From Ferrimonas balearica DSM 9799 (GTDB taxonomy: Bacteria; Pseudomonadota; Gammaproteobacteria; Enterobacterales; Shewanellaceae): DNA of 64,000 nucleotides. Positions 1 to 64,000 of this stretch are shown piece after piece. Both the position numbers and the translations under genes were made by a program. Position 1 is the stretch's first letter. Every line of letters begins with the position of its first letter. The stretch spans positions 1,488,001-1,552,000 of the forward strand of contig NC_014541.1 in NCBI RefSeq assembly GCF_000148645.1, written 5' to 3'. The notes beneath the pieces are model-generated. The model searched no databases. It saw only the letters and a list, made by a program, of their open reading frames with translations, and was not told the origin of the DNA.

Positions 1-279
1 TATTTCCCCCCCCCCGGACAACTGCAGAGCCGCCATTGAGCCGGAGCGGCTTATCCCGCCAGCCAAACGGCGCTGCCTGCCAACAGAATTTGCCTCAATG
101 ACTGCCTTTTGAGGTCGAGTCAAATGGTGTTGGCGGGACTGAATTTAACGCATTGATCAGGCAGGGCTTGCTTGCTACCTTAGCCGCCAACCACTCCGAT
201 AGTTTGTTGGGGCACGTGGCAGACCGAACACAGAAATCTCTGCGTAAACGGCGCCGTTGCGGGCTCGGCAAGGTCTTGC
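1..279. other. Non-coding start of window with poly-C tract
   Basis: No convincing gene is seen here. A run of ten C residues lies at about 6-15. It could be a variable homopolymer tract or an assembly artefact. The last bases contain a modest Shine-Dalgarno-like AAGG in front of the first gene. Confidence 0.4.
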
Positions 280-1680
280 ATGATTACCTACAGAACCCAG
301 TTTCCGCTCAACCCCGAACACCATATCCACCGCGTCCTTGATGCTGGCCGGGTCTGGATAGCGAACAGCCCCCATTACGCGTTATCCGGCGTGTTAGCCG
401 GGGATCCAGAGATTGTTGATGGCACCCGGTTCAGCCTCGACGATGAGTCCATGACGTTCCGTCACTATGAGGCAGATGAGCAACTGGCGTCGTTTCGGTT
501 TGAGGTGTCGGATTCCAGTGGGGTGCGCTGGGTCACCGAGGTGGCCGCAGTAAAGCAGGACGACAAGATGTCGGTCTCCATCCAGTTGAGTGCCGATGCC
601 GAACAGCCGCTGGAGAAGCTTGGGCAGGGAAAGGCCCCCTACATCGTCAAGGTACTGCTGCGCGACATCGGCGGTGGCAAAGATGGCGCGCTGACGGTAT
701 CCGACCGCCCCTATTACCTGGATGAGGACGAGGTGGCCCTGGCGGCCAGCCTGATCAACGGCACCGCACAGTGCCAGTTGCCCATCGTCTACGTCAGTGC
801 CAATAACGACAACAGCGCTCACGTCCATGCCAGCCAGCTGGCCGGGTGGCTGGCCGGTATGGCCCACGTCATCGTTGAGCCCAGCCGGGATTTTTCTTTC
901 CGATTGATGCCCCAGGTGTACAACGAAAACGCCTACGGCGGTGCGGTGGCCATCTACTGGCCCGATGGCATGGGCAAGTGGTCGTTTATGCCGGTGAACC
1001 AGTATGCCGACCCCAAGGTGATGCAGGGCGCCATCACGGCCAAACTGCGCAACTCCTTGTTGTACCAGCGTCTCAAATCGCAGTGCCGCTGGGGTTACAT
1101 CCAGGAGAAAGTGGCTAAGGCGAAGCTGGAAGCACTCAAAGCCTCCGGTTCCGATCAGGTGGCGGATTATATCGAGCTGTTTGATAACGAGATTGCCGCC
1201 AAGGATGAGGAGATCCACCGTCTGGAGTCTGAGATCGCCCGACTGAAATACGGCAGCTTTAACCGCTCTGACAACCCGATTCAGGACGGCGCGATTGCGT
1301 TGATCTCTGGGGAGCCCGATCTGTACCAGGCCGAGCGGCTGGCACTGGTGATGGAGGCTCTGGTAGCGGCACGGGATTCCGCGGAGCCCCACAGCCGACG
1401 CAGCGACATCCTCTCCGACCTGATTGAGCAGAATTGCAGTAACGGCGAGCGGGAGTCGATCCTGACTACCCTCAAAGCGCAGCTGCGGGCCTACAAATCG
1501 ATGTCCTCCGCCACCCGACAGAGCCTGGAGGGGTTGGGCTTTGCAGTGTATGAAGATGGCAAGCATTACAAGCTGATCTTCCGGGGGGATGAGCGCTACT
1601 CCTTTACCCTGGCCAAGACCGGCAGCGACTTCCGGGGTGGCCTTAACTCCTACTCCGACCTGAAAAAACGGCTGTTCTGA
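280..1680 (+). CDS. Unrecognised two-domain protein with central coiled coil and HicA-like C-terminus
   Basis: A 466-residue protein that I do not recognise. It has no signal peptide or membrane segment, so it is probably cytoplasmic. Residues about 1-250 form a mixed alpha/beta region containing a LPIVYVSA strand and an AHVIVEP strand. Residues about 280-330 are charged and heptad-like (EIAAKDEEIHRLESEIARLK), which fits a coiled coil. The last 50 or so residues (GFAVYEDGKHYKLIF, then FTLAKTGSD) resemble the small double-stranded-RNA-binding-like fold of HicA toxins. That resemblance is by eye only. The ATG at 280 has AAGG about 8 bases upstream. The gene stands alone and ends at a bidirectional terminator shared with mogA. 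A role in nucleic-acid binding or defence is a guess. Confidence 0.75.
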   Translation: MITYRTQFPLNPEHHIHRVLDAGRVWIANSPHYALSGVLAGDPEIVDGTRFSLDDESMTFRHYEADEQLASFRFEVSDSSGVRWVTEVAAVKQDDKMSVSIQLSADAEQPLEKLGQGKAPYIVKVLLRDIGGGKDGALTVSDRPYYLDEDEVALAASLINGTAQCQLPIVYVSANNDNSAHVHASQLAGWLAGMAHVIVEPSRDFSFRLMPQVYNENAYGGAVAIYWPDGMGKWSFMPVNQYADPKVMQGAITAKLRNSLLYQRLKSQCRWGYIQEKVAKAKLEALKASGSDQVADYIELFDNEIAAKDEEIHRLESEIARLKYGSFNRSDNPIQDGAIALISGEPDLYQAERLALVMEALVAARDSAEPHSRRSDILSDLIEQNCSNGERESILTTLKAQLRAYKSMSSATRQSLEGLGFAVYEDGKHYKLIFRGDERYSFTLAKTGSDFRGGLNSYSDLKKRLF

Positions 1681-1698
1681 CGGCCGGAGCGGACAACA

Positions 1699-1726
1699 AA
1701 AAGGGCAGCCATCGGGCTGCCCTTTT
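1699..1726. terminator. Bidirectional terminator between the unknown gene and mogA
   Basis: The stem AAAAGGGCAGCC pairs with GGGCTGCCCTTTT across a 3-4 base loop. The A run on one side and T run on the other let it work for both convergent genes. Confidence 0.85.
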
Positions 1727-1742
1727 GCGTGATAACGCGAGC

Positions 1743-2276
1743 TTACTTGGCCTTGGGGCGGAACGGCTTGATCACCGCTTCGTCGCACTCCAGGAACGGG
1801 CCTTCCATCAGGTCGATGCAGTAGGGGATGGCGGGGAACACTGCGTCCAGACACTCGCGGATCGATTTCGGCTTGCCCGGCAGGTTGACGATCAGGGTAT
1901 CGCTGCGCAGGCCTGCGGTCTGGCGGGACAGGATGGCGGTAGGCACAAACTTCAGGGATTCGGTCCGCATCAGCTCGCCAAAGCCCGGCATCATGCGGTC
2001 ACATACCGCTTCGGTGGCTTCCGGGGTCACGTCACGCTTGGCCGGACCGGTGCCGCCGGTGGTCACCACCAGGCAACAGCCCTGCTCATCGGCCATCTTA
2101 ATCAGGGTCGCTTCAATCACGTCCTGCTCGTCCGGGATCACCTCGTAAACCGGCTCCCACTCAGAGGTGAGGTACTCGTTCAGGGTGTCGATAATGGCTT
2201 TGCCGGAGAGGTCTTCGTATACGCCGGCGCTGGCGCGGTCACTGACTGTCACGATGCCGATTTTGGCGATGGTCAT
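1743..2276 (-). CDS. mogA: Molybdopterin adenylyltransferase MogA
   Basis: A 177-residue MogA/MoaB-family enzyme. It adenylylates molybdopterin before metal insertion in molybdenum cofactor synthesis, in the cytoplasm. The family signature TTGGTGPAKRDVTPEA is at about residues 71-86. The N-terminal strand IGIVTVSDRASAG and the late NLPGKPKSI loop are also typical. Length is close to that of E. coli MogA. It is transcribed alone, convergent with the unknown gene. Its proximity to tupA and the modA-like gene suggests a molybdenum/tungsten neighbourhood, though on the opposite strand. Confidence 0.95.
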   Translation of the reverse strand: MTIAKIGIVTVSDRASAGVYEDLSGKAIIDTLNEYLTSEWEPVYEVIPDEQDVIEATLIKMADEQGCCLVVTTGGTGPAKRDVTPEATEAVCDRMMPGFGELMRTESLKFVPTAILSRQTAGLRSDTLIVNLPGKPKSIRECLDAVFPAIPYCIDLMEGPFLECDEAVIKPFRPKAK

Positions 2277-2555
2277 GAATTCCGTCCTTACAGATTGGTG
2301 GAAGCGTTTGCGCTGTGAATCATAAAGGAAGGCGGGCGCGGATGCTTGTCTTTATGCCGGCCGTCATCGACGGCGCCAATTTGAGCCTGAGAAGCGCCCG
2401 ACCGGCGTTGCAATTTGAACGGTCACATCCGCCGATGCCCCAGTCTGACCGGTGCTGTGGAGCAGGTTTAAACGCGAGGCTGCGCAAACCGTGCTACACC
2501 TATCGAGGCGCATCAATGCGCCGCTCCCTGATGTAGGCAGTATGGGGATGCGGTT

Positions 2556-2792
2556 ATGTATTACCTCTCTGACCGAGCTTCAAGAACTTACGACGGCCTC
2601 TATACCGACAGGGCCATCGCGGAACATCTCGCCGACCATATGAACAGCGTCTGGCAGGGCGCGAACTTCCAGGTGTATGAAAGCCACCGTCCCACCACCG
2701 ACTCCGAGGTGAAGGATCTGGCCTGGCATGGCGATCCGGAAGGCACCGCACGGCTGGAATCACTCTATGACAGGGTGGATGAGGCGCCCTGA
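2556..2792 (+). CDS. Small acidic hypothetical protein
   Basis: A 78-residue protein without a signal peptide or membrane segment. It is rich in Asp, His and Tyr (MYYLSDRASRTYDGLYTDR at the N-terminus). I do not recognise the family. It is followed almost at once by a strong intrinsic terminator (2805-2830), which supports it being a real, separately transcribed gene. Confidence 0.6.
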   Translation: MYYLSDRASRTYDGLYTDRAIAEHLADHMNSVWQGANFQVYESHRPTTDSEVKDLAWHGDPEGTARLESLYDRVDEAP

Positions 2793-2804
2793 CAGCCGCT
2801 TTTC

Positions 2805-2830
2805 GGGAGGCCGTAGCGCCTCCCTTTTTT
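2805..2830 (+). terminator. Intrinsic terminator after the small hypothetical gene
   Basis: GGGAGGC pairs with GCCTCCC around a 6-base loop, followed by six T residues. Confidence 0.85.
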
Positions 2831-3128
2831 GATGCGGAGTACGGCGATACGCCAGCTGGCCCATAACCGGGTGGGTTTCGTGCGATATTTCAGCGGTTTG
2901 CGGTGTGGCGTTTTGTCCCTGAACGGTGCGTATTCCTGTCACCTCTGCGACAAAGTGTCCTTTTGGGTTGTGATAATTACTCCCTGTTGTCATTTCCGGT
3001 AATTTCACAGTGATGTCAGACGGGATTTTCATTGTTGCCCCTTGTTGGCCGCCAGCCCACTCACCAGAATGCCTGCAGCTGATTTGAGGGTTTGTCGCCC
3101 CAACGACGTCCCTACGGCACACTTTTTG
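2831..3128. other. Long non-coding leader region before tupA
   Basis: About 300 bases with no supportable gene. It probably holds the tupA promoter. I found no convincing ModE-type palindrome, and no CRP site like those in the cytochrome locus. Confidence 0.4.
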
Positions 3129-3172
3129 CCTTGTTCGGGTGGTTTACCACTCACTGAACGCCCGAACGAGGC
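3128..3172 (+). promoter_or_regulatory. Stable stem-loop in the tupA leader
   Basis: GCCTTGTTCGGG (3128-3139) pairs with CCCGAACGAGGC (3161-3172) over 12 base pairs with one G-T wobble. The enclosed 21-base loop contains an inner GTGG/CCAC hairpin that would compete for one base of the main stem. The element ends about 12 bases before the tupA Shine-Dalgarno AGGGAG. It has no T run, so it is not a terminator. A riboswitch or translational control role in oxyanion sensing is inference. Confidence 0.55.
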
Positions 3173-3195
3173 CTTTGCATTTACAGGGAGCAACA

Positions 3196-4014
3196 ATGAT
3201 CAAGTTCAAACATCTGGCTGCGACACTGCTGTTGGCGTGCGCGCTTCCCACCGCCGCACTGGCGCACGAAGGCAACCACGTTGTTAAGCTGGCCACCACC
3301 ACCAGCACCGACAACTCCGGCTTGCTGGCCTACCTGCTGCCGACGTTTGAAAAAGAGACCGGTTACGAAGTGCAGGTGATCGCCACCGGCACCGGTAAAG
3401 CCCTGCGCCACGGCCGCAACGGCGACGTTGACGTGGTGATGACTCACGCCCCGGCCGCCGAAGCCAAGTTTGTTTCCGATGGTTTTGGCCGCGAGCCGCG
3501 CCAGCTGATGGCCAACGACTTTGTGGTACTGGGCCCGAAAGACGACCCGGCTGGCATCCGTGATGCCGCCAACGTGGTGGAAGCGTTCGCCAAGATCGCC
3601 GAAACCAAGACCCCGTTTGTGTCCCGTGGTGACGAATCCGGCACCCATATGAAAGAGCTGGCCATCTGGGAAAAAGCGGAAGTGACCCCGGACTTCACCG
3701 GCTACGCCGCCATCGGTCAGGGCATGGGCCCGGCGATGCTGACCGCCAGCGAAATGGGCGCCTACGTTCTGGCTGACCGCGGCACCTATCTGGCCTTTAT
3801 GGACAAGCTGAACCTCGACGTGGTGTACGAAGGCGACAAGACCCTGCTGAACCCCTACCAGGTGATCCTGATCAGCGAGCAGAAGTACCCGGACCTGAAC
3901 CACGAAGGTGCCCAGGCGTTCAGTGACTGGCTGGTGAGCGACGAAGGCCAGACCATGATCAACAGCTTCCGCATCAACGGTATGCCGCTGTTCAAGGCCA
4001 CCTACCAGCAGTAA
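3196..4014 (+). CDS. tupA: Tungstate-type ABC transporter substrate-binding protein (TupA family)
   Basis: A 272-residue periplasmic binding protein. The signal peptide MIKFKHLAATLLLACALPTA is followed by AALAHEG. The LATTTSTDNSGLL motif near the mature N-terminus is the hallmark of TupA-type tungstate-binding proteins. SRGDESGTHMKE at about residue 145 is also typical. The ATG at 3196 is preferred over an upstream in-frame start because AGGGAG lies 5 bases before it and the signal peptide begins there. No permease or ATPase gene follows. The next gene encodes a second oxyanion-binding protein. Tungstate versus molybdate specificity is inferred from family motifs. Confidence 0.9.
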   Translation: MIKFKHLAATLLLACALPTAALAHEGNHVVKLATTTSTDNSGLLAYLLPTFEKETGYEVQVIATGTGKALRHGRNGDVDVVMTHAPAAEAKFVSDGFGREPRQLMANDFVVLGPKDDPAGIRDAANVVEAFAKIAETKTPFVSRGDESGTHMKELAIWEKAEVTPDFTGYAAIGQGMGPAMLTASEMGAYVLADRGTYLAFMDKLNLDVVYEGDKTLLNPYQVILISEQKYPDLNHEGAQAFSDWLVSDEGQTMINSFRINGMPLFKATYQQ

Positions 4015-4040
4015 TTCTCACTGCCCGCTTACCCCTTGCG

Positions 4041-4067
4041 AATGGTCAGCCCCGGCTGGCCATTTTA
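4041..4067 (+). terminator. Terminator-like hairpin between tupA and the modA-like gene
   Basis: ATGGTCAGC pairs with GCTGGCCAT (one G-T pair) and is followed by a short TTTT. It could be a partial terminator that lowers expression of the downstream gene. Confidence 0.5.
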
Positions 4068-4111
4068 CTGCGCCGAACCCGGTCGCAGCACCAATCGAAA
4101 AGGACACTTTG

Positions 4112-4924
4112 ATGAAACTGGTAAAACGCCTGATTCTGCCGATGCTGATCACCGGCTCCGCTCTGTCTGCCCCGGCCCTGGCCGAGGCCCCGGTAAACCT
4201 CTACGCCGCAGGCAGCCTTAAGGCCGCCCTGGGTGAACTGGCTAAGGTGTACCAGCAGCAGTCCGGCCAGGCGGTGGCCACTCAGTTCGGCCCCAGTGGC
4301 CTGCTGCGTAAAGAGATTGAGCAGCACAACCAGGCTGACCTGTTTGCCTCCGCCAACCTGGCGCACCCGGATACCCTGGCCGCTGCCGGTTGGGGCCGCT
4401 CTGTGGTGCTGTTTGCCCGTAACCAACTGTGCGCCATTGCCCAACCGGAGCTGGCGGTCAGCACCGACACCCTGCTGCCGGTGATGCTGCAGCCACAGGT
4501 TCGGGTCGGCACCTCCACGCCGAAAGCGGATCCCAGCGGCGACTACGCCTGGGAGCTGTTCCGCAAGGCTGACCAGCAGCAGGCTGGTGCCTACCAGACC
4601 CTGTCTGACAAGGCGCTGACCCTGACCGGTGGCCCGGACAGTGAACCGGCCCCGAAAGGCAAAAACCAGTACGGCTGGGTGATGAGTGAGAAACGGGCCG
4701 ACCTGTTTATCACTTACTGCACCAACGCGGTACTGGCCCAGCAGCAGGTGCCCCAGCTGCAGATCATCCAGGTGCCGCAGGCCCTGTCCGTGGGCGCCAG
4801 CTACGGCATGCTGGTGAAGCAGGACGCCCAGCCTCAGGCCTGGGACCTGGCCATGTTTATCCTGTCTGAACAGGGCCAGAGCATCCTCAGCCGCTACGGC
4901 TTTGTCGCGCCGAGCCTGCGCTAA
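4112..4924 (+). CDS. ModA-like molybdate ABC transporter substrate-binding protein
   Basis: A 270-residue periplasmic protein with a signal peptide ending at about ALAEA. The mature N-terminus VNLYAAGSLKAALGELAK and the following FGPSGLLRKEIE match the oxyanion-binding loops of ModA proteins. It is slightly longer than E. coli ModA. The ATG at 4112 has AAAAGGA about 8 bases upstream. It follows tupA by about 100 bases and precedes a porin. No modB or modC is present, so the permease must be encoded elsewhere, or the protein works outside a classical ABC system. Confidence 0.85.
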   Translation: MKLVKRLILPMLITGSALSAPALAEAPVNLYAAGSLKAALGELAKVYQQQSGQAVATQFGPSGLLRKEIEQHNQADLFASANLAHPDTLAAAGWGRSVVLFARNQLCAIAQPELAVSTDTLLPVMLQPQVRVGTSTPKADPSGDYAWELFRKADQQQAGAYQTLSDKALTLTGGPDSEPAPKGKNQYGWVMSEKRADLFITYCTNAVLAQQQVPQLQIIQVPQALSVGASYGMLVKQDAQPQAWDLAMFILSEQGQSILSRYGFVAPSLR

Positions 4925-5076
4925 CACGTTAACCCCCCTCACGTCGTCGAACGGAATCACGCCTGAGCGCTGGTCGCGCCCCATGGCGTCGGCGACGTGC
5001 GGCCTAATTTTGGCGCCATGCGCCACCACACCCTCCAAGAAACGTCCCGATGGACACTGTAAGGACTCTAATTTCC

Positions 5077-6012
5077 ATGTCGATGAAACCGACCCTGATC
5101 GCCGCCGCCTTGGCTGCCCTGACCCTGCCCGCTACTGCCACCGCCGCTGACCCGCTGCAGATGTACGGTCGTCTTAATCTGGTGCTGCAGGCCAATGACA
5201 TTCAGGGTGAAAGCGAAACCCGTGTCGGCAGCTACTCCTCCCGTGTGGGCATCAAGGGCAGCCACCAGATCAACGAAAGCCTCGAAGCGTTCTACCAGGC
5301 CGAGTGGGGCCTGAATGTGACCGAAGGCGAAGAGACCTTTACCCATCGCAACCAGTTCATCGGTCTGCGTGGTGATTTTGGTACCACCACCATCGGTCGC
5401 CGCGACACTGCGCTGAAGCGCTCTCAGGGCAAAGTTGACCAGTTCAACGACTTTGAAGGTGACTTCAACAAGATCATGAGCGGTGAGGTGCGCGCTTCCC
5501 AGCAGGTGTCCTACGCCACTCCGCGCCTGGCCGACCTGCTCACCGCTGAACTCACCTACCTGGCCGACGATGGCAACAAGGGCGAGCATGGCATTTCTGC
5601 GGCGTTGATGGCCGGTGACGCCAGCTACCGTAAGCAGCCGTTCTACGCGGCCGTGGCCTACGACAGCGAGGTGGCCCAGCGCGACGTACTGCGCGTGACC
5701 GCCGGCGCCAAGCTGGCGGGCATTGAGCTGGGCGCCATCTACTCCGACGAAGAGGTGGTGGCCGGTGAGCTGAACGGCGCCTCCGGCGACGCCTTTATGG
5801 TGTCTGCGGGCTACAAAATCGGTAACGGTAAGATCAAAGCCCAGTACGCCGATGGTGACGTACCGGCCCGTGCCAACACCTCCTACAGCGTGGGTGGCGA
5901 GTACCGCCTGTCCAAGCAGATGAAGGTGAACGCCTACTACACCACTCTGGAGTGGGACAGCAAAGACGAAGACGACAGCTACCTGGGCCTGGGCCTGCAG
6001 TACGACTTCTGA
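5077..6012 (+). CDS. Gram-negative outer membrane porin
   Basis: A 311-residue trimeric-porin-type beta-barrel. The signal peptide ends in TATAADP, followed by LQMYGRLNLVLQ, the first-strand signature of the family. GSRVGIKGSHQI-like and FIGLRGDFGTTTIGRRD strands follow. The protein ends in Phe (LGLGLQYDF), as needed for barrel assembly. The ATG at 5077 has AAGGA about 11 bases upstream. Its position after two oxyanion-binding proteins suggests it may pass oxyanions, but that is inference. Confidence 0.9.
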   Translation: MSMKPTLIAAALAALTLPATATAADPLQMYGRLNLVLQANDIQGESETRVGSYSSRVGIKGSHQINESLEAFYQAEWGLNVTEGEETFTHRNQFIGLRGDFGTTTIGRRDTALKRSQGKVDQFNDFEGDFNKIMSGEVRASQQVSYATPRLADLLTAELTYLADDGNKGEHGISAALMAGDASYRKQPFYAAVAYDSEVAQRDVLRVTAGAKLAGIELGAIYSDEEVVAGELNGASGDAFMVSAGYKIGNGKIKAQYADGDVPARANTSYSVGGEYRLSKQMKVNAYYTTLEWDSKDEDDSYLGLGLQYDF

Positions 6013-6030
6013 GCCCTGCGCGCGGATTAG

Positions 6031-6061
6031 AAAAAACGGAGCCAGTTGGCTCCGTTTTTTT
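6031..6061. terminator. Bidirectional terminator between the porin and the AstE-like gene
   Basis: AAAAAACGGAGCC pairs with GGCTCCGTTTTTT around AGTT. It lies between convergent genes and has A and T runs on either side. Confidence 0.9.
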
Positions 6062-6066
6062 GTCCG

Positions 6067-7125
6067 TTACAGGATGGGCGCTTCGCCCACCACGTCGGAA
6101 GTCCCGGCCTCGGGCTCGTGGGTTTCGTGGAAATCCTCGAGCTGGTCGGCCACATCGTCCACCGCCCGTTTGTAGTAGGCCAGGTGGAACAGCGCTTCAC
6201 CTTCGTGCACCAGCGGCAGGTTGGTGCGGCCAATCACGATGCTGTCGCGGGGGGCGATCACCGGCTCTTCAGAGTCACCCAGCGGGTCAGCGATCATCCC
6301 CAGCACCGCCCCTTTCTCGGCCTTGGCACCCATTGGCAGCATGGCGCGGAAGATGCCGGAAACCGGCGCCCGCACCCAGGAGCTGGTATGGGATACCATC
6401 GTCGTCTTGGGTTTTGCTTCCTTACTGCGCGACGGCGGCAGCATGCCGAGATGGCGCATCACGTTTAGTACGCCCTTGACCCCGGCACGAATGCAGATCT
6501 CGTCAAAGCGCAGGGCTTCGCCAGCTTCATACAGCAGGATAGGGGTGCCGTTGGCCCCCGCTACCGCCCGCAGGGAGCCGTCGCGGATCTCAGAGTGCAT
6601 CACCACTGGCACGCCAAAGGCGTGGGCCATCCCTTCGGTTTCCGGGTGGCTCAGGTCAGCCCGGATCTGCGGCAGGTTGTCACGGTGACGGGCACCGGTG
6701 TGCAGGTCGATGCCGTGGGTGCACTTGTTCACCACCTCGTTGAGGAAGGTGTGTGCCACCCGGCCTGCCAGCGTACCGCGCTCGCTGCCGGGGAAGCTGC
6801 GGTTCAAATCGCGGCCATCCGGCAGGTAGCGTGACTGAGACAGGAAGCCATGCAGGTTCACAATGGGCGCCAGCACCAGGGTGCCTTTCAGTCGCTTCAG
6901 TGCCTTTAGCTTCTGCAGGCGACGGATCACCTCCACGCCGTTGATCTCGTCGCCGTGGATGGCGGCGCTGACAAACAGGCAGGGGCCTGGGCTGTGTCCG
7001 TTCAGCACGCGAACAGACAGTTGCAGTTGATGTTGCGTCACCAATCCCGCTAACGGGATCTCGACGGTGCGCTGTTGACCCGGCAGGATGGTTTCCCCGC
7101 CAAATTCAATGGGCCGGTTTTTCAT
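6067..7125 (-). CDS. Succinylglutamate desuccinylase/aspartoacylase (AstE/AspA) family hydrolase
   Basis: A 352-residue zinc hydrolase of the M14-like AstE/AspA family. Zinc and substrate residues are visible: AAIHGDE (His and Glu ligands, about residues 53-59), DLNRSFPG, GIDLHTGA (third zinc ligand), and LLYEAGEAL with the likely catalytic Glu. The C-terminal 110 residues form a separate beta-rich domain with a biotinyl/barrel-like look (VRAPVSGIFR, GAVLGMI). It is the last gene of a three-gene unit after rimB and rimK, 22 bases downstream of rimK. It may trim amide-linked glutamate or another acyl-amino acid; the substrate is unknown. Confidence 0.9.
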   Translation of the reverse strand: MKNRPIEFGGETILPGQQRTVEIPLAGLVTQHQLQLSVRVLNGHSPGPCLFVSAAIHGDEINGVEVIRRLQKLKALKRLKGTLVLAPIVNLHGFLSQSRYLPDGRDLNRSFPGSERGTLAGRVAHTFLNEVVNKCTHGIDLHTGARHRDNLPQIRADLSHPETEGMAHAFGVPVVMHSEIRDGSLRAVAGANGTPILLYEAGEALRFDEICIRAGVKGVLNVMRHLGMLPPSRSKEAKPKTTMVSHTSSWVRAPVSGIFRAMLPMGAKAEKGAVLGMIADPLGDSEEPVIAPRDSIVIGRTNLPLVHEGEALFHLAYYKRAVDDVADQLEDFHETHEPEAGTSDVVGEAPIL

Positions 7126-7147
7126 CGTTTGGTACTACCTTGAGCCA

Positions 7148-8059
7148 TTAACCCTTATTGCTGCCCCGTTTGGTGCTGCTTTCGGGTTTGGCGTTCGCCT
7201 CGATGTATTCGATGATCTTACCGGCAACGTCTTTGCCGGTTGAGGTCTCGATCCCTTCAAGGCCCGGTGAGGAGTTGACCTCCATCACAAGCGGACCTCG
7301 CTCAGAGCGGAGTATATCCACGCCGGAAACCCGAAGTCCCATAGTTTGTGCAGCGGCAATGGCGGTTTTTCGCTCAGTCGGTGTCAGCTTGGTCAGGGAG
7401 GCGCTGCCACCCCGGTGCAGATTGGATCGGAATTCGCCTTTTTGCGCGGTGCGCTCCATGGCGGCCACCACGCGGTTACCAATCACAAAACAACGCACGT
7501 CGCTGCCGCCCGCTTCTTTGATGAACTCCTGCACCAGGAAGTCCGCTTCCAGCTCGCGGAAGGCGTCAATCACACTCTCGGCCGCCTTTTGGGTTTCGGC
7601 CAGCACCACGCCACGGCCTTGGGTGCCCTGCAGCAGTTTCACCACCAGCGGGGCACCGCCCACCAGCTTGATCAGGTCTTTGGTGTTGTCCACATGGTGA
7701 GCAAAGCCGGTGTTGGGCATGCCGATGCCCTTGCGGGACAGCAGCTGCAAAGAGCGCAGCTTATCGCGGGAGCGGCCCAGTGGAATGGACTCGGTCAGGC
7801 AGTAGACGCCCATCATCTCGAACTGGCGGATCACCGCAGTGCCGTAGTTGGTGATGGAGCTGCCGATGCGCGGAATGACGGCATCGAAGCCTTCCAACTT
7901 CTCGCCCTTGTACCAGATGGCGGGCTTGGTGGCGGCGATGTCGATATAACACTGGAGCGTGTCAATGACGTGCATCTCGTGACCGCGCAGCTCCCCGGCT
8001 TCAACCAGGCGGCGGGTGGAATAGAGCTTGGAACCGCGGGAAAGGATAGCGATTTTCAT
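7148..8059 (-). CDS. rimK: Ribosomal protein S6--L-glutamate ligase RimK
   Basis: A 303-residue ATP-grasp ligase. RimK adds glutamate residues to the C-terminus of ribosomal protein S6. The start [17 protein letters not shown] is typical of the family, so I place it at 8059 rather than 21 bases upstream. ATP-grasp motifs include [24 protein letters not shown] and [14 protein letters not shown] (metal-binding Glu and Asn). It lies between the RimB-like protease and the AstE-like hydrolase, all in one direction. Confidence 0.95.
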
Positions 8060-8151
8060 TGCATTAGCCTTATTAAACAATCTCTTGCTTTGTAACCTTG
8101 GCCGTAAAAAGCCGACGGCACACGGACGGAAACCGAGTCCGAGCTCGTGCG

Positions 8152-8640
8152 TTACTCTTCAAAACTGTTGGTGTCGTTGCTGTCGCATTCGGGGCTGTCG
8201 CTCACCGGTTGGGGCTCAAGCAGGTAGCCTTCATCAACGTCCACCACAAACCGTCCCTCCATGGCGTTGCGGCCAAGCAGCATGCGAAAGCGCATGGTGT
8301 CGCGGTTGGTGAGGGTGATTTGCGCGGTAAACTCATGGGAGCCGGCCCGGATACGGGTTTCGATCACGTATCGCATCTGAGTGTAGCCGCCGGAGTTGGT
8401 CACTTCGCGGCGGTCCGCCACCGGGGCTTCGCACTCCACTTCGGTTTCGTTGTCATCCTGGAATGGGTGGATGGCAAAACGAACCCAGGGTTTTCCTTCC
8501 CGCTCAAAGGGTTCGACGCGAAAAGCATGCAGCGCACAGGTCTTAGCGCCAGTATCCACCTTGGCTTTGATGTTGGGAAGTCCCAGATCGGGAAGATGTA
8601 CCCATTCTCGCCACCCTATGGTGGTTTTTTCAGCCGTCAT
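8152..8640 (-). CDS. rimB: RimB-type retropepsin-like protease (ATP-dependent zinc protease family)
   Basis: A 162-residue soluble protein. The aspartic-protease-like motif [12 protein letters not shown] is at about residues 28-39, and LLGRNAMEG near the C-terminus is also typical. The family is often annotated as ATP-dependent zinc protease. In Pseudomonas, RimB works with RimK to control S6 glutamylation. It is the first gene of the rimB-rimK-AstE-like unit, with AAAAGGGGG about 7 bases before the ATG. About 90 bases separate it from rimK. The acidic tail (residues 145-162) is poorly conserved-looking. Confidence 0.88.
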
Positions 8641-8734
8641 CAGTCGCCCCCTTTTACAATCAAGTGATTAACTGCACTATTGCAGTTCGAATGAAGATTG
8701 CAATTTTAGTTCACCGTTTTTCGAGGAAACGCCC

Positions 8735-10117
8735 TTGGGATCTCAGAGTTATTATCGCGACCAGGACGATGACGCGCATCGCGCCCTCGCCAGTTACTGG
8801 GTAGAACCCCTTAACCAACTGGAGGGGGAGGAGCAGGTTCAGGTCTTCCTGGATGCGGTAGAGCAGCTGGAGGCCTCCGAGCTCGGCCTGCTGCTGGAGT
8901 CCCTGCCGGTTTCTGAGCGTCGCGCACTCTGGCCCCATCTTCCGCACGAAGCGCGGGTGGATGTGCTGGTGGCGATGCGCGTCGAGGCGCGGGATACCCT
9001 GCTGTCGGTGCTGGAACCGGCGCAGATGGACCAGCTGCTCGACGATCTCGACGCAGAAAGCCTGATTGAGCTGGCTGATAACCTCTCCGAAGAGTTAGTG
9101 GACCAGGCGCTGGCGCGGATGGACAGCCAGCAGCGTACCTGGTACCGCGAATCCCAGGAGTACGACGAGGAACAGATTGGCCGATACGTCGACCACGATG
9201 TGGTGGTGCTGCCCCCCAACGCCCGGGTAGCGGCGGCCTTGCGAATGCTGCGCCGTTATCAGTCCGCCTTTACTGACCGCGCCTACGTGGTGAACCGCAA
9301 GGGCGTGTGGTTGGGTGAAGTTACGCTGCACGCGCTGCTGCAGGCGGAGCCGGACACCCCGGTTCGCCACTGCCTTGACGATGAAGTGGTGCCCATTCCG
9401 GCGGATACTCCGGTGCTGGAAGCGGCTGATCGCATTGAGCACGCCGACATGTCGATGTTGCCGGTGACCGACGAGGGTGGTCGTCTGTTGGGGCGGATGA
9501 CGGTGCGGCTGGGCATGGAGATTGTGCGGGAGCACTACGAAGGCCAGTTGATGGCCTCGGCGGGTTTGGACGAAGAGGCGGACTTGTTCCTGCCGGTGTG
9601 GCGCAGTGCCAAGCGCCGTGCCTTGTGGCTGGGCATCAACCTGCTGACGGCGCTGCTGGCGGCCTGGACCATCGGTCTGTTTGAGCAGACCCTGAGCCAG
9701 GTGGTGGCGCTGGCGGTACTGATGCCGATTGTGGCGTCCATGGGCGGCATTGCCGGCAGTCAGACCCTGACCCTGATCATCCGGGGTCTGGCCTTGGGGC
9801 AGGTGACACCGGGTAACGCCCTGGCGCTGTGTCGTAAGGAGATTGGGGTGGCGGTGCTGAACGGCATTGTCTGGGCGGCGGTGATCGGCGCCGTGACGGT
9901 GTTGTGGTTTGGCAGTCAGGCGCTGGGTGGGGTGATCGCCGGGGCCATCGTCATCAATATCCTGGTGGCGGCGCTGGCCGGGGTGGTGGTCCCAATGGTG
10001 CTGGATAAGCTGGAGATCGACCCGGCCCTGTCCGGCTCGGTGATCCTCACCACGGTGACCGATGTGGTGGGCTTCTTCACCTTCCTCGGCCTGGGGACCG
10101 CATTCCTGCTCGGCTGA
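8735..10117 (+). CDS. mgtE: Magnesium transporter MgtE
   Basis: A 460-residue inner membrane Mg2+ channel. An N-terminal helical domain (about 20-130) is followed by two CBS domains (about 130-255, with the second around TPVLEAADRIEHADMSMLPV). The C-terminal part has five hydrophobic segments, including MPIVASMGGIAGSQT, the pore-signature helix. It starts at TTG (8735), with GAGGAAA about 6 bases upstream. It is divergent from rimB. The 94-base leader shows no M-box riboswitch. Confidence 0.95.
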   Translation: MGSQSYYRDQDDDAHRALASYWVEPLNQLEGEEQVQVFLDAVEQLEASELGLLLESLPVSERRALWPHLPHEARVDVLVAMRVEARDTLLSVLEPAQMDQLLDDLDAESLIELADNLSEELVDQALARMDSQQRTWYRESQEYDEEQIGRYVDHDVVVLPPNARVAAALRMLRRYQSAFTDRAYVVNRKGVWLGEVTLHALLQAEPDTPVRHCLDDEVVPIPADTPVLEAADRIEHADMSMLPVTDEGGRLLGRMTVRLGMEIVREHYEGQLMASAGLDEEADLFLPVWRSAKRRALWLGINLLTALLAAWTIGLFEQTLSQVVALAVLMPIVASMGGIAGSQTLTLIIRGLALGQVTPGNALALCRKEIGVAVLNGIVWAAVIGAVTVLWFGSQALGGVIAGAIVINILVAALAGVVVPMVLDKLEIDPALSGSVILTTVTDVVGFFTFLGLGTAFLLG

Positions 10118-10154
10118 GACTATCTTTTGCTACTCCCCCGAAACGGAGTGGCGT

Positions 10155-10538
10155 ATGAACAGACTGCACTGCGCAATCGGGGCACTGGCCATAGTCAGTG
10201 CCCTTGTTTTTGCTGACGTGGCGGGCAGCCGCGACGGGCATATTCGGATGGGCGCCGACAGCGAATTGGAGGCCTGGGACGCTGAGGCGGGCCAGTGGCT
10301 CAGCCCGGAGCAGTTCTGGCTGGCCTACGCCGCGCGTAACGGCGGCCTGACCTGGGGCCGTGGCAGCGATTACCCACCCTACGGCGAGGTGAAGGAGGGG
10401 GACACCTTTATGGTGGAGCTGGACAGCGGTCCCTGCCTGATGGAGTTCTTCCACAAGCGCTGGCGTCGCGCCAATGATGTGCGTCGCTGGGACACCGCAT
10501 TCAGCGACATTGGTGGTTGCGCCAAGGTGGTTGATTAG
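10155..10538 (+). CDS. Small secreted hypothetical protein
   Basis: A 127-residue protein with an N-terminal signal peptide (LHCAIGALAIVSALVFADVAG). The mature part has two Cys (GPCLMEF and GGCAKVVD) that could form a disulfide, and many Trp and Tyr residues. I do not recognise the family. The ATG at 10155 has ACGGAG 7 bases upstream. It is 37 bases after mgtE and may be cotranscribed with it. Confidence 0.7.
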   Translation: MNRLHCAIGALAIVSALVFADVAGSRDGHIRMGADSELEAWDAEAGQWLSPEQFWLAYAARNGGLTWGRGSDYPPYGEVKEGDTFMVELDSGPCLMEFFHKRWRRANDVRRWDTAFSDIGGCAKVVD

Positions 10539-10624
10539 CCGTTATTAAGGTTGTTGAACCATCAGGGATTTTAATGGCCGATCTCCGCTAAGCTGGGAAC
10601 CCGTTTCGTTACCGTGACCCGGAT

Positions 10625-11497
10625 ATGTGGATCGCCTTTACCCTGCTCGCCGCCTTTATGCAGGCCTGGCGCAACGCGTTTCAAAGTCAGCTTTCCGCCC
10701 ACACCAGCGTGGCGGGGGTGACGTTGGTGCGCTTTCTCTGGGCTGGCCCGTTGGCGGGCGCTTACCTTTTTGGCTTGTATCAGTGGCAACCTCAGGCACT
10801 GCCCCAGTGGAATGGCGCCTTTTTTGGCTATGTGGTGGGGGCGGCGCTGATGCAGATCCTGGCCACCGGCCTGATGGTCAAACTGTTTCAGCTTAAGAAC
10901 TTTGCGGTGGGCGCCGGTCTGGCCAAAAGCGAAGCGCTGGTGGCCGCCATCCTCGGCACCCTGTTTTTTGGCACCCAGCTCAGCCTGTTAGGGTGGCTGG
11001 GGGTGGGCATCGGTGCGATCGCCGTTATGCTGCTGTCCAGCCATGGCCATTGGCGCCAGCTATCCCTCTCCACCGTAGTATTGGGCCTGGCCTGTGGCAG
11101 CGCCTTTGCCCTGACCTCGCTGTGGGTGAGGGAGGCGAGCCTGCAGGTGGGGCTGCCGTTCCCGCATCGAGCCGGTTGGGTGCTGCTGCTGGTGATTGCG
11201 CTGCAAACCACGCTGTTGCTGGCTTACCTGTGGTGGCGTGAACGACCGACCCTTACGGCGCTGAGGGCACGGCCCCGGTTGGTGGGGCTGATAAGCCTGA
11301 CCAGCTGCATCGGTTCCATCGGCTGGTTCAGCGCCATGTCGTTGCAGGCGGTGCCCTACGTCAAAACCCTGGGGCAGGTGGAGGTGTTCTTTACCCTGCT
11401 GGTGTCAGCGCTGTGGCTGAAGCAACCGGTGCGGGTCAATGAGTTTCTGGGCCTGTTCCTGATCGCGCTTGCGGCCATCATCGTGATCTGGTTCTGA
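10625..11497 (+). CDS. EamA/DMT superfamily transporter
   Basis: A 290-residue inner membrane protein with about ten hydrophobic helices in two repeated halves, as in drug/metabolite transporters. Family-like features include GAGLAKSEALVAAILGTLFFGTQ in the first half and a QVEVFFTLLVSALWL helix in the second. The substrate cannot be read from sequence. The start ATG has only a weak Shine-Dalgarno. Confidence 0.88.
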   Translation: MWIAFTLLAAFMQAWRNAFQSQLSAHTSVAGVTLVRFLWAGPLAGAYLFGLYQWQPQALPQWNGAFFGYVVGAALMQILATGLMVKLFQLKNFAVGAGLAKSEALVAAILGTLFFGTQLSLLGWLGVGIGAIAVMLLSSHGHWRQLSLSTVVLGLACGSAFALTSLWVREASLQVGLPFPHRAGWVLLLVIALQTTLLLAYLWWRERPTLTALRARPRLVGLISLTSCIGSIGWFSAMSLQAVPYVKTLGQVEVFFTLLVSALWLKQPVRVNEFLGLFLIALAAIIVIWF

Positions 11498-11536
11498 GCC
11501 GCGCCGCCCGTTCAGGACAGCGCGGCGGGTATCCGC

Positions 11537-12400
11537 TCACTGAAAGCCAAATTTGCCGTTGGGGTTTTTCCACTCTTCCCGGGGCGGGATGGTTTGGATG
11601 GTGTCCCAGTGCTCGACAATCTTGCCGTCGGCCACCCGGAACAGGTCGTAGAAGGCCACGTGCTGATTCATAAACTGCCCTTCACTGATGGTCAGCACAA
11701 AGTTTCCCTGGCCCAGCACTTTGTGATTGGCGGTATACACCATAGGCATCCCTTGTTCTGCCAACGCACCAAGGGCCGCAGACAGGCCACTGAGGCCGTC
11801 GGCGACACCGGGATTGTGCTGCAGGTAGTCGCCATCATCCGGCCCGATAAAGCGGCCAATCTCCTCCATTTTGCCCTGCATCAGGATGGTGCTGACAAAG
11901 TCACTGACCAGTGCTTTGTTGGCATCGGTCTTATCCAGGTCTACCACTTCAGTGGGGCCATCAAACTGGGTGCGGCCACTGGCGTTCGGCGGGGCAATGT
12001 CTTGCAGGTTGTCCCAGTGCTCAACAATCAGCCCATTCTCAAAACGGAACACGTCAAACCCGGCCTTGGGGCCGAAGAAGTCGTACTTGGTGTGCAATAC
12101 CACGTAGTCGCCATCGGTAAAGGCCCGCTGCACCTCGGCCCGGGCGGACCCCGGCGGCAGTTGCTGTAACACCGCCCCAAATCCCGCCAGACCGTCTGCC
12201 ACCGCCAGATTGTGCTGGATGTATTTGTCCGGATTGATGTAGGCCACCGGGGCCGGGTCGCCGTTTTCAATGCTCTCAATCAGCGCAACCGCTTTCTCTT
12301 GTTGGGTCATGGGGGGCGCCTCTTCTGCCTGTGTGGTGATGAGGTCCAGTGAAAGGAACAGCAGTGCCGGGATGATCAGGGTTGGGGTTGTACAGCGCAT
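11537..12400 (-). CDS. Secreted tandem NTF2/SnoaL-like protein
   Basis: A 287-residue protein with a signal peptide (MRCTTPTLIIPALLFLSLDL, then ITTQAEE). Two repeated SnoaL-like halves follow, each with a YIQHN/YLQHN motif and a (F)RFENGLIVEHWDN or FRVADGKIVEHWDT motif, at about residues 55-150 and 175-275. Proteins of this fold bind small hydrophobic ligands or act as isomerases or hydrolases. The ATG at 12400 is chosen because GAGGAGAA lies just upstream and the signal peptide begins there. Confidence 0.85.
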   Translation of the reverse strand: MRCTTPTLIIPALLFLSLDLITTQAEEAPPMTQQEKAVALIESIENGDPAPVAYINPDKYIQHNLAVADGLAGFGAVLQQLPPGSARAEVQRAFTDGDYVVLHTKYDFFGPKAGFDVFRFENGLIVEHWDNLQDIAPPNASGRTQFDGPTEVVDLDKTDANKALVSDFVSTILMQGKMEEIGRFIGPDDGDYLQHNPGVADGLSGLSAALGALAEQGMPMVYTANHKVLGQGNFVLTISEGQFMNQHVAFYDLFRVADGKIVEHWDTIQTIPPREEWKNPNGKFGFQ

Positions 12401-12422
12401 GGTGTTCTCCTCAGGTGGTTGA

Positions 12423-12875
12423 GAACAGTGTAGACGGCGCAGCGACGCCGTCCTGCGGCTGAGGCAACGCGCCATTCTGCACGGCTGTGCCGGTCATTAC
12501 CCGGCCGCGGATCTGGCGCTGTGGAGCCAGGGCTCGGCCAGTGATGTCTTTCTGAGCGCACCGGAACAGTACTTCTACCTGTTGGATCAGGACGGGGCGC
12601 TGGCCGGTTCCGGCATGGTGAACCTGAAGGATGGCCGCATCGACGCCATCTTCACTGACCCGGACTGGGTGGGGCAGGGGGTGGCCAGTACGCTGATGAT
12701 GCATCTGGAAGCGCTGGCCCGTGCGCACGGTCTGGCCGAGCTGACACTGGATGCCACCCTGAACGCTGCGCCGTTTTACCGCCGCTGCGGCTTTGTCGGT
12801 GAGGCTCAGTCGCAGTACCACTCACCGCGGGGGCTGATACTGGATTGTGTGCCCATGCGTAAACTCCTGACCTGA
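12423..12875 (+). pseudogene. GNAT-family acetyltransferase without an evident start codon
   Basis: The reading frame opens right after an in-frame TGA at 12420 and shows GNAT features. These are an RLRQRAILHGCAGHYP-like first helix, an acetyl-CoA loop at VGQGVASTLMMH (about 12670-12705), and AAPFYRRCGF near the C-terminus. No ATG, GTG or TTG precedes the conserved N-terminal helix; the first available start, TTG at 12582, would cut off the first third of the domain. The frame opens only 22 bases from the divergent neighbour. It may be a 5'-truncated pseudogene, a sequencing error, or a gene with an unusual start. Confidence 0.55.
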
Positions 12876-12993
12876 GCGGGCTTCACAGCAACCCGGCTCA
12901 TCCCGGCATCAAAAAATATCCGGCGTAAAGCGAGGTCGGCCTCACGCCTCGCTGTCCATCTCTCTGGCACAATCGCGGCTCCGACCGTTCTTG

Positions 12994-13908
12994 GTGTCTA
13001 TCAACGTGCTGAACCTGTCCAATCCCGCCCGGGGCAACCTGCTGGCGGCGTTTTCCTTTGTGCTGTGGGGCATTCTGCCGCTGTACTACCAGCTGCTGCC
13101 TGGCGCTGAGATTTTTGAGCTGCTGGCGTTCCGGGTGATCTGGTCCGTGCCGGTGATGATCGTCGCGATGCTGTTGCTGCGTCGGGCGCTGCCGGACTGG
13201 CAGACTCTGTGGGCGGACAAGCGCTCATTGCTGCTGAGCTTTGTGGCGGGTGCGGTGATGTGCATCTCCTGGGCCAGCTTTACCTGGGCACTGACCCACG
13301 GACAGGTGCTGGCGGCCAGCCTTGGATTCTTTATCAACCCGCTGTTTGCCATCGCCTTTGGTGTGCTGTTTCTGCATGAGAAGCTGAGCAAGGCTCAGGC
13401 GGCCGCCGTGGTGTTGGCTGCCCTGGGCATCGCCTGGCAGGTGTGGCAGTACGGTGAACTGCCCTGGGTGTCGCTGGCGATGGGCAGCTTCTTTGCCCTC
13501 TATGGCCTGATTAAGAAGTTTATCCGCTACGACTCCTACACCACCCTGACACTGGAAGCGGCGCTGCTCAGCCCCTTTGCGCTGATCTATCTCGGTTACC
13601 TGGTGTTTACCGGCCAAAGCGCCGCCGGCGCCGATGGCCTGACCGGCGTGCTGCTCTACATTGGTTCAGCCCCCATCACCCTGGCACCGCTGATCCTGTT
13701 CAGCCTGGCGCTGCGCTACACCAGCCTGACCATGGTGGGCCTGATGCAGTACATCGAGCCGACCCTGCAGTTCCTGCTTGCGGTACTGCTGTTTGGCGAG
13801 GTGTTTGATGAAGTCAAAGCGGTCAGCTTTGGCCTGATCTGGGCCGGTTTGATCCTGTGCAGCCTCGAAGCGCTGCCCAAACTGCGTCGCCACTGGCGCC
13901 GCGCCTGA
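12994..13908 (+). CDS. rarD: RarD-type EamA transporter
   Basis: A 304-residue inner membrane protein with about ten hydrophobic helices. The order of motifs fits the RarD subfamily: RGNLLAAFSFVLWGILPLYY at the N-terminus, FRVIWSVP, SLGFFINPLFA, and YIEPTLQFLLAVLLFGE near the C-terminus. The exact start is uncertain: TTG at 12991 or GTG at 12994, neither with a clear Shine-Dalgarno. The transported substrate is unknown. Confidence 0.9.
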   Translation: MSINVLNLSNPARGNLLAAFSFVLWGILPLYYQLLPGAEIFELLAFRVIWSVPVMIVAMLLLRRALPDWQTLWADKRSLLLSFVAGAVMCISWASFTWALTHGQVLAASLGFFINPLFAIAFGVLFLHEKLSKAQAAAVVLAALGIAWQVWQYGELPWVSLAMGSFFALYGLIKKFIRYDSYTTLTLEAALLSPFALIYLGYLVFTGQSAAGADGLTGVLLYIGSAPITLAPLILFSLALRYTSLTMVGLMQYIEPTLQFLLAVLLFGEVFDEVKAVSFGLIWAGLILCSLEALPKLRRHWRRA

Positions 13909-13930
13909 CCTCAGAGTCCAGTAAGAGAAA

Positions 13931-13960
13931 CGCCGCCGGGTTGCCCAGCGGCGTTTTTTT
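13931..13960 (+). terminator. Terminator after rarD
   Basis: CGCCGC-c-GGG pairs with CCC-a-GCGGCG around TTG, followed by seven T residues. Confidence 0.9.
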
Positions 13961-14200
13961 GTGCCCATGGCCACCCTTCGCTGCGCCTAATCCCAGTGCG
14001 GGGTTGAGATGCGCTGAATCAATACAGCGTGCTCACCGGCCTTTACTTCCGTTCATTGGCACCTCGAAATATTGAGTTTTCTCAAGAGTTTGTCGCCTCT
14101 CTCTGGTGGCTGTCGGGCGGACTTGGTAGCGTAGCCCGCCTGAAGCTTTGGGTCCCGGCAGGGGCCATCGGACTGTTCCACACCGCAATGGAGAATACGG

Positions 14201-15211
14201 ATGCGCCGGATTGGTTGGGCCCTCGGGGCCTTAAGCGTGTTTGCCTGTCATGTCAGTGCGTTTGAGGGGTTGGAGTTTGAGCACAAGGACTGGTATCTGG
14301 CCTGCGACAATACCGGCACCTGTCGTGCCGCCGGTTACGCGCCTCCGGGACAGGGCTACAGTGCGGCGGTGATGTTTACCCGTCCGGCAGGCCCCGCCAC
14401 GGACGTCAGCGGCAAGCTGTTTCTGGGCTGGTACGAAGAGGAGATCCCCCTGACCGGCTATGCACTGTTCATCAACGGCCAGGATATGGGCCCGGTCAGT
14501 TTTGACGATGACAATGCACTGACCGCCATGCAGGTGCAGGCGCTGTTGGCGGTGGTGACCCGTGATGCGGTGATCGAGATAGCCAATGCGCAGCATCGTT
14601 TTGGCCTCTCCGGCAGCGGCGCCAGTGCGGTGTTCCGCAAGATGGACGAGTATCAGGGCCGCAGTGACACCGCCTTTGCGGTAGTGGCCAAAGGGAACCG
14701 GGCAGAGAGCCAGGTGCCCCAGCCGCAACGGCCGGAGCCACTGAGAGTGCAGGCACCCGCAGGAGATGCGGTGTTGCTTGAGTCCGATTCTGAACCCTAC
14801 CAGCGCACCCTGGAGAGGTTGAAGGCCGGAGTACCAGCAGAAGACCTGGATATGGCACTGGAAGACGCGAGCCTGTTTCAGGCGGAGCTGGGGGCAGGAA
14901 AGCGGTTTATCTCTGCCTGCTGGTATCTGGCTTATAACGAGATGTGCGCCCACTGGGTTTCTGACCCGGCCAGCCCCACGCCGCTGCAGAGTCTGCCCAG
15001 CGACGGCTCCCTGTATGTGGATGGCATCGTCAGCCAGCAGCGTAAGGCGCGTGGTCTCGGTGATTGTTGGGAGTTTCAGAGCTGGGGCTTTGATGGCGAG
15101 ACCATGGTGCCCATCCTGAACGCCAGCAGTGGCCCATGCCGTGGCATCGCTGGCGGCATTGACCCGATGCCTACCTTTGTTCGTGACGTGATTATGCCGT
15201 CAGTTCAATAG
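14201..15211 (+). CDS. Secreted DUF1176 family protein
   Basis: A 336-residue protein with a signal peptide ([19 protein letters not shown]). The mature N-terminus [19 protein letters not shown], with its Cys pair, is typical of the DUF1176 family. The C-terminal part repeats Cys-rich motifs ([17 protein letters not shown] and [13 protein letters not shown]). Function is unknown; it is probably periplasmic and disulfide-stabilised. About 290 non-coding bases precede it, holding only the rarD terminator. Confidence 0.85.
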
Positions 15212-15327
15212 TTGGGGGCTTTGCCCCCTCCCCCCTGTTAAACCGCCCCCATCCTTGCATACCGCCCCATATGGGCGTACTCTGCGGCGTTTTTTCACAC
15301 TCCATTTTTCCCGGACGGTACAACGCT

Positions 15328-16923
15328 GTGATCTCCACCGCCAACATCACCATGCAGTTCGGCGCTAAGCCGCTGTTTGAAAACATCTCTGTCAAGTTTG
15401 GCGGGGGCAACCGCTATGGCCTTATCGGTGCCAACGGTTGTGGTAAGTCCACCTTTATGAAGATCCTCTCCGGTGAGCTGGAGCCGTCCGCGGGTAACGT
15501 GTCGAAAGACCCGAACGAGCGCATGGCCAAGCTGGGCCAGGACCAGTGGGCGTTCGAGGAATACACCGTTATCGACACCGTAATCATGGGCCACAAAGAG
15601 TTGTGGGAAGTGAAAGCGGAGCGTGACCGCATCTACAGCCTGCCGGAGATGTCCGAAGAGGAAGGGATGCAGGTGGCCGATCTGGAGGTGCAGTTTGCCG
15701 AGATGGACGGTTACAGTGCGGAAGCCCGCGCCGGTGAGCTGCTGCTGGGCCTGGGCATTCCGGAAGAACTGCACTTCGGCCTGATGAGCGCGGTAGCGCC
15801 GGGCCTGAAGGTGCGGGTGTTGCTGGCTCAGGTGCTGTTTGCAGACCCGGACATCATGCTGCTCGACGAACCCACCAACAACCTGGATATTCACACCATC
15901 CATTGGTTGGAAGAGGTGCTGCAGTCCCGTCAGTGCACCATGATCATCATCTCGCACGACCGTCACTTCCTGAACTCCGTGTGTACCCACATGGCGGACA
16001 TCGATTACGGTGACCTGCGCCTGTATCACGGCAACTACGACGAGTACATGTTTGCCGCCGAGCAGGCCCGTGAGCGTCTGCTGTCTGACAACGCCAAGAA
16101 GAAAGCGCAGATTGCCGAGCTGCAGAGCTTCGTCAGCCGCTTCTCTGCCAACGCGTCCAAGGCCCGTCAGGCCACCAGCCGTCAGAAGCAGATCGACAAG
16201 ATCCAGCTGGAAGAGGTGAAAGCCTCCAGCCGTCAGTCTCCCTTTATCCGCTTTGAGCAGGAGAAGAAGCTGTTCCGTCAGGCGCTGGAAGTCACCGGGC
16301 TGTCCCAGGGCTACGACAGTGGCCTGCTGTTTGACGGCCTCGACCTGAAAGTGGACGTGGGCGAGCGCATCGCCATCATCGGTCAGAACGGTGTGGGCAA
16401 ATCCACCCTGCTGAACACCCTGGTGGGCGCCATGGAGGCCAAATCCGGTGAGATTAAGTGGTCTGAGAACGCCAACATCGGTTACTACGCTCAGGACCAC
16501 GCCCACGAGTTTGAGCAGGACATCAACCTGTTTGACTGGATGGCACAGTGGTCTTCCGATGGCGCGGATGAAACCGTGGTGCGCAGCTTCCTGGGTCGCA
16601 TGCTGTTCTCCCAGAACGAGATCAAGAAATCCGCCAAGGTGATCTCCGGTGGTGAACAGGGCCGCATGCTGTTCGGCAAGCTGATGATGCAGAAGCCCAA
16701 CATCCTGGTGATGGATGAGCCGACCAACCACATGGATATGGAGTCCATTGAGGCGCTCAACCTGGCGCTGGAGAACTACGCCGGCACCCTGCTGTTCGTG
16801 TCTCACGACCGTCAGTTTGTGTCCTCCGTGGCCACCCGCATCATCGAGCTGAAGCCGGATGGCATTACCGACTTCCACGGCACCTACGAAGAGTACCTGG
16901 CCAGCCAGGGCATCGAAGGCTAA
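15328..16923 (+). CDS. ybiT: ABC-F family ATPase YbiT
   Basis: A 531-residue soluble ATPase with two ABC domains, the same size as E. coli YbiT. ABC-F proteins act on ribosomes, not in membrane transport. The first Walker A is GANGCGKST and the first Walker B is [12 protein letters not shown]. The second Walker A is GQNGVGKST and the second Walker B is [13 protein letters not shown] charged linker (about 240-310) joins them. The first signature loop reads [13 protein letters not shown], not LSGGQ, as in YbiT. I start at GTG 15328 ([12 protein letters not shown]), matching the family N-terminus, rather than the upstream in-frame start at 15271. Confidence 0.95.
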
Positions 16924-16936
16924 GCCTGACAGCGCA

Positions 16937-16967
16937 ATAAAAAAGCCGGCATGATGCCGGCTTTTTT
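16937..16967. terminator. Bidirectional terminator between ybiT and yqhA
   Basis: AAAAAGCCGGCAT pairs with ATGCCGGCTTTTTT. It lies between convergent genes. Confidence 0.9.
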
Positions 16968-16983
16968 GATCCGCGAAGGGCGG

Positions 16984-17499
16984 TTACTTTTTCGCGGCTT
17001 TGCTTTTGCCTGCGATAAAGTCGGTCAGGGCGAACAGCACGCCGGAGGTGACGAAGGTGAGGTGGATGCCCACTTTCCAGGCCATGGTTTCCGGGTTGGT
17101 GTTTTCCGCGTCGAGGAAGGTTTTCAGCAGCTCAACGGTGGAGATGGCGACGATGGCGCCAATCAGTTTCAGCTTCAGGTCGGAAAAGCCGACGCTGCCC
17201 ATCCAGGCCGGGCGATCTTCGTGGTCATCCGGGCCAAACTTGGAGACGAAGTTCTCGTAACCGCTGAAGGCGATGATCAGCAGCAGGCTGGCCAGCAGGG
17301 CGGTGTCCACCAGGGTCAGAATGCTGAGGATAGGGTGACCTTCAGCGCCGAAAAACACCATGGCAAACAGGCACAGCAGCTCTTTGCCGAACTTCAGGAA
17401 CAGGACGCCAATGGCCACCACCAGGCCGAAGAAAAACGGAGCCAGCAACCAGCGGGCACTGAACAGCAAACTTTCGAACAGATTTTCCAGACGTTTCAT
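16984..17499 (-). CDS. yqhA: UPF0114 family membrane protein YqhA
   Basis: A 171-residue protein of about four membrane helices. ARWLLAPFFFGLV near the N-terminus and MGSVGFSDLKLKLIGAIVAIS in the middle are typical of the YqhA/UPF0114 family. Function is not established. It is transcribed alone, convergent with ybiT. Confidence 0.9.
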   Translation of the reverse strand: MKRLENLFESLLFSARWLLAPFFFGLVVAIGVLFLKFGKELLCLFAMVFFGAEGHPILSILTLVDTALLASLLLIIAFSGYENFVSKFGPDDHEDRPAWMGSVGFSDLKLKLIGAIVAISTVELLKTFLDAENTNPETMAWKVGIHLTFVTSGVLFALTDFIAGKSKAAKK

Positions 17500-17652
17500 G
17501 GTGAGTCAGCTTGGTCAACAAAGTAGAAAAGATAAGGCACCGCAGCGTTACTTGCGAATCCCCTGAGGGACCCGGTGGCGCGGTTTGGACGGCGCATTCT
17601 AATCCATCAAAGGCGTCCTAGCGAACGCTAATTCACGCCCCAATTCAGGGGG

Positions 17653-18108
17653 TTACTCAGTGCGAATATCGTCCCGCACCAGTTTGTGCATGATGGCACT
17701 GAGCTGTTGACGCTCCTGCTCGGAAAGCTGGGCAAAGAAGCCTTCGGAGATGGCGTGCAGGATGGGCGTTGACTCCTGGTTTACCCGGCGCCCTTCGTCG
17801 GTCAGGGACAGCATTCGCGCCTTGCGGTTGGTGTCGCTGCGGCTCGCCTCAATCAGCCCGCGCTTGATGCAGTTGTCGACCAGCCGCTTGGTGACGGAGC
17901 GGTCGCGCTTCAGCACGTCGGCCATCTGTTGTTGAGGGATGCAGCCCAGGTAATCCAGCGCTTTCATCGCCCCCACCATCTCCAGCGTGATATTGAACGC
18001 TTCGCCCAGGCGCTGGTTGCACACGGCCCGGTACTGTTTTTGCGCCAGTGACATCATAAAGGTCAGGCTGTTATCCAGCTCAGGAATGGTGGTGATGGAC
18101 GGATTCAT
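17653..18108 (-). CDS. MarR family transcriptional regulator
   Basis: A 151-residue winged-helix repressor. The helix-turn-helix is around MADVLKRDRSVTKRLVDNCIKRGLIE (about residues 60-85), followed by a wing with RKARMLSLTDEGRR. The ATG at 18108 is preferred because GGAAAGA lies about 7 bases upstream. The gene overlaps the end of the DUF2955 gene by 29 bases and is the last gene of the HlyD-DUF2955-MarR operon. It probably controls this operon through the palindrome at 20193-20208. Confidence 0.9.
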   Translation of the reverse strand: MNPSITTIPELDNSLTFMMSLAQKQYRAVCNQRLGEAFNITLEMVGAMKALDYLGCIPQQQMADVLKRDRSVTKRLVDNCIKRGLIEASRSDTNRKARMLSLTDEGRRVNQESTPILHAISEGFFAQLSEQERQQLSAIMHKLVRDDIRTE

Positions 18109-19087
18109 CCTGGATCTTTCCAAAAATCAGGCCCGCAAGGGCGGCCAATACGAACAGGGTAACCGACAGTTGCCAACCGCGTTGCAATGCGCTGGACAGG
18201 CCAAAGTCGTTCACCCCCATATAGAGTTGAATCGGTAAGGCTATCCCAAGCAGGGCATCGCCGTGAAGCGCTTTGTCCTCGCCGCTGCTGCGACTGATCT
18301 GGCGGGCAAAAACAAACACCAACAGGGTTTGCCCAAGGGCGAACAGCGGCAGCAGACTTTGCTGGCCAGCCAGCAGCAGCATAAACACCATCGCCAGGGC
18401 GCAGCCCCCCACCTGGGCCAGCAGCCGGTCCCGAAGCACGGCCATAAAGGCGCCCCGTTCGGTTTGGGTAGCAGCCAGGATCACCGGCACCATGCAGAAG
18501 GTGGCGGAGATCATGTCGACGATCATCAGAAACGCCAGCCCACCCCCAAGCAGAACCACAAAACGCAGTCGTGCGGCGTAGTCCGGACGCTGGTGCTTAG
18601 CGGGTGCAGAGACCGGGGCCGGGGAGGGCGGGAACCACCAGGCAAAGGTTTTCATCACCACCATGGTAATCAGCAGTGACAGCACGATGTCGTGCAGGCG
18701 GTCCGGCATGGTGGCGGGCAGGTTCTGGGCAAACACCACCATCATGATCCAGTTGAACACCGGCAGCACCAGCGCATTGCGTGCCATGGGGGTGGTCGCC
18801 CGGGCGTGCAGCTGGTCGAACACCATCAGGCTGATGGCCCACACCACGTAGGGGTGGTTGGCAAACAGCTCGACAGTGATGACCGCTGCCGTCGCCCAGA
18901 TCAGAACCGGGCGGAACATCCGGGCCAGCCCACGCCAGGAGTAGTCCCGCGCCTTGGTCACCGACAGGATGGGGAACAGCGCCAGGTAGACCGGTGAGCC
19001 CAGATTCAGCAGGTGGCCCAGCAGCATGCACAGCGACACGGTGCCGGTGATGCGGCCCACTTCGTTCCAGTCGGTGGCGGTATTCAT
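18080..19087 (-). CDS. DUF2955 (FUSC-like) inner membrane transporter component
   Basis: A 335-residue membrane protein with two hydrophobic blocks of about four to six helices each, separated by a Pro-rich cytoplasmic stretch around residues 165-185 (FPPSPAPVSAPAK). This layout matches DUF2955/FUSC-like partners of HlyD-type adaptors (aromatic acid or drug export). The ATG at 19087 is chosen because GAGG lies 7 bases upstream. It starts 7 bases after the HlyD gene. Confidence 0.82.
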   Translation of the reverse strand: MNTATDWNEVGRITGTVSLCMLLGHLLNLGSPVYLALFPILSVTKARDYSWRGLARMFRPVLIWATAAVITVELFANHPYVVWAISLMVFDQLHARATTPMARNALVLPVFNWIMMVVFAQNLPATMPDRLHDIVLSLLITMVVMKTFAWWFPPSPAPVSAPAKHQRPDYAARLRFVVLLGGGLAFLMIVDMISATFCMVPVILAATQTERGAFMAVLRDRLLAQVGGCALAMVFMLLLAGQQSLLPLFALGQTLLVFVFARQISRSSGEDKALHGDALLGIALPIQLYMGVNDFGLSSALQRGWQLSVTLFVLAALAGLIFGKIQDESVHHHHS

Positions 19088-19094
19088 GGGCACC

Positions 19095-20144
19095 TCAGTA
19101 CAGGTAGCGCAGTTGGGCAATCACCTGCATCCACAGCTTGCTGACGCTGCCCCACAGGGTATTCGGGCGGTAAACCATGATGCTGGCACGGGCGCCGGAG
19201 ATCAGGGCCGGGTCGAGGCCGGGCACTTCAATGCGGGTGCGGATCTTCTGCTGTTCACGGATCCAACGGTTGTCGTTGGTGACACTAGCCAGCTCGCCAT
19301 TGGCGCTGGAAGCGTCGTAGACCGCCTGTTCTCGGTTGGCGATCTGGCCCTGAAACAGCTGGCCGGGCAGGGCATCAAACGCCACCCAGACCGGAGTGCC
19401 GGTACCCAGATGGGCGATCCCTTTCTCGTTGAAGTCGGCGCTGATCCAGCTGTTGCCATCGCTGACCAGAAACAGCGCCGGGCTGCCGGCGTTCAGGTAA
19501 CTGCCACTTTGCAGCTGCAGGTTGGTGACGATGCCATCCACCGGCGCCACCATGCGGGTGCGGGCCAGATCGAGCCGGGCCTGGGCCAGTTTGGCTTCGG
19601 CCAGTTCCACTGCGGCGTCGCCATCCCGATCGGACAGCTGCACCTTGAGCCGGGCGATCTCCGCCTCGGCCGCAGTCACCGCAGCGTCGGCCACGGTGGC
19701 GGCGTTCTGGCTGTCATCCAGCGCTTCCTGGGTGATCAGCCCCTGGCTGACCAGCTTGCTGTTGCGGGTCAGTTTCAGTTTGGCGTTGGCGGCGGTTTGC
19801 TGTTTTTGCACCAGGGTGGCTTTGGCGACGTTCAGCTCCTGCTCCCGGGCCTCATGGTTCTGGTGCGCCTGGGCCAGGTCGGCTTTGGCCTGTTCCAGCG
19901 CCAGTTGGTAGTCACTGTCATCCAGGCTCAGCAGCGCATCACCCCGTTTGACGTGCTGGCCATTTTTGACCGCGACGGCCAGCACGTTGCCAGACACCTC
20001 CGGGGCGATGCGCGCCACGGTGCGGTGCAGTTGGGCCTGGGTGGTGAACGGTGCCTGGGTATCACTGCCCACCAGAAAGGCGGCAAAGGCCAGAGTGGTG
20101 CCGAGCACCAGATAGAGGCCCCATTGATAGTGCTTATTACCCAT
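19095..20144 (-). CDS. HlyD/EmrA-type membrane fusion protein
   Basis: A 349-residue periplasmic adaptor anchored by one N-terminal helix (about residues 8-26). Features in order: a lipoyl-like half (RIAPEVSGNVLAVAVKNGQ), a long alpha-helical hairpin rich in Ala, Gln and Glu (about 85-200), the second lipoyl half (RMVAPVDGIVTNLQL) and a beta-barrel domain. It is the first gene of the operon. With the DUF2955 protein it would form an efflux assembly. Confidence 0.9.
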   Translation of the reverse strand: MGNKHYQWGLYLVLGTTLAFAAFLVGSDTQAPFTTQAQLHRTVARIAPEVSGNVLAVAVKNGQHVKRGDALLSLDDSDYQLALEQAKADLAQAHQNHEAREQELNVAKATLVQKQQTAANAKLKLTRNSKLVSQGLITQEALDDSQNAATVADAAVTAAEAEIARLKVQLSDRDGDAAVELAEAKLAQARLDLARTRMVAPVDGIVTNLQLQSGSYLNAGSPALFLVSDGNSWISADFNEKGIAHLGTGTPVWVAFDALPGQLFQGQIANREQAVYDASSANGELASVTNDNRWIREQQKIRTRIEVPGLDPALISGARASIMVYRPNTLWGSVSKLWMQVIAQLRYLY

Positions 20145-20178
20145 TTTGTTTCACCTGCAACATGATCGGAAGGTGGGC

Positions 20179-20208
20179 AGTATAGCGCCTGATGTGTCAT
20201 ATGCAACA
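20179..20208 (-). promoter_or_regulatory. Predicted promoter and MarR-type operator of the HlyD operon
   Basis: On the minus strand, a -35-like TTGCAT (20206-20201) is followed, 16 bases later, by -10 TATACT (20184-20179). An imperfect palindrome TGT-gt-CATATG-ca-ACA (20193-20208) overlaps the -35 box, where a MarR repressor would block RNA polymerase. Confidence 0.5.
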
Positions 20209-20458
20209 AAAATGTATGGCAGACGGGGGAGTGTCCGAGACACGAAGGGGTCGGTGGCGCATTACATGCCCTGGTGGAAGGAGCGGAAACTTGGTTATTC
20301 AGGTGCTGAAAACGTAAGCAATGTGATGCTGGAGTTAGGGGGCGCTGGTCAGTTTGTGCTCAGTTTGTGGCAATCAGCAGATCGGCCTCGACAGCGTCAT
20401 TTTGGCCTCGTACTGTCGCGCCCGATAACCATAAACACCCAAAAACAGGTTGATTCCC
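20209..20458. other. Non-coding region between the HlyD operon promoter and cpdB
   Basis: No gene is supported here. It presumably holds the cpdB promoter. I see no clear palindrome or terminator. Confidence 0.35.
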
Positions 20459-22513
20459 ATGATGCGTACGTCTCTCGCACCTACCGCTGTTGCGCTCTCG
20501 CTGACTGCCATTCTGGCGGGCTGCGGCAGCTCCAACAAAAGCCCTGCTCCTGCCGAAGCGACCCTGGAACTGCGTCTGATGCAGACTTCCGACATCCACT
20601 CCTATGTGGTGGGGTTCGATTACTACAAGAACGAAGAGGACGCCAGCTACGGCCTGGCCCGCACCGCGATGCTGATTAACGAAGCGCGCGGCGAAGCGCT
20701 TAACACCATGCTGTTTGATAATGGTGACCTGATCCAGGGCAATCCGCTGGCGGATTACGTGCATAAGGAGCACCAGGACAACGGCTACCTGGACCAGCAG
20801 GCCCACCCGGTTTACAAGGCGATGAACCATCTGAAATACGATGCCGCCAACCTGGGTAACCACGAGTTTAACTACGGCCTGGAGTACCTGGCAGATACCG
20901 TGGGTACGGCGGAGTTTCCCTATGTGAACGCTAACGTGTTCTGCCCGGCTAACAGCACCGAAGTGGTATGCCAGGATAAGCAACCGTTAAACCAGGACGG
21001 GAGCATCAACTGGGAGGACAACTTCTTCACTCCCTACGTGATGCTGGAGCGAACTTTCACCGATCTGGACGGTGAGCAGCACGAACTGACCGTCGGCGTA
21101 TTGGGCCTGACTCCGCCGCAAATCATGCAGTGGGATAAGCGCTTTCTGGAGGGTCGCGTTGAGGTGGCCGATATGGTGGACGCGGCTGAGCACTACGTGC
21201 CCATGATGCGCGCCGAAGGCGCTGACGTGGTCGTGGTGATCGCCCACTCTGGCATCAACGCGGATGACCGTCAGGCGATGATGGAAAACGCGGCCTACTA
21301 CCTGGCTGGTGTCGAGGGTGTGGATGCGCTGCTGCTCGGTCACTCCCACAGTGTCTTCCCGGGAGATGCCCGTTTCGACGGCATTGATGGCATCGATAAC
21401 GAAAAGGGCCTGGTCAAAGGCACCGCCACCGTGATGCCGGGCTTCTGGGGTAACCATCTGGGTATCGTTGACCTGACTCTGGAGCGCCGTAATGGCGAGT
21501 GGCAGGTGGCTGACAATCAGGGCATCGTTCGTCAGATCGACAGTGACAGCCCGGAAGATCAGGAGATCGTTGATCTGGTGAGTGCGGACCATGACGCCAC
21601 CAACGAATACCTGGACGAAACCATTGGTCAGCTGGCGCAAGAGGTGCACTCTTTCTTTGCCTTGATTCAGGATGACTCCTCCATTGAGCTGGTGACCGAG
21701 GCGCAGCTGTGGCACGGCCTGAAACTGCAGGAGGATGGCACCCTTGAAGCCGATTTGCCGATGCTCTCTGTGGCAGCACCGTTCAAGGGCGGCCGTGGGG
21801 GTCCAAACGACTTTACCTACATCCCGGCGGGCGACATCTCCCTGCGTAACGTCTCTGACCTGTACATCTTCCCCAATACCCTGCAGGTGGTTGAGCTGTC
21901 CGGTGCGGACGTCAAAGAGTGGCTGGAGATGTCGGCGGGCCAGTTCAACACCATCAGCCTGACCGAAAACGGGGATCAGGCGCTGGTAGCGACCACTTTC
22001 CCCACCTACAACTTCGATGTGATTGACGGTGTCGAGTACCAGATTGATGTGACTCAGCCGCCCCGTTACGACAAGGACGGCAATCTGGTAAACCCGGAGG
22101 CGGAGCGCATTGTTGACCTGCGTCTGGCCGGTGAGTCGGTACAGGATTGGGATCCCAACCAACGCTTCCTGGTGGTGACCAACAACTACCGTGCCTCTGG
22201 TGGCGGTCACTTCCCGGGCATCTGTGTGGAAGGCCTGTGCGGTGATGCCATCGTCTGGGAAGACCCGGAAGAGACCCGTAACATCATCTCCGCTTACCTG
22301 GCTGAGATCTCTGCTGAGGCCGGTGAAGGCGGCATCATTCCGCCGCGTAACGACAACTGGTCACTGAAGCCGTTCGCGGCGGCCGGGGATGTGGTGTTTA
22401 CCTCGGCCAATACCGACGCTGCCAAGGCCGCAGCCGAGGCATCTGAGGTGATTGAGTACCTCGGTGACGGTGAAGGTGGCTACGGTAACTACCGTCTGAA
22501 CTTCAGCCAGTAA
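20459..22513 (+). CDS. cpdB: 2',3'-cyclic-nucleotide 2'-phosphodiesterase/3'-nucleotidase, lipoprotein form
   Basis: A 684-residue exported phosphoesterase. The metallophosphatase domain includes LMQTSDIHSY, DNGDLIQG, LGNHEFNYG and a GHSHSVFPG loop. The C-terminal 5'-nucleotidase domain carries YIFPNTLQVVELSG and TYNFDVIDGVEYQIDVTQPPRY, closely matching the CpdB subfamily. Unlike the soluble periplasmic E. coli enzyme, the N-terminus has a lipobox (ILAGC) followed by GSSNKS, so it is probably an outer membrane-anchored lipoprotein. The ATG at 20459 has AGG about 10 bases upstream; a second ATG follows directly. Confidence 0.92.
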   Translation: MMRTSLAPTAVALSLTAILAGCGSSNKSPAPAEATLELRLMQTSDIHSYVVGFDYYKNEEDASYGLARTAMLINEARGEALNTMLFDNGDLIQGNPLADYVHKEHQDNGYLDQQAHPVYKAMNHLKYDAANLGNHEFNYGLEYLADTVGTAEFPYVNANVFCPANSTEVVCQDKQPLNQDGSINWEDNFFTPYVMLERTFTDLDGEQHELTVGVLGLTPPQIMQWDKRFLEGRVEVADMVDAAEHYVPMMRAEGADVVVVIAHSGINADDRQAMMENAAYYLAGVEGVDALLLGHSHSVFPGDARFDGIDGIDNEKGLVKGTATVMPGFWGNHLGIVDLTLERRNGEWQVADNQGIVRQIDSDSPEDQEIVDLVSADHDATNEYLDETIGQLAQEVHSFFALIQDDSSIELVTEAQLWHGLKLQEDGTLEADLPMLSVAAPFKGGRGGPNDFTYIPAGDISLRNVSDLYIFPNTLQVVELSGADVKEWLEMSAGQFNTISLTENGDQALVATTFPTYNFDVIDGVEYQIDVTQPPRYDKDGNLVNPEAERIVDLRLAGESVQDWDPNQRFLVVTNNYRASGGGHFPGICVEGLCGDAIVWEDPEETRNIISAYLAEISAEAGEGGIIPPRNDNWSLKPFAAAGDVVFTSANTDAAKAAAEASEVIEYLGDGEGGYGNYRLNFSQ

Positions 22514-22526
22514 GACTGCAAAACTG

Positions 22527-22553
22527 AAAAGCCCCCTTCGTGGGGGCTTTTTT
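22527..22553. terminator. Bidirectional terminator between cpdB and yhhN
   Basis: AAAAGCCCCC pairs with GGGGGCTTTT around TTCGT, with a T run following. Confidence 0.9.
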
Positions 22554-22565
22554 GTTGGCGTCCCG

Positions 22566-23216
22566 TCAGCCTCGGGCCGGTGGGCCAAACAGCAGCCACA
22601 GTGCCGCAAAGTAGGTCAGGAAGATGGCGGGCAGGCCCGCGGCGCTGGGCCAGATAAAGGTGTCGATGGCGATCAGCGAATCGGAGATCAGGAACAGAAA
22701 CGCCCCCACCACCGGACGCCAGTGCTGTGCCGACCAGCAGCACCCCATCACCATAAAGGTCAGCAGACCGGAGTAGAGCGCAATGGCTGCGCGCAGGTCG
22801 CCCTGTGGCGTGTCTGCCAGAAACGGGGTGATGAGGTACAGAAACACCAGAGTGCCGATGGGCAGCCCCCAGGCCAGGTGGGCGTAGGGCCCTTTGGGGC
22901 GCCGCCAGAACAGCAGTATCAGCGCACTCTGGGTCACCCCAAACGCCATCAGTCCCGGCAGCAGGTGGCTGTCGTGGCCGCGGTCGAGGATGGTGTCACC
23001 AAAGGCGGCAAAGCAGAGTGCCATCACCAGCAGCGCGCGTTCCCGTCCCTGCAGCGTCAGGTAGCTGAACAGCGCCAGGCTGAGGGCCGGAATCGATTTG
23101 AGCAGGTCGCTGGCCGGGTAGGGGCGCAGCGACTCGGTCAGGGTGTAGGCCAGGGCGCAGCCCCAGAAGATCAGGGCCAGGCCGGCTGGGGCCGACGTCC
23201 GTGTCAGCGTATTCAT
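22566..23216 (-). CDS. YhhN/TMEM86 family membrane protein (lysoplasmalogenase-like)
   Basis: A 216-residue protein with about eight membrane helices. The conserved acidic motifs FGDTILD (about residue 73) and FLISDSLIAID (about residue 175) mark the YhhN/TMEM86 family, whose animal members hydrolyse lysoplasmalogen. The bacterial substrate is not settled. It starts 6 bases after the acyl-CoA ligase gene and is cotranscribed with it. Confidence 0.9.
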   Translation of the reverse strand: MNTLTRTSAPAGLALIFWGCALAYTLTESLRPYPASDLLKSIPALSLALFSYLTLQGRERALLVMALCFAAFGDTILDRGHDSHLLPGLMAFGVTQSALILLFWRRPKGPYAHLAWGLPIGTLVFLYLITPFLADTPQGDLRAAIALYSGLLTFMVMGCCWSAQHWRPVVGAFLFLISDSLIAIDTFIWPSAAGLPAIFLTYFAALWLLFGPPARG

Positions 23217-23222
23217 GGTGAT

Positions 23223-24794
23223 TTATTGGGCTCGCAGTTCTCGTCGCAGCACTTTGCCGACGGTGGATTTGGGCAGTTCATCCAGTCTGACAAATTTACG
23301 CGGCTGTTTGTAGCCGGTCAGGTTTTCCCGGCAGTGTGCCTTCAGGGCGGGCAGGTCCAGTTCGGCTTCGCTGACCAGGTAGGCCACCACCCGCTCACCA
23401 CTGCGCTCGTCAGCTTCGCCCACTACGGCGGCTTCGACAATGCCGGGGAACTGGGTCAGCACGTCCTCCACTTCGTTGGGGTAGACGTTGAAGCCGGACA
23501 CCAGAATCATGTCTTTCTTGCGGTCGACAATGCGGACAAAACCATCGTCCTGGATCCGGGCGATGTCGCCGGTTTTCAGCCAGCCATCGGCGTCCAGTAC
23601 CAGTGCGGTTTCTTCCGGCATCTGCCAGTAACCCTGCATCACCTGCGGGCCGCGCACGCACAGCTCGCCCTCTTCAGCCGGTTGGCCCTGCTCATCCACC
23701 ACCTTCACTTCGGTGTCGATCAGCGCGGGCCCGATGGTGCCCAACTGCTCGTTGCCGATGGGGTTGAGACACACCACGGGGGAGGTTTCGGACAGGCCGT
23801 AGCCTTCGGAGACAGTACAACCGGTGGTCTGCTGCCAGATCTCGGCTGCCGCGGAGGTCAGGGCGGTGCCGCCGGAGATGGTGAGCTTGAGGCCGGAGAA
23901 GTCCAGCTCGCGGAAGCTCTGCAGTCGGCACAGGCCGACAAACAGGGTGTTAAGGCCCGCCATGCCAGTGATGCGGAAGGGGCGGATCTGCTCAACAAAG
24001 GCGGGCAGGTCGCGGGGGTTGGGGATCAGCACATTGAGGCTGCCGCGGGCAAAGAAGGTGATGAGATTCACCGTAAAGGCGTAGATGTGGTAGAGCGGCA
24101 GCGGCACCACAAACACCTCTTCGCCCTCGCGACAGGTGTCGCCCAGCCGGGCCAGCACCTGGCGGGCGTTGCCCAGCAGGTTGGCGTGGCTGAGCATGGC
24201 GCCCTTGGCCACCCCGGTGGTGCCTCCGGTGTACTGCAATGCGGCCAGGTCGCTGCCCTGGCGGCTGACCGGTTTCAGCGGCAGGCTGGCGCCGTCGGTC
24301 AGTACCGTCATAAAGCTGATGGCGTGGTCGAAGTCCCCTGCCGCAGGCGTGCTCTGGTGGAAATCCAGCGCGGTGGTGGTGATAACGGTTTCAATGGCGG
24401 TTTCGTGCAGAATGCTGGCGGCGCGGGGGGCCAGATCACCCAGCAACACCAACGCTTTGGCGCCACTATCAGACCACTGATGCGCCATCTCCCGCGGGGT
24501 GTAGAGCGGGTTGGTGTTGACCAGCACCAGCCCGGCCCGCAGTGCGCCAAAGGCGGCGATGGGCAGCTGCAGCAGGTTGGGCAGGCACAACGCGATGCGG
24601 TCGCCGGGCTGCAGGTCGGTGTGGTGCTGCAGGTAGGCGGCGAAGGCACGGCTGTGCGCTTCAAGCTCAGTAAAACTGAGGGTGTAACCTAAGGCGCTAA
24701 AGGCAGGCTTATCGGCGTAGCGGGCGCAGGTGTCGGTGATCATGGACGCCAGATCCTGAGCGTCGGTCAACTTGACGGGGTGGTCGAAGGCCAT
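23223..24794 (-). CDS. AMP-dependent long-chain acyl-CoA ligase (FadD-like)
   Basis: A 523-residue adenylate-forming enzyme. The AMP-binding loop [16 protein letters not shown], the [11 protein letters not shown] motif, the WLKTGDIA motif with catalytic Asp, and the C-terminal [12 protein letters not shown] lysine motif are all intact. It is somewhat shorter than E. coli FadD. It would activate fatty acids with ATP and CoA. It is divergent from fhs and cotranscribed with yhhN. AGGA lies 7 bases before the ATG. Confidence 0.9.
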
Positions 24795-24963
24795 GGAAAT
24801 CCTGTTATCAAAGGGCCGAAAACCTCAACATTAACCGGGCAACCGGCCCCAGGCAAAGCCCCCAAACAGGAAAAACCACTGCAATTTGGTGTGATCCCTG
24901 TTGCGAAAATGAAAAATGTTCGGATTCTTGCGCAGCATCCACTTTGGCCCAGCCCAATTAGGG

Positions 24964-24969
24964 TACAAT
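24964..24969 (+). promoter_or_regulatory. Predicted -10 element of fhs
   Basis: TACAAT sits about 45 bases before the fhs start codon, in an AT-rich context. No convincing -35 is seen at standard spacing. Confidence 0.4.
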
Positions 24970-25013
24970 TCGCGCGCTTTAAAAACCCTCTGACCCTCGG
25001 AATATCGATAACA

Positions 25014-26756
25014 ATGCAATCCGATCTGATCATTTCCCAGCAGGCCAAACTGCTGCCTATTGCCGACGTTGCTGAGCGTGCCGGGATCCTGGCTGACGAG
25101 CTGATCCCGCAAGGCGAAGCCAAGGCCAAGGTGAAGTTTTCCCTGCTGCAGCGCCTGGATAACGCTCCCCGCGGTAAGCTGGTGGTGGTGACTGCCATCA
25201 CCCCGACCCCGCTGGGCGAAGGCAAAACCGTGACCACCATCGGTCTGTCCCAGGGCCTGAAGGCCATTGGCCAGCAGGTGATGGCGTGCATCCGTCAGCC
25301 CTCCATGGGCCCCGTGTTTGGTGTGAAGGGCGGTGCCGCCGGTGGCGGTTACAGCCAGGTGGCACCGATGGAGGAGCTCAACCTGCACCTGACCGGCGAC
25401 ATCCACGCGGTGTCGGCGGCTCACAATCTGGCCGCTGCGGCCATTGATGCCCGGGTGTACCACGAGCAGCGTCACGGCGAGAAATTTGAAGCCAAAACCG
25501 GTCTGCCCAATCTCAACATCGACCCGGAGCGGGTGGTGTGGGACCGCGTGGTGGACATGAACGACCGCACCCTGCGTCGCGTCACCATCGGCCTGAATGC
25601 GCCGGGCTCCACCGCCAATGGCCTGGAGCGCGAAAGCGGTTTCGACATCACCGCCGCCTCCGAGCTGATGGCGATTCTGGCTCTGGCCAACGATCTGGCT
25701 GACCTGCGTGCCCGTCTGGGCAAAGTGGTGCTGGCCTACAGCCATGACGGCAAGCCGGTGACCGCCGAAGATATCCAGGTGGCCGGTGCCATGGCGGCGA
25801 TCCTGCGCGACGCCGCCCAGCCGACCCTGATGCAGACCCTGGAAGGGGTGCCGACCCTGGTGCATGCAGGCCCGTTTGCCAACATCGCCCACGGCAACTC
25901 CTCCATCATCGCTGACCGCATGGCCCTGCGCCTGGCGGACGTGGTGGTGACCGAAGGCGGCTTTGGCTCCGATATGGGCTTTGAGAAAGCCTGTAACATC
26001 AAGGCCCGTGCCGCAGGCAAGGGTCCGGACGCTGCCGTGGTGGTGGCCACCCTGCGTGGTCTCAAAGCCAACTCTGGCCAGTATGACCTGCGTCCGGGGC
26101 AGGCGTTGCCCCAGGCGATTTTCGAGCCGGATGCCGCGGCCCTGGAAGCCGGTTTTGCCAACCTGAAATGGCACATTGAGAACGTCCAGCGCTACGGCGT
26201 TCCGGCCGTGGTGGCACTGAACCGATTCCCGCAGGACACCGATGAAGAGCTGGCGTGGCTGAAAGGCCAGGTGGAAGCTCTGGGTGCCCGTGTGGCCATC
26301 TCCGAAGCCTTTGCCAAAGGTGGCGCCGGTGCCACCGAGCTGGCCCATCAGGTGATGGACGCGCTGGCGCAACCGGCGGACTTCCAGTTCCTGTATGAGG
26401 CGGAGCAATCCATCGAAGCCAAGCTGCTGACCATGGCGGAAGCCGGTTACGGCGGTAACGGCATCGAGTTGTCCGACAAGGCCCGTGCCGACATCGCCCG
26501 ACTCGAAGCGCTGGGCTTTGGCCACCTGCCGGTGTGCATGGCCAAAACCCCGCTCTCCATCAGCCATGACCCGGCCCTGAAAGGCGCTCCCAGTGACTTT
26601 GTGGTGCCGGTGCGCGGCCTGCGCCTGTGCGCCGGTGCGGGCTTTATCTACGTGCTGACCGGCAACGTGATGACCATGCCCGGCCTGCCGGAACGCCCCG
26701 GTTACCTGAACATCGATATCGATGCGAACGGCAACATCACCGGCCTGGACGAGTAA
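25014..26756 (+). CDS. fhs: Formate--tetrahydrofolate ligase
   Basis: A 580-residue enzyme that makes 10-formyltetrahydrofolate from formate, ATP and tetrahydrofolate. The ATP-binding loop [14 protein letters not shown] is at about residues 62-75. The signatures [23 protein letters not shown] and [14 protein letters not shown] are intact. The ATG at 25014 ([10 protein letters not shown]) matches the family N-terminus, so an upstream extension to 24780 is rejected. It gives the cell a route to use formate in one-carbon metabolism. Confidence 0.96.
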
Positions 26757-26776
26757 TCCGGTACGGTACTGAAAAG

Positions 26777-26799
26777 GCGGCCCCAGTGGCCGCTTTTTT
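26777..26799 (+). terminator. Terminator after fhs
   Basis: GCGGCC pairs with GGCCGC around CCAGT, followed by six T residues. Confidence 0.85.
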
Positions 26800-26919
26800 G
26801 TGCCCGTAACAGAGCAGCTTGTTTGGGCGTGAAGCGGGGCACCTGACCCCCGGAATTCGTTGACGGCACAAAGTCGCTGACGACAAGATGGTGAGTGTCC
26901 AGGCAGAGGGAGCAACCGG

Positions 26920-27351
26920 ATGCACTATCACCATCGCCAACGTGGCACCGCCATGATGGCCATTCTTGCCCCCATACTGCTGTTTATTGCGGTGCAGATT
27001 GGGCGTGACCCCACTGCGGCCACCATCACCGTGTTTGGCCTGCTGGCCTTTGTCGCGGTGTGGTTTAACAGCCTGACGGTGCGGGTGGATAACGATGCGG
27101 TGCGCTGGCACTTTGGCCCCGGATTCTGGCGTAAGTCGGTGCCCCTGGCTGAAATTGAGCAGGCCGAGCCGATTCGCACCCGCTGGTACTGGGGATTGGG
27201 CATTCGAATGACGCCGCAGGGCTGGCTCTACAACGTTTCCGGGCTGGATGGGGTGCGCCTGCAGTTGCGTGGGGGCGAGTCCATTATTCTGGGCAGCGAC
27301 GAGCCGGAGGCCTTGCGTCAGGCCATTGAAAGCGCCCGTCAGCGGGCCTGA
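26920..27351 (+). CDS. Small membrane protein with PH-like C-terminal half
   Basis: A 143-residue protein with two closely spaced hydrophobic helices (about residues 12-48). A beta-rich domain follows, with WHFGPGFWRKSVPLAEIEQAEP and WYWGLGIRMTPQGWLYNVSG, resembling bacterial PH-like membrane proteins. Function is unknown. GAGGGAG lies about 8 bases before the ATG. It stands alone. Confidence 0.75.
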   Translation: MHYHHRQRGTAMMAILAPILLFIAVQIGRDPTAATITVFGLLAFVAVWFNSLTVRVDNDAVRWHFGPGFWRKSVPLAEIEQAEPIRTRWYWGLGIRMTPQGWLYNVSGLDGVRLQLRGGESIILGSDEPEALRQAIESARQRA

Positions 27352-27371
27352 AATCCTCCTCTCTCGATTCT

Positions 27372-27716
27372 CTATCCGCTGCTGCAATGGGCGGGATGTT
27401 CACTGGTGTCCACCAGCGCGCCATGACGGTCGAGTACCGCCACCTCCAGCGTCCATTCCTCCGGCATAAAGCGCAGCAGCGCCAGCGGGCTGCCGTCCAG
27501 CCGCAGGATTTGCCACTGCATATAGCGGCTGTAATCGATTCGGGGCATGGCAATGTTGTCGGGTTGTACCAGGGCATATCGACTGATGTGCCTGTCGCCG
27601 CGGTTGTCCACGGTCAGGTTGAAGTGGTGGGGGCCGGCCTGGCAGGTGTAGTGATCCCCGGGCGCAAAGGGGAGGCTGTCCATAGCGGGTATCAGCGCCA
27701 ACATCATCCACAGCAT
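27372..27716 (-). CDS. Small secreted hypothetical protein
   Basis: A 114-residue protein with a short hydrophobic N-terminus (MLWMMLALIPAMDSLPFAPG), probably a signal peptide, and two Cys. The start is uncertain because no Shine-Dalgarno is visible. The family is unknown. It is convergent with the preceding gene and its coding status is only moderately sure. Confidence 0.5.
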   Translation of the reverse strand: MLWMMLALIPAMDSLPFAPGDHYTCQAGPHHFNLTVDNRGDRHISRYALVQPDNIAMPRIDYSRYMQWQILRLDGSPLALLRFMPEEWTLEVAVLDRHGALVDTSEHPAHCSSG

Positions 27717-27864
27717 GGCGGTTCATCGCTATCGGTTTGTCTCAGTCAGTTTAGTCGTTGCGGCGGAGCTGGCGTGGACGAATGATATGCGTTTTTGCTG
27801 ATCTGGCGCAGGGCAGGGTGGCGATGGAAGCCTAGACTGGAATCATTATGGTTGGAGAATCGGG

Positions 27865-29271
27865 ATGATCACACTGACCTGCCACGGCGCCGCGACCGAA
27901 GTCACCGGCAGCCGTCATCTGCTCAATATCAACGGCCAACGGGTGCTGCTGGACTGCGGCATGCACCAGGGCGGCGAGCTCAGTAAACGGCTGCGCCGGG
28001 ACACCTTGCCCTTTAAGTCCCGCGACATCGATGCCGTGGTGCTGTCCCATGCCCACCTCGACCACTCCGGCGCGTTGCCCCGGTTGATGCGGCGGGGCTA
28101 TCGCGGCCCCATCTACTGCACCGGCGCCACCCTCAATCTGCTGGCGGTGCTGCTGAAAGACGCCTGCAACCTCTACCTGAAGGATCTGGAGCGGGATAAC
28201 CTGGTGCGCAAGCGCAAGGGCCAGAAGGTGCAGAAGCCGGTGTACGAGATGGAGGATGTGCTGGCGGTGCTGGAAGCGTGCCAGGTGTTGCCCTACGACC
28301 TCCCCACCGACATCCTGCCCGGGGTGCGGGTCAACCTGCTGGATGCCGGCCACATTCTGGGCGCCGCCATGGTCCACCTGACGTTGGATGACGGCAGCGA
28401 GCCGGAACCGATGCGGTTGCTATTCTCTGGCGACCTCGGCAATACCGAGTCCCCGCTGATGCGTGATCCCGCCCCGGTGCCCGAAGTGGACTGGGTGATG
28501 ATGGAAAGCACCTACGGCAACCGTAACCACCGCAGCTATCAGGAGACGTTGGATGAATTGGCGGAGGTGCTGGAAAGTGCCCGCGGTGGCGTGATTCTGG
28601 TGCCGGCGTTTGCGGTGGGCCGCACTCAGGAGGTGCTGTTCCAGCTGGGCTGCTTCTATCATCAGGGTCGACTTGAAGGTTGGCACGTGGTGCTGGACAG
28701 CCCGATGGCCATCGAGGTGACTCAGATCTACGACCAGTGGCTCGAGCTGATGGACCCGGAGGATCTGGCCCAGCTCAGCGCCGAGGGCAGCAATACCCTG
28801 GAGGCGTTCCTGCCCTGCCTGCACCTGACTCAGAACACCGACGACTCCATTGGCCTGAATCGCATCAACCAGGGCCTGATCATCATCGCCGGCAGTGGCA
28901 TGTGCAATGGGGGCCGCATGGTGCACCACCTGAAGCACCGCGTCTGGGATGACCGCACCCATCTGCTGTTCACCGGCTTCCAGGCCAACGGCACACTCGG
29001 CCGTCAATTGGTGGACGGCGAGAAACGGGTCCGGCTGTTTGGCCAGACCTATGCGGTACGGGCACACATCCACACCTTGGGCGGATTCTCTGCCCACGCC
29101 GATCAGGCCCAACTGCTGAACTGGCTGGCGGCGATTCCGGGACGGCCCCGGGTGTTGCTGGTGCATGGGGAGGAGTCAGCTCAGCTCGCACTGAAAGACG
29201 CGATTGAGGCTCGCTTGCGTCATCGGGTGGGCATCCCCTATCTGGGGGAAACCCTGGTACTGCGGCCTTGA
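27865..29271 (+). CDS. Beta-CASP metallo-beta-lactamase RNase-like protein
   Basis: A 468-residue protein of the CPSF/YSH1-like group. The zinc motif LSHAHLDHSG is at about residues 65-74. Beta-CASP motifs follow: VMMESTYGNR, VPAFAVGRTQEVL, and GMCNGGRMVHH. The C-terminal RNA-specificity region has TLGGFSAHADQ and VLLVHGEESA. Such proteins are usually RNA nucleases. GGAGAATCGGG precedes the ATG. It is followed by another MBL-fold gene. Confidence 0.9.
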   Translation: MITLTCHGAATEVTGSRHLLNINGQRVLLDCGMHQGGELSKRLRRDTLPFKSRDIDAVVLSHAHLDHSGALPRLMRRGYRGPIYCTGATLNLLAVLLKDACNLYLKDLERDNLVRKRKGQKVQKPVYEMEDVLAVLEACQVLPYDLPTDILPGVRVNLLDAGHILGAAMVHLTLDDGSEPEPMRLLFSGDLGNTESPLMRDPAPVPEVDWVMMESTYGNRNHRSYQETLDELAEVLESARGGVILVPAFAVGRTQEVLFQLGCFYHQGRLEGWHVVLDSPMAIEVTQIYDQWLELMDPEDLAQLSAEGSNTLEAFLPCLHLTQNTDDSIGLNRINQGLIIIAGSGMCNGGRMVHHLKHRVWDDRTHLLFTGFQANGTLGRQLVDGEKRVRLFGQTYAVRAHIHTLGGFSAHADQAQLLNWLAAIPGRPRVLLVHGEESAQLALKDAIEARLRHRVGIPYLGETLVLRP

Positions 29272-29359
29272 GCCGGGCCCCAGCGTTGCCATAAACCCGG
29301 TGGCGCCAGGGGCAAAGTTTGGTATCCTCGGGCCACAGTCCCGAACTGCGAGTGAGCCG

Positions 29360-30007
29360 ATGAAATATCAAATAATTCCGGTCACCCCCTTCCAGCAGAA
29401 CTGCTCGTTGGTGTGGTGCGAAAAGACCCTGAAAGGGGCGGTGATCGATCCCGGTGGGGACGTTGAACGCATCCAGGCGGTGATTCAGGAGCGTGGCATT
29501 ACCGTTGAGAAGGTGCTGCTGACCCATGGCCATATCGACCACGCCGGCGGTGCTGACGTACTGGCCCAGGCGCTGGAAGTGGGCATTGAAGGCCCCCATA
29601 AGGCCGACCAGTTCTGGATTGATGGCCTGGCCCACCAGTCCCAGATGTTTGGTTTCCCGGTTATCGCCACCTTTACGCCGGGTCGCTACCTCGAAGACGG
29701 CGACGTCATTGAGTTTGGTGAAGAGCGCCTCGAAGTGCTGCATACCCCGGGCCACACTCCGGGCCACGTGGTGTTCTTCCACCGTGGAGAGAAACTGGCT
29801 TTTGTTGGCGATGTGCTGTTCCATGGCTCCATCGGCCGCACCGACTTCCCGCAATCTGACCATCCAAGCCTGTTGAGCTCCATCACCCAGAAGCTGTGGC
29901 CGCTGGGGAGCGACGTCTATTTCGTACCGGGCCACGGGCCGGGTGCCACCTTTGCCGATGAACGCCGTAGCAACCCCTTTGTTGCCGACCAAGTACTGCA
30001 AGGATAA
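29360..30007 (+). CDS. gloC: Type II glyoxalase-like MBL hydrolase (YcbL/GloC)
   Basis: A 215-residue metallohydrolase, the same length as E. coli YcbL. The N-terminus YQIIPVTPFQQNCSLVWCE matches that family. Zinc motif THGHIDHAGG, TPGHTPGHVVF and PGHGPGATFADER are intact. It hydrolyses S-lactoylglutathione in related bacteria. The ATG at 29360 is preferred over an upstream in-frame start in the preceding gene. It is 8 bases before the next gene. Confidence 0.92.
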   Translation: MKYQIIPVTPFQQNCSLVWCEKTLKGAVIDPGGDVERIQAVIQERGITVEKVLLTHGHIDHAGGADVLAQALEVGIEGPHKADQFWIDGLAHQSQMFGFPVIATFTPGRYLEDGDVIEFGEERLEVLHTPGHTPGHVVFFHRGEKLAFVGDVLFHGSIGRTDFPQSDHPSLLSSITQKLWPLGSDVYFVPGHGPGATFADERRSNPFVADQVLQG

Positions 30008-30015
30008 CCACAAGA

Positions 30016-30480
30016 ATGAAGAAGTATCTTGTTGCCGCCGCGCTGAGCGCTGCCACCGTCTTCCCCGCCGCCGCGCTGGAGATGGGGCAACCGCTGCCCT
30101 ACCTGACTCTGGAAGACCAACACGGTGGGGCACACTCCCTGACCGGTAATGTCCATACTCTCCTGTTCACCCGCGATAAAGGCGGCAGCGACGTTGCCAG
30201 CGCCGCACTGGACGGAGTGGAGCAGGCCCAACTGGAAGCCAAACAGGTGGTCTACGTGGCCGACATCAGCATCATGCCTTCCATCATCACCTCCATGTTT
30301 GCTTTGCCGAAGATGCGTAAGCAACCCTGGCTCACCCTGATGGACGACAAAGGTGATGCCACCGCCAACTTCCCGCACCAGACCAACGAAGTCACCATGG
30401 TGCGCTTTGAAAACGGCAATGTGGCGGACATCCAGTACTTCTCCGACGGCGCCGAACTGAAAACCGCTCTGGCGCTGTAA
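30016..30480 (+). CDS. Exported thioredoxin-fold-like protein lacking cysteines
   Basis: A 154-residue protein with a signal peptide (KKYLVAAALSAATVFPAAA). The mature part LEMGQPLPYLTLEDQHGG resembles the start of peroxiredoxin/TlpA-like proteins, but there are no Cys residues at all, so no redox chemistry is expected. I do not recognise a specific family. It is 8 bases downstream of gloC, with AAGGA about 11 bases before the ATG, and is probably cotranscribed with it. Confidence 0.75.
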   Translation: MKKYLVAAALSAATVFPAAALEMGQPLPYLTLEDQHGGAHSLTGNVHTLLFTRDKGGSDVASAALDGVEQAQLEAKQVVYVADISIMPSIITSMFALPKMRKQPWLTLMDDKGDATANFPHQTNEVTMVRFENGNVADIQYFSDGAELKTALAL

Positions 30481-30493
30481 TCGCATGAAATGG

Positions 30494-30524
30494 AAAAAGC
30501 CCGCTCAGTTGAGCGGGCTTTTTT
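30494..30524. terminator. Bidirectional terminator between the gloC unit and the glycerate kinase
   Basis: AAAAAGCCCGCTC pairs with GAGCGGGCTTTTTT around AGTT, between convergent genes. Confidence 0.9.
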
Positions 30525-30541
30525 GTGCGGTGAGGGAGCGC

Positions 30542-31675
30542 TCAGCGGCGCAGGGTATAGAGTGCGGCGACGTTGCGGGCGGCCTGGCGCAGGAAGGGGC
30601 GGGCGTTGACCAGCGCCTCCTCCAGTGTCATCGGACGCGGCAGGATGGAGAACACTGCGTCGATGCCATGGTCGTGCACCACATCGACGTCGTCGCTCAG
30701 GCTGCCAGCCAGTCCAATCACCGGAAGGCCCAGCGCTTTGGCGCGTTTGGCGACGCCCATGGGGGTTTTGCCGTGGATGGTCTGGCTGTCGATGCGGCCC
30801 TCACCGGTGATCACCAGATCGGCACCTTCCAGGTGTTTATCCAGTCCCACGGTATCGAGAACAATCTCGATGCCCGGGCGCAGGGTGGCGCCAAAGAAGG
30901 CGAGGGCGGCAGCGCCCATGCCCCCGGCAGCGCCAGCCCCCGGGACGTGGGCGACATCCTGCCCCAGCTGTTGCAGCAGACATTCGGCGTAGTGGTTCAG
31001 CGCGGCATCCAGTTCGGCCACCACAGCCTCTGTGGCGCCTTTCTGTGGGCCGAAGATGGCGGAGGCACCCTTGGGGCCGCACAGCGGGTTATCGACGTCA
31101 CAGGCGACCTCGACGGTCAGTTGGCCGAGGCGGGGGTCGAGGTGGCGGGTATCAATCCGGGCCAGGTCAGCCAGTGCGGCACCGCCGCGAGGCAGGGGTT
31201 GCCCCTCGGTATCCAGCAACTGGGCACCCAGCGCCTGCACCATGCCCGTCCCTCCATCGTTGGTGGCGCTGCCACCCAGACCGAGGATCAGGTGTCGAAC
31301 GCCCAGATCGAGCGCGGCGCGGATCAGCTCGCCGGTGCCGTAGGTGGTGGTGATGCGCGGGTCGCGCTGCTCCGGCGTTACCAGATGCAGGCCGGAAGCC
31401 TCTGCCATCTCAACCACGGCGGTACTGCCGTCGCCAAGCAGGGCAAAGCGCGCTTCCACAGGCTGGCCCAGAGGGCCGGTCACGGTGCGGGATTCGTAAT
31501 GGCCACCGGTGGCGTCCACCATCGCTTGCACGGTCCCTTCACCGCCATCGGCCACGGGCACCTTGATCACGGTGGCGTGGGGCAGGGCTTGTTTGAGTCC
31601 CGCTTCTATCTCGGTGGCGACATCCAGTGCGGACAGGCTCTCTTTATAGGAATCCGGTGCTACGACGATTTTCAC
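30542..31675 (-). CDS. Glycerate kinase (GarK/GlxK family)
   Basis: A 377-residue kinase that phosphorylates D-glycerate. The start VKIVVAPDSYKESLSA (GTG at 31675, AGGGAG about 8 bases upstream) is family-typical. LGLGGSATNDGGTGM, the PGAGAAGGMGAA loop and ITGEGRIDSQT are intact signatures. It is alone, with no glyoxylate or glucarate genes nearby, so the pathway cannot be told. Confidence 0.93.
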   Translation of the reverse strand: MKIVVAPDSYKESLSALDVATEIEAGLKQALPHATVIKVPVADGGEGTVQAMVDATGGHYESRTVTGPLGQPVEARFALLGDGSTAVVEMAEASGLHLVTPEQRDPRITTTYGTGELIRAALDLGVRHLILGLGGSATNDGGTGMVQALGAQLLDTEGQPLPRGGAALADLARIDTRHLDPRLGQLTVEVACDVDNPLCGPKGASAIFGPQKGATEAVVAELDAALNHYAECLLQQLGQDVAHVPGAGAAGGMGAAALAFFGATLRPGIEIVLDTVGLDKHLEGADLVITGEGRIDSQTIHGKTPMGVAKRAKALGLPVIGLAGSLSDDVDVVHDHGIDAVFSILPRPMTLEEALVNARPFLRQAARNVAALYTLRR

Positions 31676-31827
31676 GTTCTTCTCCCTTGTTGGCTGGCCG
31701 GCATTATGGCCGATGGGGTGGGCCATCACGAGGTTGCAGCGCACAAAACTGTACTCACCTTTGTATCCAGAGCCTGGTGGGGCGAAAGGCGAAAGTTAGG
31801 GCATATCAGCAGGGTAACTCAGGCGCA

Positions 31828-31854
31828 TAAAAAAAGCCGCCCGAAGGCGGCTTA
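31828..31854 (-). terminator. Terminator after mtrB
   Basis: On the minus strand TAAGCCGCC-ttc-GGGCGGCTTTTTTT forms a stem with a T run, just after the mtrB stop. Confidence 0.9.
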
Positions 31855-31870
31855 GTGATTCGCTGACTGG

Positions 31871-33859
31871 TTACAGGGCGTACTTGAAGGACACCATCAC
31901 CATATGGGCGTTGTAGTTGTGACCCCAGTAACCCAGGGTGGTCAGGCCCGGAACCGCGCTCACGCCTACTTCGGCGTAGTCGCTGTCCTGGTAACGCTCA
32001 TACATGTAGTCCAGACGGGCGCTCATCTTCTCGGAGAACGCGTAGTCACCGTAGAAGTTGATGCTGTGGCTGGTGGCGTAGTAGTCGTCGTACGGCACGC
32101 TGATGCCCTGGCTGACCACAGTGTCGCTGGTGGAGTCGGCGTACAGGTAGTCACCACCGATAACCAGTTTGTCCGCCATCAGGCCGGCGTAGCTGAAGCC
32201 AAGACCGGCGTGGATGAACTCGTCTTCCACATCGGCAAACCAGTTGGCGGTGCCGTTCATCACGGTGCTGCCGGCCTGGGCAGACTCAATCCACTGCTGG
32301 CCACCGAAGGCGTGCAGGTTGAGGTGCTCAGTGGCGGCCCAGTTCAGACCCAGGTCGTAACCGTAGTCTTTCGCTTCAGTCAGGCCGATTTCAGACTCGC
32401 TGTAATCGTCCTCGGCGTAACGGCCGGTGAAGTCGATGGACAGGGTGTCGATCGGGGTGTGAGTGATGCGCAGCTCGGTTTCAACGCGCTCGCGGTCGGC
32501 CAGGTAGTAGCGACGCAGCAGGGCATTGTCCTCTTCGGAGGTGCCACGGTTGGCGTCGTACTTGGAGCCGTCACGGTTGCTGTAACCGGCTTTCAGGCCG
32601 AAGTCCCAGTTGTCCAGTGAGGTGACACGCAGACGGGCCCAGAGGGTGTCTTCGTTGGTCTTCTCACGGTCCTGCTCGGTACGCTCAACGTCCTTACGAT
32701 CGTAACCACCGTCGAGACGGTAGCCGGAAGCGATGCGGTAGCTGGCACCCACCTTGTAGGTGTTACGGGTGGTGTCGTACAGCTTTACGCCTTCCACGTC
32801 GCCGGACAGGCCATCAACGGTGATGGCGTCGCCCTGCAACACGGTGGAGCGGTTGTCGCGGTCGCTGTGATCGTAGCTGGCGGTCAGGCGCAGGCGGTTG
32901 GTCACGCTGGACGCTACGCGGAAGTTGGCGTCCAGGGTGCGGACTTCACCGTCGAAGCCGGCGATGCCGCCGATCTTCAGGGTGTCGTCGTCCTGGGTCA
33001 TCTTGCCGCTGACAACTCGGCCGGCGAAGTGGGTACGGTTCAGGCTGTAGGCGCCGTTCAGTACCACTTGATAGGCTTCGTTGCTGGGGTCATTGGCCAG
33101 CGCGTACGCGTTGTTGTCCAGAGTCAGGCTGGTGGCCAGGTTGTTGTCGTACTGAGAGTAGATGTACGACACACCGGTAAACCAGTTCTGGCCGGTCAGC
33201 TTGGCACCCGCTTCCCAACGGTCGGTGGTGCTGTCCACCGGCGCAACGATGTTGGTGGCGGACAGGCCGGCAACGGAGCGGCTCTTGGTGCCGGTTTTGT
33301 CTTCGCGCTGGAAGTTGGCGTAGGTTTCCCACAGCTCACCGCCCACATCGAAAGCAAAGCCGTAACGCTCGCGCTCCAGTTTCAGGTCCTGCTGAACCAG
33401 GCTGCCGGTGTTGACCAGCTCGCTGCCGTTGGCCACGTACTGGCTGAAGGCGTTGTCTTCCTGCCAGGTGGTCAGAGTGCGGTAGTTGAACTCGGCGTTG
33501 GCCACACCGGCTTTGCCTACGGAGACGTTGGCGCTGCCGTTGCCGGTACCCAGACGGTCGGTCAGGATGCTGGCGTTGTAGCCGCTTTCGGCGTTGTAAC
33601 GCACGTCGGCATTGAGTTCACCCACGCCACCGTCTTCGTTACCGCCGAAGCGGTTAGCGGCATGGTTGTCGTTGGTGATGACGGCACCGCCGCCAACACC
33701 TACGCTGCCCTGGTAGCCGTTCACCGGCTCACAGCGCTTACACTCCCACTTGGTGGTATCGACTTTCTCCAGGTTGGCGTTGGCCAGGCCGTAGTTGGCC
33801 ATGGCTGCGCCGGAGAAGCTGGCCAGGGCCAGGGTGATCAGGTTGAGACGAAAGTTCAT
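31871..33859 (-). CDS. mtrB: MtrB-type outer membrane beta-barrel of a porin-cytochrome conduit
   Basis: A 662-residue barrel that would sheath the decahaem MtrA through the outer membrane. It has a signal peptide (LITLALASFSGAAMA). The N-terminal CKRC pair (Cys40, Cys43) matches the conserved CXXC near the N-terminus of MtrB proteins. The rest is a long series of amphipathic strands with alternating aromatic ends (YDHSDRDNRSTVL, LDYMYERYQDSDY). It is the last gene of the mtrC-mtrA-mtrB unit, 12 bases after mtrA. Symbol by synteny with Shewanella. Confidence 0.93.
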   Translation of the reverse strand: MNFRLNLITLALASFSGAAMANYGLANANLEKVDTTKWECKRCEPVNGYQGSVGVGGGAVITNDNHAANRFGGNEDGGVGELNADVRYNAESGYNASILTDRLGTGNGSANVSVGKAGVANAEFNYRTLTTWQEDNAFSQYVANGSELVNTGSLVQQDLKLERERYGFAFDVGGELWETYANFQREDKTGTKSRSVAGLSATNIVAPVDSTTDRWEAGAKLTGQNWFTGVSYIYSQYDNNLATSLTLDNNAYALANDPSNEAYQVVLNGAYSLNRTHFAGRVVSGKMTQDDDTLKIGGIAGFDGEVRTLDANFRVASSVTNRLRLTASYDHSDRDNRSTVLQGDAITVDGLSGDVEGVKLYDTTRNTYKVGASYRIASGYRLDGGYDRKDVERTEQDREKTNEDTLWARLRVTSLDNWDFGLKAGYSNRDGSKYDANRGTSEEDNALLRRYYLADRERVETELRITHTPIDTLSIDFTGRYAEDDYSESEIGLTEAKDYGYDLGLNWAATEHLNLHAFGGQQWIESAQAGSTVMNGTANWFADVEDEFIHAGLGFSYAGLMADKLVIGGDYLYADSTSDTVVSQGISVPYDDYYATSHSINFYGDYAFSEKMSARLDYMYERYQDSDYAEVGVSAVPGLTTLGYWGHNYNAHMVMVSFKYAL

Positions 33860-33871
33860 GTTCTGTCTCCC

Positions 33872-34822
33872 TTAGCGCTGAAGAGCCGAGCCATTGGGAT
33901 GGTTGGAACCATGCACCTGGCTGTGGCAGTTGAGGCAGCTCTTACCGGCAGTCATACGGTCTTCACCGGAGTTGAAGATCGGGCTACCGCTGTGAGGGCT
34001 GGCGTGACAGCTTTGGCACAGCTGCGGCGCACGCTGGGTCAGCATGGCGTCGTTTACGCTGCCGTGCGGGTTGTGACAGGCTGCGCAATCTTCGGCCACC
34101 GGCGCGTGCTCATACAGGAACGGGCCGCGCTTCTCCGCGTGACACTCGTAGCAGGTGTTGTTCACGGTGGTGCTGGTCAGCGCCGCTTCGCTCATGGAGC
34201 CGTGCGGGTTGTGACAGTCAGAACAGGTCATGTCCGCCCACTTCATCGGGTGGGAGGAGCGCTTGTTCATGTCCGCCTTCTGGCGGGTGTGACAGCTGGT
34301 GCAGGTCTCGACTTCGGTCTTGCGATCGAGGATCGGGTCCTGAGCAACGTGGACCTGGTGACAGGAGCTACAGGCAACCTCTTCGAGGTTGTGCACGGAG
34401 CTGTGCCAGGCCATGCGCTCTTCGCCCTGGTGACAGGACAGACACACGCTGTTTTGCTTTTCAGCGGAAAGCGGCGCGTTCTCACCAAAGGTGATCATCG
34501 GCTCTTTACCGCCACGGTTGTGGGTACCCATCGGGCCGTGACAGGCTTCACACTGAAGGCCAGCCATCGGGCTCTTGGATTGGTCGGCACGGCCGTGCAC
34601 GCCATCAAACAGGGCCATCACTTTTTCGGAGCGACGGTGGCACATCAGACAGTTGTCTGCGCCCTGCTTGGAGTAGTTACCCTCGGCGAACTTTTTGTCC
34701 AGTACCGCTTCAAACTCTTGCGGATCCATGTCGTCCCAGCTGCCAGCGACGGCCGGGCCACTCAGGCCCAGTGCCAGCACGGCGCTGCCAAGCAAGGTCG
34801 CGATCAGAGGTTTTGCTTGCAT
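33872..34822 (-). CDS. mtrA: Periplasmic decahaem cytochrome c MtrA
   Basis: A 316-residue DmsE/MtrA-family cytochrome. The signal peptide ends at GPAVAG. I count exactly ten CXXCH motifs: CLMCH, CEACH, CLSCH, CSSCH, CTSCH, CSDCH, CYECH, CAACH, CQSCH, CLNCH. It passes electrons from the periplasm into the MtrB barrel. It is very similar by eye to MtrD (48851-49816), especially in the last 100 residues. A stem-loop separates it from mtrC. Confidence 0.96.
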
Positions 34823-34852
34823 AGAGAGGCGTTCCTTTTCTGTACGCAGAAT

Positions 34853-34876
34853 CGGGAGGGCCAGACGGCCCTCCCG
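34853..34876 (-). promoter_or_regulatory. Intercistronic stem-loop between mtrC and mtrA
   Basis: CGGGAGGGCC pairs perfectly with GGCCCTCCCG around AGAC: ten base pairs, and no T run on the minus strand. It is more likely to be an mRNA-processing or stabilising hairpin than a full terminator. Confidence 0.6.
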
Positions 34877-34883
34877 GCTTGGC

Positions 34884-36821
34884 TTAGAAGCTGACGACGG
34901 TGTGGTTGTTCAGCTCAGGCTTGTGGCAGTAGAAGCAAGTTTCTACCTGGGCGCCAGCATCAGCCTGGTCACGCGGTACGTCCACCAGACCACCGCCAAC
35001 ATTGACGATGTGCTGCTGCAGGGTCTCACCGCCGGCCAGGGTGTCAGCCGGGTTGTGGCAAGAGATACAGGTGGCGGCACGCGGGGTGCTGTACAGGGCA
35101 GTACCGTCTTCGGCTGCACCGGTGTTCAGTGCGCCTTTCACGTTAAAGGAGCCCACTTCGAAGTCAGTGTGACACTGGGCACAGTCGGCCACGATCCACT
35201 GTTCGCCGTGCACTTTATGCAGTTTCAGCTCAATCGCACCCATGTTGGTCGGCGCGTAGGTGCCTTCCGGAGTGTGACAAGCGGCGCAGTCGCCCACTTT
35301 GATGTTGTCGTTGAGGACAAAACCAGCGTGGTGGCTGCCGTTATGCAGCTGGAAGGTTTCACCGTGGCAACCCAGGCAGCTGGCGTTGTCGAGGCTGTTG
35401 TGGCGCTCAGACAGAGCCGCGCCGGACTTGCTTACGAAGCTGGTGTAGGCGTCCAGGGCGATCTTGTCGGCGTTGTCGGAACACTCAGCCAGAACGCCGT
35501 TCTCGGCACAAACACGCACACCAACCATGGTCAGGGCAGTGTCGGCATCGCCTTCAGCAAACGGCAGCGCTTTGGTGGTGTAAACCACGCTGCCACCTTC
35601 GATGGCGGCGGCGATCTCTTCACCGTGGAACGCTTTGGAGTCTTTGCTGTAGTAGCCCAGTACCGGGAACTTCGGACCCACGTTGGACACGTACTCAACC
35701 ATATCCAGGCTGTTAACGACTGAACCAGCATCGATCGGCTGACCGTTCTCGGTCAGGTTCACGGAGATGGTCACGCTGTTGTCGGCGTTAACAACGGAGG
35801 TGGCGGTCATACCAAACTGTTCAACCACGGTAGCCTCATCCTGATGAGACTTCATGTGGATGGATTCGATCTGGGTCGGGTTGTGACAAGCGGCACAGGA
35901 GGAGTTGTCCTGTTCGGCCAGGTGGCGCAGGTGCACCACGTCTTTGCCATCGTAACCGTTGTTGTGACAAGCGGAGCAGGTTTCCTTGGTGGGAACGCGA
36001 GTCCAGTTGCCCCACTCAGCCAGCTCTTCGGAAGCGACGTGACAGGCTTGGCAGTTGTTCTGCAGCAGGGCTTCTGCCGCTTGACCAGTGTACTCGCGGT
36101 CGTTCTTGTCGGTGAAGGTGGCGGCGGTGTTGTGGATGGTGTGCACCAGATGCTGGAAGCTGGCACGCTTGCCAGTCATGCGATCTTCGTTGTGACAGTT
36201 GATGCAGGTTTCCGCTTCGAAGTAGCTGCTGTGACGGGTAGTCAGCGGCTCACCTTCTACGTGACAGGCGGTACAGGCGTCGTGGCTGATCACGTCTTTG
36301 GTGTACAGCGCGTCGTTGCCTTGACCGTCAAAGTCTTCGGAGATTTCGTTGCGGGGCACCGGGGTGCCGTCGGGGAGGGTGTTGTTACCGGCCAGAACGT
36401 TGTAACGCTGGGTCAGGTCACTGTTCTGTTCGATGCCTTCAAAGGAGAAGGTGTAGTAGCCGTTGCCGTGGTCTTCGTAGACCTTGCTGCTGCCAGCGCT
36501 GGCCCAGCGTGCGGAATCACCGGCCTGGAAGAAGCCTTGGGGGTAGAGTTGGAAGTTCTTCACTTCCATGCTCTGCAGGCCCACTACTGACTCGTCTTCC
36601 TCGTTGGTGGCCAGAACGGTCACCTGCGGTTGGCCATCAACGTACTCAACCTTGGTCACTTCCAGGTTCAGTTGCGCGATGGTTTCGGCGGGGTTACCAC
36701 CGGGGCGACCCGGGTCGCCGTCGTTGCCGTCGTTACCGTCATCGCCACAACCCACCAGAGCGGTGGCCATAATGGCGGCGCAGGCTGTCAGGCGCCATTG
36801 CATCTTGTTATTAGTCATCAT
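34884..36821 (-). CDS. mtrC: Surface decahaem c-type lipoprotein, MtrC position
   Basis: A 645-residue OmcA/MtrC-family cytochrome. The lipobox ATALVGC is followed by a collagen-like Gly-X-Y linker. A beta domain leads to haems 1-5 (CTACH, CINCH, CQACH, CSACH, CAACH; about residues 183-325). A second beta domain carrying a Cys pair precedes haems 6-10 (CLGCH, CAACH, CAQCH, CISCH, CFYCH; about 480-635). It is first of the mtrC-mtrA-mtrB unit, as in Shewanella. The start could be 36821 or the adjacent ATG at 36818. It is expected on the outer cell face as terminal reductase. Confidence 0.93.
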
Positions 36822-36917
36822 CTATTCCCTGCAAAAGAATATTGGGTACTCGTTGCCGAGTGACCGGACCGGGGGTTGGCCTTTCTGGCCTGTTATCTAC
36901 CCACAGAGTCACTGTGT

Positions 36918-36963
36918 GTTATATCAACTTGGCCCGCGACAAACCGTGATACAGATCAGCGAT
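36918..36963 (-). promoter_or_regulatory. Predicted mtrC promoter with CRP-type site at -41.5
   Basis: A CRP-type palindrome CGTGA-TACAGA-TCAGC (36945-36960, centre 36952.5) lies upstream of -10 TATAAC (minus strand, 36923-36918). The centre is 34.5 bases from the last base of the -10, placing it at -41.5 from the predicted start near 36911. Confidence 0.6.
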
Positions 36964-37062
36964 CTAGCGGCTTGTTTTTGTAGCGTTTTATAACTTTGCG
37001 CGGGCCCCGCCTCAGGGCCAGAACGTGATCCGGGTCGGTCCGGTTCCACGGAGCGTACAACG

Positions 37063-37086
37063 AAAAAGCGGCCCCGTAGGGCCGCT
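37063..37086 (-). terminator. Terminator after the stand-alone surface cytochrome (37105-39351)
   Basis: On the minus strand AGCGGCCC-tacg-GGGCCGCTTTTT forms a stem followed by T residues. Confidence 0.88.
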
Positions 37087-37104
37087 GATCATAACACCAC
37101 TGAC

Positions 37105-39351
37105 TCAGTTAAACTTGTGGTTTTTCTGAATGTTATCGGTGGTGTGGCAGGTGGCGCAGGACTCCGATACAGAGGCCTCTTCGCGGGTGCCTTTATGGAT
37201 GCCACCCATGTTGAGGATGTGGGCATCGGCAGCGGCGATCTTGGCGGCATCGAAGTAGGCGTCAGACAGGTGACAGGAGGCACAAACGGCGGTCTGCGGG
37301 CTGCTGTAGGTGCTGCTGCCGCTGAACTGCGGACCGGTGCTGACGTCATCCAGGGTGTAGCTGTTGTCGTGGCACACGGAACACTGGTTCATGCTGAAGA
37401 ACGCCTGTACATCCTCACGGCCATGGGCACGGACGCGGTCCATGGAGCTGGAGGCGTGTACGCGGGCCATCATGCTGGGCTTGTAGCCGTCAGCACCGTG
37501 GCACTGTGCACAGGTGTCGTTATCGGCGTTGCGGTAGTGGTAGCCGGAGCTGCGAACCACCATGTCATCAGTGTGACAAGCGGTGCAGTTCTCGTAGGCG
37601 GCTGCCGCATGACGACGAACTTCGCTGGCTTCACCGGCAACGGTCAGGTAACGGGTCTGAGACGCGTAGGGGCTGACCACGGCGGAGCACTGGCCATCAA
37701 CGTAATCGGTCAGGGCGTTGCTCTTGTTGCTGACGCAGGCATTGAAGTAGGCAGTCACGGCCAGAACATAGTCCTGGGCGGCTGTCGGGTTATCAATGTC
37801 ATTGAGCAGGGCAGCCAGGGTTTCGTGCGCCGGTACGGTTACGGTGCCAATACCGTTAGTGTTGACGGTGGCGGTGGCGTTGGAGCGGTTGGCCAGGAAC
37901 TGGCTGGAACCGTCGGCCGCGACAGCATTAACACGCACGGTAACGTTGCTCAGGGCGGAGCCGGAAACCGCTTCTTCGCCTTTGGTCACATTGAACTGAA
38001 TGTCGAAGTTGGTGCCATCCCAGCTCAGACCGGTGTAGTCAACGTCGATGTTGCTGCCCACGGTGGCGGCAGAGTGGCGACTCTCCATACCATGGTCAGA
38101 GAAGTGACGGAAGGCGCCACCACGGGTGTTGCCATCGTAGGAGCTGTGGCAGCTGATGCAGCCCTCTTCACGGTCACCGTAGTGGTAATCACCGTGGCAG
38201 TTCTGGCAGCTCTGCTTGTCCTGATCAGCAAACCAGTGCAGGGCGTGGTAGGTCACGTCCTCAGGCAGGGTCTCTTCAGTGGTGGTGTAATCCACGTGAC
38301 AGGCCAGGCAGTTGGCGGTGCTTTGCGGGTAAACCCCTTCCTCGTTGTTGAATTTGAGGAAGAACGCGGGGTTGGCTCCGTCTTTGGCGATCACGGAATC
38401 GAACTTGGCCACGCCGCGACGATCAGAGTGGGTGGCACCAGTGTGGATGGCGTGCACCAGACCCTTGATGGAGTGGGAGTACTCAATGGTGTTCTCACCA
38501 TCGGAAACGGTGCGAATGCCGTAATCGACGTGACAGAAAGCACACACTTCGGTGCTGGTGCCGTAGTGGGCGTTGCTCATCCGATAGGTGGGGTGTTCAT
38601 CCCGCGCGCTTTCGTACTGGTTGGCTTTCACATCCTCAGCGGTGTGACAAGCAAAGCAGGTCTGGTCAGCCAGAACGGTTTTCGGGCGCTCCGCTTCAAC
38701 ATTGCCCGCTTCCCAGTAGTAGGTGGCGTAGTGGGTGGCATCGTAGTCGGTCTTGTCGCCGGCCAGCTTGCGCTGTACCCGCATCATGACACCCTGCACC
38801 TGGCTGTCGTCGTAGGCGAAGAAGAACTCTGCACCGCCCTCCTCTTTGGTGGTCGGCAGCGCGTGATCGACGACAAAACGGTACTTGCCGGTCTCGATCT
38901 CCTCTACGGAGCACTCGTTGTAGGGGGTGTAGGAGGTGTTGCACATGGAGGCGCTGCCCCGGGTGCCATTGCGGTGATGGTAGCTGGCCCAGATCTCGCG
39001 GTTGTGAAGCGGTTCCGCCATCGGCTGGACGTCATCGCGTGTCGCTTCGCTCTCCAGCGCCATACGGCCCATCTTGAGGGTCAGGTTGTCGATGGTGGCA
39101 CCGTGAATGGCAACGCCATTGGTGTTCACCAGATCAAACTCCACCACCAGTTGGTTGCTTTCAGCGCTGTACTCCGCAAACAAGTTGCTGGTGTTCAGGC
39201 TGTCGGCTTGGCTGATGTGGACGCCGATGGGGCCCGGCTTGCCGTCTTCGCCATCGGAACCGTCCTTACCATCGCTGCCACAGCCGGCCAGCAAAGCGGA
39301 CACCGCCAGCGCGGACGCCAGCTTTTTCCAGTTGTTGTTATGGTCGCTCAT
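37105..39351 (-). CDS. Surface decahaem c-type lipoprotein (OmcA/MtrC family), stand-alone
   Basis: A 748-residue outer membrane cytochrome. The lipobox SALLAGC is followed by six Gly-X-Y triplets. Haems 1-5 are CFACH, CAFCH, CLACH, CQNCH, CISCH; haems 6-10 are CTACH, CAQCH, CSVCH, CASCH, CATCH. Between them is a beta domain containing a Cys pair. The ATG at 39351 is chosen because the upstream in-frame ATG lies inside the AGGGAAAAG Shine-Dalgarno. It has its own promoter and terminator. By position it matches the omcA slot of Shewanella, but orthology is not proven. Confidence 0.93.
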   Translation of the reverse strand: MSDHNNNWKKLASALAVSALLAGCGSDGKDGSDGEDGKPGPIGVHISQADSLNTSNLFAEYSAESNQLVVEFDLVNTNGVAIHGATIDNLTLKMGRMALESEATRDDVQPMAEPLHNREIWASYHHRNGTRGSASMCNTSYTPYNECSVEEIETGKYRFVVDHALPTTKEEGGAEFFFAYDDSQVQGVMMRVQRKLAGDKTDYDATHYATYYWEAGNVEAERPKTVLADQTCFACHTAEDVKANQYESARDEHPTYRMSNAHYGTSTEVCAFCHVDYGIRTVSDGENTIEYSHSIKGLVHAIHTGATHSDRRGVAKFDSVIAKDGANPAFFLKFNNEEGVYPQSTANCLACHVDYTTTEETLPEDVTYHALHWFADQDKQSCQNCHGDYHYGDREEGCISCHSSYDGNTRGGAFRHFSDHGMESRHSAATVGSNIDVDYTGLSWDGTNFDIQFNVTKGEEAVSGSALSNVTVRVNAVAADGSSQFLANRSNATATVNTNGIGTVTVPAHETLAALLNDIDNPTAAQDYVLAVTAYFNACVSNKSNALTDYVDGQCSAVVSPYASQTRYLTVAGEASEVRRHAAAAYENCTACHTDDMVVRSSGYHYRNADNDTCAQCHGADGYKPSMMARVHASSSMDRVRAHGREDVQAFFSMNQCSVCHDNSYTLDDVSTGPQFSGSSTYSSPQTAVCASCHLSDAYFDAAKIAAADAHILNMGGIHKGTREEASVSESCATCHTTDNIQKNHKFN

Positions 39352-39425
39352 CTCTTTTCCCTGCAAATTGAAAAGAACTTTTTGTTAATTGCCCGCCATC
39401 GTTAGAGAAAACGGGTCGATGCCAG

Positions 39426-39471
39426 AGTCTAGGGAAGCCCTAACAGGGGTAACGTGATCGCGATAACGCTC
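39426..39471 (-). promoter_or_regulatory. Predicted promoter with CRP-type site at -41.5 (upstream of 37105-39351)
   Basis: Palindrome CGTGA-TCGCGA-TAACG (39453-39468, centre 39460.5) and -10 TAGACT (minus strand, 39431-39426). The centre lies 34.5 bases from the -10 end, as at mtrC. The predicted start near 39419 gives a leader of about 68 bases. Confidence 0.55.
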
Positions 39472-39727
39472 ACTAAAGCCCTGAGGTGTATCGAAAATGT
39501 TTCGCCTGACCAGCCCCGTTACCTTTGGGCGAAAGAAAAGCCGAGGGCACGGGCAGGGAGGGGCGAATAAACCCGGTCGGGGAAGTGATGGCTGTTATGG
39601 CAGGGTTATCGGGGTGGCGAAAAGGTGAGCAAAGCTTGGCGGGCCACTCTGTGACCGTTGTGCACAGGTTATTCCGGGCCGGGGTGATCAGGATCGCAAA
39701 AGCCGCAATCCAACATTCTTAAGGGCG
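39472..39727. other. Non-coding spacer between two surface cytochrome genes
   Basis: No gene or palindrome is supported here. A short plus-strand open frame lacks a Shine-Dalgarno and looks spurious. Confidence 0.4.
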
Positions 39728-39757
39728 AAAAAAAGCGACCCGATTGGGTCGCTTTTT
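39728..39757 (-). terminator. Terminator after the surface cytochrome (39775-41988)
   Basis: On the minus strand AAAAAGCGACCC pairs with GGGTCGCTTTT around AATC, with further T residues. Confidence 0.9.
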
Positions 39758-39774
39758 GCAGTCAGACGAAGCGC

Positions 39775-41988
39775 TTAGTTACCGTGCAACGCGCGGATCT
39801 GATCCGGGTTGTGGCAGGTTGCGCAGCTTTCTGCGGCGTTGGCTTCAACGAACGCCTTGTCGCTGCTCAGTACAGCGCCGTAGGTCTCGATGTGAGCTTT
39901 GCCGGAGTCAGACAGGTACTTCATGTGGCAGCTCAGACAGGCGCCAGCATCAGAAGATACCCACAGGTCCTGACCATTTGCGTCGGCGTAACGCCATACC
40001 CGCTCGGGCGCACGGCCCAGAGCAATGCCGTCTACCTTGTCAGTTTTGGCGTGACAGGTGGAACAGTCGGTCTTGAGTACAGTGCCAGTCCCGGCGCCGC
40101 CATATTTCAGGTAGTGACCTTCTGCGTGGTGAGCTTTGTAGGCAAAGCTGGTCGGCTCTTTAGTTGCACCGTAGGACAGGCCTTTGTCCGGAGTGTGGCA
40201 GGCTTGACAGTTTACGCCGTTGTCGTAGTGAACAATCTCTTGATTGTGACAGCCCTGACATTTGGCCACGTCAATGATTTCACGACGCTCGGTAGCCGCT
40301 TCAGTGGTATCAACACCGTTCCAGACGAAGCGCAGCGGCTCATCCTGGATGTAGGCGAAGGTCACTTCGCTTTCGGTGCTGTCACAAGCGATGGGTTCAA
40401 CAACAGGACGCCCGTAACCGCCTTTCTTAAAGCAGGTGGCAACGCCAGCATACAGCTCAACATTTTGGCCATTCATTTCATCTGGCAGAACCAGGTTGCG
40501 GTTGGCGCTACTGATTGAGAAGGTCTTGGTGGTTTCGTTGTAGCTGGAAACTTGCTCATCGGTGAGAGCAAATCCGCGATCGCTGTACTTAGATCCATCC
40601 TGGTAAGTCGGGTAATCCTTCTCAATATCCCAGGAGATGTAGATGCTGGATTTGGTGTACATGCTCGGGTTGGCAATGAACTCTTTAGCAACGGCTTCGC
40701 CCTTGTCATCCAGGATCTGAACGTCGAAGGTCAGAACACCGTTCTCAGCCTTAACTTTGCTGAACTCAGCGGAGTAGCCCAGGCTGGCGTTGTAGCTCTT
40801 CATTACATCGCCATGAGCTTCTTCTGCGCTGCGAGCGTAGCCCTCAGCAACGTGGCAGGAGATACAGTCGCGGTTTTCCGGATCGTGGTACTTCTTCGGA
40901 TTGGTGGTGTGGCAAGCAATACAGGCTTCGTTGCTCTTGTCTGCTTTAAACAGAGCAGCATCCGCAGGAGCGCCTTCACCCTCTACGTGACATGCAGCAC
41001 AATCGGCAGCCGGTTTCTGGGGATACATTACCTTGCTGTAATCGTGCTCAGAGCCTTTGTAGCCAATCACGATGTAAGGAGCCGGGATCATGCCTTTGGC
41101 ATCCGCATCCGGGTGATCCGGTGCGTAAGTTTTACGGTCCTTGCCCTTGTGAATAGCGTGAATCATGTAAGTAAAGTCAACGCTATTGCCGGACTCCGGA
41201 TCGCCGGAGGTGGCCGTGTGGCAGGAGGCGCAGTTTTCGATATCGATGCGACGGCCGCCATGCAAAGCGAGGCTATCGGGCTGGTGGCAGGTATAACAGG
41301 CTTCGATGCTGACGACATCGCGAGTCTGAATGTCGTCGGTCATACCGGTGGAGGGCTGCCAGTCATAGTGACCATTGGCAACAGTTTGGGGCAGCTCCAG
41401 CTCCAGAGTGGCGCGATGGGTTGCTTCGCCGTTGTAAACCACCTCAAGAGGTTCGGTCACGCTGGCAACATTGATCTGGTAAGTGTAGGTATAGGTACCA
41501 TTACCATGATCGGTGAGGCAGTCCTCACAGCTGGAAGCCTTTTCAACGCCAGCCTGGAACTGGGCGCTGGGGTTCAAATGAGTGGTGTCTTCCGGGAGGT
41601 CACCCGGTTGCTTCTCACTATTGATGTAAGCTTGCCACTGATAACCGCGGTCTTGTTCAACTCCCTCTTCGGCGCCAGGCATGGCTTCAGTTACATGTGC
41701 CAACTGGGCGATACCAAAGCGTAGGTCATCGTCTTTAGTCAGACCATACAGCCCAACGCCGTTGGCATTTTCGAGGGTGAACTCAACGGTAACGGTACCG
41801 TTTTCAATTTGGGCATCGGTGAAGTGCGCAACGACAGTCGGGCTTTCACTTATATGAATACCAACCGGACCCGGCTTGCCGTCTTCACCGTTAGAGCCAT
41901 CACTACCATCACTGCCACAGCCGGACAGTGCGAGGGAAACCATGGCCGCGCTGGCCAGCAGTTTCCAGTTTTGTTTTGTTGTTGTCAT
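39775..41988 (-). CDS. Surface decahaem c-type lipoprotein (OmcA/MtrC family), stand-alone
   Basis: A 737-residue outer membrane cytochrome. The lipobox SLALSGC leads into six Gly-X-Y triplets nearly identical in pattern to those of the neighbour at 37105-39351. Haems 1-5 are CYTCH, CASCH, CAACH, CIACH, CISCH; haems 6-10 are CQGCH, CQACH, CSTCH, CLSCH, CATCH. An extra SSCEDCLTD Cys pair lies before the first haem. The true start is the ATG at 41988; the upstream in-frame ATG is part of the TTTGCAGGGAA leader. It is monocistronic. Confidence 0.93.
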   Translation of the reverse strand: MTTTKQNWKLLASAAMVSLALSGCGSDGSDGSNGEDGKPGPVGIHISESPTVVAHFTDAQIENGTVTVEFTLENANGVGLYGLTKDDDLRFGIAQLAHVTEAMPGAEEGVEQDRGYQWQAYINSEKQPGDLPEDTTHLNPSAQFQAGVEKASSCEDCLTDHGNGTYTYTYQINVASVTEPLEVVYNGEATHRATLELELPQTVANGHYDWQPSTGMTDDIQTRDVVSIEACYTCHQPDSLALHGGRRIDIENCASCHTATSGDPESGNSVDFTYMIHAIHKGKDRKTYAPDHPDADAKGMIPAPYIVIGYKGSEHDYSKVMYPQKPAADCAACHVEGEGAPADAALFKADKSNEACIACHTTNPKKYHDPENRDCISCHVAEGYARSAEEAHGDVMKSYNASLGYSAEFSKVKAENGVLTFDVQILDDKGEAVAKEFIANPSMYTKSSIYISWDIEKDYPTYQDGSKYSDRGFALTDEQVSSYNETTKTFSISSANRNLVLPDEMNGQNVELYAGVATCFKKGGYGRPVVEPIACDSTESEVTFAYIQDEPLRFVWNGVDTTEAATERREIIDVAKCQGCHNQEIVHYDNGVNCQACHTPDKGLSYGATKEPTSFAYKAHHAEGHYLKYGGAGTGTVLKTDCSTCHAKTDKVDGIALGRAPERVWRYADANGQDLWVSSDAGACLSCHMKYLSDSGKAHIETYGAVLSSDKAFVEANAAESCATCHNPDQIRALHGN

Positions 41989-42061
41989 CTCTATTCCCTG
42001 CAAATGAGAAACGATGTCTTTAAGTTGTTCTCACGACGGCGTGTATACCGCCGCACTGGTG

Positions 42062-42107
42062 AGTCTACGGGTGGCAGGTCAAAATAAATGTGACCGTGTT
42101 AACAAAG
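42062..42107 (-). promoter_or_regulatory. Predicted promoter with CRP-type site at -41.5 (upstream of 39775-41988)
   Basis: Palindrome TGTGA-CCGTGT-TAACA with A-rich flanks (42089-42104, centre 42096.5) and -10 TAGACT (minus strand, 42067-42062). The spacing is the same 34.5 bases. The predicted start near 42055 gives a leader of about 67 bases. Confidence 0.6.
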
Positions 42108-42264
42108 GTGGGCAGATGGAACGGCGAAAAATCCTCAAGGTAAACAAAGGTGTGATGCAGATTTCAGTGCTGCTTTTGAGGTGGGAAAAAGGTTTCCGGG
42201 ATGAGCGTTCGGTAAACAGTTGGCACAAAGTGATGACCGGGCGCTAACCCGGGAAACAGGCATG

Positions 42265-42291
42265 AAAAAAGGGGCCATCTGGCCCCTTTTT
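42265..42291 (-). terminator. Terminator after the undecahaem gene
   Basis: On the minus strand AAAAAGGGGCC pairs with GGCCCCTTTTT around AGAT. It ends the mtrDEF-undecahaem operon. Confidence 0.92.
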
Positions 42292-42305
42292 GGTTCGACT
42301 GATGC

Positions 42306-44750
42306 TCAGTCCAGCCCGTGCACCACGTCGTAGCCGGCACTGCGCCCGGCATCGTGGCAGGTGGCACAGGTTTCTGCCGCTTCGGTGGGCACATATTGAC
42401 CCGGTGTTCCGGCATAGACCCCACCATTTTGACGGAAGTGAGCCACCGCGGACGGATTGGCCTCTTCAGAGGTGGCGTGACAGCTGGCACAGGCCGCCAC
42501 TGCGGGTGAGAACTCACCGTCTGCGGCGCTGAATGCTGGCAGCGAGGCCATGGCAGACAGGCTGATCTGGCCGTCAGCGTGGCAGGTGGTGCAGTTAGCC
42601 GAGCTGTCCGGGTAGGTGATGGCCAGGTCGGTATTGCGACGCGCCGAGCGGGTACCCGCATGGATCTCGTGGATCATCACCTTGTACTCGAAGCCCTGGG
42701 AGAACGGCTTATTGGCGTGGGCCGAGCCGTTCGGGTTGTGGCAGGCCACACAGCTGCCATCGGTCAGCAGTACCGCGGTGTTCGGGGTGCCGGCGTGGCA
42801 GGAACCACAGGCGCTGTCCGGCGGATAGGTCTCATCGCCACGGGTGTTAACGTGGCTGGAGGAGAAGTCCGCCTGCTCGGCGTGACAGTTGACACAGCCC
42901 ATCTCAATGGCGGCTACGCGACGCATCATGACGTCACTGCCATCGGCAGAGAAGCTGGCCTTATTGCCGGCCACGATGGCGTCGATCACCCGTGCATCCG
43001 GACTGTCACAGGCCACCGGCACCAGAGTGCTGGTGTCGAGGTTGGTGATGCCGGCATTGGCGCAGACAAAGAGTTTGCCGTCGAGGAAGCCCTGAGCGGT
43101 GGCGGTAAACAGGTCATGCACCGTGGGGTCGATGCCGGTGACGGTGTAGGTAAAGCCACCCTCTGCGGCCGTTGAGGTGATGGTGCCACCGGAATTGGCG
43201 GTTTTCAGGTTGAACGCGATGCGTGACTTGTGACGGCCGTAGGCACTGGCGGTGTCGGCACGGACGCCACCAAGGTCATACTCACTGCCATTAAACGCGG
43301 CGGCGGTGACCCAGAACTCAGAGACGTTCGGGTCCATCTCCGGCGCCATGGTGCCTGCCCAGTTCAGGGTAAAGGTCAGGGTACCGGTGGCGGCGTCGAA
43401 ACTGCCGTTGCCCAGAGTGTAAGTGTACGCTTCGCGGGCATTGGCGGTGGCGTCGGCCTTGGCGAGGTGGTAAATGGCTGAGCCTTCGGGGTTGGTGTCG
43501 TCAGCGTGACAGCCGGCGCAGTTACCCTCGGCAAACGGGGTAAAGCCTTCGCTGTGGAACAGGCCGCGGGCGGTGCCATCCCAGTCCGCCGGAGCGAACT
43601 TTTCGTGGCAGCTCAGGCAGGCTTCCTGGCGATGGAAATACCAGTTGTTGGCCTGGGCTGGGGCATCCTCACCATCGAGGTGGCACACCTTACAGTCGTT
43701 GCCGTTGGCCGGGAAGGTGACTTCGCGGTAATCCTGACCGTTGCCCCTGAAGCCGATCATAAAGTACTCGGCCTTGTGGATCTGGTGCAGCATCGAGCCC
43801 AGATCGATGGTGGCGCCGGTCTCCGGGTCGCCCGAGTAGGGGGTGTGACACACGGTGCAGTTTTCCACTTCAAAGCGGGCACCACCGTGGAGGATCAACG
43901 GGTGGGCGGCGCTGTTGTCGTAGTCGTTGCTGTGGCAGCGCAGACAGGCCTGCTCCAGCACCACCAACTCGCGGGTGTCTGCGGCTTCCGCCATCGCGCC
44001 GGTGGCGGGGATAAAGTCGTAGTGGGCATTCACCAATGCGGCCGCGACATCCCCCCGGAAGCGACGCAGTTCCATGGTGACCCGGTGGGTCAGGTTGGCG
44101 TCATAGCTGGTATCGAGCCCGGTGATGGCCGGGTATTCCGACAGCGCGGTGGGGAAGGTGTATCGGTAGCTGCCGTTGCCGGTTGCTTCGAGACACTCGG
44201 TGGTGCATCCGGTTTCAATGCCCGCCTGGATCTGCGGCCCTTTCAGCGCGTCCCAGCCCTCCGGGAAGGTGTCTTCGACATTCACCTCGCCCGGTTCAAC
44301 CACACGGTTGATGTAGCTGGTCCACTGGGTCGACTTGGTGCCTTTGCCACTGCCATCCTCGGCACTGCCATCACTGGGCAGCGGTCGCAGTCGTTTCTGC
44401 AGGGTGGTGAGCTTGGCGATCCCCATGCCGATGCGATCCAGCTCGGCGTAGCTTTCCAGTCCAGAGATGGCCACGCCGTTGGCGTTGGTCAGATCGAAAT
44501 CCACCATCACCATGCCGGCATCATCGATGGTGACACCGGTAATGGTGGCATTGAGGCTGTTGGCGGCGGCGACGTCAATGCTGACTTCGCCCGGGGGCCC
44601 CTCGGGCCCGTCCGCGCCATCGTCACCGTCGTCGGGACAGCCGGTCAGGGTCAGAGCCAGGGTCGCGGTGGCCAGCAGGGTGCGCCAGGGCGCCAGGGGA
44701 GTGGATGGGTTCATAAGGCGGTCCTGTTGTCGGTTAAACCAAGTGGTCAT
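42306..44750 (-). CDS. Surface undecahaem c-type lipoprotein (UndA-like)
   Basis: An 814-residue member of the OmcA/MtrC family with eleven CXXCH motifs: CLRCH, CTVCH, CKVCH, CLSCH, CAGCH in the first group, and CVNCH, CGSCH, CVACH, CTTCH, CASCH, CATCH in the second. A 5+6 arrangement is reminiscent of Shewanella UndA. The lipobox LTLTGC is followed by PDDGDDGADGPEGPPG. A CTTEC pair lies before haem 1. The ATG at 44750 has a perfect AAGGAG; an internal ATG at 44714 is also possible. It starts 10 bases after mtrF and is the last gene of that operon. Confidence 0.92.
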   Translation of the reverse strand: MTTWFNRQQDRLMNPSTPLAPWRTLLATATLALTLTGCPDDGDDGADGPEGPPGEVSIDVAAANSLNATITGVTIDDAGMVMVDFDLTNANGVAISGLESYAELDRIGMGIAKLTTLQKRLRPLPSDGSAEDGSGKGTKSTQWTSYINRVVEPGEVNVEDTFPEGWDALKGPQIQAGIETGCTTECLEATGNGSYRYTFPTALSEYPAITGLDTSYDANLTHRVTMELRRFRGDVAAALVNAHYDFIPATGAMAEAADTRELVVLEQACLRCHSNDYDNSAAHPLILHGGARFEVENCTVCHTPYSGDPETGATIDLGSMLHQIHKAEYFMIGFRGNGQDYREVTFPANGNDCKVCHLDGEDAPAQANNWYFHRQEACLSCHEKFAPADWDGTARGLFHSEGFTPFAEGNCAGCHADDTNPEGSAIYHLAKADATANAREAYTYTLGNGSFDAATGTLTFTLNWAGTMAPEMDPNVSEFWVTAAAFNGSEYDLGGVRADTASAYGRHKSRIAFNLKTANSGGTITSTAAEGGFTYTVTGIDPTVHDLFTATAQGFLDGKLFVCANAGITNLDTSTLVPVACDSPDARVIDAIVAGNKASFSADGSDVMMRRVAAIEMGCVNCHAEQADFSSSHVNTRGDETYPPDSACGSCHAGTPNTAVLLTDGSCVACHNPNGSAHANKPFSQGFEYKVMIHEIHAGTRSARRNTDLAITYPDSSANCTTCHADGQISLSAMASLPAFSAADGEFSPAVAACASCHATSEEANPSAVAHFRQNGGVYAGTPGQYVPTEAAETCATCHDAGRSAGYDVVHGLD

Positions 44751-44760
44751 GGGCGACTCC

Positions 44761-46707
44761 TTATTGGGCCGGGGCCAGTCCGTGGGCCGGTGCGACGTCA
44801 TAGCTGCGACCCGGGCCATGGCAGGTGGCACAGCCCTTATCGCCAGCGGCCATATCAAAATCACCGCCAAATACCGCGCCCTGTTGGGTCATGTGACCCT
44901 GGGCAGACGCGCTGCTGTGGCAGACGGCACAGGTGGCCGCTTCGAGGCTGGTGAAGGTGCCGTCATCCAGTGCCATCGGCGGCAGGGACGTCAGCAGGGG
45001 CAGGGCAAAGCTGTCGCCCTCATCCCCGGAAATGTGGCATTGGCGGCAGTTCCCCACCGGTGCCGGGTAGACCAACTCCTCATACCCTGCGCGCTGGCCG
45101 GTATGAATGGCGTGGATCATATGGCTGTAGTTGGCGTTGGTGGCGGAGACGTTGTCTGCGCCTGCGGTTGCCACCATCTGGCCGTTATGGCAGAGCTGGC
45201 ACTGCTGGCTCAGGTCATTGCGGGCGCCGTGGAAGTTCAGCTGTTGGTCACCATGGCAGCTGCCACAGGTTTCGTTGCTGACCACATCGCGGCGTGCCGT
45301 ACCGGTTCCCGCGGTGAAGAACTCGGTAAAGCTGGCGATGGGGGTTGTCTGGGCGTTGGCATCCTCGCAGGGCACCAAGGTGTCACCGCTGCGGCAGATC
45401 CGTCCCTGCATGGCCACTGCGCCACCCTGGTCGGCTTCTGTGCCTGGCGGAATGGTCAGGCCCGGCAGGGTGTACTGGTATTGGCCGGGGCCCAGGACGG
45501 TGTCCGGAGTCAGGCTTTCCAATCGGATGTTGGGGGCCGAGGTGGTGCTGTAGTCAAAGCTGGTGCCCCAGTTGGCATAGAGGCGCAGATCATTGACGTA
45601 GGGCAGTTGGTCAGGACTGCTCAGGGCTTCGCCGGTGACCGGGTTGCTGAGGTTCACCACGATACTGAGACTGGCGGCGGCCGGGTCAAAGGTGATGCTC
45701 TCGATGGTGGCACTGAACTGCCCCAATGCGTCCGCTTTGGCGGTTTGCAGATGGGCACTGCGGGTCCAGTCCGGGTTATGACAAGCGACACAGTTGCTGT
45801 TGTCGGCCTGAGCCGGGTGACCCACACCCGCCACAAAGTCGATGTTGCTGTGGCAGCTGCCGCACGCCAGTTGGCTTGGGAACAGGGCCCAGTTGTCGGA
45901 CTCCGGCAAGGCTTCGCCGCCGGTGTGGCAGGTTTCGCAATTCAGGAAGTTGGCCAGTTCGCTTTGGCCGTGTGCGGAGTGGGCCAGGCCGGACAGCACG
46001 TTGGCCGGATTGGAGATGCGGTTGTCGGCGTGGCAGACGGTGCAGGTCTCCAGCTCGGTGTAGCGGCCGCCATGACGGACACTGCCCAGATCGGTATGGC
46101 AGCTCTCGCAGCTTTCAGTGGCGGCAATCAGGCGGGTGTAGTGGGGATCACTGTTCGGGGGCGTGAAATCCACAAAAGTGTTCACCACCGGCAGCGCCGT
46201 GCCATCGGGCAGGGCATCCCCGCCCACCTTCACCACCAGACGCTGAGTGGCGTCAGCGCTGTACTCGACACCGTTCGCATCGTTCACGCTGAACTGGGTC
46301 TGGTAGTCGTAGAAGCCGTTGCCAAAGTCGGTCCAGACGCCGGGGCACTCGCCCTGTGGCGTGCAGGTTTCCGAGCCGAGGAAGCGCCATTCACTGCTGT
46401 TGCCGGCGCCGGTAAACCCGGTGGGCAACAGTTGGGCAGCCAGAATCACGGCACTGGGCAGGCCGGCAACCCCTTCGTCATTCTGGTTGGTCACCAGCAG
46501 TCGGAGTGTGAACTGGCCATCCTCGTTGATGGCATAGCGCTCAATGTTGGCGTTGATCTCGGTGACCTCCTGAGCCGGAGGCGGTGTGTCCGGACCAGAC
46601 GGCCCCTGGGCGCCGTCATTGCCGTCTTTACAGGCGCTCAGCAGGCTCAGCGCCATCACTCCGGCCAGCAGGAGACGCAGGGAGGAGAGGTCACTTCCAG
46701 TTTTCAT
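44761..46707 (-). CDS. mtrF: Surface decahaem c-type lipoprotein, MtrF position
   Basis: A 648-residue OmcA/MtrC-family cytochrome. The lipobox LSLLSAC is followed by a short Gly-rich linker. Haems 1-5 are CESCH, CTVCH, CETCH, CGSCH, CVACH; haems 6-10 are CGSCH, CQLCH, CRQCH, CAVCH, CATCH. Non-haem Cys pairs (ETCTPQGEC and ICRSGDTLVPC) lie in the beta domains. I place the start at ATG 46707 with AAGGAG upstream; a start at 46770 would overlap mtrE and precede the signal peptide. Symbol by synteny with mtrD-mtrE-mtrF. Confidence 0.92.
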   Translation of the reverse strand: MKTGSDLSSLRLLLAGVMALSLLSACKDGNDGAQGPSGPDTPPPAQEVTEINANIERYAINEDGQFTLRLLVTNQNDEGVAGLPSAVILAAQLLPTGFTGAGNSSEWRFLGSETCTPQGECPGVWTDFGNGFYDYQTQFSVNDANGVEYSADATQRLVVKVGGDALPDGTALPVVNTFVDFTPPNSDPHYTRLIAATESCESCHTDLGSVRHGGRYTELETCTVCHADNRISNPANVLSGLAHSAHGQSELANFLNCETCHTGGEALPESDNWALFPSQLACGSCHSNIDFVAGVGHPAQADNSNCVACHNPDWTRSAHLQTAKADALGQFSATIESITFDPAAASLSIVVNLSNPVTGEALSSPDQLPYVNDLRLYANWGTSFDYSTTSAPNIRLESLTPDTVLGPGQYQYTLPGLTIPPGTEADQGGAVAMQGRICRSGDTLVPCEDANAQTTPIASFTEFFTAGTGTARRDVVSNETCGSCHGDQQLNFHGARNDLSQQCQLCHNGQMVATAGADNVSATNANYSHMIHAIHTGQRAGYEELVYPAPVGNCRQCHISGDEGDSFALPLLTSLPPMALDDGTFTSLEAATCAVCHSSASAQGHMTQQGAVFGGDFDMAAGDKGCATCHGPGRSYDVAPAHGLAPAQ

Positions 46708-46759
46708 GTCACGGGCTCCTTGTGCACGTGGCCCTGTTGCGGCTTTCGGGGCGTCGAAC

Positions 46760-48838
46760 TTAAAACTCATGGCGGTAACTCAGGTTCAGCCGGTAGTCAT
46801 CGTAGTCGTGGGACAGGTCGCCAAAGGTCAGCACGTTGCTGATGCTGTTCGGGTCGAGTCCCAGATTGAGATAGCTGCGGTCTTCGTAGTCCTGGTACAG
46901 CAGATCGAGCTGGACGCTGGAACGTTCACTCAGGTGATAACGGCTGTAGAGGTCCAGCGTGGTGCGGGTGGCGTCATAGGGGCCCAACTCACTGCCCAGG
47001 CCACTCTCGATCTCGGTGACGGTGTCGCTGTCAGCCCAGACCAGGTTGGCACCCAGATCAAGGCGGTCATCGAAGGCGCCGCGGTATTCCAGATTAAGGC
47101 CCGCGGACTGGGCATCGTCGTCCTGCCGTCCCCGCCACTGGGCGCCGGTATTGCTGCCCACCTGACGGGTATCGATGTTGTAGGCGTTGTAGAACACCGA
47201 TGCGGTGAACTTCTCACGGTAATAGCTGAGGTTGACGTCATAGCCGCTGCGTTCTACTTCATCGAGTCCCACTTGCGAGTCGTCATAGTCGGAGTCGCTG
47301 CCCTCCAGCGTCAGTTGCAGGCTGAGCGGCTCGATGATCTGGTAGTTGGCCACCAGCTTGGCGTAGGCGTGATCGCGACTGGCCAGGTAGTAGTGGCGCA
47401 GGGCGCTGTCATTGATGCTGTCGCTGTTGGGGGTACCAAGGTAGTTGTCCAGATCACGGTTCTCGCCGCCCAGTTCCAGCCGGATGGCGAGGGGTTCCCA
47501 CTGATTCAGGCGCAGGATGCCCCAATAGGCGTTGGTGGTGGCCTGATCGCCGGGCTGTGCGGTCCACTCCTGCTGGCGCCAGCGGTAACCAAGCTCGCCA
47601 CTGAAACCACGGTAGAAACGGTAGTTCATCGACAGGCTGGCTTTCTGGTCTGTGGTGTCCAGCTCCACCGGTACCCGGCTCCCTGCCGGCACGCTGTCGG
47701 TGATGATGTAGGGGTAGGCCTGCAGCGGGTTGTCGTAGTCCCGGTCCTGATAGTCGTATTGAGCCAGCAGCGTCATTTTGCGCATGGGGCGGATGCGGTA
47801 GCGCAGGTTGAAGTCAATTTTGTCCAGCTGCAGGTCGGCATCCGTCGCCGGCAGGGCAGGCGCGGGGCCGGTGATGGTGGCGGGCAGGAAGGCGTCATCC
47901 TGATCGTGCCGGCCCCAAACCAACTGGCCCGATACCGACTGGATGCCAGCGGCCCAGGTGCCCTGGATATGGAACTGGTGGGCGCTGTTGTCCGGTGCGA
48001 CCGATTGCTGTCCGGCGCGGGCGGCGCCGAAGGTTGGGGTGTAGGGGTTATCCCAGCGTTGGGCATCGAGGTCGTTGTCGTACTGGCTGCCCAGGTAGCC
48101 AAAGGCCACCTGCCACTGGCCGCCGACGACGTTCAACCCAGCCGCAACCGATGTGGTGTTGTCGTCCACCCGCTCAGGCAGGTTGACGGCGTTGCTGATC
48201 AGGGTGGCGCCACTTTGGCGATGGCCGGTTCGTGCTTCGTGCTTCACATCCAGGTAGGTGCGGATCTGATTGAAGTACTTCTCCAGCCCTAAGGCGAATT
48301 GGTCCCGCTCTATTTTGAGGTCGACCGGGTTCAGCGGCCCGGTTAACCCGGGCATCTGAGCGGTGGTGCCCCCTTCAACCCAGTCCCCCGGCAGGGTGTG
48401 GGTGCCCCGGTTGCCGTTGAATGGCGTGCGTACGGTGTTGCCGAACCAGGCCAGTTGACGCCAGGACAGCAGCGCGGCGAAGTCGCGGGCACGGTCAGCA
48501 CTCAGTGACAGGGTACTGACGTCATAGCCCAGCTGGTCGATCAGCAGCTGAGTGCGGATGTCGTTGCTGTACCATTGGGTCACATCGGCATCCAGTCGCG
48601 GCACCAGTCCGTCGGTGTCGGTGCCGCTCTCATTGGCAAAGTGGATGTCGCTGATGCTGTTCTCGGTAATCCCGATGGCGAACCCGCCGGAGGTGCCCAT
48701 CTGCGGTGTGCAGCGCTCACACTGCCACTGCTCGGTGTTCGCCGTGGCGGTATTGGCGCGGTTGAGGCTGAAATCGGCACCACTGACTGCGGGGGAGAGG
48801 ACGAGGCCGATTAGGGTAGCCAGTAGCGATCTTTGCAT
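46760..48838 (-). CDS. mtrE: MtrB-type outer membrane beta-barrel, MtrE position
   Basis: A 692-residue barrel, paralogue of MtrB. The signal peptide is MQRSLLATLIGLVLSPAVSG. The CERC pair is at residues 40 and 43, exactly where CKRC stands in MtrB. The protein ends in YRHEF with a terminal Phe, as barrels do. ATG 48838 is preferred over the GTG 9 bases upstream because GGGAG then has an 8-base spacing. It follows mtrD by 12 bases. Confidence 0.92.
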   Translation of the reverse strand: MQRSLLATLIGLVLSPAVSGADFSLNRANTATANTEQWQCERCTPQMGTSGGFAIGITENSISDIHFANESGTDTDGLVPRLDADVTQWYSNDIRTQLLIDQLGYDVSTLSLSADRARDFAALLSWRQLAWFGNTVRTPFNGNRGTHTLPGDWVEGGTTAQMPGLTGPLNPVDLKIERDQFALGLEKYFNQIRTYLDVKHEARTGHRQSGATLISNAVNLPERVDDNTTSVAAGLNVVGGQWQVAFGYLGSQYDNDLDAQRWDNPYTPTFGAARAGQQSVAPDNSAHQFHIQGTWAAGIQSVSGQLVWGRHDQDDAFLPATITGPAPALPATDADLQLDKIDFNLRYRIRPMRKMTLLAQYDYQDRDYDNPLQAYPYIITDSVPAGSRVPVELDTTDQKASLSMNYRFYRGFSGELGYRWRQQEWTAQPGDQATTNAYWGILRLNQWEPLAIRLELGGENRDLDNYLGTPNSDSINDSALRHYYLASRDHAYAKLVANYQIIEPLSLQLTLEGSDSDYDDSQVGLDEVERSGYDVNLSYYREKFTASVFYNAYNIDTRQVGSNTGAQWRGRQDDDAQSAGLNLEYRGAFDDRLDLGANLVWADSDTVTEIESGLGSELGPYDATRTTLDLYSRYHLSERSSVQLDLLYQDYEDRSYLNLGLDPNSISNVLTFGDLSHDYDDYRLNLSYRHEF

Positions 48839-48850
48839 CTTGGACACTCC

Positions 48851-49816
48851 CTATCGTTGCAGCAGCTTGCCAGATGGATGGTTGGAACCATGCACCTGGT
48901 TGTGACAGTTGAGGCAGCTCTGGCCGGCCGTAAAGGCGCTGTTGCCACCCTGGAACTGGGGTGAACCGGAGTGCGGGCTGGCGTGACAGCTTTGGCACAG
49001 CTGCGGTGGTCGCTGGGTCAGCATCGCGTCATTCACGCTGCCGTGCGGGTTGTGGCAGGCCGCGCAGTTATCACTGACCGGCGCGTGCTCCCACAGCAGC
49101 GGGCCACGCTTCTCCGCATGGCAGGCGTAGCAGTTGTCATTGACAGAAACCTGGCTGAGCATGGCGTCGTTCAGGCTGCCGTGGGGGTTGTGGCAATCGA
49201 CACAGGTGATCTGGCCGGTGCGCATCGGGTGTGAAGAGCGCTGCTGCATCTGGGCAAATTGCTGACGATGGCAATCGGTGCAGTTGGCCTGGGCCTGCAG
49301 TTTGTCGCGGCTGGGGTCCTGAGCGGCGTGGACGTTGTGGCAACTGCTGCACGCCACCTCTTCGATATCGTGAGTGCTGCCGTGCCAGGCCAGTCGGTCG
49401 TCGCCGCTGTGGCAACTCAGACAAACGGAGTTCTGTGCTGAGGCACTGACTCTGGAATCCGGGCCGAAGGTGATCATCGGCTCCTTGCCGCCTCGATTGT
49501 GGTTGCCCTGAGGGCCGTGACAGGCTTCGCACTGCAGTTGGCCGGGGGCCATGGGGCTGGCAGGGTTGCTGGTGCGGCCGTGAACACCATCAAACAGGGC
49601 CATCACCGTTTCACTTCGGCGGTGGCACATCAGGCAGTTGTCAGCACCTTTGGCGGAGTACTTTCCTTCGGCAAACTTCTCTACCAGGATCGTTTCCAAC
49701 TCCGCTTCGCTGAGTTCCTCCCAGGCCGCACTGGCCCAAAACGAAGACAGCAACAGGCATGTCAGCAGCACCACCTGAGTGAGGTGGAGGGCCAACGGGC
49801 TCACACGTATCATCAT
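48851..49816 (-). CDS. mtrD: Periplasmic decahaem cytochrome c, MtrD position
   Basis: A 321-residue DmsE/MtrA-family cytochrome and paralogue of MtrA. The signal peptide ends near WASAAW. Ten CXXCH motifs: CLMCH, CEACH, CLSCH, CSSCH, CTDCH, CVDCH, CYACH, CAACH, CQSCH, CLNCH. It is the first gene of the mtrD-mtrE-mtrF-undecahaem operon. Two adjacent ATGs (49816 and 49813) follow the AGGGAAA; the second has better spacing. Confidence 0.95.
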   Translation of the reverse strand: MMIRVSPLALHLTQVVLLTCLLLSSFWASAAWEELSEAELETILVEKFAEGKYSAKGADNCLMCHRRSETVMALFDGVHGRTSNPASPMAPGQLQCEACHGPQGNHNRGGKEPMITFGPDSRVSASAQNSVCLSCHSGDDRLAWHGSTHDIEEVACSSCHNVHAAQDPSRDKLQAQANCTDCHRQQFAQMQQRSSHPMRTGQITCVDCHNPHGSLNDAMLSQVSVNDNCYACHAEKRGPLLWEHAPVSDNCAACHNPHGSVNDAMLTQRPPQLCQSCHASPHSGSPQFQGGNSAFTAGQSCLNCHNQVHGSNHPSGKLLQR

Positions 49817-49869
49817 TTTCCCTGCATCCTTGGCACTTATGGTTTTTGTTCTCGCGGCGTGAATCCGCA

Positions 49870-49889
49870 GTTAACAAAGGGTTAAGCTA
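49870..49889 (-). promoter_or_regulatory. Possible ArcA-like direct repeat and extended -10 upstream of mtrD
   Basis: On the minus strand two TTAAC repeats stand exactly 11 bases apart (49885-49881 and 49874-49870), the spacing used by ArcA. The first touches a possible extended -10 (TGC-TAGCTT, ending at 49884). Both assignments are tentative. Confidence 0.35.
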
Positions 49890-50087
49890 GCACAAATACC
49901 CAGTCGAACTAGGTTCTTTTTGGTGAAATTTTGCGAAAGGTATGGCTGGGCAGGGTGAGGTTCTGTTTTTGAGCGGGTGGGTGAAATGTGCGGCAGCTCC
50001 CGCTTATTGCGGCATCAACGGCTGTTCGAATGCGGGTTAATGTGCAAACAAATTCTCCAATGTGAATTCGTTCCATTGGATTCCCAG
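49890..50087. other. Divergent non-coding region between mtrD and napC1, with inverted repeat
   Basis: No gene is seen. The only notable structure is TCCAATG (50056-50062) and CATTGGA (50074-50080) separated by 11 bases, 10 bases upstream of the CRP-type site. It could bind a dimeric regulator. Confidence 0.45.
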
Positions 50088-50133
50088 AAGTGTGATTGTA
50101 ATCATTAATTTACTCATCGCCCCTCAGTACAAT
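50088..50133 (+). promoter_or_regulatory. Predicted napC1 promoter with CRP-type site at -41.5
   Basis: Palindrome TGTGA-TTGTAA-TCATT (50091-50106, centre 50098.5) and -10 TACAAT (50128-50133). The centre lies 34.5 bases from the end of the -10, at -41.5 from the predicted start near 50140. The leader would be about 73 bases. Confidence 0.65.
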
Positions 50134-50212
50134 TCCCCTCGAAAAATCAGGGATTCTCCAATTTAGAAGACGCAATTTTGGGGATCCCGACCGTTGTATT
50201 AGGGGATGAGAG

Positions 50213-50788
50213 ATGCAAGATCGTAACGAACAGAGTGGTTGGGCCAAGCTGTGGCGCCAGCCCAAGGCAAAGTGGCTGCTGGGTATTCCGGTAGGTGCTT
50301 TCCTGTTCCTGGCCATCGGTGCTGTAGGTACCGTTGGTTTTAACACCGTTATTCACGCTACCAGCACCGACGCTTTCTGTGTGAACTGTCACGTACCTTC
50401 CTACGCTCAGGAAGAGTTCAAGCAGTCCGTTCACGGCTCCAGCCGTTCCGGTATGGTAGTGAACTGTGCTGACTGTCACGTCGCCAAAGAGTTCGTGCCG
50501 AAGATGTGGCGTAAGATCACTGCCATGAAAGAGGTTTACTGGCAGATCAAGGGTGACTACAACACCCCGGAAGCCTACGCCGAGCACAAGAAAGACATGC
50601 AGGCCCGTATCGTGGAAGGTTTCCGCGCTACCGACTCTCGCGAGTGCCGCAACTGTCACGATGTTGAGCGCATGAACTTCGACAAGCAGAAGAAGATGGC
50701 TGCCAACATGCACCAGCGTATGGACAAGATGGGTAAGACCTGTATCGATTGTCACGCTGGCAAGATCGCTCACGACCGCGCTAAGTAA
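50213..50788 (+). CDS. NapC/NirT-family membrane-anchored tetrahaem quinol dehydrogenase (napC1)
   Basis: A 191-residue cytochrome with one N-terminal membrane helix (about residues 22-42) and four haem sites: CVNCH, CADCH, CRNCH, CIDCH. It would oxidise menaquinol and feed periplasmic MtrA/MtrD, the role CymA plays in Shewanella. By eye the sequence (TDSRECRNCH, GKTCIDCHAG) is closer to NapC/NirT than to CymA, so I give no symbol. It is monocistronic with a strong terminator. Its codon usage looks highly optimised, suggesting high expression. Confidence 0.93.
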   Translation: MQDRNEQSGWAKLWRQPKAKWLLGIPVGAFLFLAIGAVGTVGFNTVIHATSTDAFCVNCHVPSYAQEEFKQSVHGSSRSGMVVNCADCHVAKEFVPKMWRKITAMKEVYWQIKGDYNTPEAYAEHKKDMQARIVEGFRATDSRECRNCHDVERMNFDKQKKMAANMHQRMDKMGKTCIDCHAGKIAHDRAK

Positions 50789-50808
50789 GCTTCGCGCCCT
50801 GTGAGAAT

Positions 50809-50838
50809 AAGCCTCCGCCTCGGCGGGGGCTTTTTTTT
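50809..50838 (+). terminator. Terminator after napC1
   Basis: GCCTCCGCC pairs with GGCGGGGGC around a short loop, followed by eight T residues. Confidence 0.92.
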
Positions 50839-50968
50839 GGCTGCAATTTAAAACGAAATAATTTCGATTTGACCGTCTGATTCGCCCGCCAGTGCACAAC
50901 TTCGGAAATTGTCGTTATTCGTTCGCTGGAAATTCGATCTACCGCAAACTTTTCCCAGGCTGTGGGAG

Positions 50969-50998
50969 TATACTCAACCTAAATGAGACTGATTAGCA
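50969..50998 (+). promoter_or_regulatory. feoAB promoter -10 and Fur box
   Basis: A -10 TATACT (50969-50974) is followed by TGAGACT-G-ATTAGCA (50984-50998), which matches the 7-1-7 Fur consensus TGATAAT-N-ATTATCA at 11 of 14 positions. The box begins about 3 bases after the predicted start, where iron-loaded Fur would block transcription. Fur itself is encoded at 56612-57040. Confidence 0.7.
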
Positions 50999-51009
50999 TT
51001 TGGTGATGT

Positions 51010-51249
51010 ATGACCTTAGCTGAAATGGTAAATGGCCAACGTGGCCGGGTGGCCCAATTTGGTGCCAATGGTTTGGAACCCGCGACCCAATTAAAACTGG
51101 CAGCGATGGGTTTGGCCCCGGGCTGTGAAGTGCAGTTGGTTCGTCGCGCGCCGCTGGGCCGTTCCATTCAATTGAAGCTGGCGGGCGCCTCTGTCTGCCT
51201 GAACCATCAACTGGCCGAGCAAGTTGAGGTCGAGGTTAAAAATGTCTAA
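51010..51249 (+). CDS. feoA: Ferrous iron transport protein FeoA
   Basis: A 79-residue SH3-like cytoplasmic protein that supports FeoB. The family pattern AAMGLAPGCEVQLVRRAPLG is clear. Its last codons overlap the feoB start by 8 bases, so translation is probably coupled. Confidence 0.95.
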   Translation: MTLAEMVNGQRGRVAQFGANGLEPATQLKLAAMGLAPGCEVQLVRRAPLGRSIQLKLAGASVCLNHQLAEQVEVEVKNV

Positions 51250-53416
51250 GACCATTGTTTCCGTCGGTCTCCCCAATTCCGGTAAATCCACCCTGTTTAA
51301 CGCGCTGACCGGTGGCCAGGCCAAGGTCGGCAACTGGGGCGGTGTGACCGTCGCAGAGAGCCTGGGTGCGCTGAACCTGCAGGGCCAGTCCATTCAGCTG
51401 ATGGACCTGCCGGGTCTGTACGACCTGACCCCCTCCCAAAGTGGTCCCGAAGACGAAGCGGTTTCCCAGAACATTCTGCTTAAAGGCGAGTACGACGGCA
51501 TCATCAACGTGGTGGACGCCACTCAGCTGTCCCGCCACCTCTACCTGACTCTGCAACTGCGTGAGTTGGGTGTCCCCATGGTGATCATCCTCAACAAGTG
51601 GGACGCCGCCCAGGCCGCGGGTATGGAGCTGGACATTGAGGTGCTGCAGGCTGAGCTGGGCTGCCCGGTGGTGGCACTGTCTGCCCGCCAGTCTGATGAA
51701 AAGCACAAAGCGGTTGATGCCATTGCCCAACTGCTGAAGATCGACACCGCCGAGGTGCTGAAGATCGGCTACGACGCCGTGATTGAACAGCAGCTGGCGG
51801 AGCCGCGTCATCAGAGCCTGATGCAACTGAAGCGCGGTGATCACAAATGGCTGAACCTGATTGCCGCCAGTCGCCACCAGTGGGTGGCGGACCTGCTGGA
51901 CAAGGCCGCACACAAGCGTGACACCGCCCCCAGCCTCAGCGAGCGCCTGGACCACTGGGTACTGCACCCGGTTGCCGGTATCCCGGTGTTCCTGCTGATG
52001 ATGTACCTCACCTTTATGTTTGCCATTCACGTCGGCAGCGCCTTTATCGATTTCTTCGACATCATGGCGGGCGCCATCTTTGTTGATGGCACCGCGCTGG
52101 CGCTGGAATCCCTCAATGCCCCGGATTGGCTGATTGGCTTGCTGGCCAATGGCGTGGGTGCCGGTATCCAGACCGTGGCCACCTTTATCCCGGTGGTGGC
52201 GTTCCTGTTTGTGGCCCTGGGTATCCTGGAAACCTCCGGCTATATGGCGCGGGCCGCCTTTGTGGTGGAAGGCGCAATGCAGAAGCTGGGCCTGCCCGGT
52301 AAAGCGTTTGTGCCGCTGATTGTGGGCTTCGGCTGTAACGTACCCTCCATCACCGCTACCCGCACCCTGGAGCTGCGTCGCCAGCGCATCATGGCCGGTA
52401 TGATGGCGCCCTTTATGTCCTGTGGTGCCCGTCTGCCCGTGTACGCGCTGTTTGCGACCGCGTTCTTCCCGGACAACGGCCAGAACCTGGTGTTCCTGCT
52501 GTACGTTATCGGTATCGTGATGGCCGTGCTGACCGGCCTGATGCTGCGCCACACTCTGTTGCCGGGCGCCAGCGGCACCACCGTGATGGAGATGCCGGAC
52601 TATGAGATGCCGACGTTGCGTACGGTTCTGTCCCGCACCTGGCAGCGTACCCGCCAGTTTGTGCTGGGCGCCGGTAAGGTGATCGTTATCGTGGTGACCC
52701 TGCTGAGTTTCCTCAACACCATGGGTACCGACGGCAAGATTGGCCACGAAGACACTGACAGCTCCTTGCTGGCCGTGACCTCCCAGACCCTGACTCCGGT
52801 GTTTGCCCCGATGGGCATTGAGCAGGATAACTGGCCCGCGACGGTAGGCATCATTACCGGCATCTTTGCCAAAGAAGCGGTAGTGGGCACCCTGAGCAGC
52901 CTGTACAGCCAAGGCGGTGAAGAGGAGGGCGGCGAGTGGAATCTGCTGACCAGCTTCAACGAAGCGCTGGCGACCATTCCGGAAGCGCTGCTGGGCATCG
53001 AAGTGACCGACCCGCTGGGCCTGAGCATTGGCGATGCCCATGACATCGACACCATGGCCGATGATTTTGGTTTCGAAAGCGGCAGCCTGGCCAAGCTGGA
53101 GCAGGGCTTCGGTACCCGCGCAGCGGCCTTTGCCTACCTGCTGTTCGTGCTGCTCTACACCCCGTGTGTGGCGGTAATGGGCGCCATGGCATCTGAGTAC
53201 GGTGGTCGCTGGGCCCTGTTCGCCGGTGTCTGGACCTTTGCGGTGGCATACATGACCGCCACCCTGTTCTACCAGCTGGCCATGTACGGCCTGGGCGCCT
53301 GGGGCTACCTGGTTGCCGTTGCGGCCATCGTTACCGCAGTCTTCTTTGCCCTGCGCAAAGTGGGACAGCGCCAGAACCATGGTGCCGGGGATATTCCGGT
53401 TATCATGCAGGAGTGA
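51242..53416 (+). CDS. feoB: Ferrous iron transporter FeoB
   Basis: A 724-residue inner membrane Fe(II) transporter. The N-terminal G domain has GLPNSGKST (P loop), a DLPGLYDL switch II and LNKWD (G4). About eight or more membrane helices follow, with the conserved GFGCNVPSI and MSCGARLPVY gate motifs. The ATG at 51242 overlaps feoA. It is flanked by NapC-type cytochrome genes. Confidence 0.96.
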   Translation: MSKTIVSVGLPNSGKSTLFNALTGGQAKVGNWGGVTVAESLGALNLQGQSIQLMDLPGLYDLTPSQSGPEDEAVSQNILLKGEYDGIINVVDATQLSRHLYLTLQLRELGVPMVIILNKWDAAQAAGMELDIEVLQAELGCPVVALSARQSDEKHKAVDAIAQLLKIDTAEVLKIGYDAVIEQQLAEPRHQSLMQLKRGDHKWLNLIAASRHQWVADLLDKAAHKRDTAPSLSERLDHWVLHPVAGIPVFLLMMYLTFMFAIHVGSAFIDFFDIMAGAIFVDGTALALESLNAPDWLIGLLANGVGAGIQTVATFIPVVAFLFVALGILETSGYMARAAFVVEGAMQKLGLPGKAFVPLIVGFGCNVPSITATRTLELRRQRIMAGMMAPFMSCGARLPVYALFATAFFPDNGQNLVFLLYVIGIVMAVLTGLMLRHTLLPGASGTTVMEMPDYEMPTLRTVLSRTWQRTRQFVLGAGKVIVIVVTLLSFLNTMGTDGKIGHEDTDSSLLAVTSQTLTPVFAPMGIEQDNWPATVGIITGIFAKEAVVGTLSSLYSQGGEEEGGEWNLLTSFNEALATIPEALLGIEVTDPLGLSIGDAHDIDTMADDFGFESGSLAKLEQGFGTRAAAFAYLLFVLLYTPCVAVMGAMASEYGGRWALFAGVWTFAVAYMTATLFYQLAMYGLGAWGYLVAVAAIVTAVFFALRKVGQRQNHGAGDIPVIMQE

Positions 53417-53450
53417 CTGGAAACCACTAATGTAAGTGGGTAACTTAGAA

Positions 53451-53480
53451 AAAAAGCAGCCTTAATAGGCTGCTTTTTTT
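53451..53480 (+). terminator. Terminator after feoB
   Basis: AAAAGCAGCCT pairs with AGGCTGCTTTT around TAAT, with extra T residues. Confidence 0.92.
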
Positions 53481-53525
53481 ATGGCCCCTGGTTTTGGGCC
53501 GGTGTGAGTGAAAGGGAAGGACACG

Positions 53526-54110
53526 ATGAGAGAGCAGGGCTTCTGGTCCCGGTTATGGCGTAAGCCATCCGCCGGTTGGCGATTGGGGATCCCCTTGGGG
53601 GGATTGTTGTTTTTTGTCTTGGGTGCCGTAGGCACGGTGGGCTTTAACGTGGTGATCCACGAAACCAGCAGTGACGCCTTCTGCGTGACCTGTCATGGCC
53701 CCTCCAAGTTCGCCGCTGAGGAGTGGCCGGAGCACACCCACTACAACACGGCATCCGGCGTGCTGGTGACGTGCGCCGACTGTCACGTGGCCAAAGAGTT
53801 CGTGCCCAAGATGTGGCGCAAGATCACCGCCATGAAGGAGGTGTACTACCAGACGCTGGGCACCTACAACACCCGTGAGAAGTTTGAAGCGCACCGGGCC
53901 GAGATGGCTGAGAGTGTCTGGGCCGAGATGCGTGAAACCGATTCCCGCGAGTGCCGCAGTTGCCACAAAGTGGAACGGATGGACTTTGCCCGCCAGAAAA
54001 AGTCGGCCGCCGCGATGCACCAGCGTATGGATAAGATGGGCAAGACCTGCATCGATTGTCATAAGTTCCTGGCCCATAACCGGCCGGCCAAGCCAGAGCA
54101 GGGAGAGTAA
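53526..54110 (+). CDS. NapC/NirT-family tetrahaem cytochrome (napC2)
   Basis: A 194-residue membrane-anchored tetrahaem cytochrome (CVTCH, CADCH, CRSCH, CIDCH). It shares the long stretch CADCHVAKEFVPKMWRKIT with napC1, so a local duplication is likely. One N-terminal helix anchors it. ATG 53526 is chosen because GGGAAGGA lies about 6 bases upstream. It begins 45 bases after the feoB terminator and precedes napC3 by 3 bases. Confidence 0.92.
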   Translation: MREQGFWSRLWRKPSAGWRLGIPLGGLLFFVLGAVGTVGFNVVIHETSSDAFCVTCHGPSKFAAEEWPEHTHYNTASGVLVTCADCHVAKEFVPKMWRKITAMKEVYYQTLGTYNTREKFEAHRAEMAESVWAEMRETDSRECRSCHKVERMDFARQKKSAAAMHQRMDKMGKTCIDCHKFLAHNRPAKPEQGE

Positions 54111-54113
54111 GCG

Positions 54114-54698
54114 ATGGACCGAAATAATCGTGGTATCTGGCAGGTCCCGAACGCCAAGTGGCGACTGGGCGTGCCCCTTGGCGGCATTCTGGCGCTGGTG
54201 CTCGGGGTGATTGGCTGGGTTGGCTTTGAGGCGTCACTGCACTGGAGCAGCACCGACGAGTTCTGTACCTCCTGCCATAACTCCCCGTCTGCCTGGGTGG
54301 CCGAAGAGTGGCACCAGACTGCGCACTTCAAAACCCCGTCCGGGGTGGCGGTACACTGTCACGACTGCCACATCCCCAAGGAGTTTGCTGCCAAGATCTG
54401 GGTTAAGGGCACCAGTGCCGTGCACCATATCTATACCCAGCTGACCGGGGTTTACACCGATAAAGCGGTGTTTGAAGAGCGCCGAGAGATGCTGGCCCAG
54501 CGGGTGTGGGACAAGATGCGCGCCAACGACTCAAAAGAGTGCCGCAACTGTCACAAAGTGGAGCGTATGGACCCGGCGGCGCAAAGCCCGACCGCGGCCC
54601 AGTTCCATGAAGTGCTGGCGGATGCCAACGGCGAGGTTACCTGCATCGATTGTCACGCGGGTATTGCCCATAATTTGCCCGGAGCAACCGCCCGCTAA
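54114..54698 (+). CDS. NapC/NirT-family tetrahaem cytochrome, divergent copy (napC3)
   Basis: A 194-residue tetrahaem protein (CTSCH, CHDCH, CRNCH, CIDCH) with an N-terminal helix (LGVPLGGILALVLGVIGWVGF). It is clearly more diverged: the CADCHVAKEF stretch of napC1/2 is CHDCHIPKEF, and MHQRMDKMGKTCIDCH is replaced by FHEVLADANGEVTCIDCH. It probably works with napC2 as a pair or has a different partner. It is cotranscribed with napC2. Confidence 0.92.
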   Translation: MDRNNRGIWQVPNAKWRLGVPLGGILALVLGVIGWVGFEASLHWSSTDEFCTSCHNSPSAWVAEEWHQTAHFKTPSGVAVHCHDCHIPKEFAAKIWVKGTSAVHHIYTQLTGVYTDKAVFEERREMLAQRVWDKMRANDSKECRNCHKVERMDPAAQSPTAAQFHEVLADANGEVTCIDCHAGIAHNLPGATAR

Positions 54699-54707
54699 AA
54701 CCCAATT

Positions 54708-54729
54708 CGGGGGCGGATTGACGCCCCCG
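54708..54729 (+). promoter_or_regulatory. Stem-loop after napC3
   Basis: CGGGGGCG pairs with CGCCCCCG around GATTGA. No T run follows, so it is at most a weak or Rho-assisted terminator or a 3'-end stabiliser. Confidence 0.5.
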
Positions 54730-54820
54730 ACCTCAGCCACCGCATCTGGTAGTTGCTACGCTTGGGAAGTTGTTGCACCATACCGCTTTTGATCGACCCC
54801 CCAAGCCCAAGAGGATGCGC

Positions 54821-56491
54821 ATGAGCCAGCCGGACACCGAGGTTCGTCCCAGCAACTTTATCCGCAACATTATTGACGAGGATCTGGCCTCCGGGAAGCA
54901 CACCACTGTGCACACCCGATTCCCGCCGGAGCCTAACGGTTACCTGCATATCGGTCATGCCAAGTCCATCTGTCTGAACTTTGGCATTGCCAAAGACTAC
55001 CAGGGTAAGTGCAACCTGCGTTTTGATGACACCAACCCGGTGAAAGAAGACATCGAGTATGTTGAGTCCATCAAGCGTGACGTCGAATGGCTGGGTTTCC
55101 AGTGGGACGGCGAGGTGTGCTACTCCTCCGATTATTTCGATACCCTGCACGGCTACGCGGTTGAGCTGATCGAGAAGGGCCTGGCCTACGTCGATGAGCT
55201 GAGCCCGGATGAGATCCGCGAGTACCGTGGCACTCTGAAAGAGCCGGGTAGAAACAGCCCCTACCGCGACCGCTCCGTCGAGGAAAACCTGGCGCTGTTC
55301 GACAAGATGAAGAACGGTGAGTTCGCCGAAGGCACCGCCTGTCTGCGTGCCAAGATCGACATGGCGTCCTCCTTTATGGTGATGCGCGATCCGGTGCTGT
55401 ACCGCATCAAGTTCGCTCACCACCACCAGACCGGTGATAAGTGGTGCATCTACCCGATGTACGACTTCACCCACTGCATCTCCGATGCGCTGGAAGGCAT
55501 TACCCACTCGCTGTGTACCCTGGAGTTCCAGGACAACCGTCGCCTGTACGACTGGGTGCTGGACAACATCAGCATCGAGTGTCACCCGCGTCAGTACGAG
55601 TTCAGCCGCCTGAATCTGGAATACACCGTGATGTCCAAGCGTAAGCTGAACCAGCTGGTGGTGGACAAGCACGTTTCCGGGTGGGATGACCCGCGTATGC
55701 CAACCATCTCCGGTCTGCGTCGTCGTGGTTACACCCCGGCGTCCATTCGTGAGTTCTGTAAGCGCATCGGCGTGACCAAGATGGATAACTTCGTCGAAAT
55801 GGGCATGCTGGAAGCCTGTATCCGCGATGACCTGAACCAGAACGCCCCGCGTGCGATGGCGGTACTGGACCCGGTTAAAGTGGTACTGGAAAACTTCCCG
55901 GCCGACCGCGTGGACACCCTGACCATCGCTAACCATCCCTCTGATGAGGCGATGGGCAGCCGTGATGTGCCCTTCACCCGTGAAGTGTTTATCGAAGCCG
56001 ATGACTTCCGTGAAGAGGCCAACAAGAAGTTCAAGCGTCTGGTACTGGGCAAGAAGGTGCGTCTGCGTGGCGCTTACGTGATCACCGCTGAACGCGTTGA
56101 GAAAGACGCCGATGGCAAGATCACCACCATCTTCTGTTCCGTGGACCTGGACACCCTGGGTGTTGATCCGGCCGATGGCGTTAAGCCGAAGGGCGTGATC
56201 CACTGGGTATCCGCCTCCCACGGCGTGCCTGCGGAAGTGCGTCTGTACGACCGCCTGTTCAGCGTGCCGAACCCGGGTGCCGGTGAACTGGAAGAGACCC
56301 TGAACGCCGACTCTCTGACCGTGGTGAGCAATGCCGTGGTAGAACCGGCTCTGGCCAGTGCCGAGGCAGAGAAAGCGTTCCAGTTCGAGCGTATGGGCTA
56401 CTTCTGCGCTGACAAGGAATCCACCGCTGAGCGACTGGTGTTTAACCGCACCGTGGGCCTGCGTGATTCCTGGGCCAAGATCGCCGATTAA
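54821..56491 (+). CDS. glnS: Glutaminyl-tRNA synthetase
   Basis: A 556-residue class I synthetase. The HIGH-type motif is [16 protein letters not shown] and the KMSKS-type motif is [11 protein letters not shown], both intact. The two C-terminal beta-barrel domains are present. ATG 54821 ([13 protein letters not shown]) is preferred because AAGAGG lies 6 bases upstream; earlier in-frame starts would lie on the Shine-Dalgarno. Confidence 0.97.
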
Positions 56492-56510
56492 GCGGTAATC
56501 CCATAAAAAG

Positions 56511-56536
56511 GGGAGGGCAGATGCCCTCCCTTTTTT
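56511..56536 (+). terminator. Terminator after glnS
   Basis: GGGAGGGC pairs with GCCCTCCC around AGAT, followed by six T residues. Confidence 0.92.
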
Positions 56537-56566
56537 GTTGCGGCAAGGTGCCGCGCGACAGGCAAT

Positions 56567-56590
56567 AAAAAACGCCGGCATTGGCCGGCG
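56567..56590 (-). terminator. Terminator after fur
   Basis: On the minus strand CGCCGGC pairs with GCCGGCG and is followed by six T residues. Confidence 0.88.
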
Positions 56591-56611
56591 TTCTGCTGTC
56601 TGGCTGACGAC

Positions 56612-57040
56612 TCAGTCGTTGTGGTTGCACTCTTCGTTGGTGCAGTGGCCATACAGGTAGAGGCTGTGATTGGTCAGCTTGATGTTGTGCTTGAGGGCAA
56701 TCTCGTGCTGGCGGCGTTCAATCACCTCGTCGGAGAACTCAATCACCTTACCGCAGTCCAGGCACACCAGATGGTCGTGGTGGTGCTGACTGGCCAGCTC
56801 AAACACCGCTTTACCACTTTCAAAGTGGTGACGGGACACGATGCCGGCATCGTCAAACTGGTTCAGTACGCGATACACGGTGGCCAGGCCAATCTCTTCG
56901 CCATGGTCCAACAGCAGCTTGTAGAGCTCTTCCGCGCTGATGTGTTGGTTTTCCGGGTTCTGCAGCAGCTCCAGGATTTTTACCCGCGGTAGGGTCACTT
57001 TAAGTCCGGCTTTCTTCAGTGCCTGATTTTCATCGGTCAT
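56612..57040 (-). CDS. fur: Ferric uptake regulator Fur
   Basis: A 142-residue iron-responsive repressor. The N-terminal winged helix contains KVTLPRVKILELLQNPE and AEELYKLLLDHGEEIGLATVYRVLNQ. The metal-binding part has HHHDHLVCLDCGKVIEF and a C-terminal HCTNEECNH. Together with the box at 50984-50998 it likely controls feoAB. It is monocistronic and convergent with glnS. Confidence 0.96.
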   Translation of the reverse strand: MTDENQALKKAGLKVTLPRVKILELLQNPENQHISAEELYKLLLDHGEEIGLATVYRVLNQFDDAGIVSRHHFESGKAVFELASQHHHDHLVCLDCGKVIEFSDEVIERRQHEIALKHNIKLTNHSLYLYGHCTNEECNHND

Positions 57041-57198
57041 GTTTGTCTCGTCTGTCTACTGGGCCGTCTACCGCGGCGGTATTCAGTCATTATATGGAGG
57101 CGGGCGGCAACATTAAACCACTCTCTACAGAAGGTTTTAAAGCTACGGGCTTGAAATGGCAAAAAAATAGTCTCAGCATGGTAAAAAATGGACAGTGA

Positions 57199-57921
57199 AT
57201 GAAGCGCATGTATCAGCGGATTGTTGTGTTGACTGGAGCCGGTATCTCCGCGGAATCCGGGATGAAAACCTTTCGTGCCGAGGACGGTTTGTGGGAGGCC
57301 CACCGGGTTGAGGATGTGGCGACACCGGAGGGGTATCGCAGAGATCCCGATCTGGTCAATCGGTTTTACAATCAGCGCTGGGAGCAGTTGAACAACGGCA
57401 TTGAGCCCAATCCAGCCCACCACGCTCTGGCTGAATTGGAAAAGCAGCTAGGCAAAGGGCTGCTGGTGGTCACTCAGAATATTGATGATCTGCACGAACG
57501 CGCTGGCAGTCGTCGCCTTATCCATATGCACGGTGAGCTGAACAAAGGCCGCTGTCCCCGCAGCCAGCAGGTATTCCCGCTGCTGGAACCTTTCGGTAAT
57601 GACAACCTCTGCACCTGTTGTGTGCCCGGCCAGGTGCTGCGTCCCCACGTGGTGTGGTTCGGCGAGATGCCGTTGGGACTGGATCGCATCTACCGGGCGC
57701 TGGAGCAGTGCGAGCTGTTTATCAGTATCGGAACTTCGGGCACCGTCTACCCCGCAGCAGGCTTTGTTGAGATGGCCAGCCATGGGGGCGCGGATACCCT
57801 GGAGATCAATCTCGAGCCCTCTGAAGTGCATAGCCAGTTCAGCCACCATCAGACCGGCCGGGCCGGTGAGCTGGTGCCCAAGCTGGTGGAGTGGATCAAA
57901 GCGGGCAATCGCTTCAGCTGA
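57199..57921 (+). CDS. cobB: NAD-dependent protein deacylase CobB (sirtuin)
   Basis: A 240-residue class III sirtuin that removes acetyl or succinyl groups from lysines. [21 protein letters not shown] and [12 protein letters not shown] bind NAD. HMHGEL holds the catalytic His. Zinc Cys are in GRCPRSQ and LCTCC. The FYNQR Tyr and Arg fit desuccinylase activity. Its N-terminus is short, as in the short CobB form. Confidence 0.95.
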
Positions 57922-57939
57922 GCCCGCTTTTCATCCGGT

Positions 57940-59208
57940 TTAACTCAGTGCCCGGTAGATGGCGCCGGTTAATCGGGTCAGTTGCTCTGGGGTGATGATG
58001 TAGGGCGGCATGATGTAGACCAGCTTGCCAAACGGTCGGATCCACACGCCGTCCGCCACAAACCGCTTCTGAATCGCCGCCACATCGACCGCTGTGGTGG
58101 TTTCCACCACGCCTATGGCGCCAAACACCCTTACGTCCGCTACGGAGCTCAATGCACGGCAGGGGGACAGTTCGGTCTGGAGCTGGGCCTCAATCTGTCG
58201 TACCTGCGCCTGCCAATCGCCGCTGGCCAGCAAACCCATACTGGCCTCCGCCACGGCGCAGGCCAGCGGATTGCCCATAAAGGTTGGGCCATGCATAAAG
58301 ACGCCGGCCTCCGAGGCGCACACCCCCTCAGCGATGGCGTCACTGGCCAGGGTGGCGGCCAGGGTCATGGTGCCGCCGGTCAACGCTTTACCCAGGCAGA
58401 GTATGTCGGGCACCACATTGCTGTGTTGGTAGGCGAACAGCTCGCCAGTGCGACCAAAGCCGGTGGCGATTTCATCGAAGATCAGCACGATATTGTGACG
58501 GTCGCAGGCCTCCCGCAGGGCATCCAGATAAGCGGCACCGTAGAAACGCATGCCTCCGGCGCCCTGAACCATCGGCTCGACAATCACCGCTGCGGTGCGG
58601 GCGGCGTGCTCCGCCATCGCCGCGTCAATTGCGGCCCGGTCTTCAGGGTGCAATGGCTCGCCCAGCCCGGTTTGTGGCCGTGGCAGGAACTGGGCTTTGG
58701 GCAGGATGTCCCGAAACAGGCCATGCATGCCATTGACCGGGTCGCACACGCTCATGGCGGCGAAGGTGTCACCGTGGTAGCCCCCAAGAATGGTCATCAG
58801 TCCGGTTTTGTCCCTGCGACCACAACCCTGTTGGTATTGCAGCGCCATCTTCAGTGCGACTTCCACCGAGACGGAGCCGGAATCCGCCAGAAACACCTTG
58901 GTCAGGCTGGGGTGGGTCATCGCCACCAGACGCTGTCCCAGGGCCGTTGCGGGGCCGTGGGTCAGGCCGCCAAACATCACGTGGCTCATGCGGTCCAGCT
59001 GCGCTTTCGCGGCATTGACCAGCACCGGATGGCTGTAGCCATGGATGGTGGACCACCAACTGCTCATGCCATCAATCAGGCGTTCACCGCTTTCCAACTC
59101 AATGTGAACCCCTTCGGCCCTTGCGACCGGGTAGCAGGGCAGGGGATGGGTGGTGGAGGTGTAGGGGTGCCAGAGGTGGTCACGGTCAAACTGCAGATCG
59201 GCCTTCAT
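57940..59208 (-). CDS. bioA: Adenosylmethionine-8-amino-7-oxononanoate aminotransferase BioA
   Basis: A 422-residue PLP aminotransferase of biotin synthesis. The N-terminus HLWHPYTSTTHP, SWWSTIHGYSHP, IFDEIATGFGRTG and CLGKALTGG (PLP-binding Lys) are intact. The ATG at 59208 gives the usual length; an upstream TTG start is unlikely, though no clear Shine-Dalgarno is seen. It is divergent from bioBFCD. Confidence 0.95.
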   Translation of the reverse strand: MKADLQFDRDHLWHPYTSTTHPLPCYPVARAEGVHIELESGERLIDGMSSWWSTIHGYSHPVLVNAAKAQLDRMSHVMFGGLTHGPATALGQRLVAMTHPSLTKVFLADSGSVSVEVALKMALQYQQGCGRRDKTGLMTILGGYHGDTFAAMSVCDPVNGMHGLFRDILPKAQFLPRPQTGLGEPLHPEDRAAIDAAMAEHAARTAAVIVEPMVQGAGGMRFYGAAYLDALREACDRHNIVLIFDEIATGFGRTGELFAYQHSNVVPDILCLGKALTGGTMTLAATLASDAIAEGVCASEAGVFMHGPTFMGNPLACAVAEASMGLLASGDWQAQVRQIEAQLQTELSPCRALSSVADVRVFGAIGVVETTTAVDVAAIQKRFVADGVWIRPFGKLVYIMPPYIITPEQLTRLTGAIYRALS

Positions 59209-59251
59209 GGTTAAAAAATATCCATTAGTCAATTTGGTGCGGTGGTCGGCG

Positions 59252-59279
59252 TTGACAGTCTACCTGCTCACCGTATCCT
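59252..59279 (+). promoter_or_regulatory. Predicted bioB promoter
   Basis: A perfect -35 TTGACA (59252-59257) and -10 TATCCT (59274-59279) with a 16-base spacer lie about 40 bases before bioB. A BirA operator is expected here, but only a half-like TGTTTACT (59293-59300) is seen. Confidence 0.6.
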
Positions 59280-59316
59280 AGCCAACGATAACTGTTTACT
59301 CAGATGGAACTCCGTT

Positions 59317-60342
59317 ATGGCCCCGATCCGCCACGATTGGCAACTGGAAGAAGTCCAGGCCCTGCTTGCTAAGCCCCTGAATGACCTTCTCTTTGAAGCG
59401 CAAACCGTGCACCGTCAGCACTTTGATCCCAACCAGGTGCAGATCTCCCGGTTGCTCTCCATTAAAACCGGTGCCTGTCCGGAGGACTGCAAATATTGCC
59501 CCCAGAGCGCGCGCTACCACACCGGGCTGGAGACCGAGCAGTTGCTCGAGGTGGAAAAGGTGCTGACCGAAGCCCGCGCGGCCCGCGATGCCGGAGCCAG
59601 CCGCTTCTGCATGGGGGCTGCCTGGCGTAACCCGCGCGAGCGTGACATGCCCTATCTGCTGCAGATGGTGCGGGAGGTGAAGTCCATGGGCATGGAAACC
59701 TGCATGACTCTGGGCATGCTCAGCAGCGAGCAGGCCGAAGCCCTGGCGCAAGCCGGGCTGGATTACTACAACCACAATCTCGACACTTCGCCGGAGTTCT
59801 ATGGCGAGATCATCTCCACCCGCAGCTATGACGACCGCCTCAATACCCTCGATAACGTCCGCAAAGCGGGGATGAAGGTGTGTTCCGGCGGCATCCTCGG
59901 GATGGGTGAGCAGGCCAGTGACCGCGCCGGTCTGTTGGTGCAGCTGGCCAATATGGAGAAGCACCCGGAAAGTGTGCCGATCAACATGCTGGTGAAAGTG
60001 GCGGGTACGCCGATGGCCGAGCAGGACGACCTTGACCCGATTGAATTTGTCCGCGCCATCGCGGTGGCCCGCATCATGATGCCGCAATCCCACGTTCGCC
60101 TCTCGGCCGGCCGTGAAAACATGACCGAAGAGCTGCAGGCGATGTGTTTCTTTGCCGGCGCCAACTCCATCTTCTACGGCTGCAAACTGCTGACCACCGC
60201 CAACCCCAAGGAGAACAGCGATATGGCGCTGTTCGCCAAGCTGGGCCTGCGTCCGGAGCAGGGCGCACCGGTGCACCTTGAGAAGATGACCCCGGTGGCG
60301 CCCGCGCAGAAGGATGAGCTGTTCTACAATGCCGCCGATTGA
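59317..60342 (+). CDS. bioB: Biotin synthase BioB
   Basis: A 341-residue radical SAM enzyme that inserts sulfur into dethiobiotin. The SAM cluster motif [10 protein letters not shown] is intact. CMGAAWRNP and [12 protein letters not shown] are typical of the family, and the Cys and Arg of the second cluster (SGGILGMGE and RLSAGRENM) are present. ATG 59317 fits the family N-terminus. It is the first gene of bioBFCD. Confidence 0.97.
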
Positions 60343-61459
60343 TCCCTTTCAGCAGCGGGCTCAGGCTGACAGAGCTCGCCGCGAGGCTCAGGGATTGTGG
60401 CGGCAACGCCGGGTCATTGAGTCGTGCGACGGTCGTACCCTGCTGCATCAGGGGCGTCGCTACCTGCAGTTTGCCAGTAATGACTACCTCAACCTCGCGT
60501 TGGGCGGTGCCTCGCCCAGCGCCGAGGGGGCCGGCGCGTCTCCTTTGGTCACGGGCCAGCATCGTGCCCATGCCGAGCTGGAGCAGCAACTCTGCGCCCT
60601 GACCGGCTACCCGGCGGCGCTGTTGTTCAGTTCCGGCTTTGCCGCCAACTCAGCGCCCTTCAGCCTGTTGCAAAGCGGCGATAGGGTGCTGGCTGACAAA
60701 CTGAGCCACGCCTCGTTGATCGATGGCGCGCTGGCCAGTCCTGCCACCCTGCGCCGTTTCCCACACAATGACATGGACACCCTCGGCCACTGGCTGGCGC
60801 AGGCCGACAGCCCCACCCTGGTGGTGTCGGAATCGGTGTTCTCCATGGACGGTGATCGCGCTCCGATGGCGGAGATGGTGGCATTGTGTCAGCGCCATGG
60901 TGCCCTGAGCTGGCTGGACGACGCCCATGGCTTTGGCGTCATTGGCGAAAGCGGATTGGGGGCGGTGGAATCGGCGCGCCCCGACCTGCTGACCCTGACC
61001 TTCGGCAAAGTGCTTGGGGCCCAGGGCGCTGCGCTGCTGGGGCCTCAGTGGCTGATTGATGCCCTGTTGCAGTCGGCACGCCACTACATCTACTCCACTG
61101 CGCTGAGTGTTGATCAGGCCCGCCGTGTGAGCCATCAACTGTCGCGCCTGTTTGAGCCGGAGCATCGGCAGCGGCTGTGGCGCAATATCGACCGCTTCCA
61201 CGCCCTGGCCAAATCGGCCGGGCTGCCGGCTCTGGCCAGTGACAGCGCCATCGTTCCGGTGATCATCGGAGACAATGAACGGACACTGGCGGTGGCGGAC
61301 AAGCTGAAGGAGGCTGGCATCTGGGTCCCTGCCATCCGCCCGCCTACCGTGCCAAAGGGGCAGGGACGTCTGCGCATTGTGCTGACCGCCGCCCACACCG
61401 AAGCGGATATCGAGCGTCTGGTGGCCACCCTGGCCGGGATTCTGGAGGAAGGGGCATGA
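60329..61459 (+). CDS. bioF: 8-amino-7-oxononanoate synthase BioF
   Basis: A 376-residue PLP enzyme joining pimeloyl-thioester and alanine. [24 protein letters not shown] and [11 protein letters not shown] (PLP Lys) are visible. It overlaps bioB by 14 bases. The start could be 60314 instead of 60329; the latter keeps a Shine-Dalgarno-like AAGGA, although the spacing is long. Confidence 0.95.
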
Positions 61460-62187
61460 GTGAGGCGGTAGCGGAGTGCTTTGGCCGCGCAGCGGCTGGC
61501 TATGATCAGCACGCCACGCTGCAACGTCGTGCGGCTGAGCGGTTGTTACAACAGGCCCGGCCCGCGGCGCAGTGGCTGGACCTCGGCACCGGCACCGGCT
61601 ATGTGGCCCGGGGCCTGCCCGCGCAACAAGTATTGGCCCTCGATCTGGCCCTGCCCATGCTGCAACAGGCCCAGTGTCTGGGCACGCCCAACCCGGTATG
61701 CGGAGACATTACCGCTTTGCCGGTGCAAGCCAGCAGCGTGGACGGCATCGCCGCCAATCTCTCGCTCCAGTGGTGTCGCCCCCTGTCGGAAACCCTGCCA
61801 AAGCTGGCAAAGGTGATACGTCCCGGTGGCCAGTTGCTGGCCACCCTGCCGCTGGCACACACCTTTCCTGAGTTGCAGCCGCTGGCACAACAAGGGGTGC
61901 TGGCCTGCAACCGGTTTGCTGATGAGGCCGGGTTAAGCCAGGTGCTGAGCCAGTCCGGTTGGGCTGAGTGGCAGCTGACCCCCTTTACCGAGGTGGTGCA
62001 CTTTGCCGATGTGCGCACCCTGCTGGCGCACTTTAAAGCGACCGGCGCGCACCACAGCGCCCAGCGCCAGGCCGGTCTGCGTGGCCGGGCCTGGTGGCGC
62101 CGCCTGAATGACCATTTGAACCAACACCGGCAAGCGCAGGGGATCCCATTAACCTGGCAGCTGGTGCTGGTGGAGGCAACGCGATGA
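61456..62187 (+). CDS. bioC: Malonyl-ACP methyltransferase BioC
   Basis: A 243-residue SAM-dependent methyltransferase that starts the pimeloyl pathway. WLDLGTGTGYVARGL binds SAM, and the N-terminal CFGRAAAGYDQHA is typical of BioC. ATGA overlaps join it to bioF and bioD, showing tight coupling. No bioH is in the window. Confidence 0.95.
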   Translation: MSEAVAECFGRAAAGYDQHATLQRRAAERLLQQARPAAQWLDLGTGTGYVARGLPAQQVLALDLALPMLQQAQCLGTPNPVCGDITALPVQASSVDGIAANLSLQWCRPLSETLPKLAKVIRPGGQLLATLPLAHTFPELQPLAQQGVLACNRFADEAGLSQVLSQSGWAEWQLTPFTEVVHFADVRTLLAHFKATGAHHSAQRQAGLRGRAWWRRLNDHLNQHRQAQGIPLTWQLVLVEATR

Positions 62188-62867
62188 TCTTCTTTGTTAC
62201 CGGTACCGACACCGAGGTGGGCAAAACCCGGGTGAGCGCCGGCCTGTTGGCGGCGGCCCGGCAGCAGGGCATGTCGTCACTGGGCTTAAAGCCAATTGCC
62301 GCAGGCTGCAAGCTGACCCCGGACGGATGGCACAACGAGGACGCGCTGGCGCTGATGGCGGCCAGCAGCCTGAAGCTGAGTTATGCCGAGGTAAACCCGA
62401 TTGCCCTGCAACCGCCCATTGCGCCCCACATTGCTGCGGCGGAAGCGGGCGAGTCCATTACGGTTGAGCGCCTCCGTGCCGCCATGCCCAGAGCCGCGAT
62501 GGCGGATGCCGGACTGTGTCTGGTGGAAGGCGCTGGCGGCTGGCGCTTGCCCATCGGGCCGGGTGGCACGCTGCCGGACTGGGTTTCCCGGGAGGGTTGG
62601 CCGGTAATTCTGGTGGTGGGGATGAAGCTGGGTTGTCTGAACCACGCCCTGTTGACCGCCGAGGCGATTCGGGCCGATGGGCTGACTCTGGCGGGCTGGG
62701 TCGCCAACCGGGTGGATCCGGATATGAGCCGTTATCAGGACAACCTGGCCACCCTGCAATCGATGCTGGCGGCCCCTCTGCTGGCCGAGGTGCCCTATCT
62801 CGGCAGTGACGAAACGGCCTGTGACCATCTGGCACAGGCCGTCAAAACCCTTACAGCAGGCGGCTGA
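62184..62867 (+). CDS. bioD: Dethiobiotin synthetase BioD
   Basis: A 227-residue ATP-dependent carboxylase. [18 protein letters not shown] is the P-loop motif and [11 protein letters not shown] the second conserved loop. It is the last gene of the bio operon. Its 3' end overlaps that of the convergent pepE by 17 bases, and no intrinsic terminator is visible there. Confidence 0.95.
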
Positions 62868-63558
62868 GGTCCGCGCCGGGAGGCAGTGCCTGTTTCTGGG
62901 TGCTGCCCTGGAACAGGTAACCGGTTTTATCCCCCATCAACACCAGTGCATTGCCCTGACGCTTCAGGGCGGTGCCCTCCTGGATCCCAACCACCGGCAT
63001 CAGCGGGTCCACGCAGGTGAACTCCAGCAGGCGCTGTTCCCGGGTTTCACCGTGGTGCCCGGGGGGATGGTAATCGATGTAGTGGGGATTGAGCTGGAAT
63101 GGCACCAGTTGCAGGGCCGTGAAGCTGGGCGGCTGGATGATCGGCATATCATTGGTGGTGCGAATGCTGTCGCCAGCAACGTTGGAGCCGGCGCTCCAGC
63201 CGATGTAGTGAAGGCCGTTGGCCACCTGCTCGCGCAGAACCTCAACCAGGTTGTGGTGATACAGCTCATGCAGCAGATGGAAGGTGTTGCCGCCGCCCAC
63301 CATTACCCCATCGTACTCCCCCAATGCCGAGGCCGGATCGCTCAACTGGTGCGCGCTGTCGAGGGTAAAATCCAGCTCGGCCAGGGCGTCGACCACCTTA
63401 GCGTGGTAGTCGTCATAGCTGATGCTGACCCCGGCGTAGGGGATAAACAGCCAGCGACTGCCGGGTTCCACCAGATCGGCCATCCAGTTCAGGGCGTGAG
63501 AGAGGTAGGGGGTGTCATCCGCTTTCGAGCTGCTGAGCAGCAATAGGGAGAGGCTCAT
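62851..63558 (-). CDS. pepE: Alpha-aspartyl dipeptidase PepE
   Basis: A 235-residue S51 serine peptidase that cleaves Asp-Xaa dipeptides. The nucleophile motif GWSAGSN and [18 protein letters not shown] with the catalytic His are visible. Length is close to E. coli PepE. GGAG lies about 7 bases before the ATG. Confidence 0.93.
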
Positions 63559-63747
63559 GATCGATCTCCGAAACGTCGATTTTGCTTTTAAAAATCAGAT
63601 GTTAACGCCAGTTTAGCAACTCTGTAATGGGGACGGAATGGCGAAAAGGGACTGAAAAGCCGGGATCACGTGCCAAGTGACCCTGATAGGAAGATCGGTT
63701 AGCACTAAAGATAGAACAGATTTCTCTGTTAGATCCATATCTTGTGG

Positions 63748-63775
63748 TTGTTATCGTCAAATAGTGCCATATACT
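63748..63775 (+). promoter_or_regulatory. Predicted promoter of a short leader or small RNA
   Basis: -35 TTGTTA (63748-63753), a 16-base spacer and -10 TATACT (63770-63775). Predicted start near 63782. Confidence 0.5.
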
Positions 63776-63781
63776 GATTAT

Positions 63782-63840
63782 CAACGTGGTTCGGTCTCCC
63801 AAACCGAGTTAATAAAGCCGCCTCCCCAGGGCGGCTTTTT
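63782..63840 (+). ncRNA. Candidate short RNA or htpX leader attenuator
   Basis: About 59 bases between a predicted promoter and an intrinsic terminator, with no gene inside. The RNA would have one small hairpin (TCGGT/ACCGA, 63791-63807) and then the terminator. htpX begins 116 bases after the terminator, so it may be an attenuated htpX leader or an independent small RNA. Confidence 0.4.
63814..63840 (+). terminator. Intrinsic terminator upstream of htpX
   Basis: AAAGCCGCC pairs with GGCGGCTTT around a 7-base loop and ends in five T residues. No plus-strand coding gene lies just upstream for it to serve. Confidence 0.8.
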
Positions 63841-63955
63841 CTTACGCCTCTATACGTTTCTTTACGTTTGCTGAGCTTGAAAAGCGCCGGTGGGATCCCG
63901 ATCATTCTGGCATGGGTGCCCGGAGCAGGGCGCCTGACCATGATTAGGAGAAACA

Positions 63956-64000
63956 ATGAAGCGCATCTTCCTCTTTTTGCTGACCAACCTGGCCGTTGTG
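63956..64000 (+). CDS. htpX: Protease HtpX, 5' end only
   Basis: Only the first 15 codons lie in the window. They read MKRIFLFLLTNLAVV, which matches the N-terminal first membrane helix of the HtpX heat-shock zinc protease. AGGAG lies 6 bases before the ATG. The catalytic part is outside the window. Confidence 0.75.
   Translation, partial: MKRIFLFLLTNLAVV

Follow-up and report, generated by a model that had tools for sequence, protein, structure and literature searches.

Predicted class II CRP-type promoters at four electron-transfer genes of Ferrimonas balearica

In class II CRP promoters of Escherichia coli, the activator site lies at -41.5. Control of extracellular electron transfer by CRP is already known from class I promoters of Shewanella, where, in Shewanella oneidensis MR-1, CRP activates omcA and mtrC from positions -61.5 and -60.5, respectively (Kasai et al., 2015, PMC4417206). 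Both gel-shift binding and dependence on crp are described there for PomcA and PmtrC, with the qualification that the shifted mtrC fragment is wide (-143 to +117) and that the CRP site within it was assigned by sequence. A further regulatory layer on Shewanella mtrC and cymA is provided by RyhB and Fur (PMC5826389). Among the matches listed by a literature search for Ferrimonas and CRP, only a paper on a Shewanella strain (PMC5357785) fits all terms.

The window analysed here comprises 64,000 nucleotides of the metal-respiring marine bacterium Ferrimonas balearica DSM 9799 (NC_014541.1, positions 1,488,001-1,552,000; coordinates below are relative to it). An original prediction had placed four CRP-type 16-mers, upstream of napC1, mtrC and the surface cytochrome genes omcX and omcY, at an identical distance from a -10-like hexamer. 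The 16-mers, each unique in the window, and the hexamers do lie where they had been placed, and the distance from site centre to hexamer end is indeed 34.5 bases at all four promoters; with transcription starts inferred from the hexamers, this would correspond to -41.5. The putative napC1 site (TGTGA-N6-TCAT, 50091..50106, centre 50098.5, plus strand), predicted from sequence and conservation, is followed by TACAAT (50128..50133, plus strand) and by the gene for a NapC/NirT-family cytochrome (50213..50788, plus strand; E 1.3e-51 with NCBIfam TIGR02161, short of the curated cut-off), which we take to be CymA-like. The remaining features lie on the minus strand. The predicted mtrC site (CTGAT-N5-TCAC on the coding strand, 36945..36960, centre 36952.5) is paired with TATAAC (36918..36923), preceded by TGA as in an extended -10. 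The gene itself (34884..36821; TIGR03507, 217.6 bits against a cut-off of 209.3) is the first of mtrC-mtrA1-mtrB1, and mtrA1 (33872-34822) and mtrB1 (33859 to 31871), which together span 31871..34822 and score above cut-off for TIGR03508 and TIGR03509, are presumed to belong to the same operon. The predicted sites of omcX (CGTTATCGCGATCACG on the coding strand, 39453..39468, centre 39460.5) and omcY (TGTTAACACGGTCACA on the coding strand, 42089..42104, centre 42096.5) are both paired with TAGACT (39426..39431 and 42062..42067, respectively) and precede genes for stand-alone decaheme surface cytochromes of the OmcA/MtrC type (omcX, 37105..39351, with a lipoprotein-type signal and TIGR03507 at E 1.1e-31, below cut-off; omcY, 39775..41988, TIGR03507, 404.6 bits), the true ATG codons of which (39351 for omcX) probably lie 15 bases inside the listed TTG open reading frames.

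Taken alone, these four sites are weak and not significant. When sites are scored by agreement with TGTGA-N6-TCACA (out of 10) and hexamers out of 6, two of the four sites score no higher than 7/10, and two hexamers no higher than 4/6. Across a 464-kb genome sample, the frequency of matches of at least 7/10 is 1.07 per 400 bases, and the chance frequency of a joint hit (site at least 7/10, -10 at least 4/6) at exactly 34.5 is 0.019 per 400-base region. The genome scan that had been proposed as a test gives the original prediction no help, as there is no bulk preference for the spacing in this sample (49 joint hits, against 23-63 at 28 other spacings). Upstream regions are likewise without enrichment, the exact geometry being found in 7 of 147 regions of the G000 sample, compared with 0-11 at other spacings, in a set from which omcX and napC1 are missing because the crude ORF picker took shadow ORFs over them. 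Three of these seven genes encode multiheme cytochromes (Fisher p 0.002), in a sample biased by the aiming of 7 of its 20 stretches at cytochrome clusters. A strict consensus pattern gave 48 matches in 14 Ferrimonas genomes (7 with a reversed-pattern control), and, counted by eye, ten of the 48 have the exact length, of which nine come from orthologues of napC1; these orthologues aside, the exact spacing is not enriched among strict matches in the genus.

A different picture emerges from homologous promoters, 45 of which were picked from the 14 genomes by protein homology and not by motif. A joint hit at exactly 34.5 is present in 33 of the 45, compared with 0-11 at 46 other testable spacings, and under stricter thresholds (8/10 and 5/6) in 16, compared with at most 1 elsewhere. 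The 14 genomes include close relatives and are not independent; in a set thinned to eight genomes, 15 of 24 promoters hit at 34.5, against 0-7 at 45 other spacings. In divergent species, the half-sites and the -10 are the main conserved columns while the central bases vary, and the spacing is kept even where MtrC is only 39-51% identical. It is this persistence in relatives, and not the bulk scan, that leads us to judge the Ferrimonas arrangement of CRP-type site and -10 to be real.

The conservation is most complete at napC1, where TGTGA-N6-TCA (CGTGA in two) and the -10 (TANAAT in 11, TAAACT in one) recur at the same spacing in all 12 genomes with a napC1-like hit, no such hit being found in the stretch taken from the other two. 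The mtrC site stands at the exact spacing in 12 of 14 genomes (scoring only 6/10 in two of these), always with TGN-TATAA, and is missing in G006 and G010. At omcX, the rows of the conservation alignment contain several mispicked sites, and the exact spacing is found in 7 of 14 genomes; five further genomes carry GTTGA-N6-TCACG and a TATCTT that lies one base further away, and in G006 the exact spacing separates TGTTAAGTTGATCACA from TAGTTT (3/6). The omcX hexamer TAGACT is conserved in G002, G003 and G011 and reads TAAACT in G007. The omcY site is conserved in the same three genomes, with an identical TAGACT, and G007 has a 6/10 site only. One of the three multiheme cytochrome genes of the upstream-region sample, near C1:3641951 of G000 and thus beyond the window, encodes a fifth surface cytochrome and shares this layout; its site and spacing (counted by hand) persist in G002 and G003. 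Additional CRP-like matches lie further upstream on the minus strand: a distal site ahead of omcX (TGCGATCCTGATCACC, 8/10, 39683..39698) is recognisable in all five aligned genomes and reaches 9/10 in G003 and G007, and a second match ahead of omcY (TGAAATCTGCATCACA, 8/10, 42151..42166) lies beside a TCACACCTTTGTTTACC block that is kept in G002 and G011 and partly in G003. Because further upstream blocks are also conserved at omcX, other regulators are likely to act there, and CRP is unlikely to be its sole regulator.

Two explanations would separate the shared geometry from co-regulation. A reader could have chosen, from many weak matches, four that fit one spacing, in keeping with the frequency of weak sites and the missing bulk enrichment; that 33 of the 45 promoters picked by homology repeat the spacing, divergent species included, makes such a coincidence extremely improbable. 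Unlikely, though less so, is that the sites function and owe their common geometry to one promoter duplicated along with the cytochrome genes, rather than to selection for shared regulation. This has some support at omcX and omcY, since both have TAGACT, similar leaders and signal peptides, and distances from site to TTG-ORF start (94 and 93) that agree within one base, and their spacing may derive from one ancestral promoter. It accounts poorly for napC1, an unrelated gene on the opposite strand in which the better half-site is the upstream one (the downstream one in the cytochromes), and for mtrC, whose -10 differs. Common descent and co-regulation can both apply. The proposal that identical geometry at four promoters argues for one regulon draws nothing significant from the four sites alone and takes its support from the homologous promoters in relatives; on this sequence evidence, a common switch for the four electron-transfer genes is probable, with CRP bound at the same distance from each predicted start.

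As to the regulator, a gene for a canonical CRP is present (NCBIfam equivalog, 400.6 bits; cut-off 266). In the alignment obtained, its recognition helix and the stretches with AR1 and AR2 do not differ from those of the solved CRP chain 6dt4, and other CRP/CAP entries match almost as well. An adenylate cyclase is also encoded (PF01295, 729.7 bits), so that by sequence the genome provides the intact helix, the intact activating regions and the cAMP source that class II activation needs. A canonical Fnr is present as well (NF008365, 461.2 bits), and of the seven Crp/Fnr-type helix-turn-helix matches in the genome five were assessed, the remaining two falling under the Pfam cut-off. The sites could belong to FNR (EtrA), or to FNR and CRP both, with oxygen loss rather than cAMP as the signal. 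A class II distance would fit FNR just as well, TGA-N6-TCA is common to CRP and FNR sites, and the CTGA half of the mtrC site is followed by T in 12 of 12 genomes. Whole-consensus comparison, which is not decisive, favours CRP in 16 of 36 sites and FNR in 5, with 15 equal; FNR, which the original prediction kept in play, matches at least as well in 20 of the 36. At the two discriminating outer positions of the half-sites, where CRP sites have G/C and FNR sites T/A, CRP bases account for 46 of 72 and FNR bases for 2 (neither for 24), in sites picked by CRP score and hence leaning towards CRP. The outer bases of the FNR 14-mer TTGAT-N4-ATCAA are nearly absent (T at position 2 in 1/36, A at position 15 in 1/36), napC1 loses the FNR-preferred inner T/A in several species while TGTGA stays, and the activator demonstrated in Shewanella is CRP (PMC4417206). 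Control by FNR is accordingly disfavoured and appears quite unlikely.

Class II CRP dependence of the four promoters, as originally proposed, is supported by half-sites and -10 elements conserved at fixed spacing, by the canonical CRP and by the CRP bases of the sites; we put its probability at roughly 0.8, and infer start, binding, cAMP dependence and direction of effect from these data. At high cAMP, a CRP dimer would bind the imperfect TGTGA-N6-TCACA site, its downstream half covering the -35 region, and would help RNA polymerase to bind a -10 that lacks a good -35 partner, the mtrC promoter adding a TGN extended -10. A single signal would thereby increase three components at once: the quinol-oxidising cytochrome of napC1, the MtrCAB conduit and the stand-alone surface cytochromes.

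Set against Shewanella, Ferrimonas appears to use a known CRP control in a class II form. The precedent invoked by the original prediction holds for CRP control of mtrC and omcA, whereas the position there is class I and the class II geometry is not matched. PomcA and PmtrC (Kasai et al., 2015, PMC4417206) resemble the Ferrimonas promoters in the genes served, in the regulator as judged by sequence, in half-palindromic sites whose TCACA faces the promoter, in a weak -10 (TAGCCT, compared with TAGACT at omcX and omcY) and in extra upstream control; the difference lies in the CRP centre, at -61.5/-60.5 in S. oneidensis and a predicted -41.5 in Ferrimonas, some 20 bases apart. In genus g2 (taken as Shewanella), anchoring on TCACA places TANNNT 19 bases further away than in Ferrimonas at 19 of 19 mtrC loci, i.e. 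at -60.5, with the same TAGCCT as in S. oneidensis in several loci; the layout matches the published -60.5 assignment (PMC4417206) and serves as a positive control. This anchored count is firmer than a blind scan of other genera, in which +19 ranks first only narrowly (20/21 against 19 at +14; 11 against 10 at +25) and drops to second place when the thresholds are 7/10 and 4/6 (9 against 10 at +38). Ferrimonas shows no preference for a class I layout, +19 and +20 occurring in 6 and 3 of the 45 promoters, no more than other spacings. With E. coli class II promoters the Ferrimonas promoters share a site overlapping the -35, a good -10, a poor -35 and the same CRP recognition helix, but their sites are further from consensus and their starts are predicted. 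If the class II reading is true, the regulator was kept while its contact with RNA polymerase changed, through a shift of about two helical turns. The predicted regulon also takes in napC1, where electrons probably enter, and one or more further cytochromes encoded elsewhere.

The surface cytochromes also share a leader, TGCAGGGA, which is almost confined to such genes and precedes mtrC (36826..36833), omcX (39358..39365), omcY (41995..42002) and mtrA2 of the second conduit (49819..49826), all on the minus strand; the CRP geometry was not found upstream of mtrA2. The core recognised by CsrA is CARGGA, which the CAGGGA within TGCAGGGA fits. Rfam returned zero families over 30000-56000 at gathering thresholds, and RyhB is unsupported as a reader of the leader, RF00057 having found nothing in the genome at E 0.001 among the 150 scored out of 770 first-look candidates; the leader is also absent from the available part of the RyhB/Fur account (PMC5826389). 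Among the matches listed, no title on cytochrome leaders was found for GCAGGGA and Shewanella, and no leader report for CsrA, mtrC and Shewanella, while predicted CsrA sites in 5' leaders are described, with another motif, in Geobacter (PMC11934962). A plasmid search with the mtrC promoter gave zero matches. The omcY body differs from that in G002, G003 and G011 behind a conserved promoter. A tentative and rather doubtful reading is that surface cytochromes of this family ride an exchangeable cassette controlled at two levels, by a CRP promoter, of class II in Ferrimonas and of class I in Shewanella, and by a TGCAGGGA leader at the ribosome-binding site that may be read by CsrA or a small RNA; bodies exchanged while promoter, leader and signal peptide stay unchanged would place a newly gained cytochrome under control at once. 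Single-sequence folds around the leader vary between genes and genera, a conserved hairpin being a candidate only. The motif is a concrete candidate element through which metal respiration could be controlled post-transcriptionally, and GCAGGGA stands ahead of the mtrC ATG in 13 of 14 Ferrimonas genomes and in 21 of 21 loci from two other genera of the family.

The window, at 1488001-1552000 of a single-contig genome of 4,279,159 bases, contains all four CRP-type sites and -10-like hexamers as the original prediction described them, with 34.5 bases from site centre to hexamer end in each. They lie upstream of mtrC (34884-36821), which heads an MtrCAB operon with mtrA1 and mtrB1; of omcX and omcY, two stand-alone decaheme cytochromes of the OmcA/MtrC type whose start codons are probably the ATGs at 39351 and 41988, respectively; and of napC1, a NapC/NirT-family cytochrome gene followed by feoB and two further napC-like genes (feoB and the later napC labels were assigned by eye, and some gene names are those of the original prediction or our own). 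A second conduit is encoded by omcZ-omcW-mtrB2-mtrA2. Also found upstream of omcX is a distal CRP-like site matching TGTGA-N6-TCACA at 8 of 10 positions (39683-39698), which is recognizable in five of five aligned genomes of the genus and reaches 9/10 in genomes G003 and G007, as well as a GAAACATTTTCGATACA-type block (39487-39503, upstream of the omcX site) that is kept in four genomes.

Judged from one genome, these four sites could be chance. In a 464-kb sample, made up of the window and twenty 20-kb stretches, a single strand carries on average 1.07 matches of 7/10 to the CRP consensus per 400 bases, and a 400-base region has 0.019 joint hits (site 7/10, -10 hexamer at least 4/6, exact spacing). 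This sample shows no bulk enrichment of the spacing, an outcome that the original prediction had listed as refuting: the exact spacing has 49 joint hits, and 28 other spacings have 23-63. Gene-upstream regions likewise showed no enrichment (7/147 versus 0-11 at other spacings). At its thresholds, the bulk scan mostly counts noise.

The deciding test is the comparison with relatives, for which promoters were picked by protein homology alone: mtrC and the omcX-position gene from 14 genomes each, omcY from 5 and napC1 from 12 (no napC1 match was found in the stretches searched of G006 and G010), 45 in total. The exact spacing gives a joint hit in 33 of these 45 promoters, compared with 0-11 at 46 other testable spacings. 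The class II CRP reading of the four promoters is a well-supported prediction. With a stricter cut (site 8/10, hexamer 5/6), 16 promoters have the 34.5-base spacing versus at most one at any other, and in a set thinned to 8 genomes the figures are 15/24 versus 0-7 at 45 other spacings.

The conservation is not uniform. Among the 14 mtrC promoters, site and spacing are missing in G006 and G010, and in G007 and G013 the spacing is kept although the site matches at 6 of 10 positions. Of the 14 genomes, 7 have the exact spacing at the omcX position; in five others (G004, G005, G008, G009 and G012), TATCTT follows a GTTGA-N6-TCACG site at a distance one base longer; in G006, a 9/10 site and TAGTTT are exactly spaced; and in G010 neither site nor spacing was found. 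In anchored alignments, the constrained columns are TGTGA-N6-TCAT and TA.AAT for napC1, CTGAT-N5-TCAC and AAGTTGNTATAA for mtrC, and GATCAC at the omcX position, where the rows of several genomes contain mispicked sites; much of the site centre is free to vary, and the omcY rows, from close relatives, are conserved at almost every column. By consensus, the TGN ahead of the mtrC -10 hexamer makes it an extended -10 element.

As to the regulator, the genome encodes a CRP (NCBIfam equivalog, 400.6 bits) that, in the alignment, matches the solved CRP chain 6dt4 without a difference over the recognition helix and the activating-region stretches, together with an adenylate cyclase (PF01295). FNR might share control of the sites with CRP: a canonical Fnr is also encoded, and over the whole consensus CRP matches better in 16 of 36 sites, equally in 15 and worse in 5. 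At the two discriminating positions, the CRP base is found in 46/72 cases and the FNR base in 2/72, in sites that had themselves been picked by CRP score, and CRP is favoured over FNR at the predicted sites. Three more Crp/Fnr-type proteins fall below all NCBIfam cut-offs listed.

Shewanella was cited as the precedent for CRP control. In S. oneidensis, Kasai et al. (2015; PMC4417206) used gel shifts, promoter deletions and a crp mutant to show activation of omcA and mtrC by CRP; the precedent does not extend to the class of promoter, as those sites were assigned to -61.5 (omcA) and -60.5 (mtrC), i.e. class I, whereas the predicted Ferrimonas sites are class II. We scanned 21 mtrC loci from two other genera of the family, two from one genus (g5) and 19 from another (g2); the latter is taken as Shewanella on the strength of the AGAAATAG..GATC..TCACA block in its promoters, which the same paper (PMC4417206) quotes. 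A blind scan ranks a spacing 19 bases beyond that of Ferrimonas first at two threshold pairs, only narrowly (7/10 and 3/6: +19 in 20/21 loci, +14 in 19; 8/10 and 3/6: +19 in 11, +25 in 10), and second at 7/10 and 4/6 (9 loci, versus 10 for +38). Anchoring on TCACA gives a clear result: all 19 g2 loci have TANNNT at +19, equivalent to -60.5 (TAGCCT, TAGCAT, TAACCT, TAATCT and similar), and 0/19 have such a -10-like hexamer where Ferrimonas has it. Neither g5 locus has a comparable site. From the 19 g2 loci, mtrC seems to keep its regulator, with the promoter type differing between the genera. CRP control of these genes is already known in Shewanella, and the predicted class II layout in Ferrimonas would be a variant of it; no description of that layout turned up among the open-licence papers listed.

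Three of the seven geometry hits among the 147 upstream regions, a sample aimed partly at cytochromes, belong to decaheme cytochromes (Fisher p 0.002). One is a fifth surface cytochrome (L089:8753-10951, equivalent to G000:C1:3639753-3641951 in the genome holding the window), whose TGCGA-N6-TCAA site stands at exactly the shared distance from a TATGGT, TATTTT or TATCTT hexamer; the arrangement is kept in G002 and G003, where the spacing was counted by hand. The upstream-region scan did not find the geometry at the mtrA2 operon of the second conduit, at omcZ or at the cytochromes in loci L088 and L091.

A more novel but tentative part of the story lies in exchanged cytochrome bodies and a shared leader. 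Compared with G002, G003 and G011, identity is 93, 84 and 91% over the 120 bases upstream of omcY, which comprise promoter and leader, and 97, 83 and 96% over the first 75 bases of the coding sequence; over the remaining protein it is just 36-39%. The full-length G002 protein is 86% identical to that of G011 and 77% to that of G003, and the window version is nearer to those of G007, G001 and G010 (54-56%). At omcY (39775-42104, promoter included), promoter, leader and signal peptide have evidently stayed in place while the cytochrome body behind them was exchanged. Similarly, a napC-like gene of G003 (L069, 16867-17403), just 38% identical to napC1, stands behind the conserved promoter of napC1. 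A napC1 97% identical to that of the window occurs in NZ_JAHVJZ010000011.1 (L001), a contig titled Marinobacter nauticus and probably mislabelled.

The leader motif, TGCAGGGA, stands 4-8 bases ahead of the ATG in mtrC (36826-36833), omcX (39358-39365), omcY (41995-42002) and mtrA2 (49819-49826), and operon-internal genes of the mtr cluster mostly lack it. Of its 19 matches genome-wide, five are at these four genes; just three kinds of the remainder open frames of more than 100 residues (104, 119 and 192), none with CXXCH. A slightly stricter pattern gave 30 matches in 12 g2 genomes: the long frames, cut at locus ends, represent 14 distinct genes by our own count, in 10/12 genomes; every one of these encodes CXXCH motifs and, as in MtrC or OmcA, a lipoprotein-type start. 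The other matches open frames below 40 residues. The leader is nearly confined to surface-cytochrome genes in the window's genome and the 12 taken as Shewanella. At the mtrC loci of other genera, GCAGGGA is present in 21/21 and TGCAGGGA in 20/21. CsrA is encoded in the genome, and the CAGGGA within the leader fits the CsrA core, making it a candidate CsrA site by sequence. Elsewhere in the genome, TGCAGGGAGGTAAAGGATG occurs in at least three copies 246 bases apart (L130-L132; G000:C1:525142-525652), apparently as a tandem repeat.
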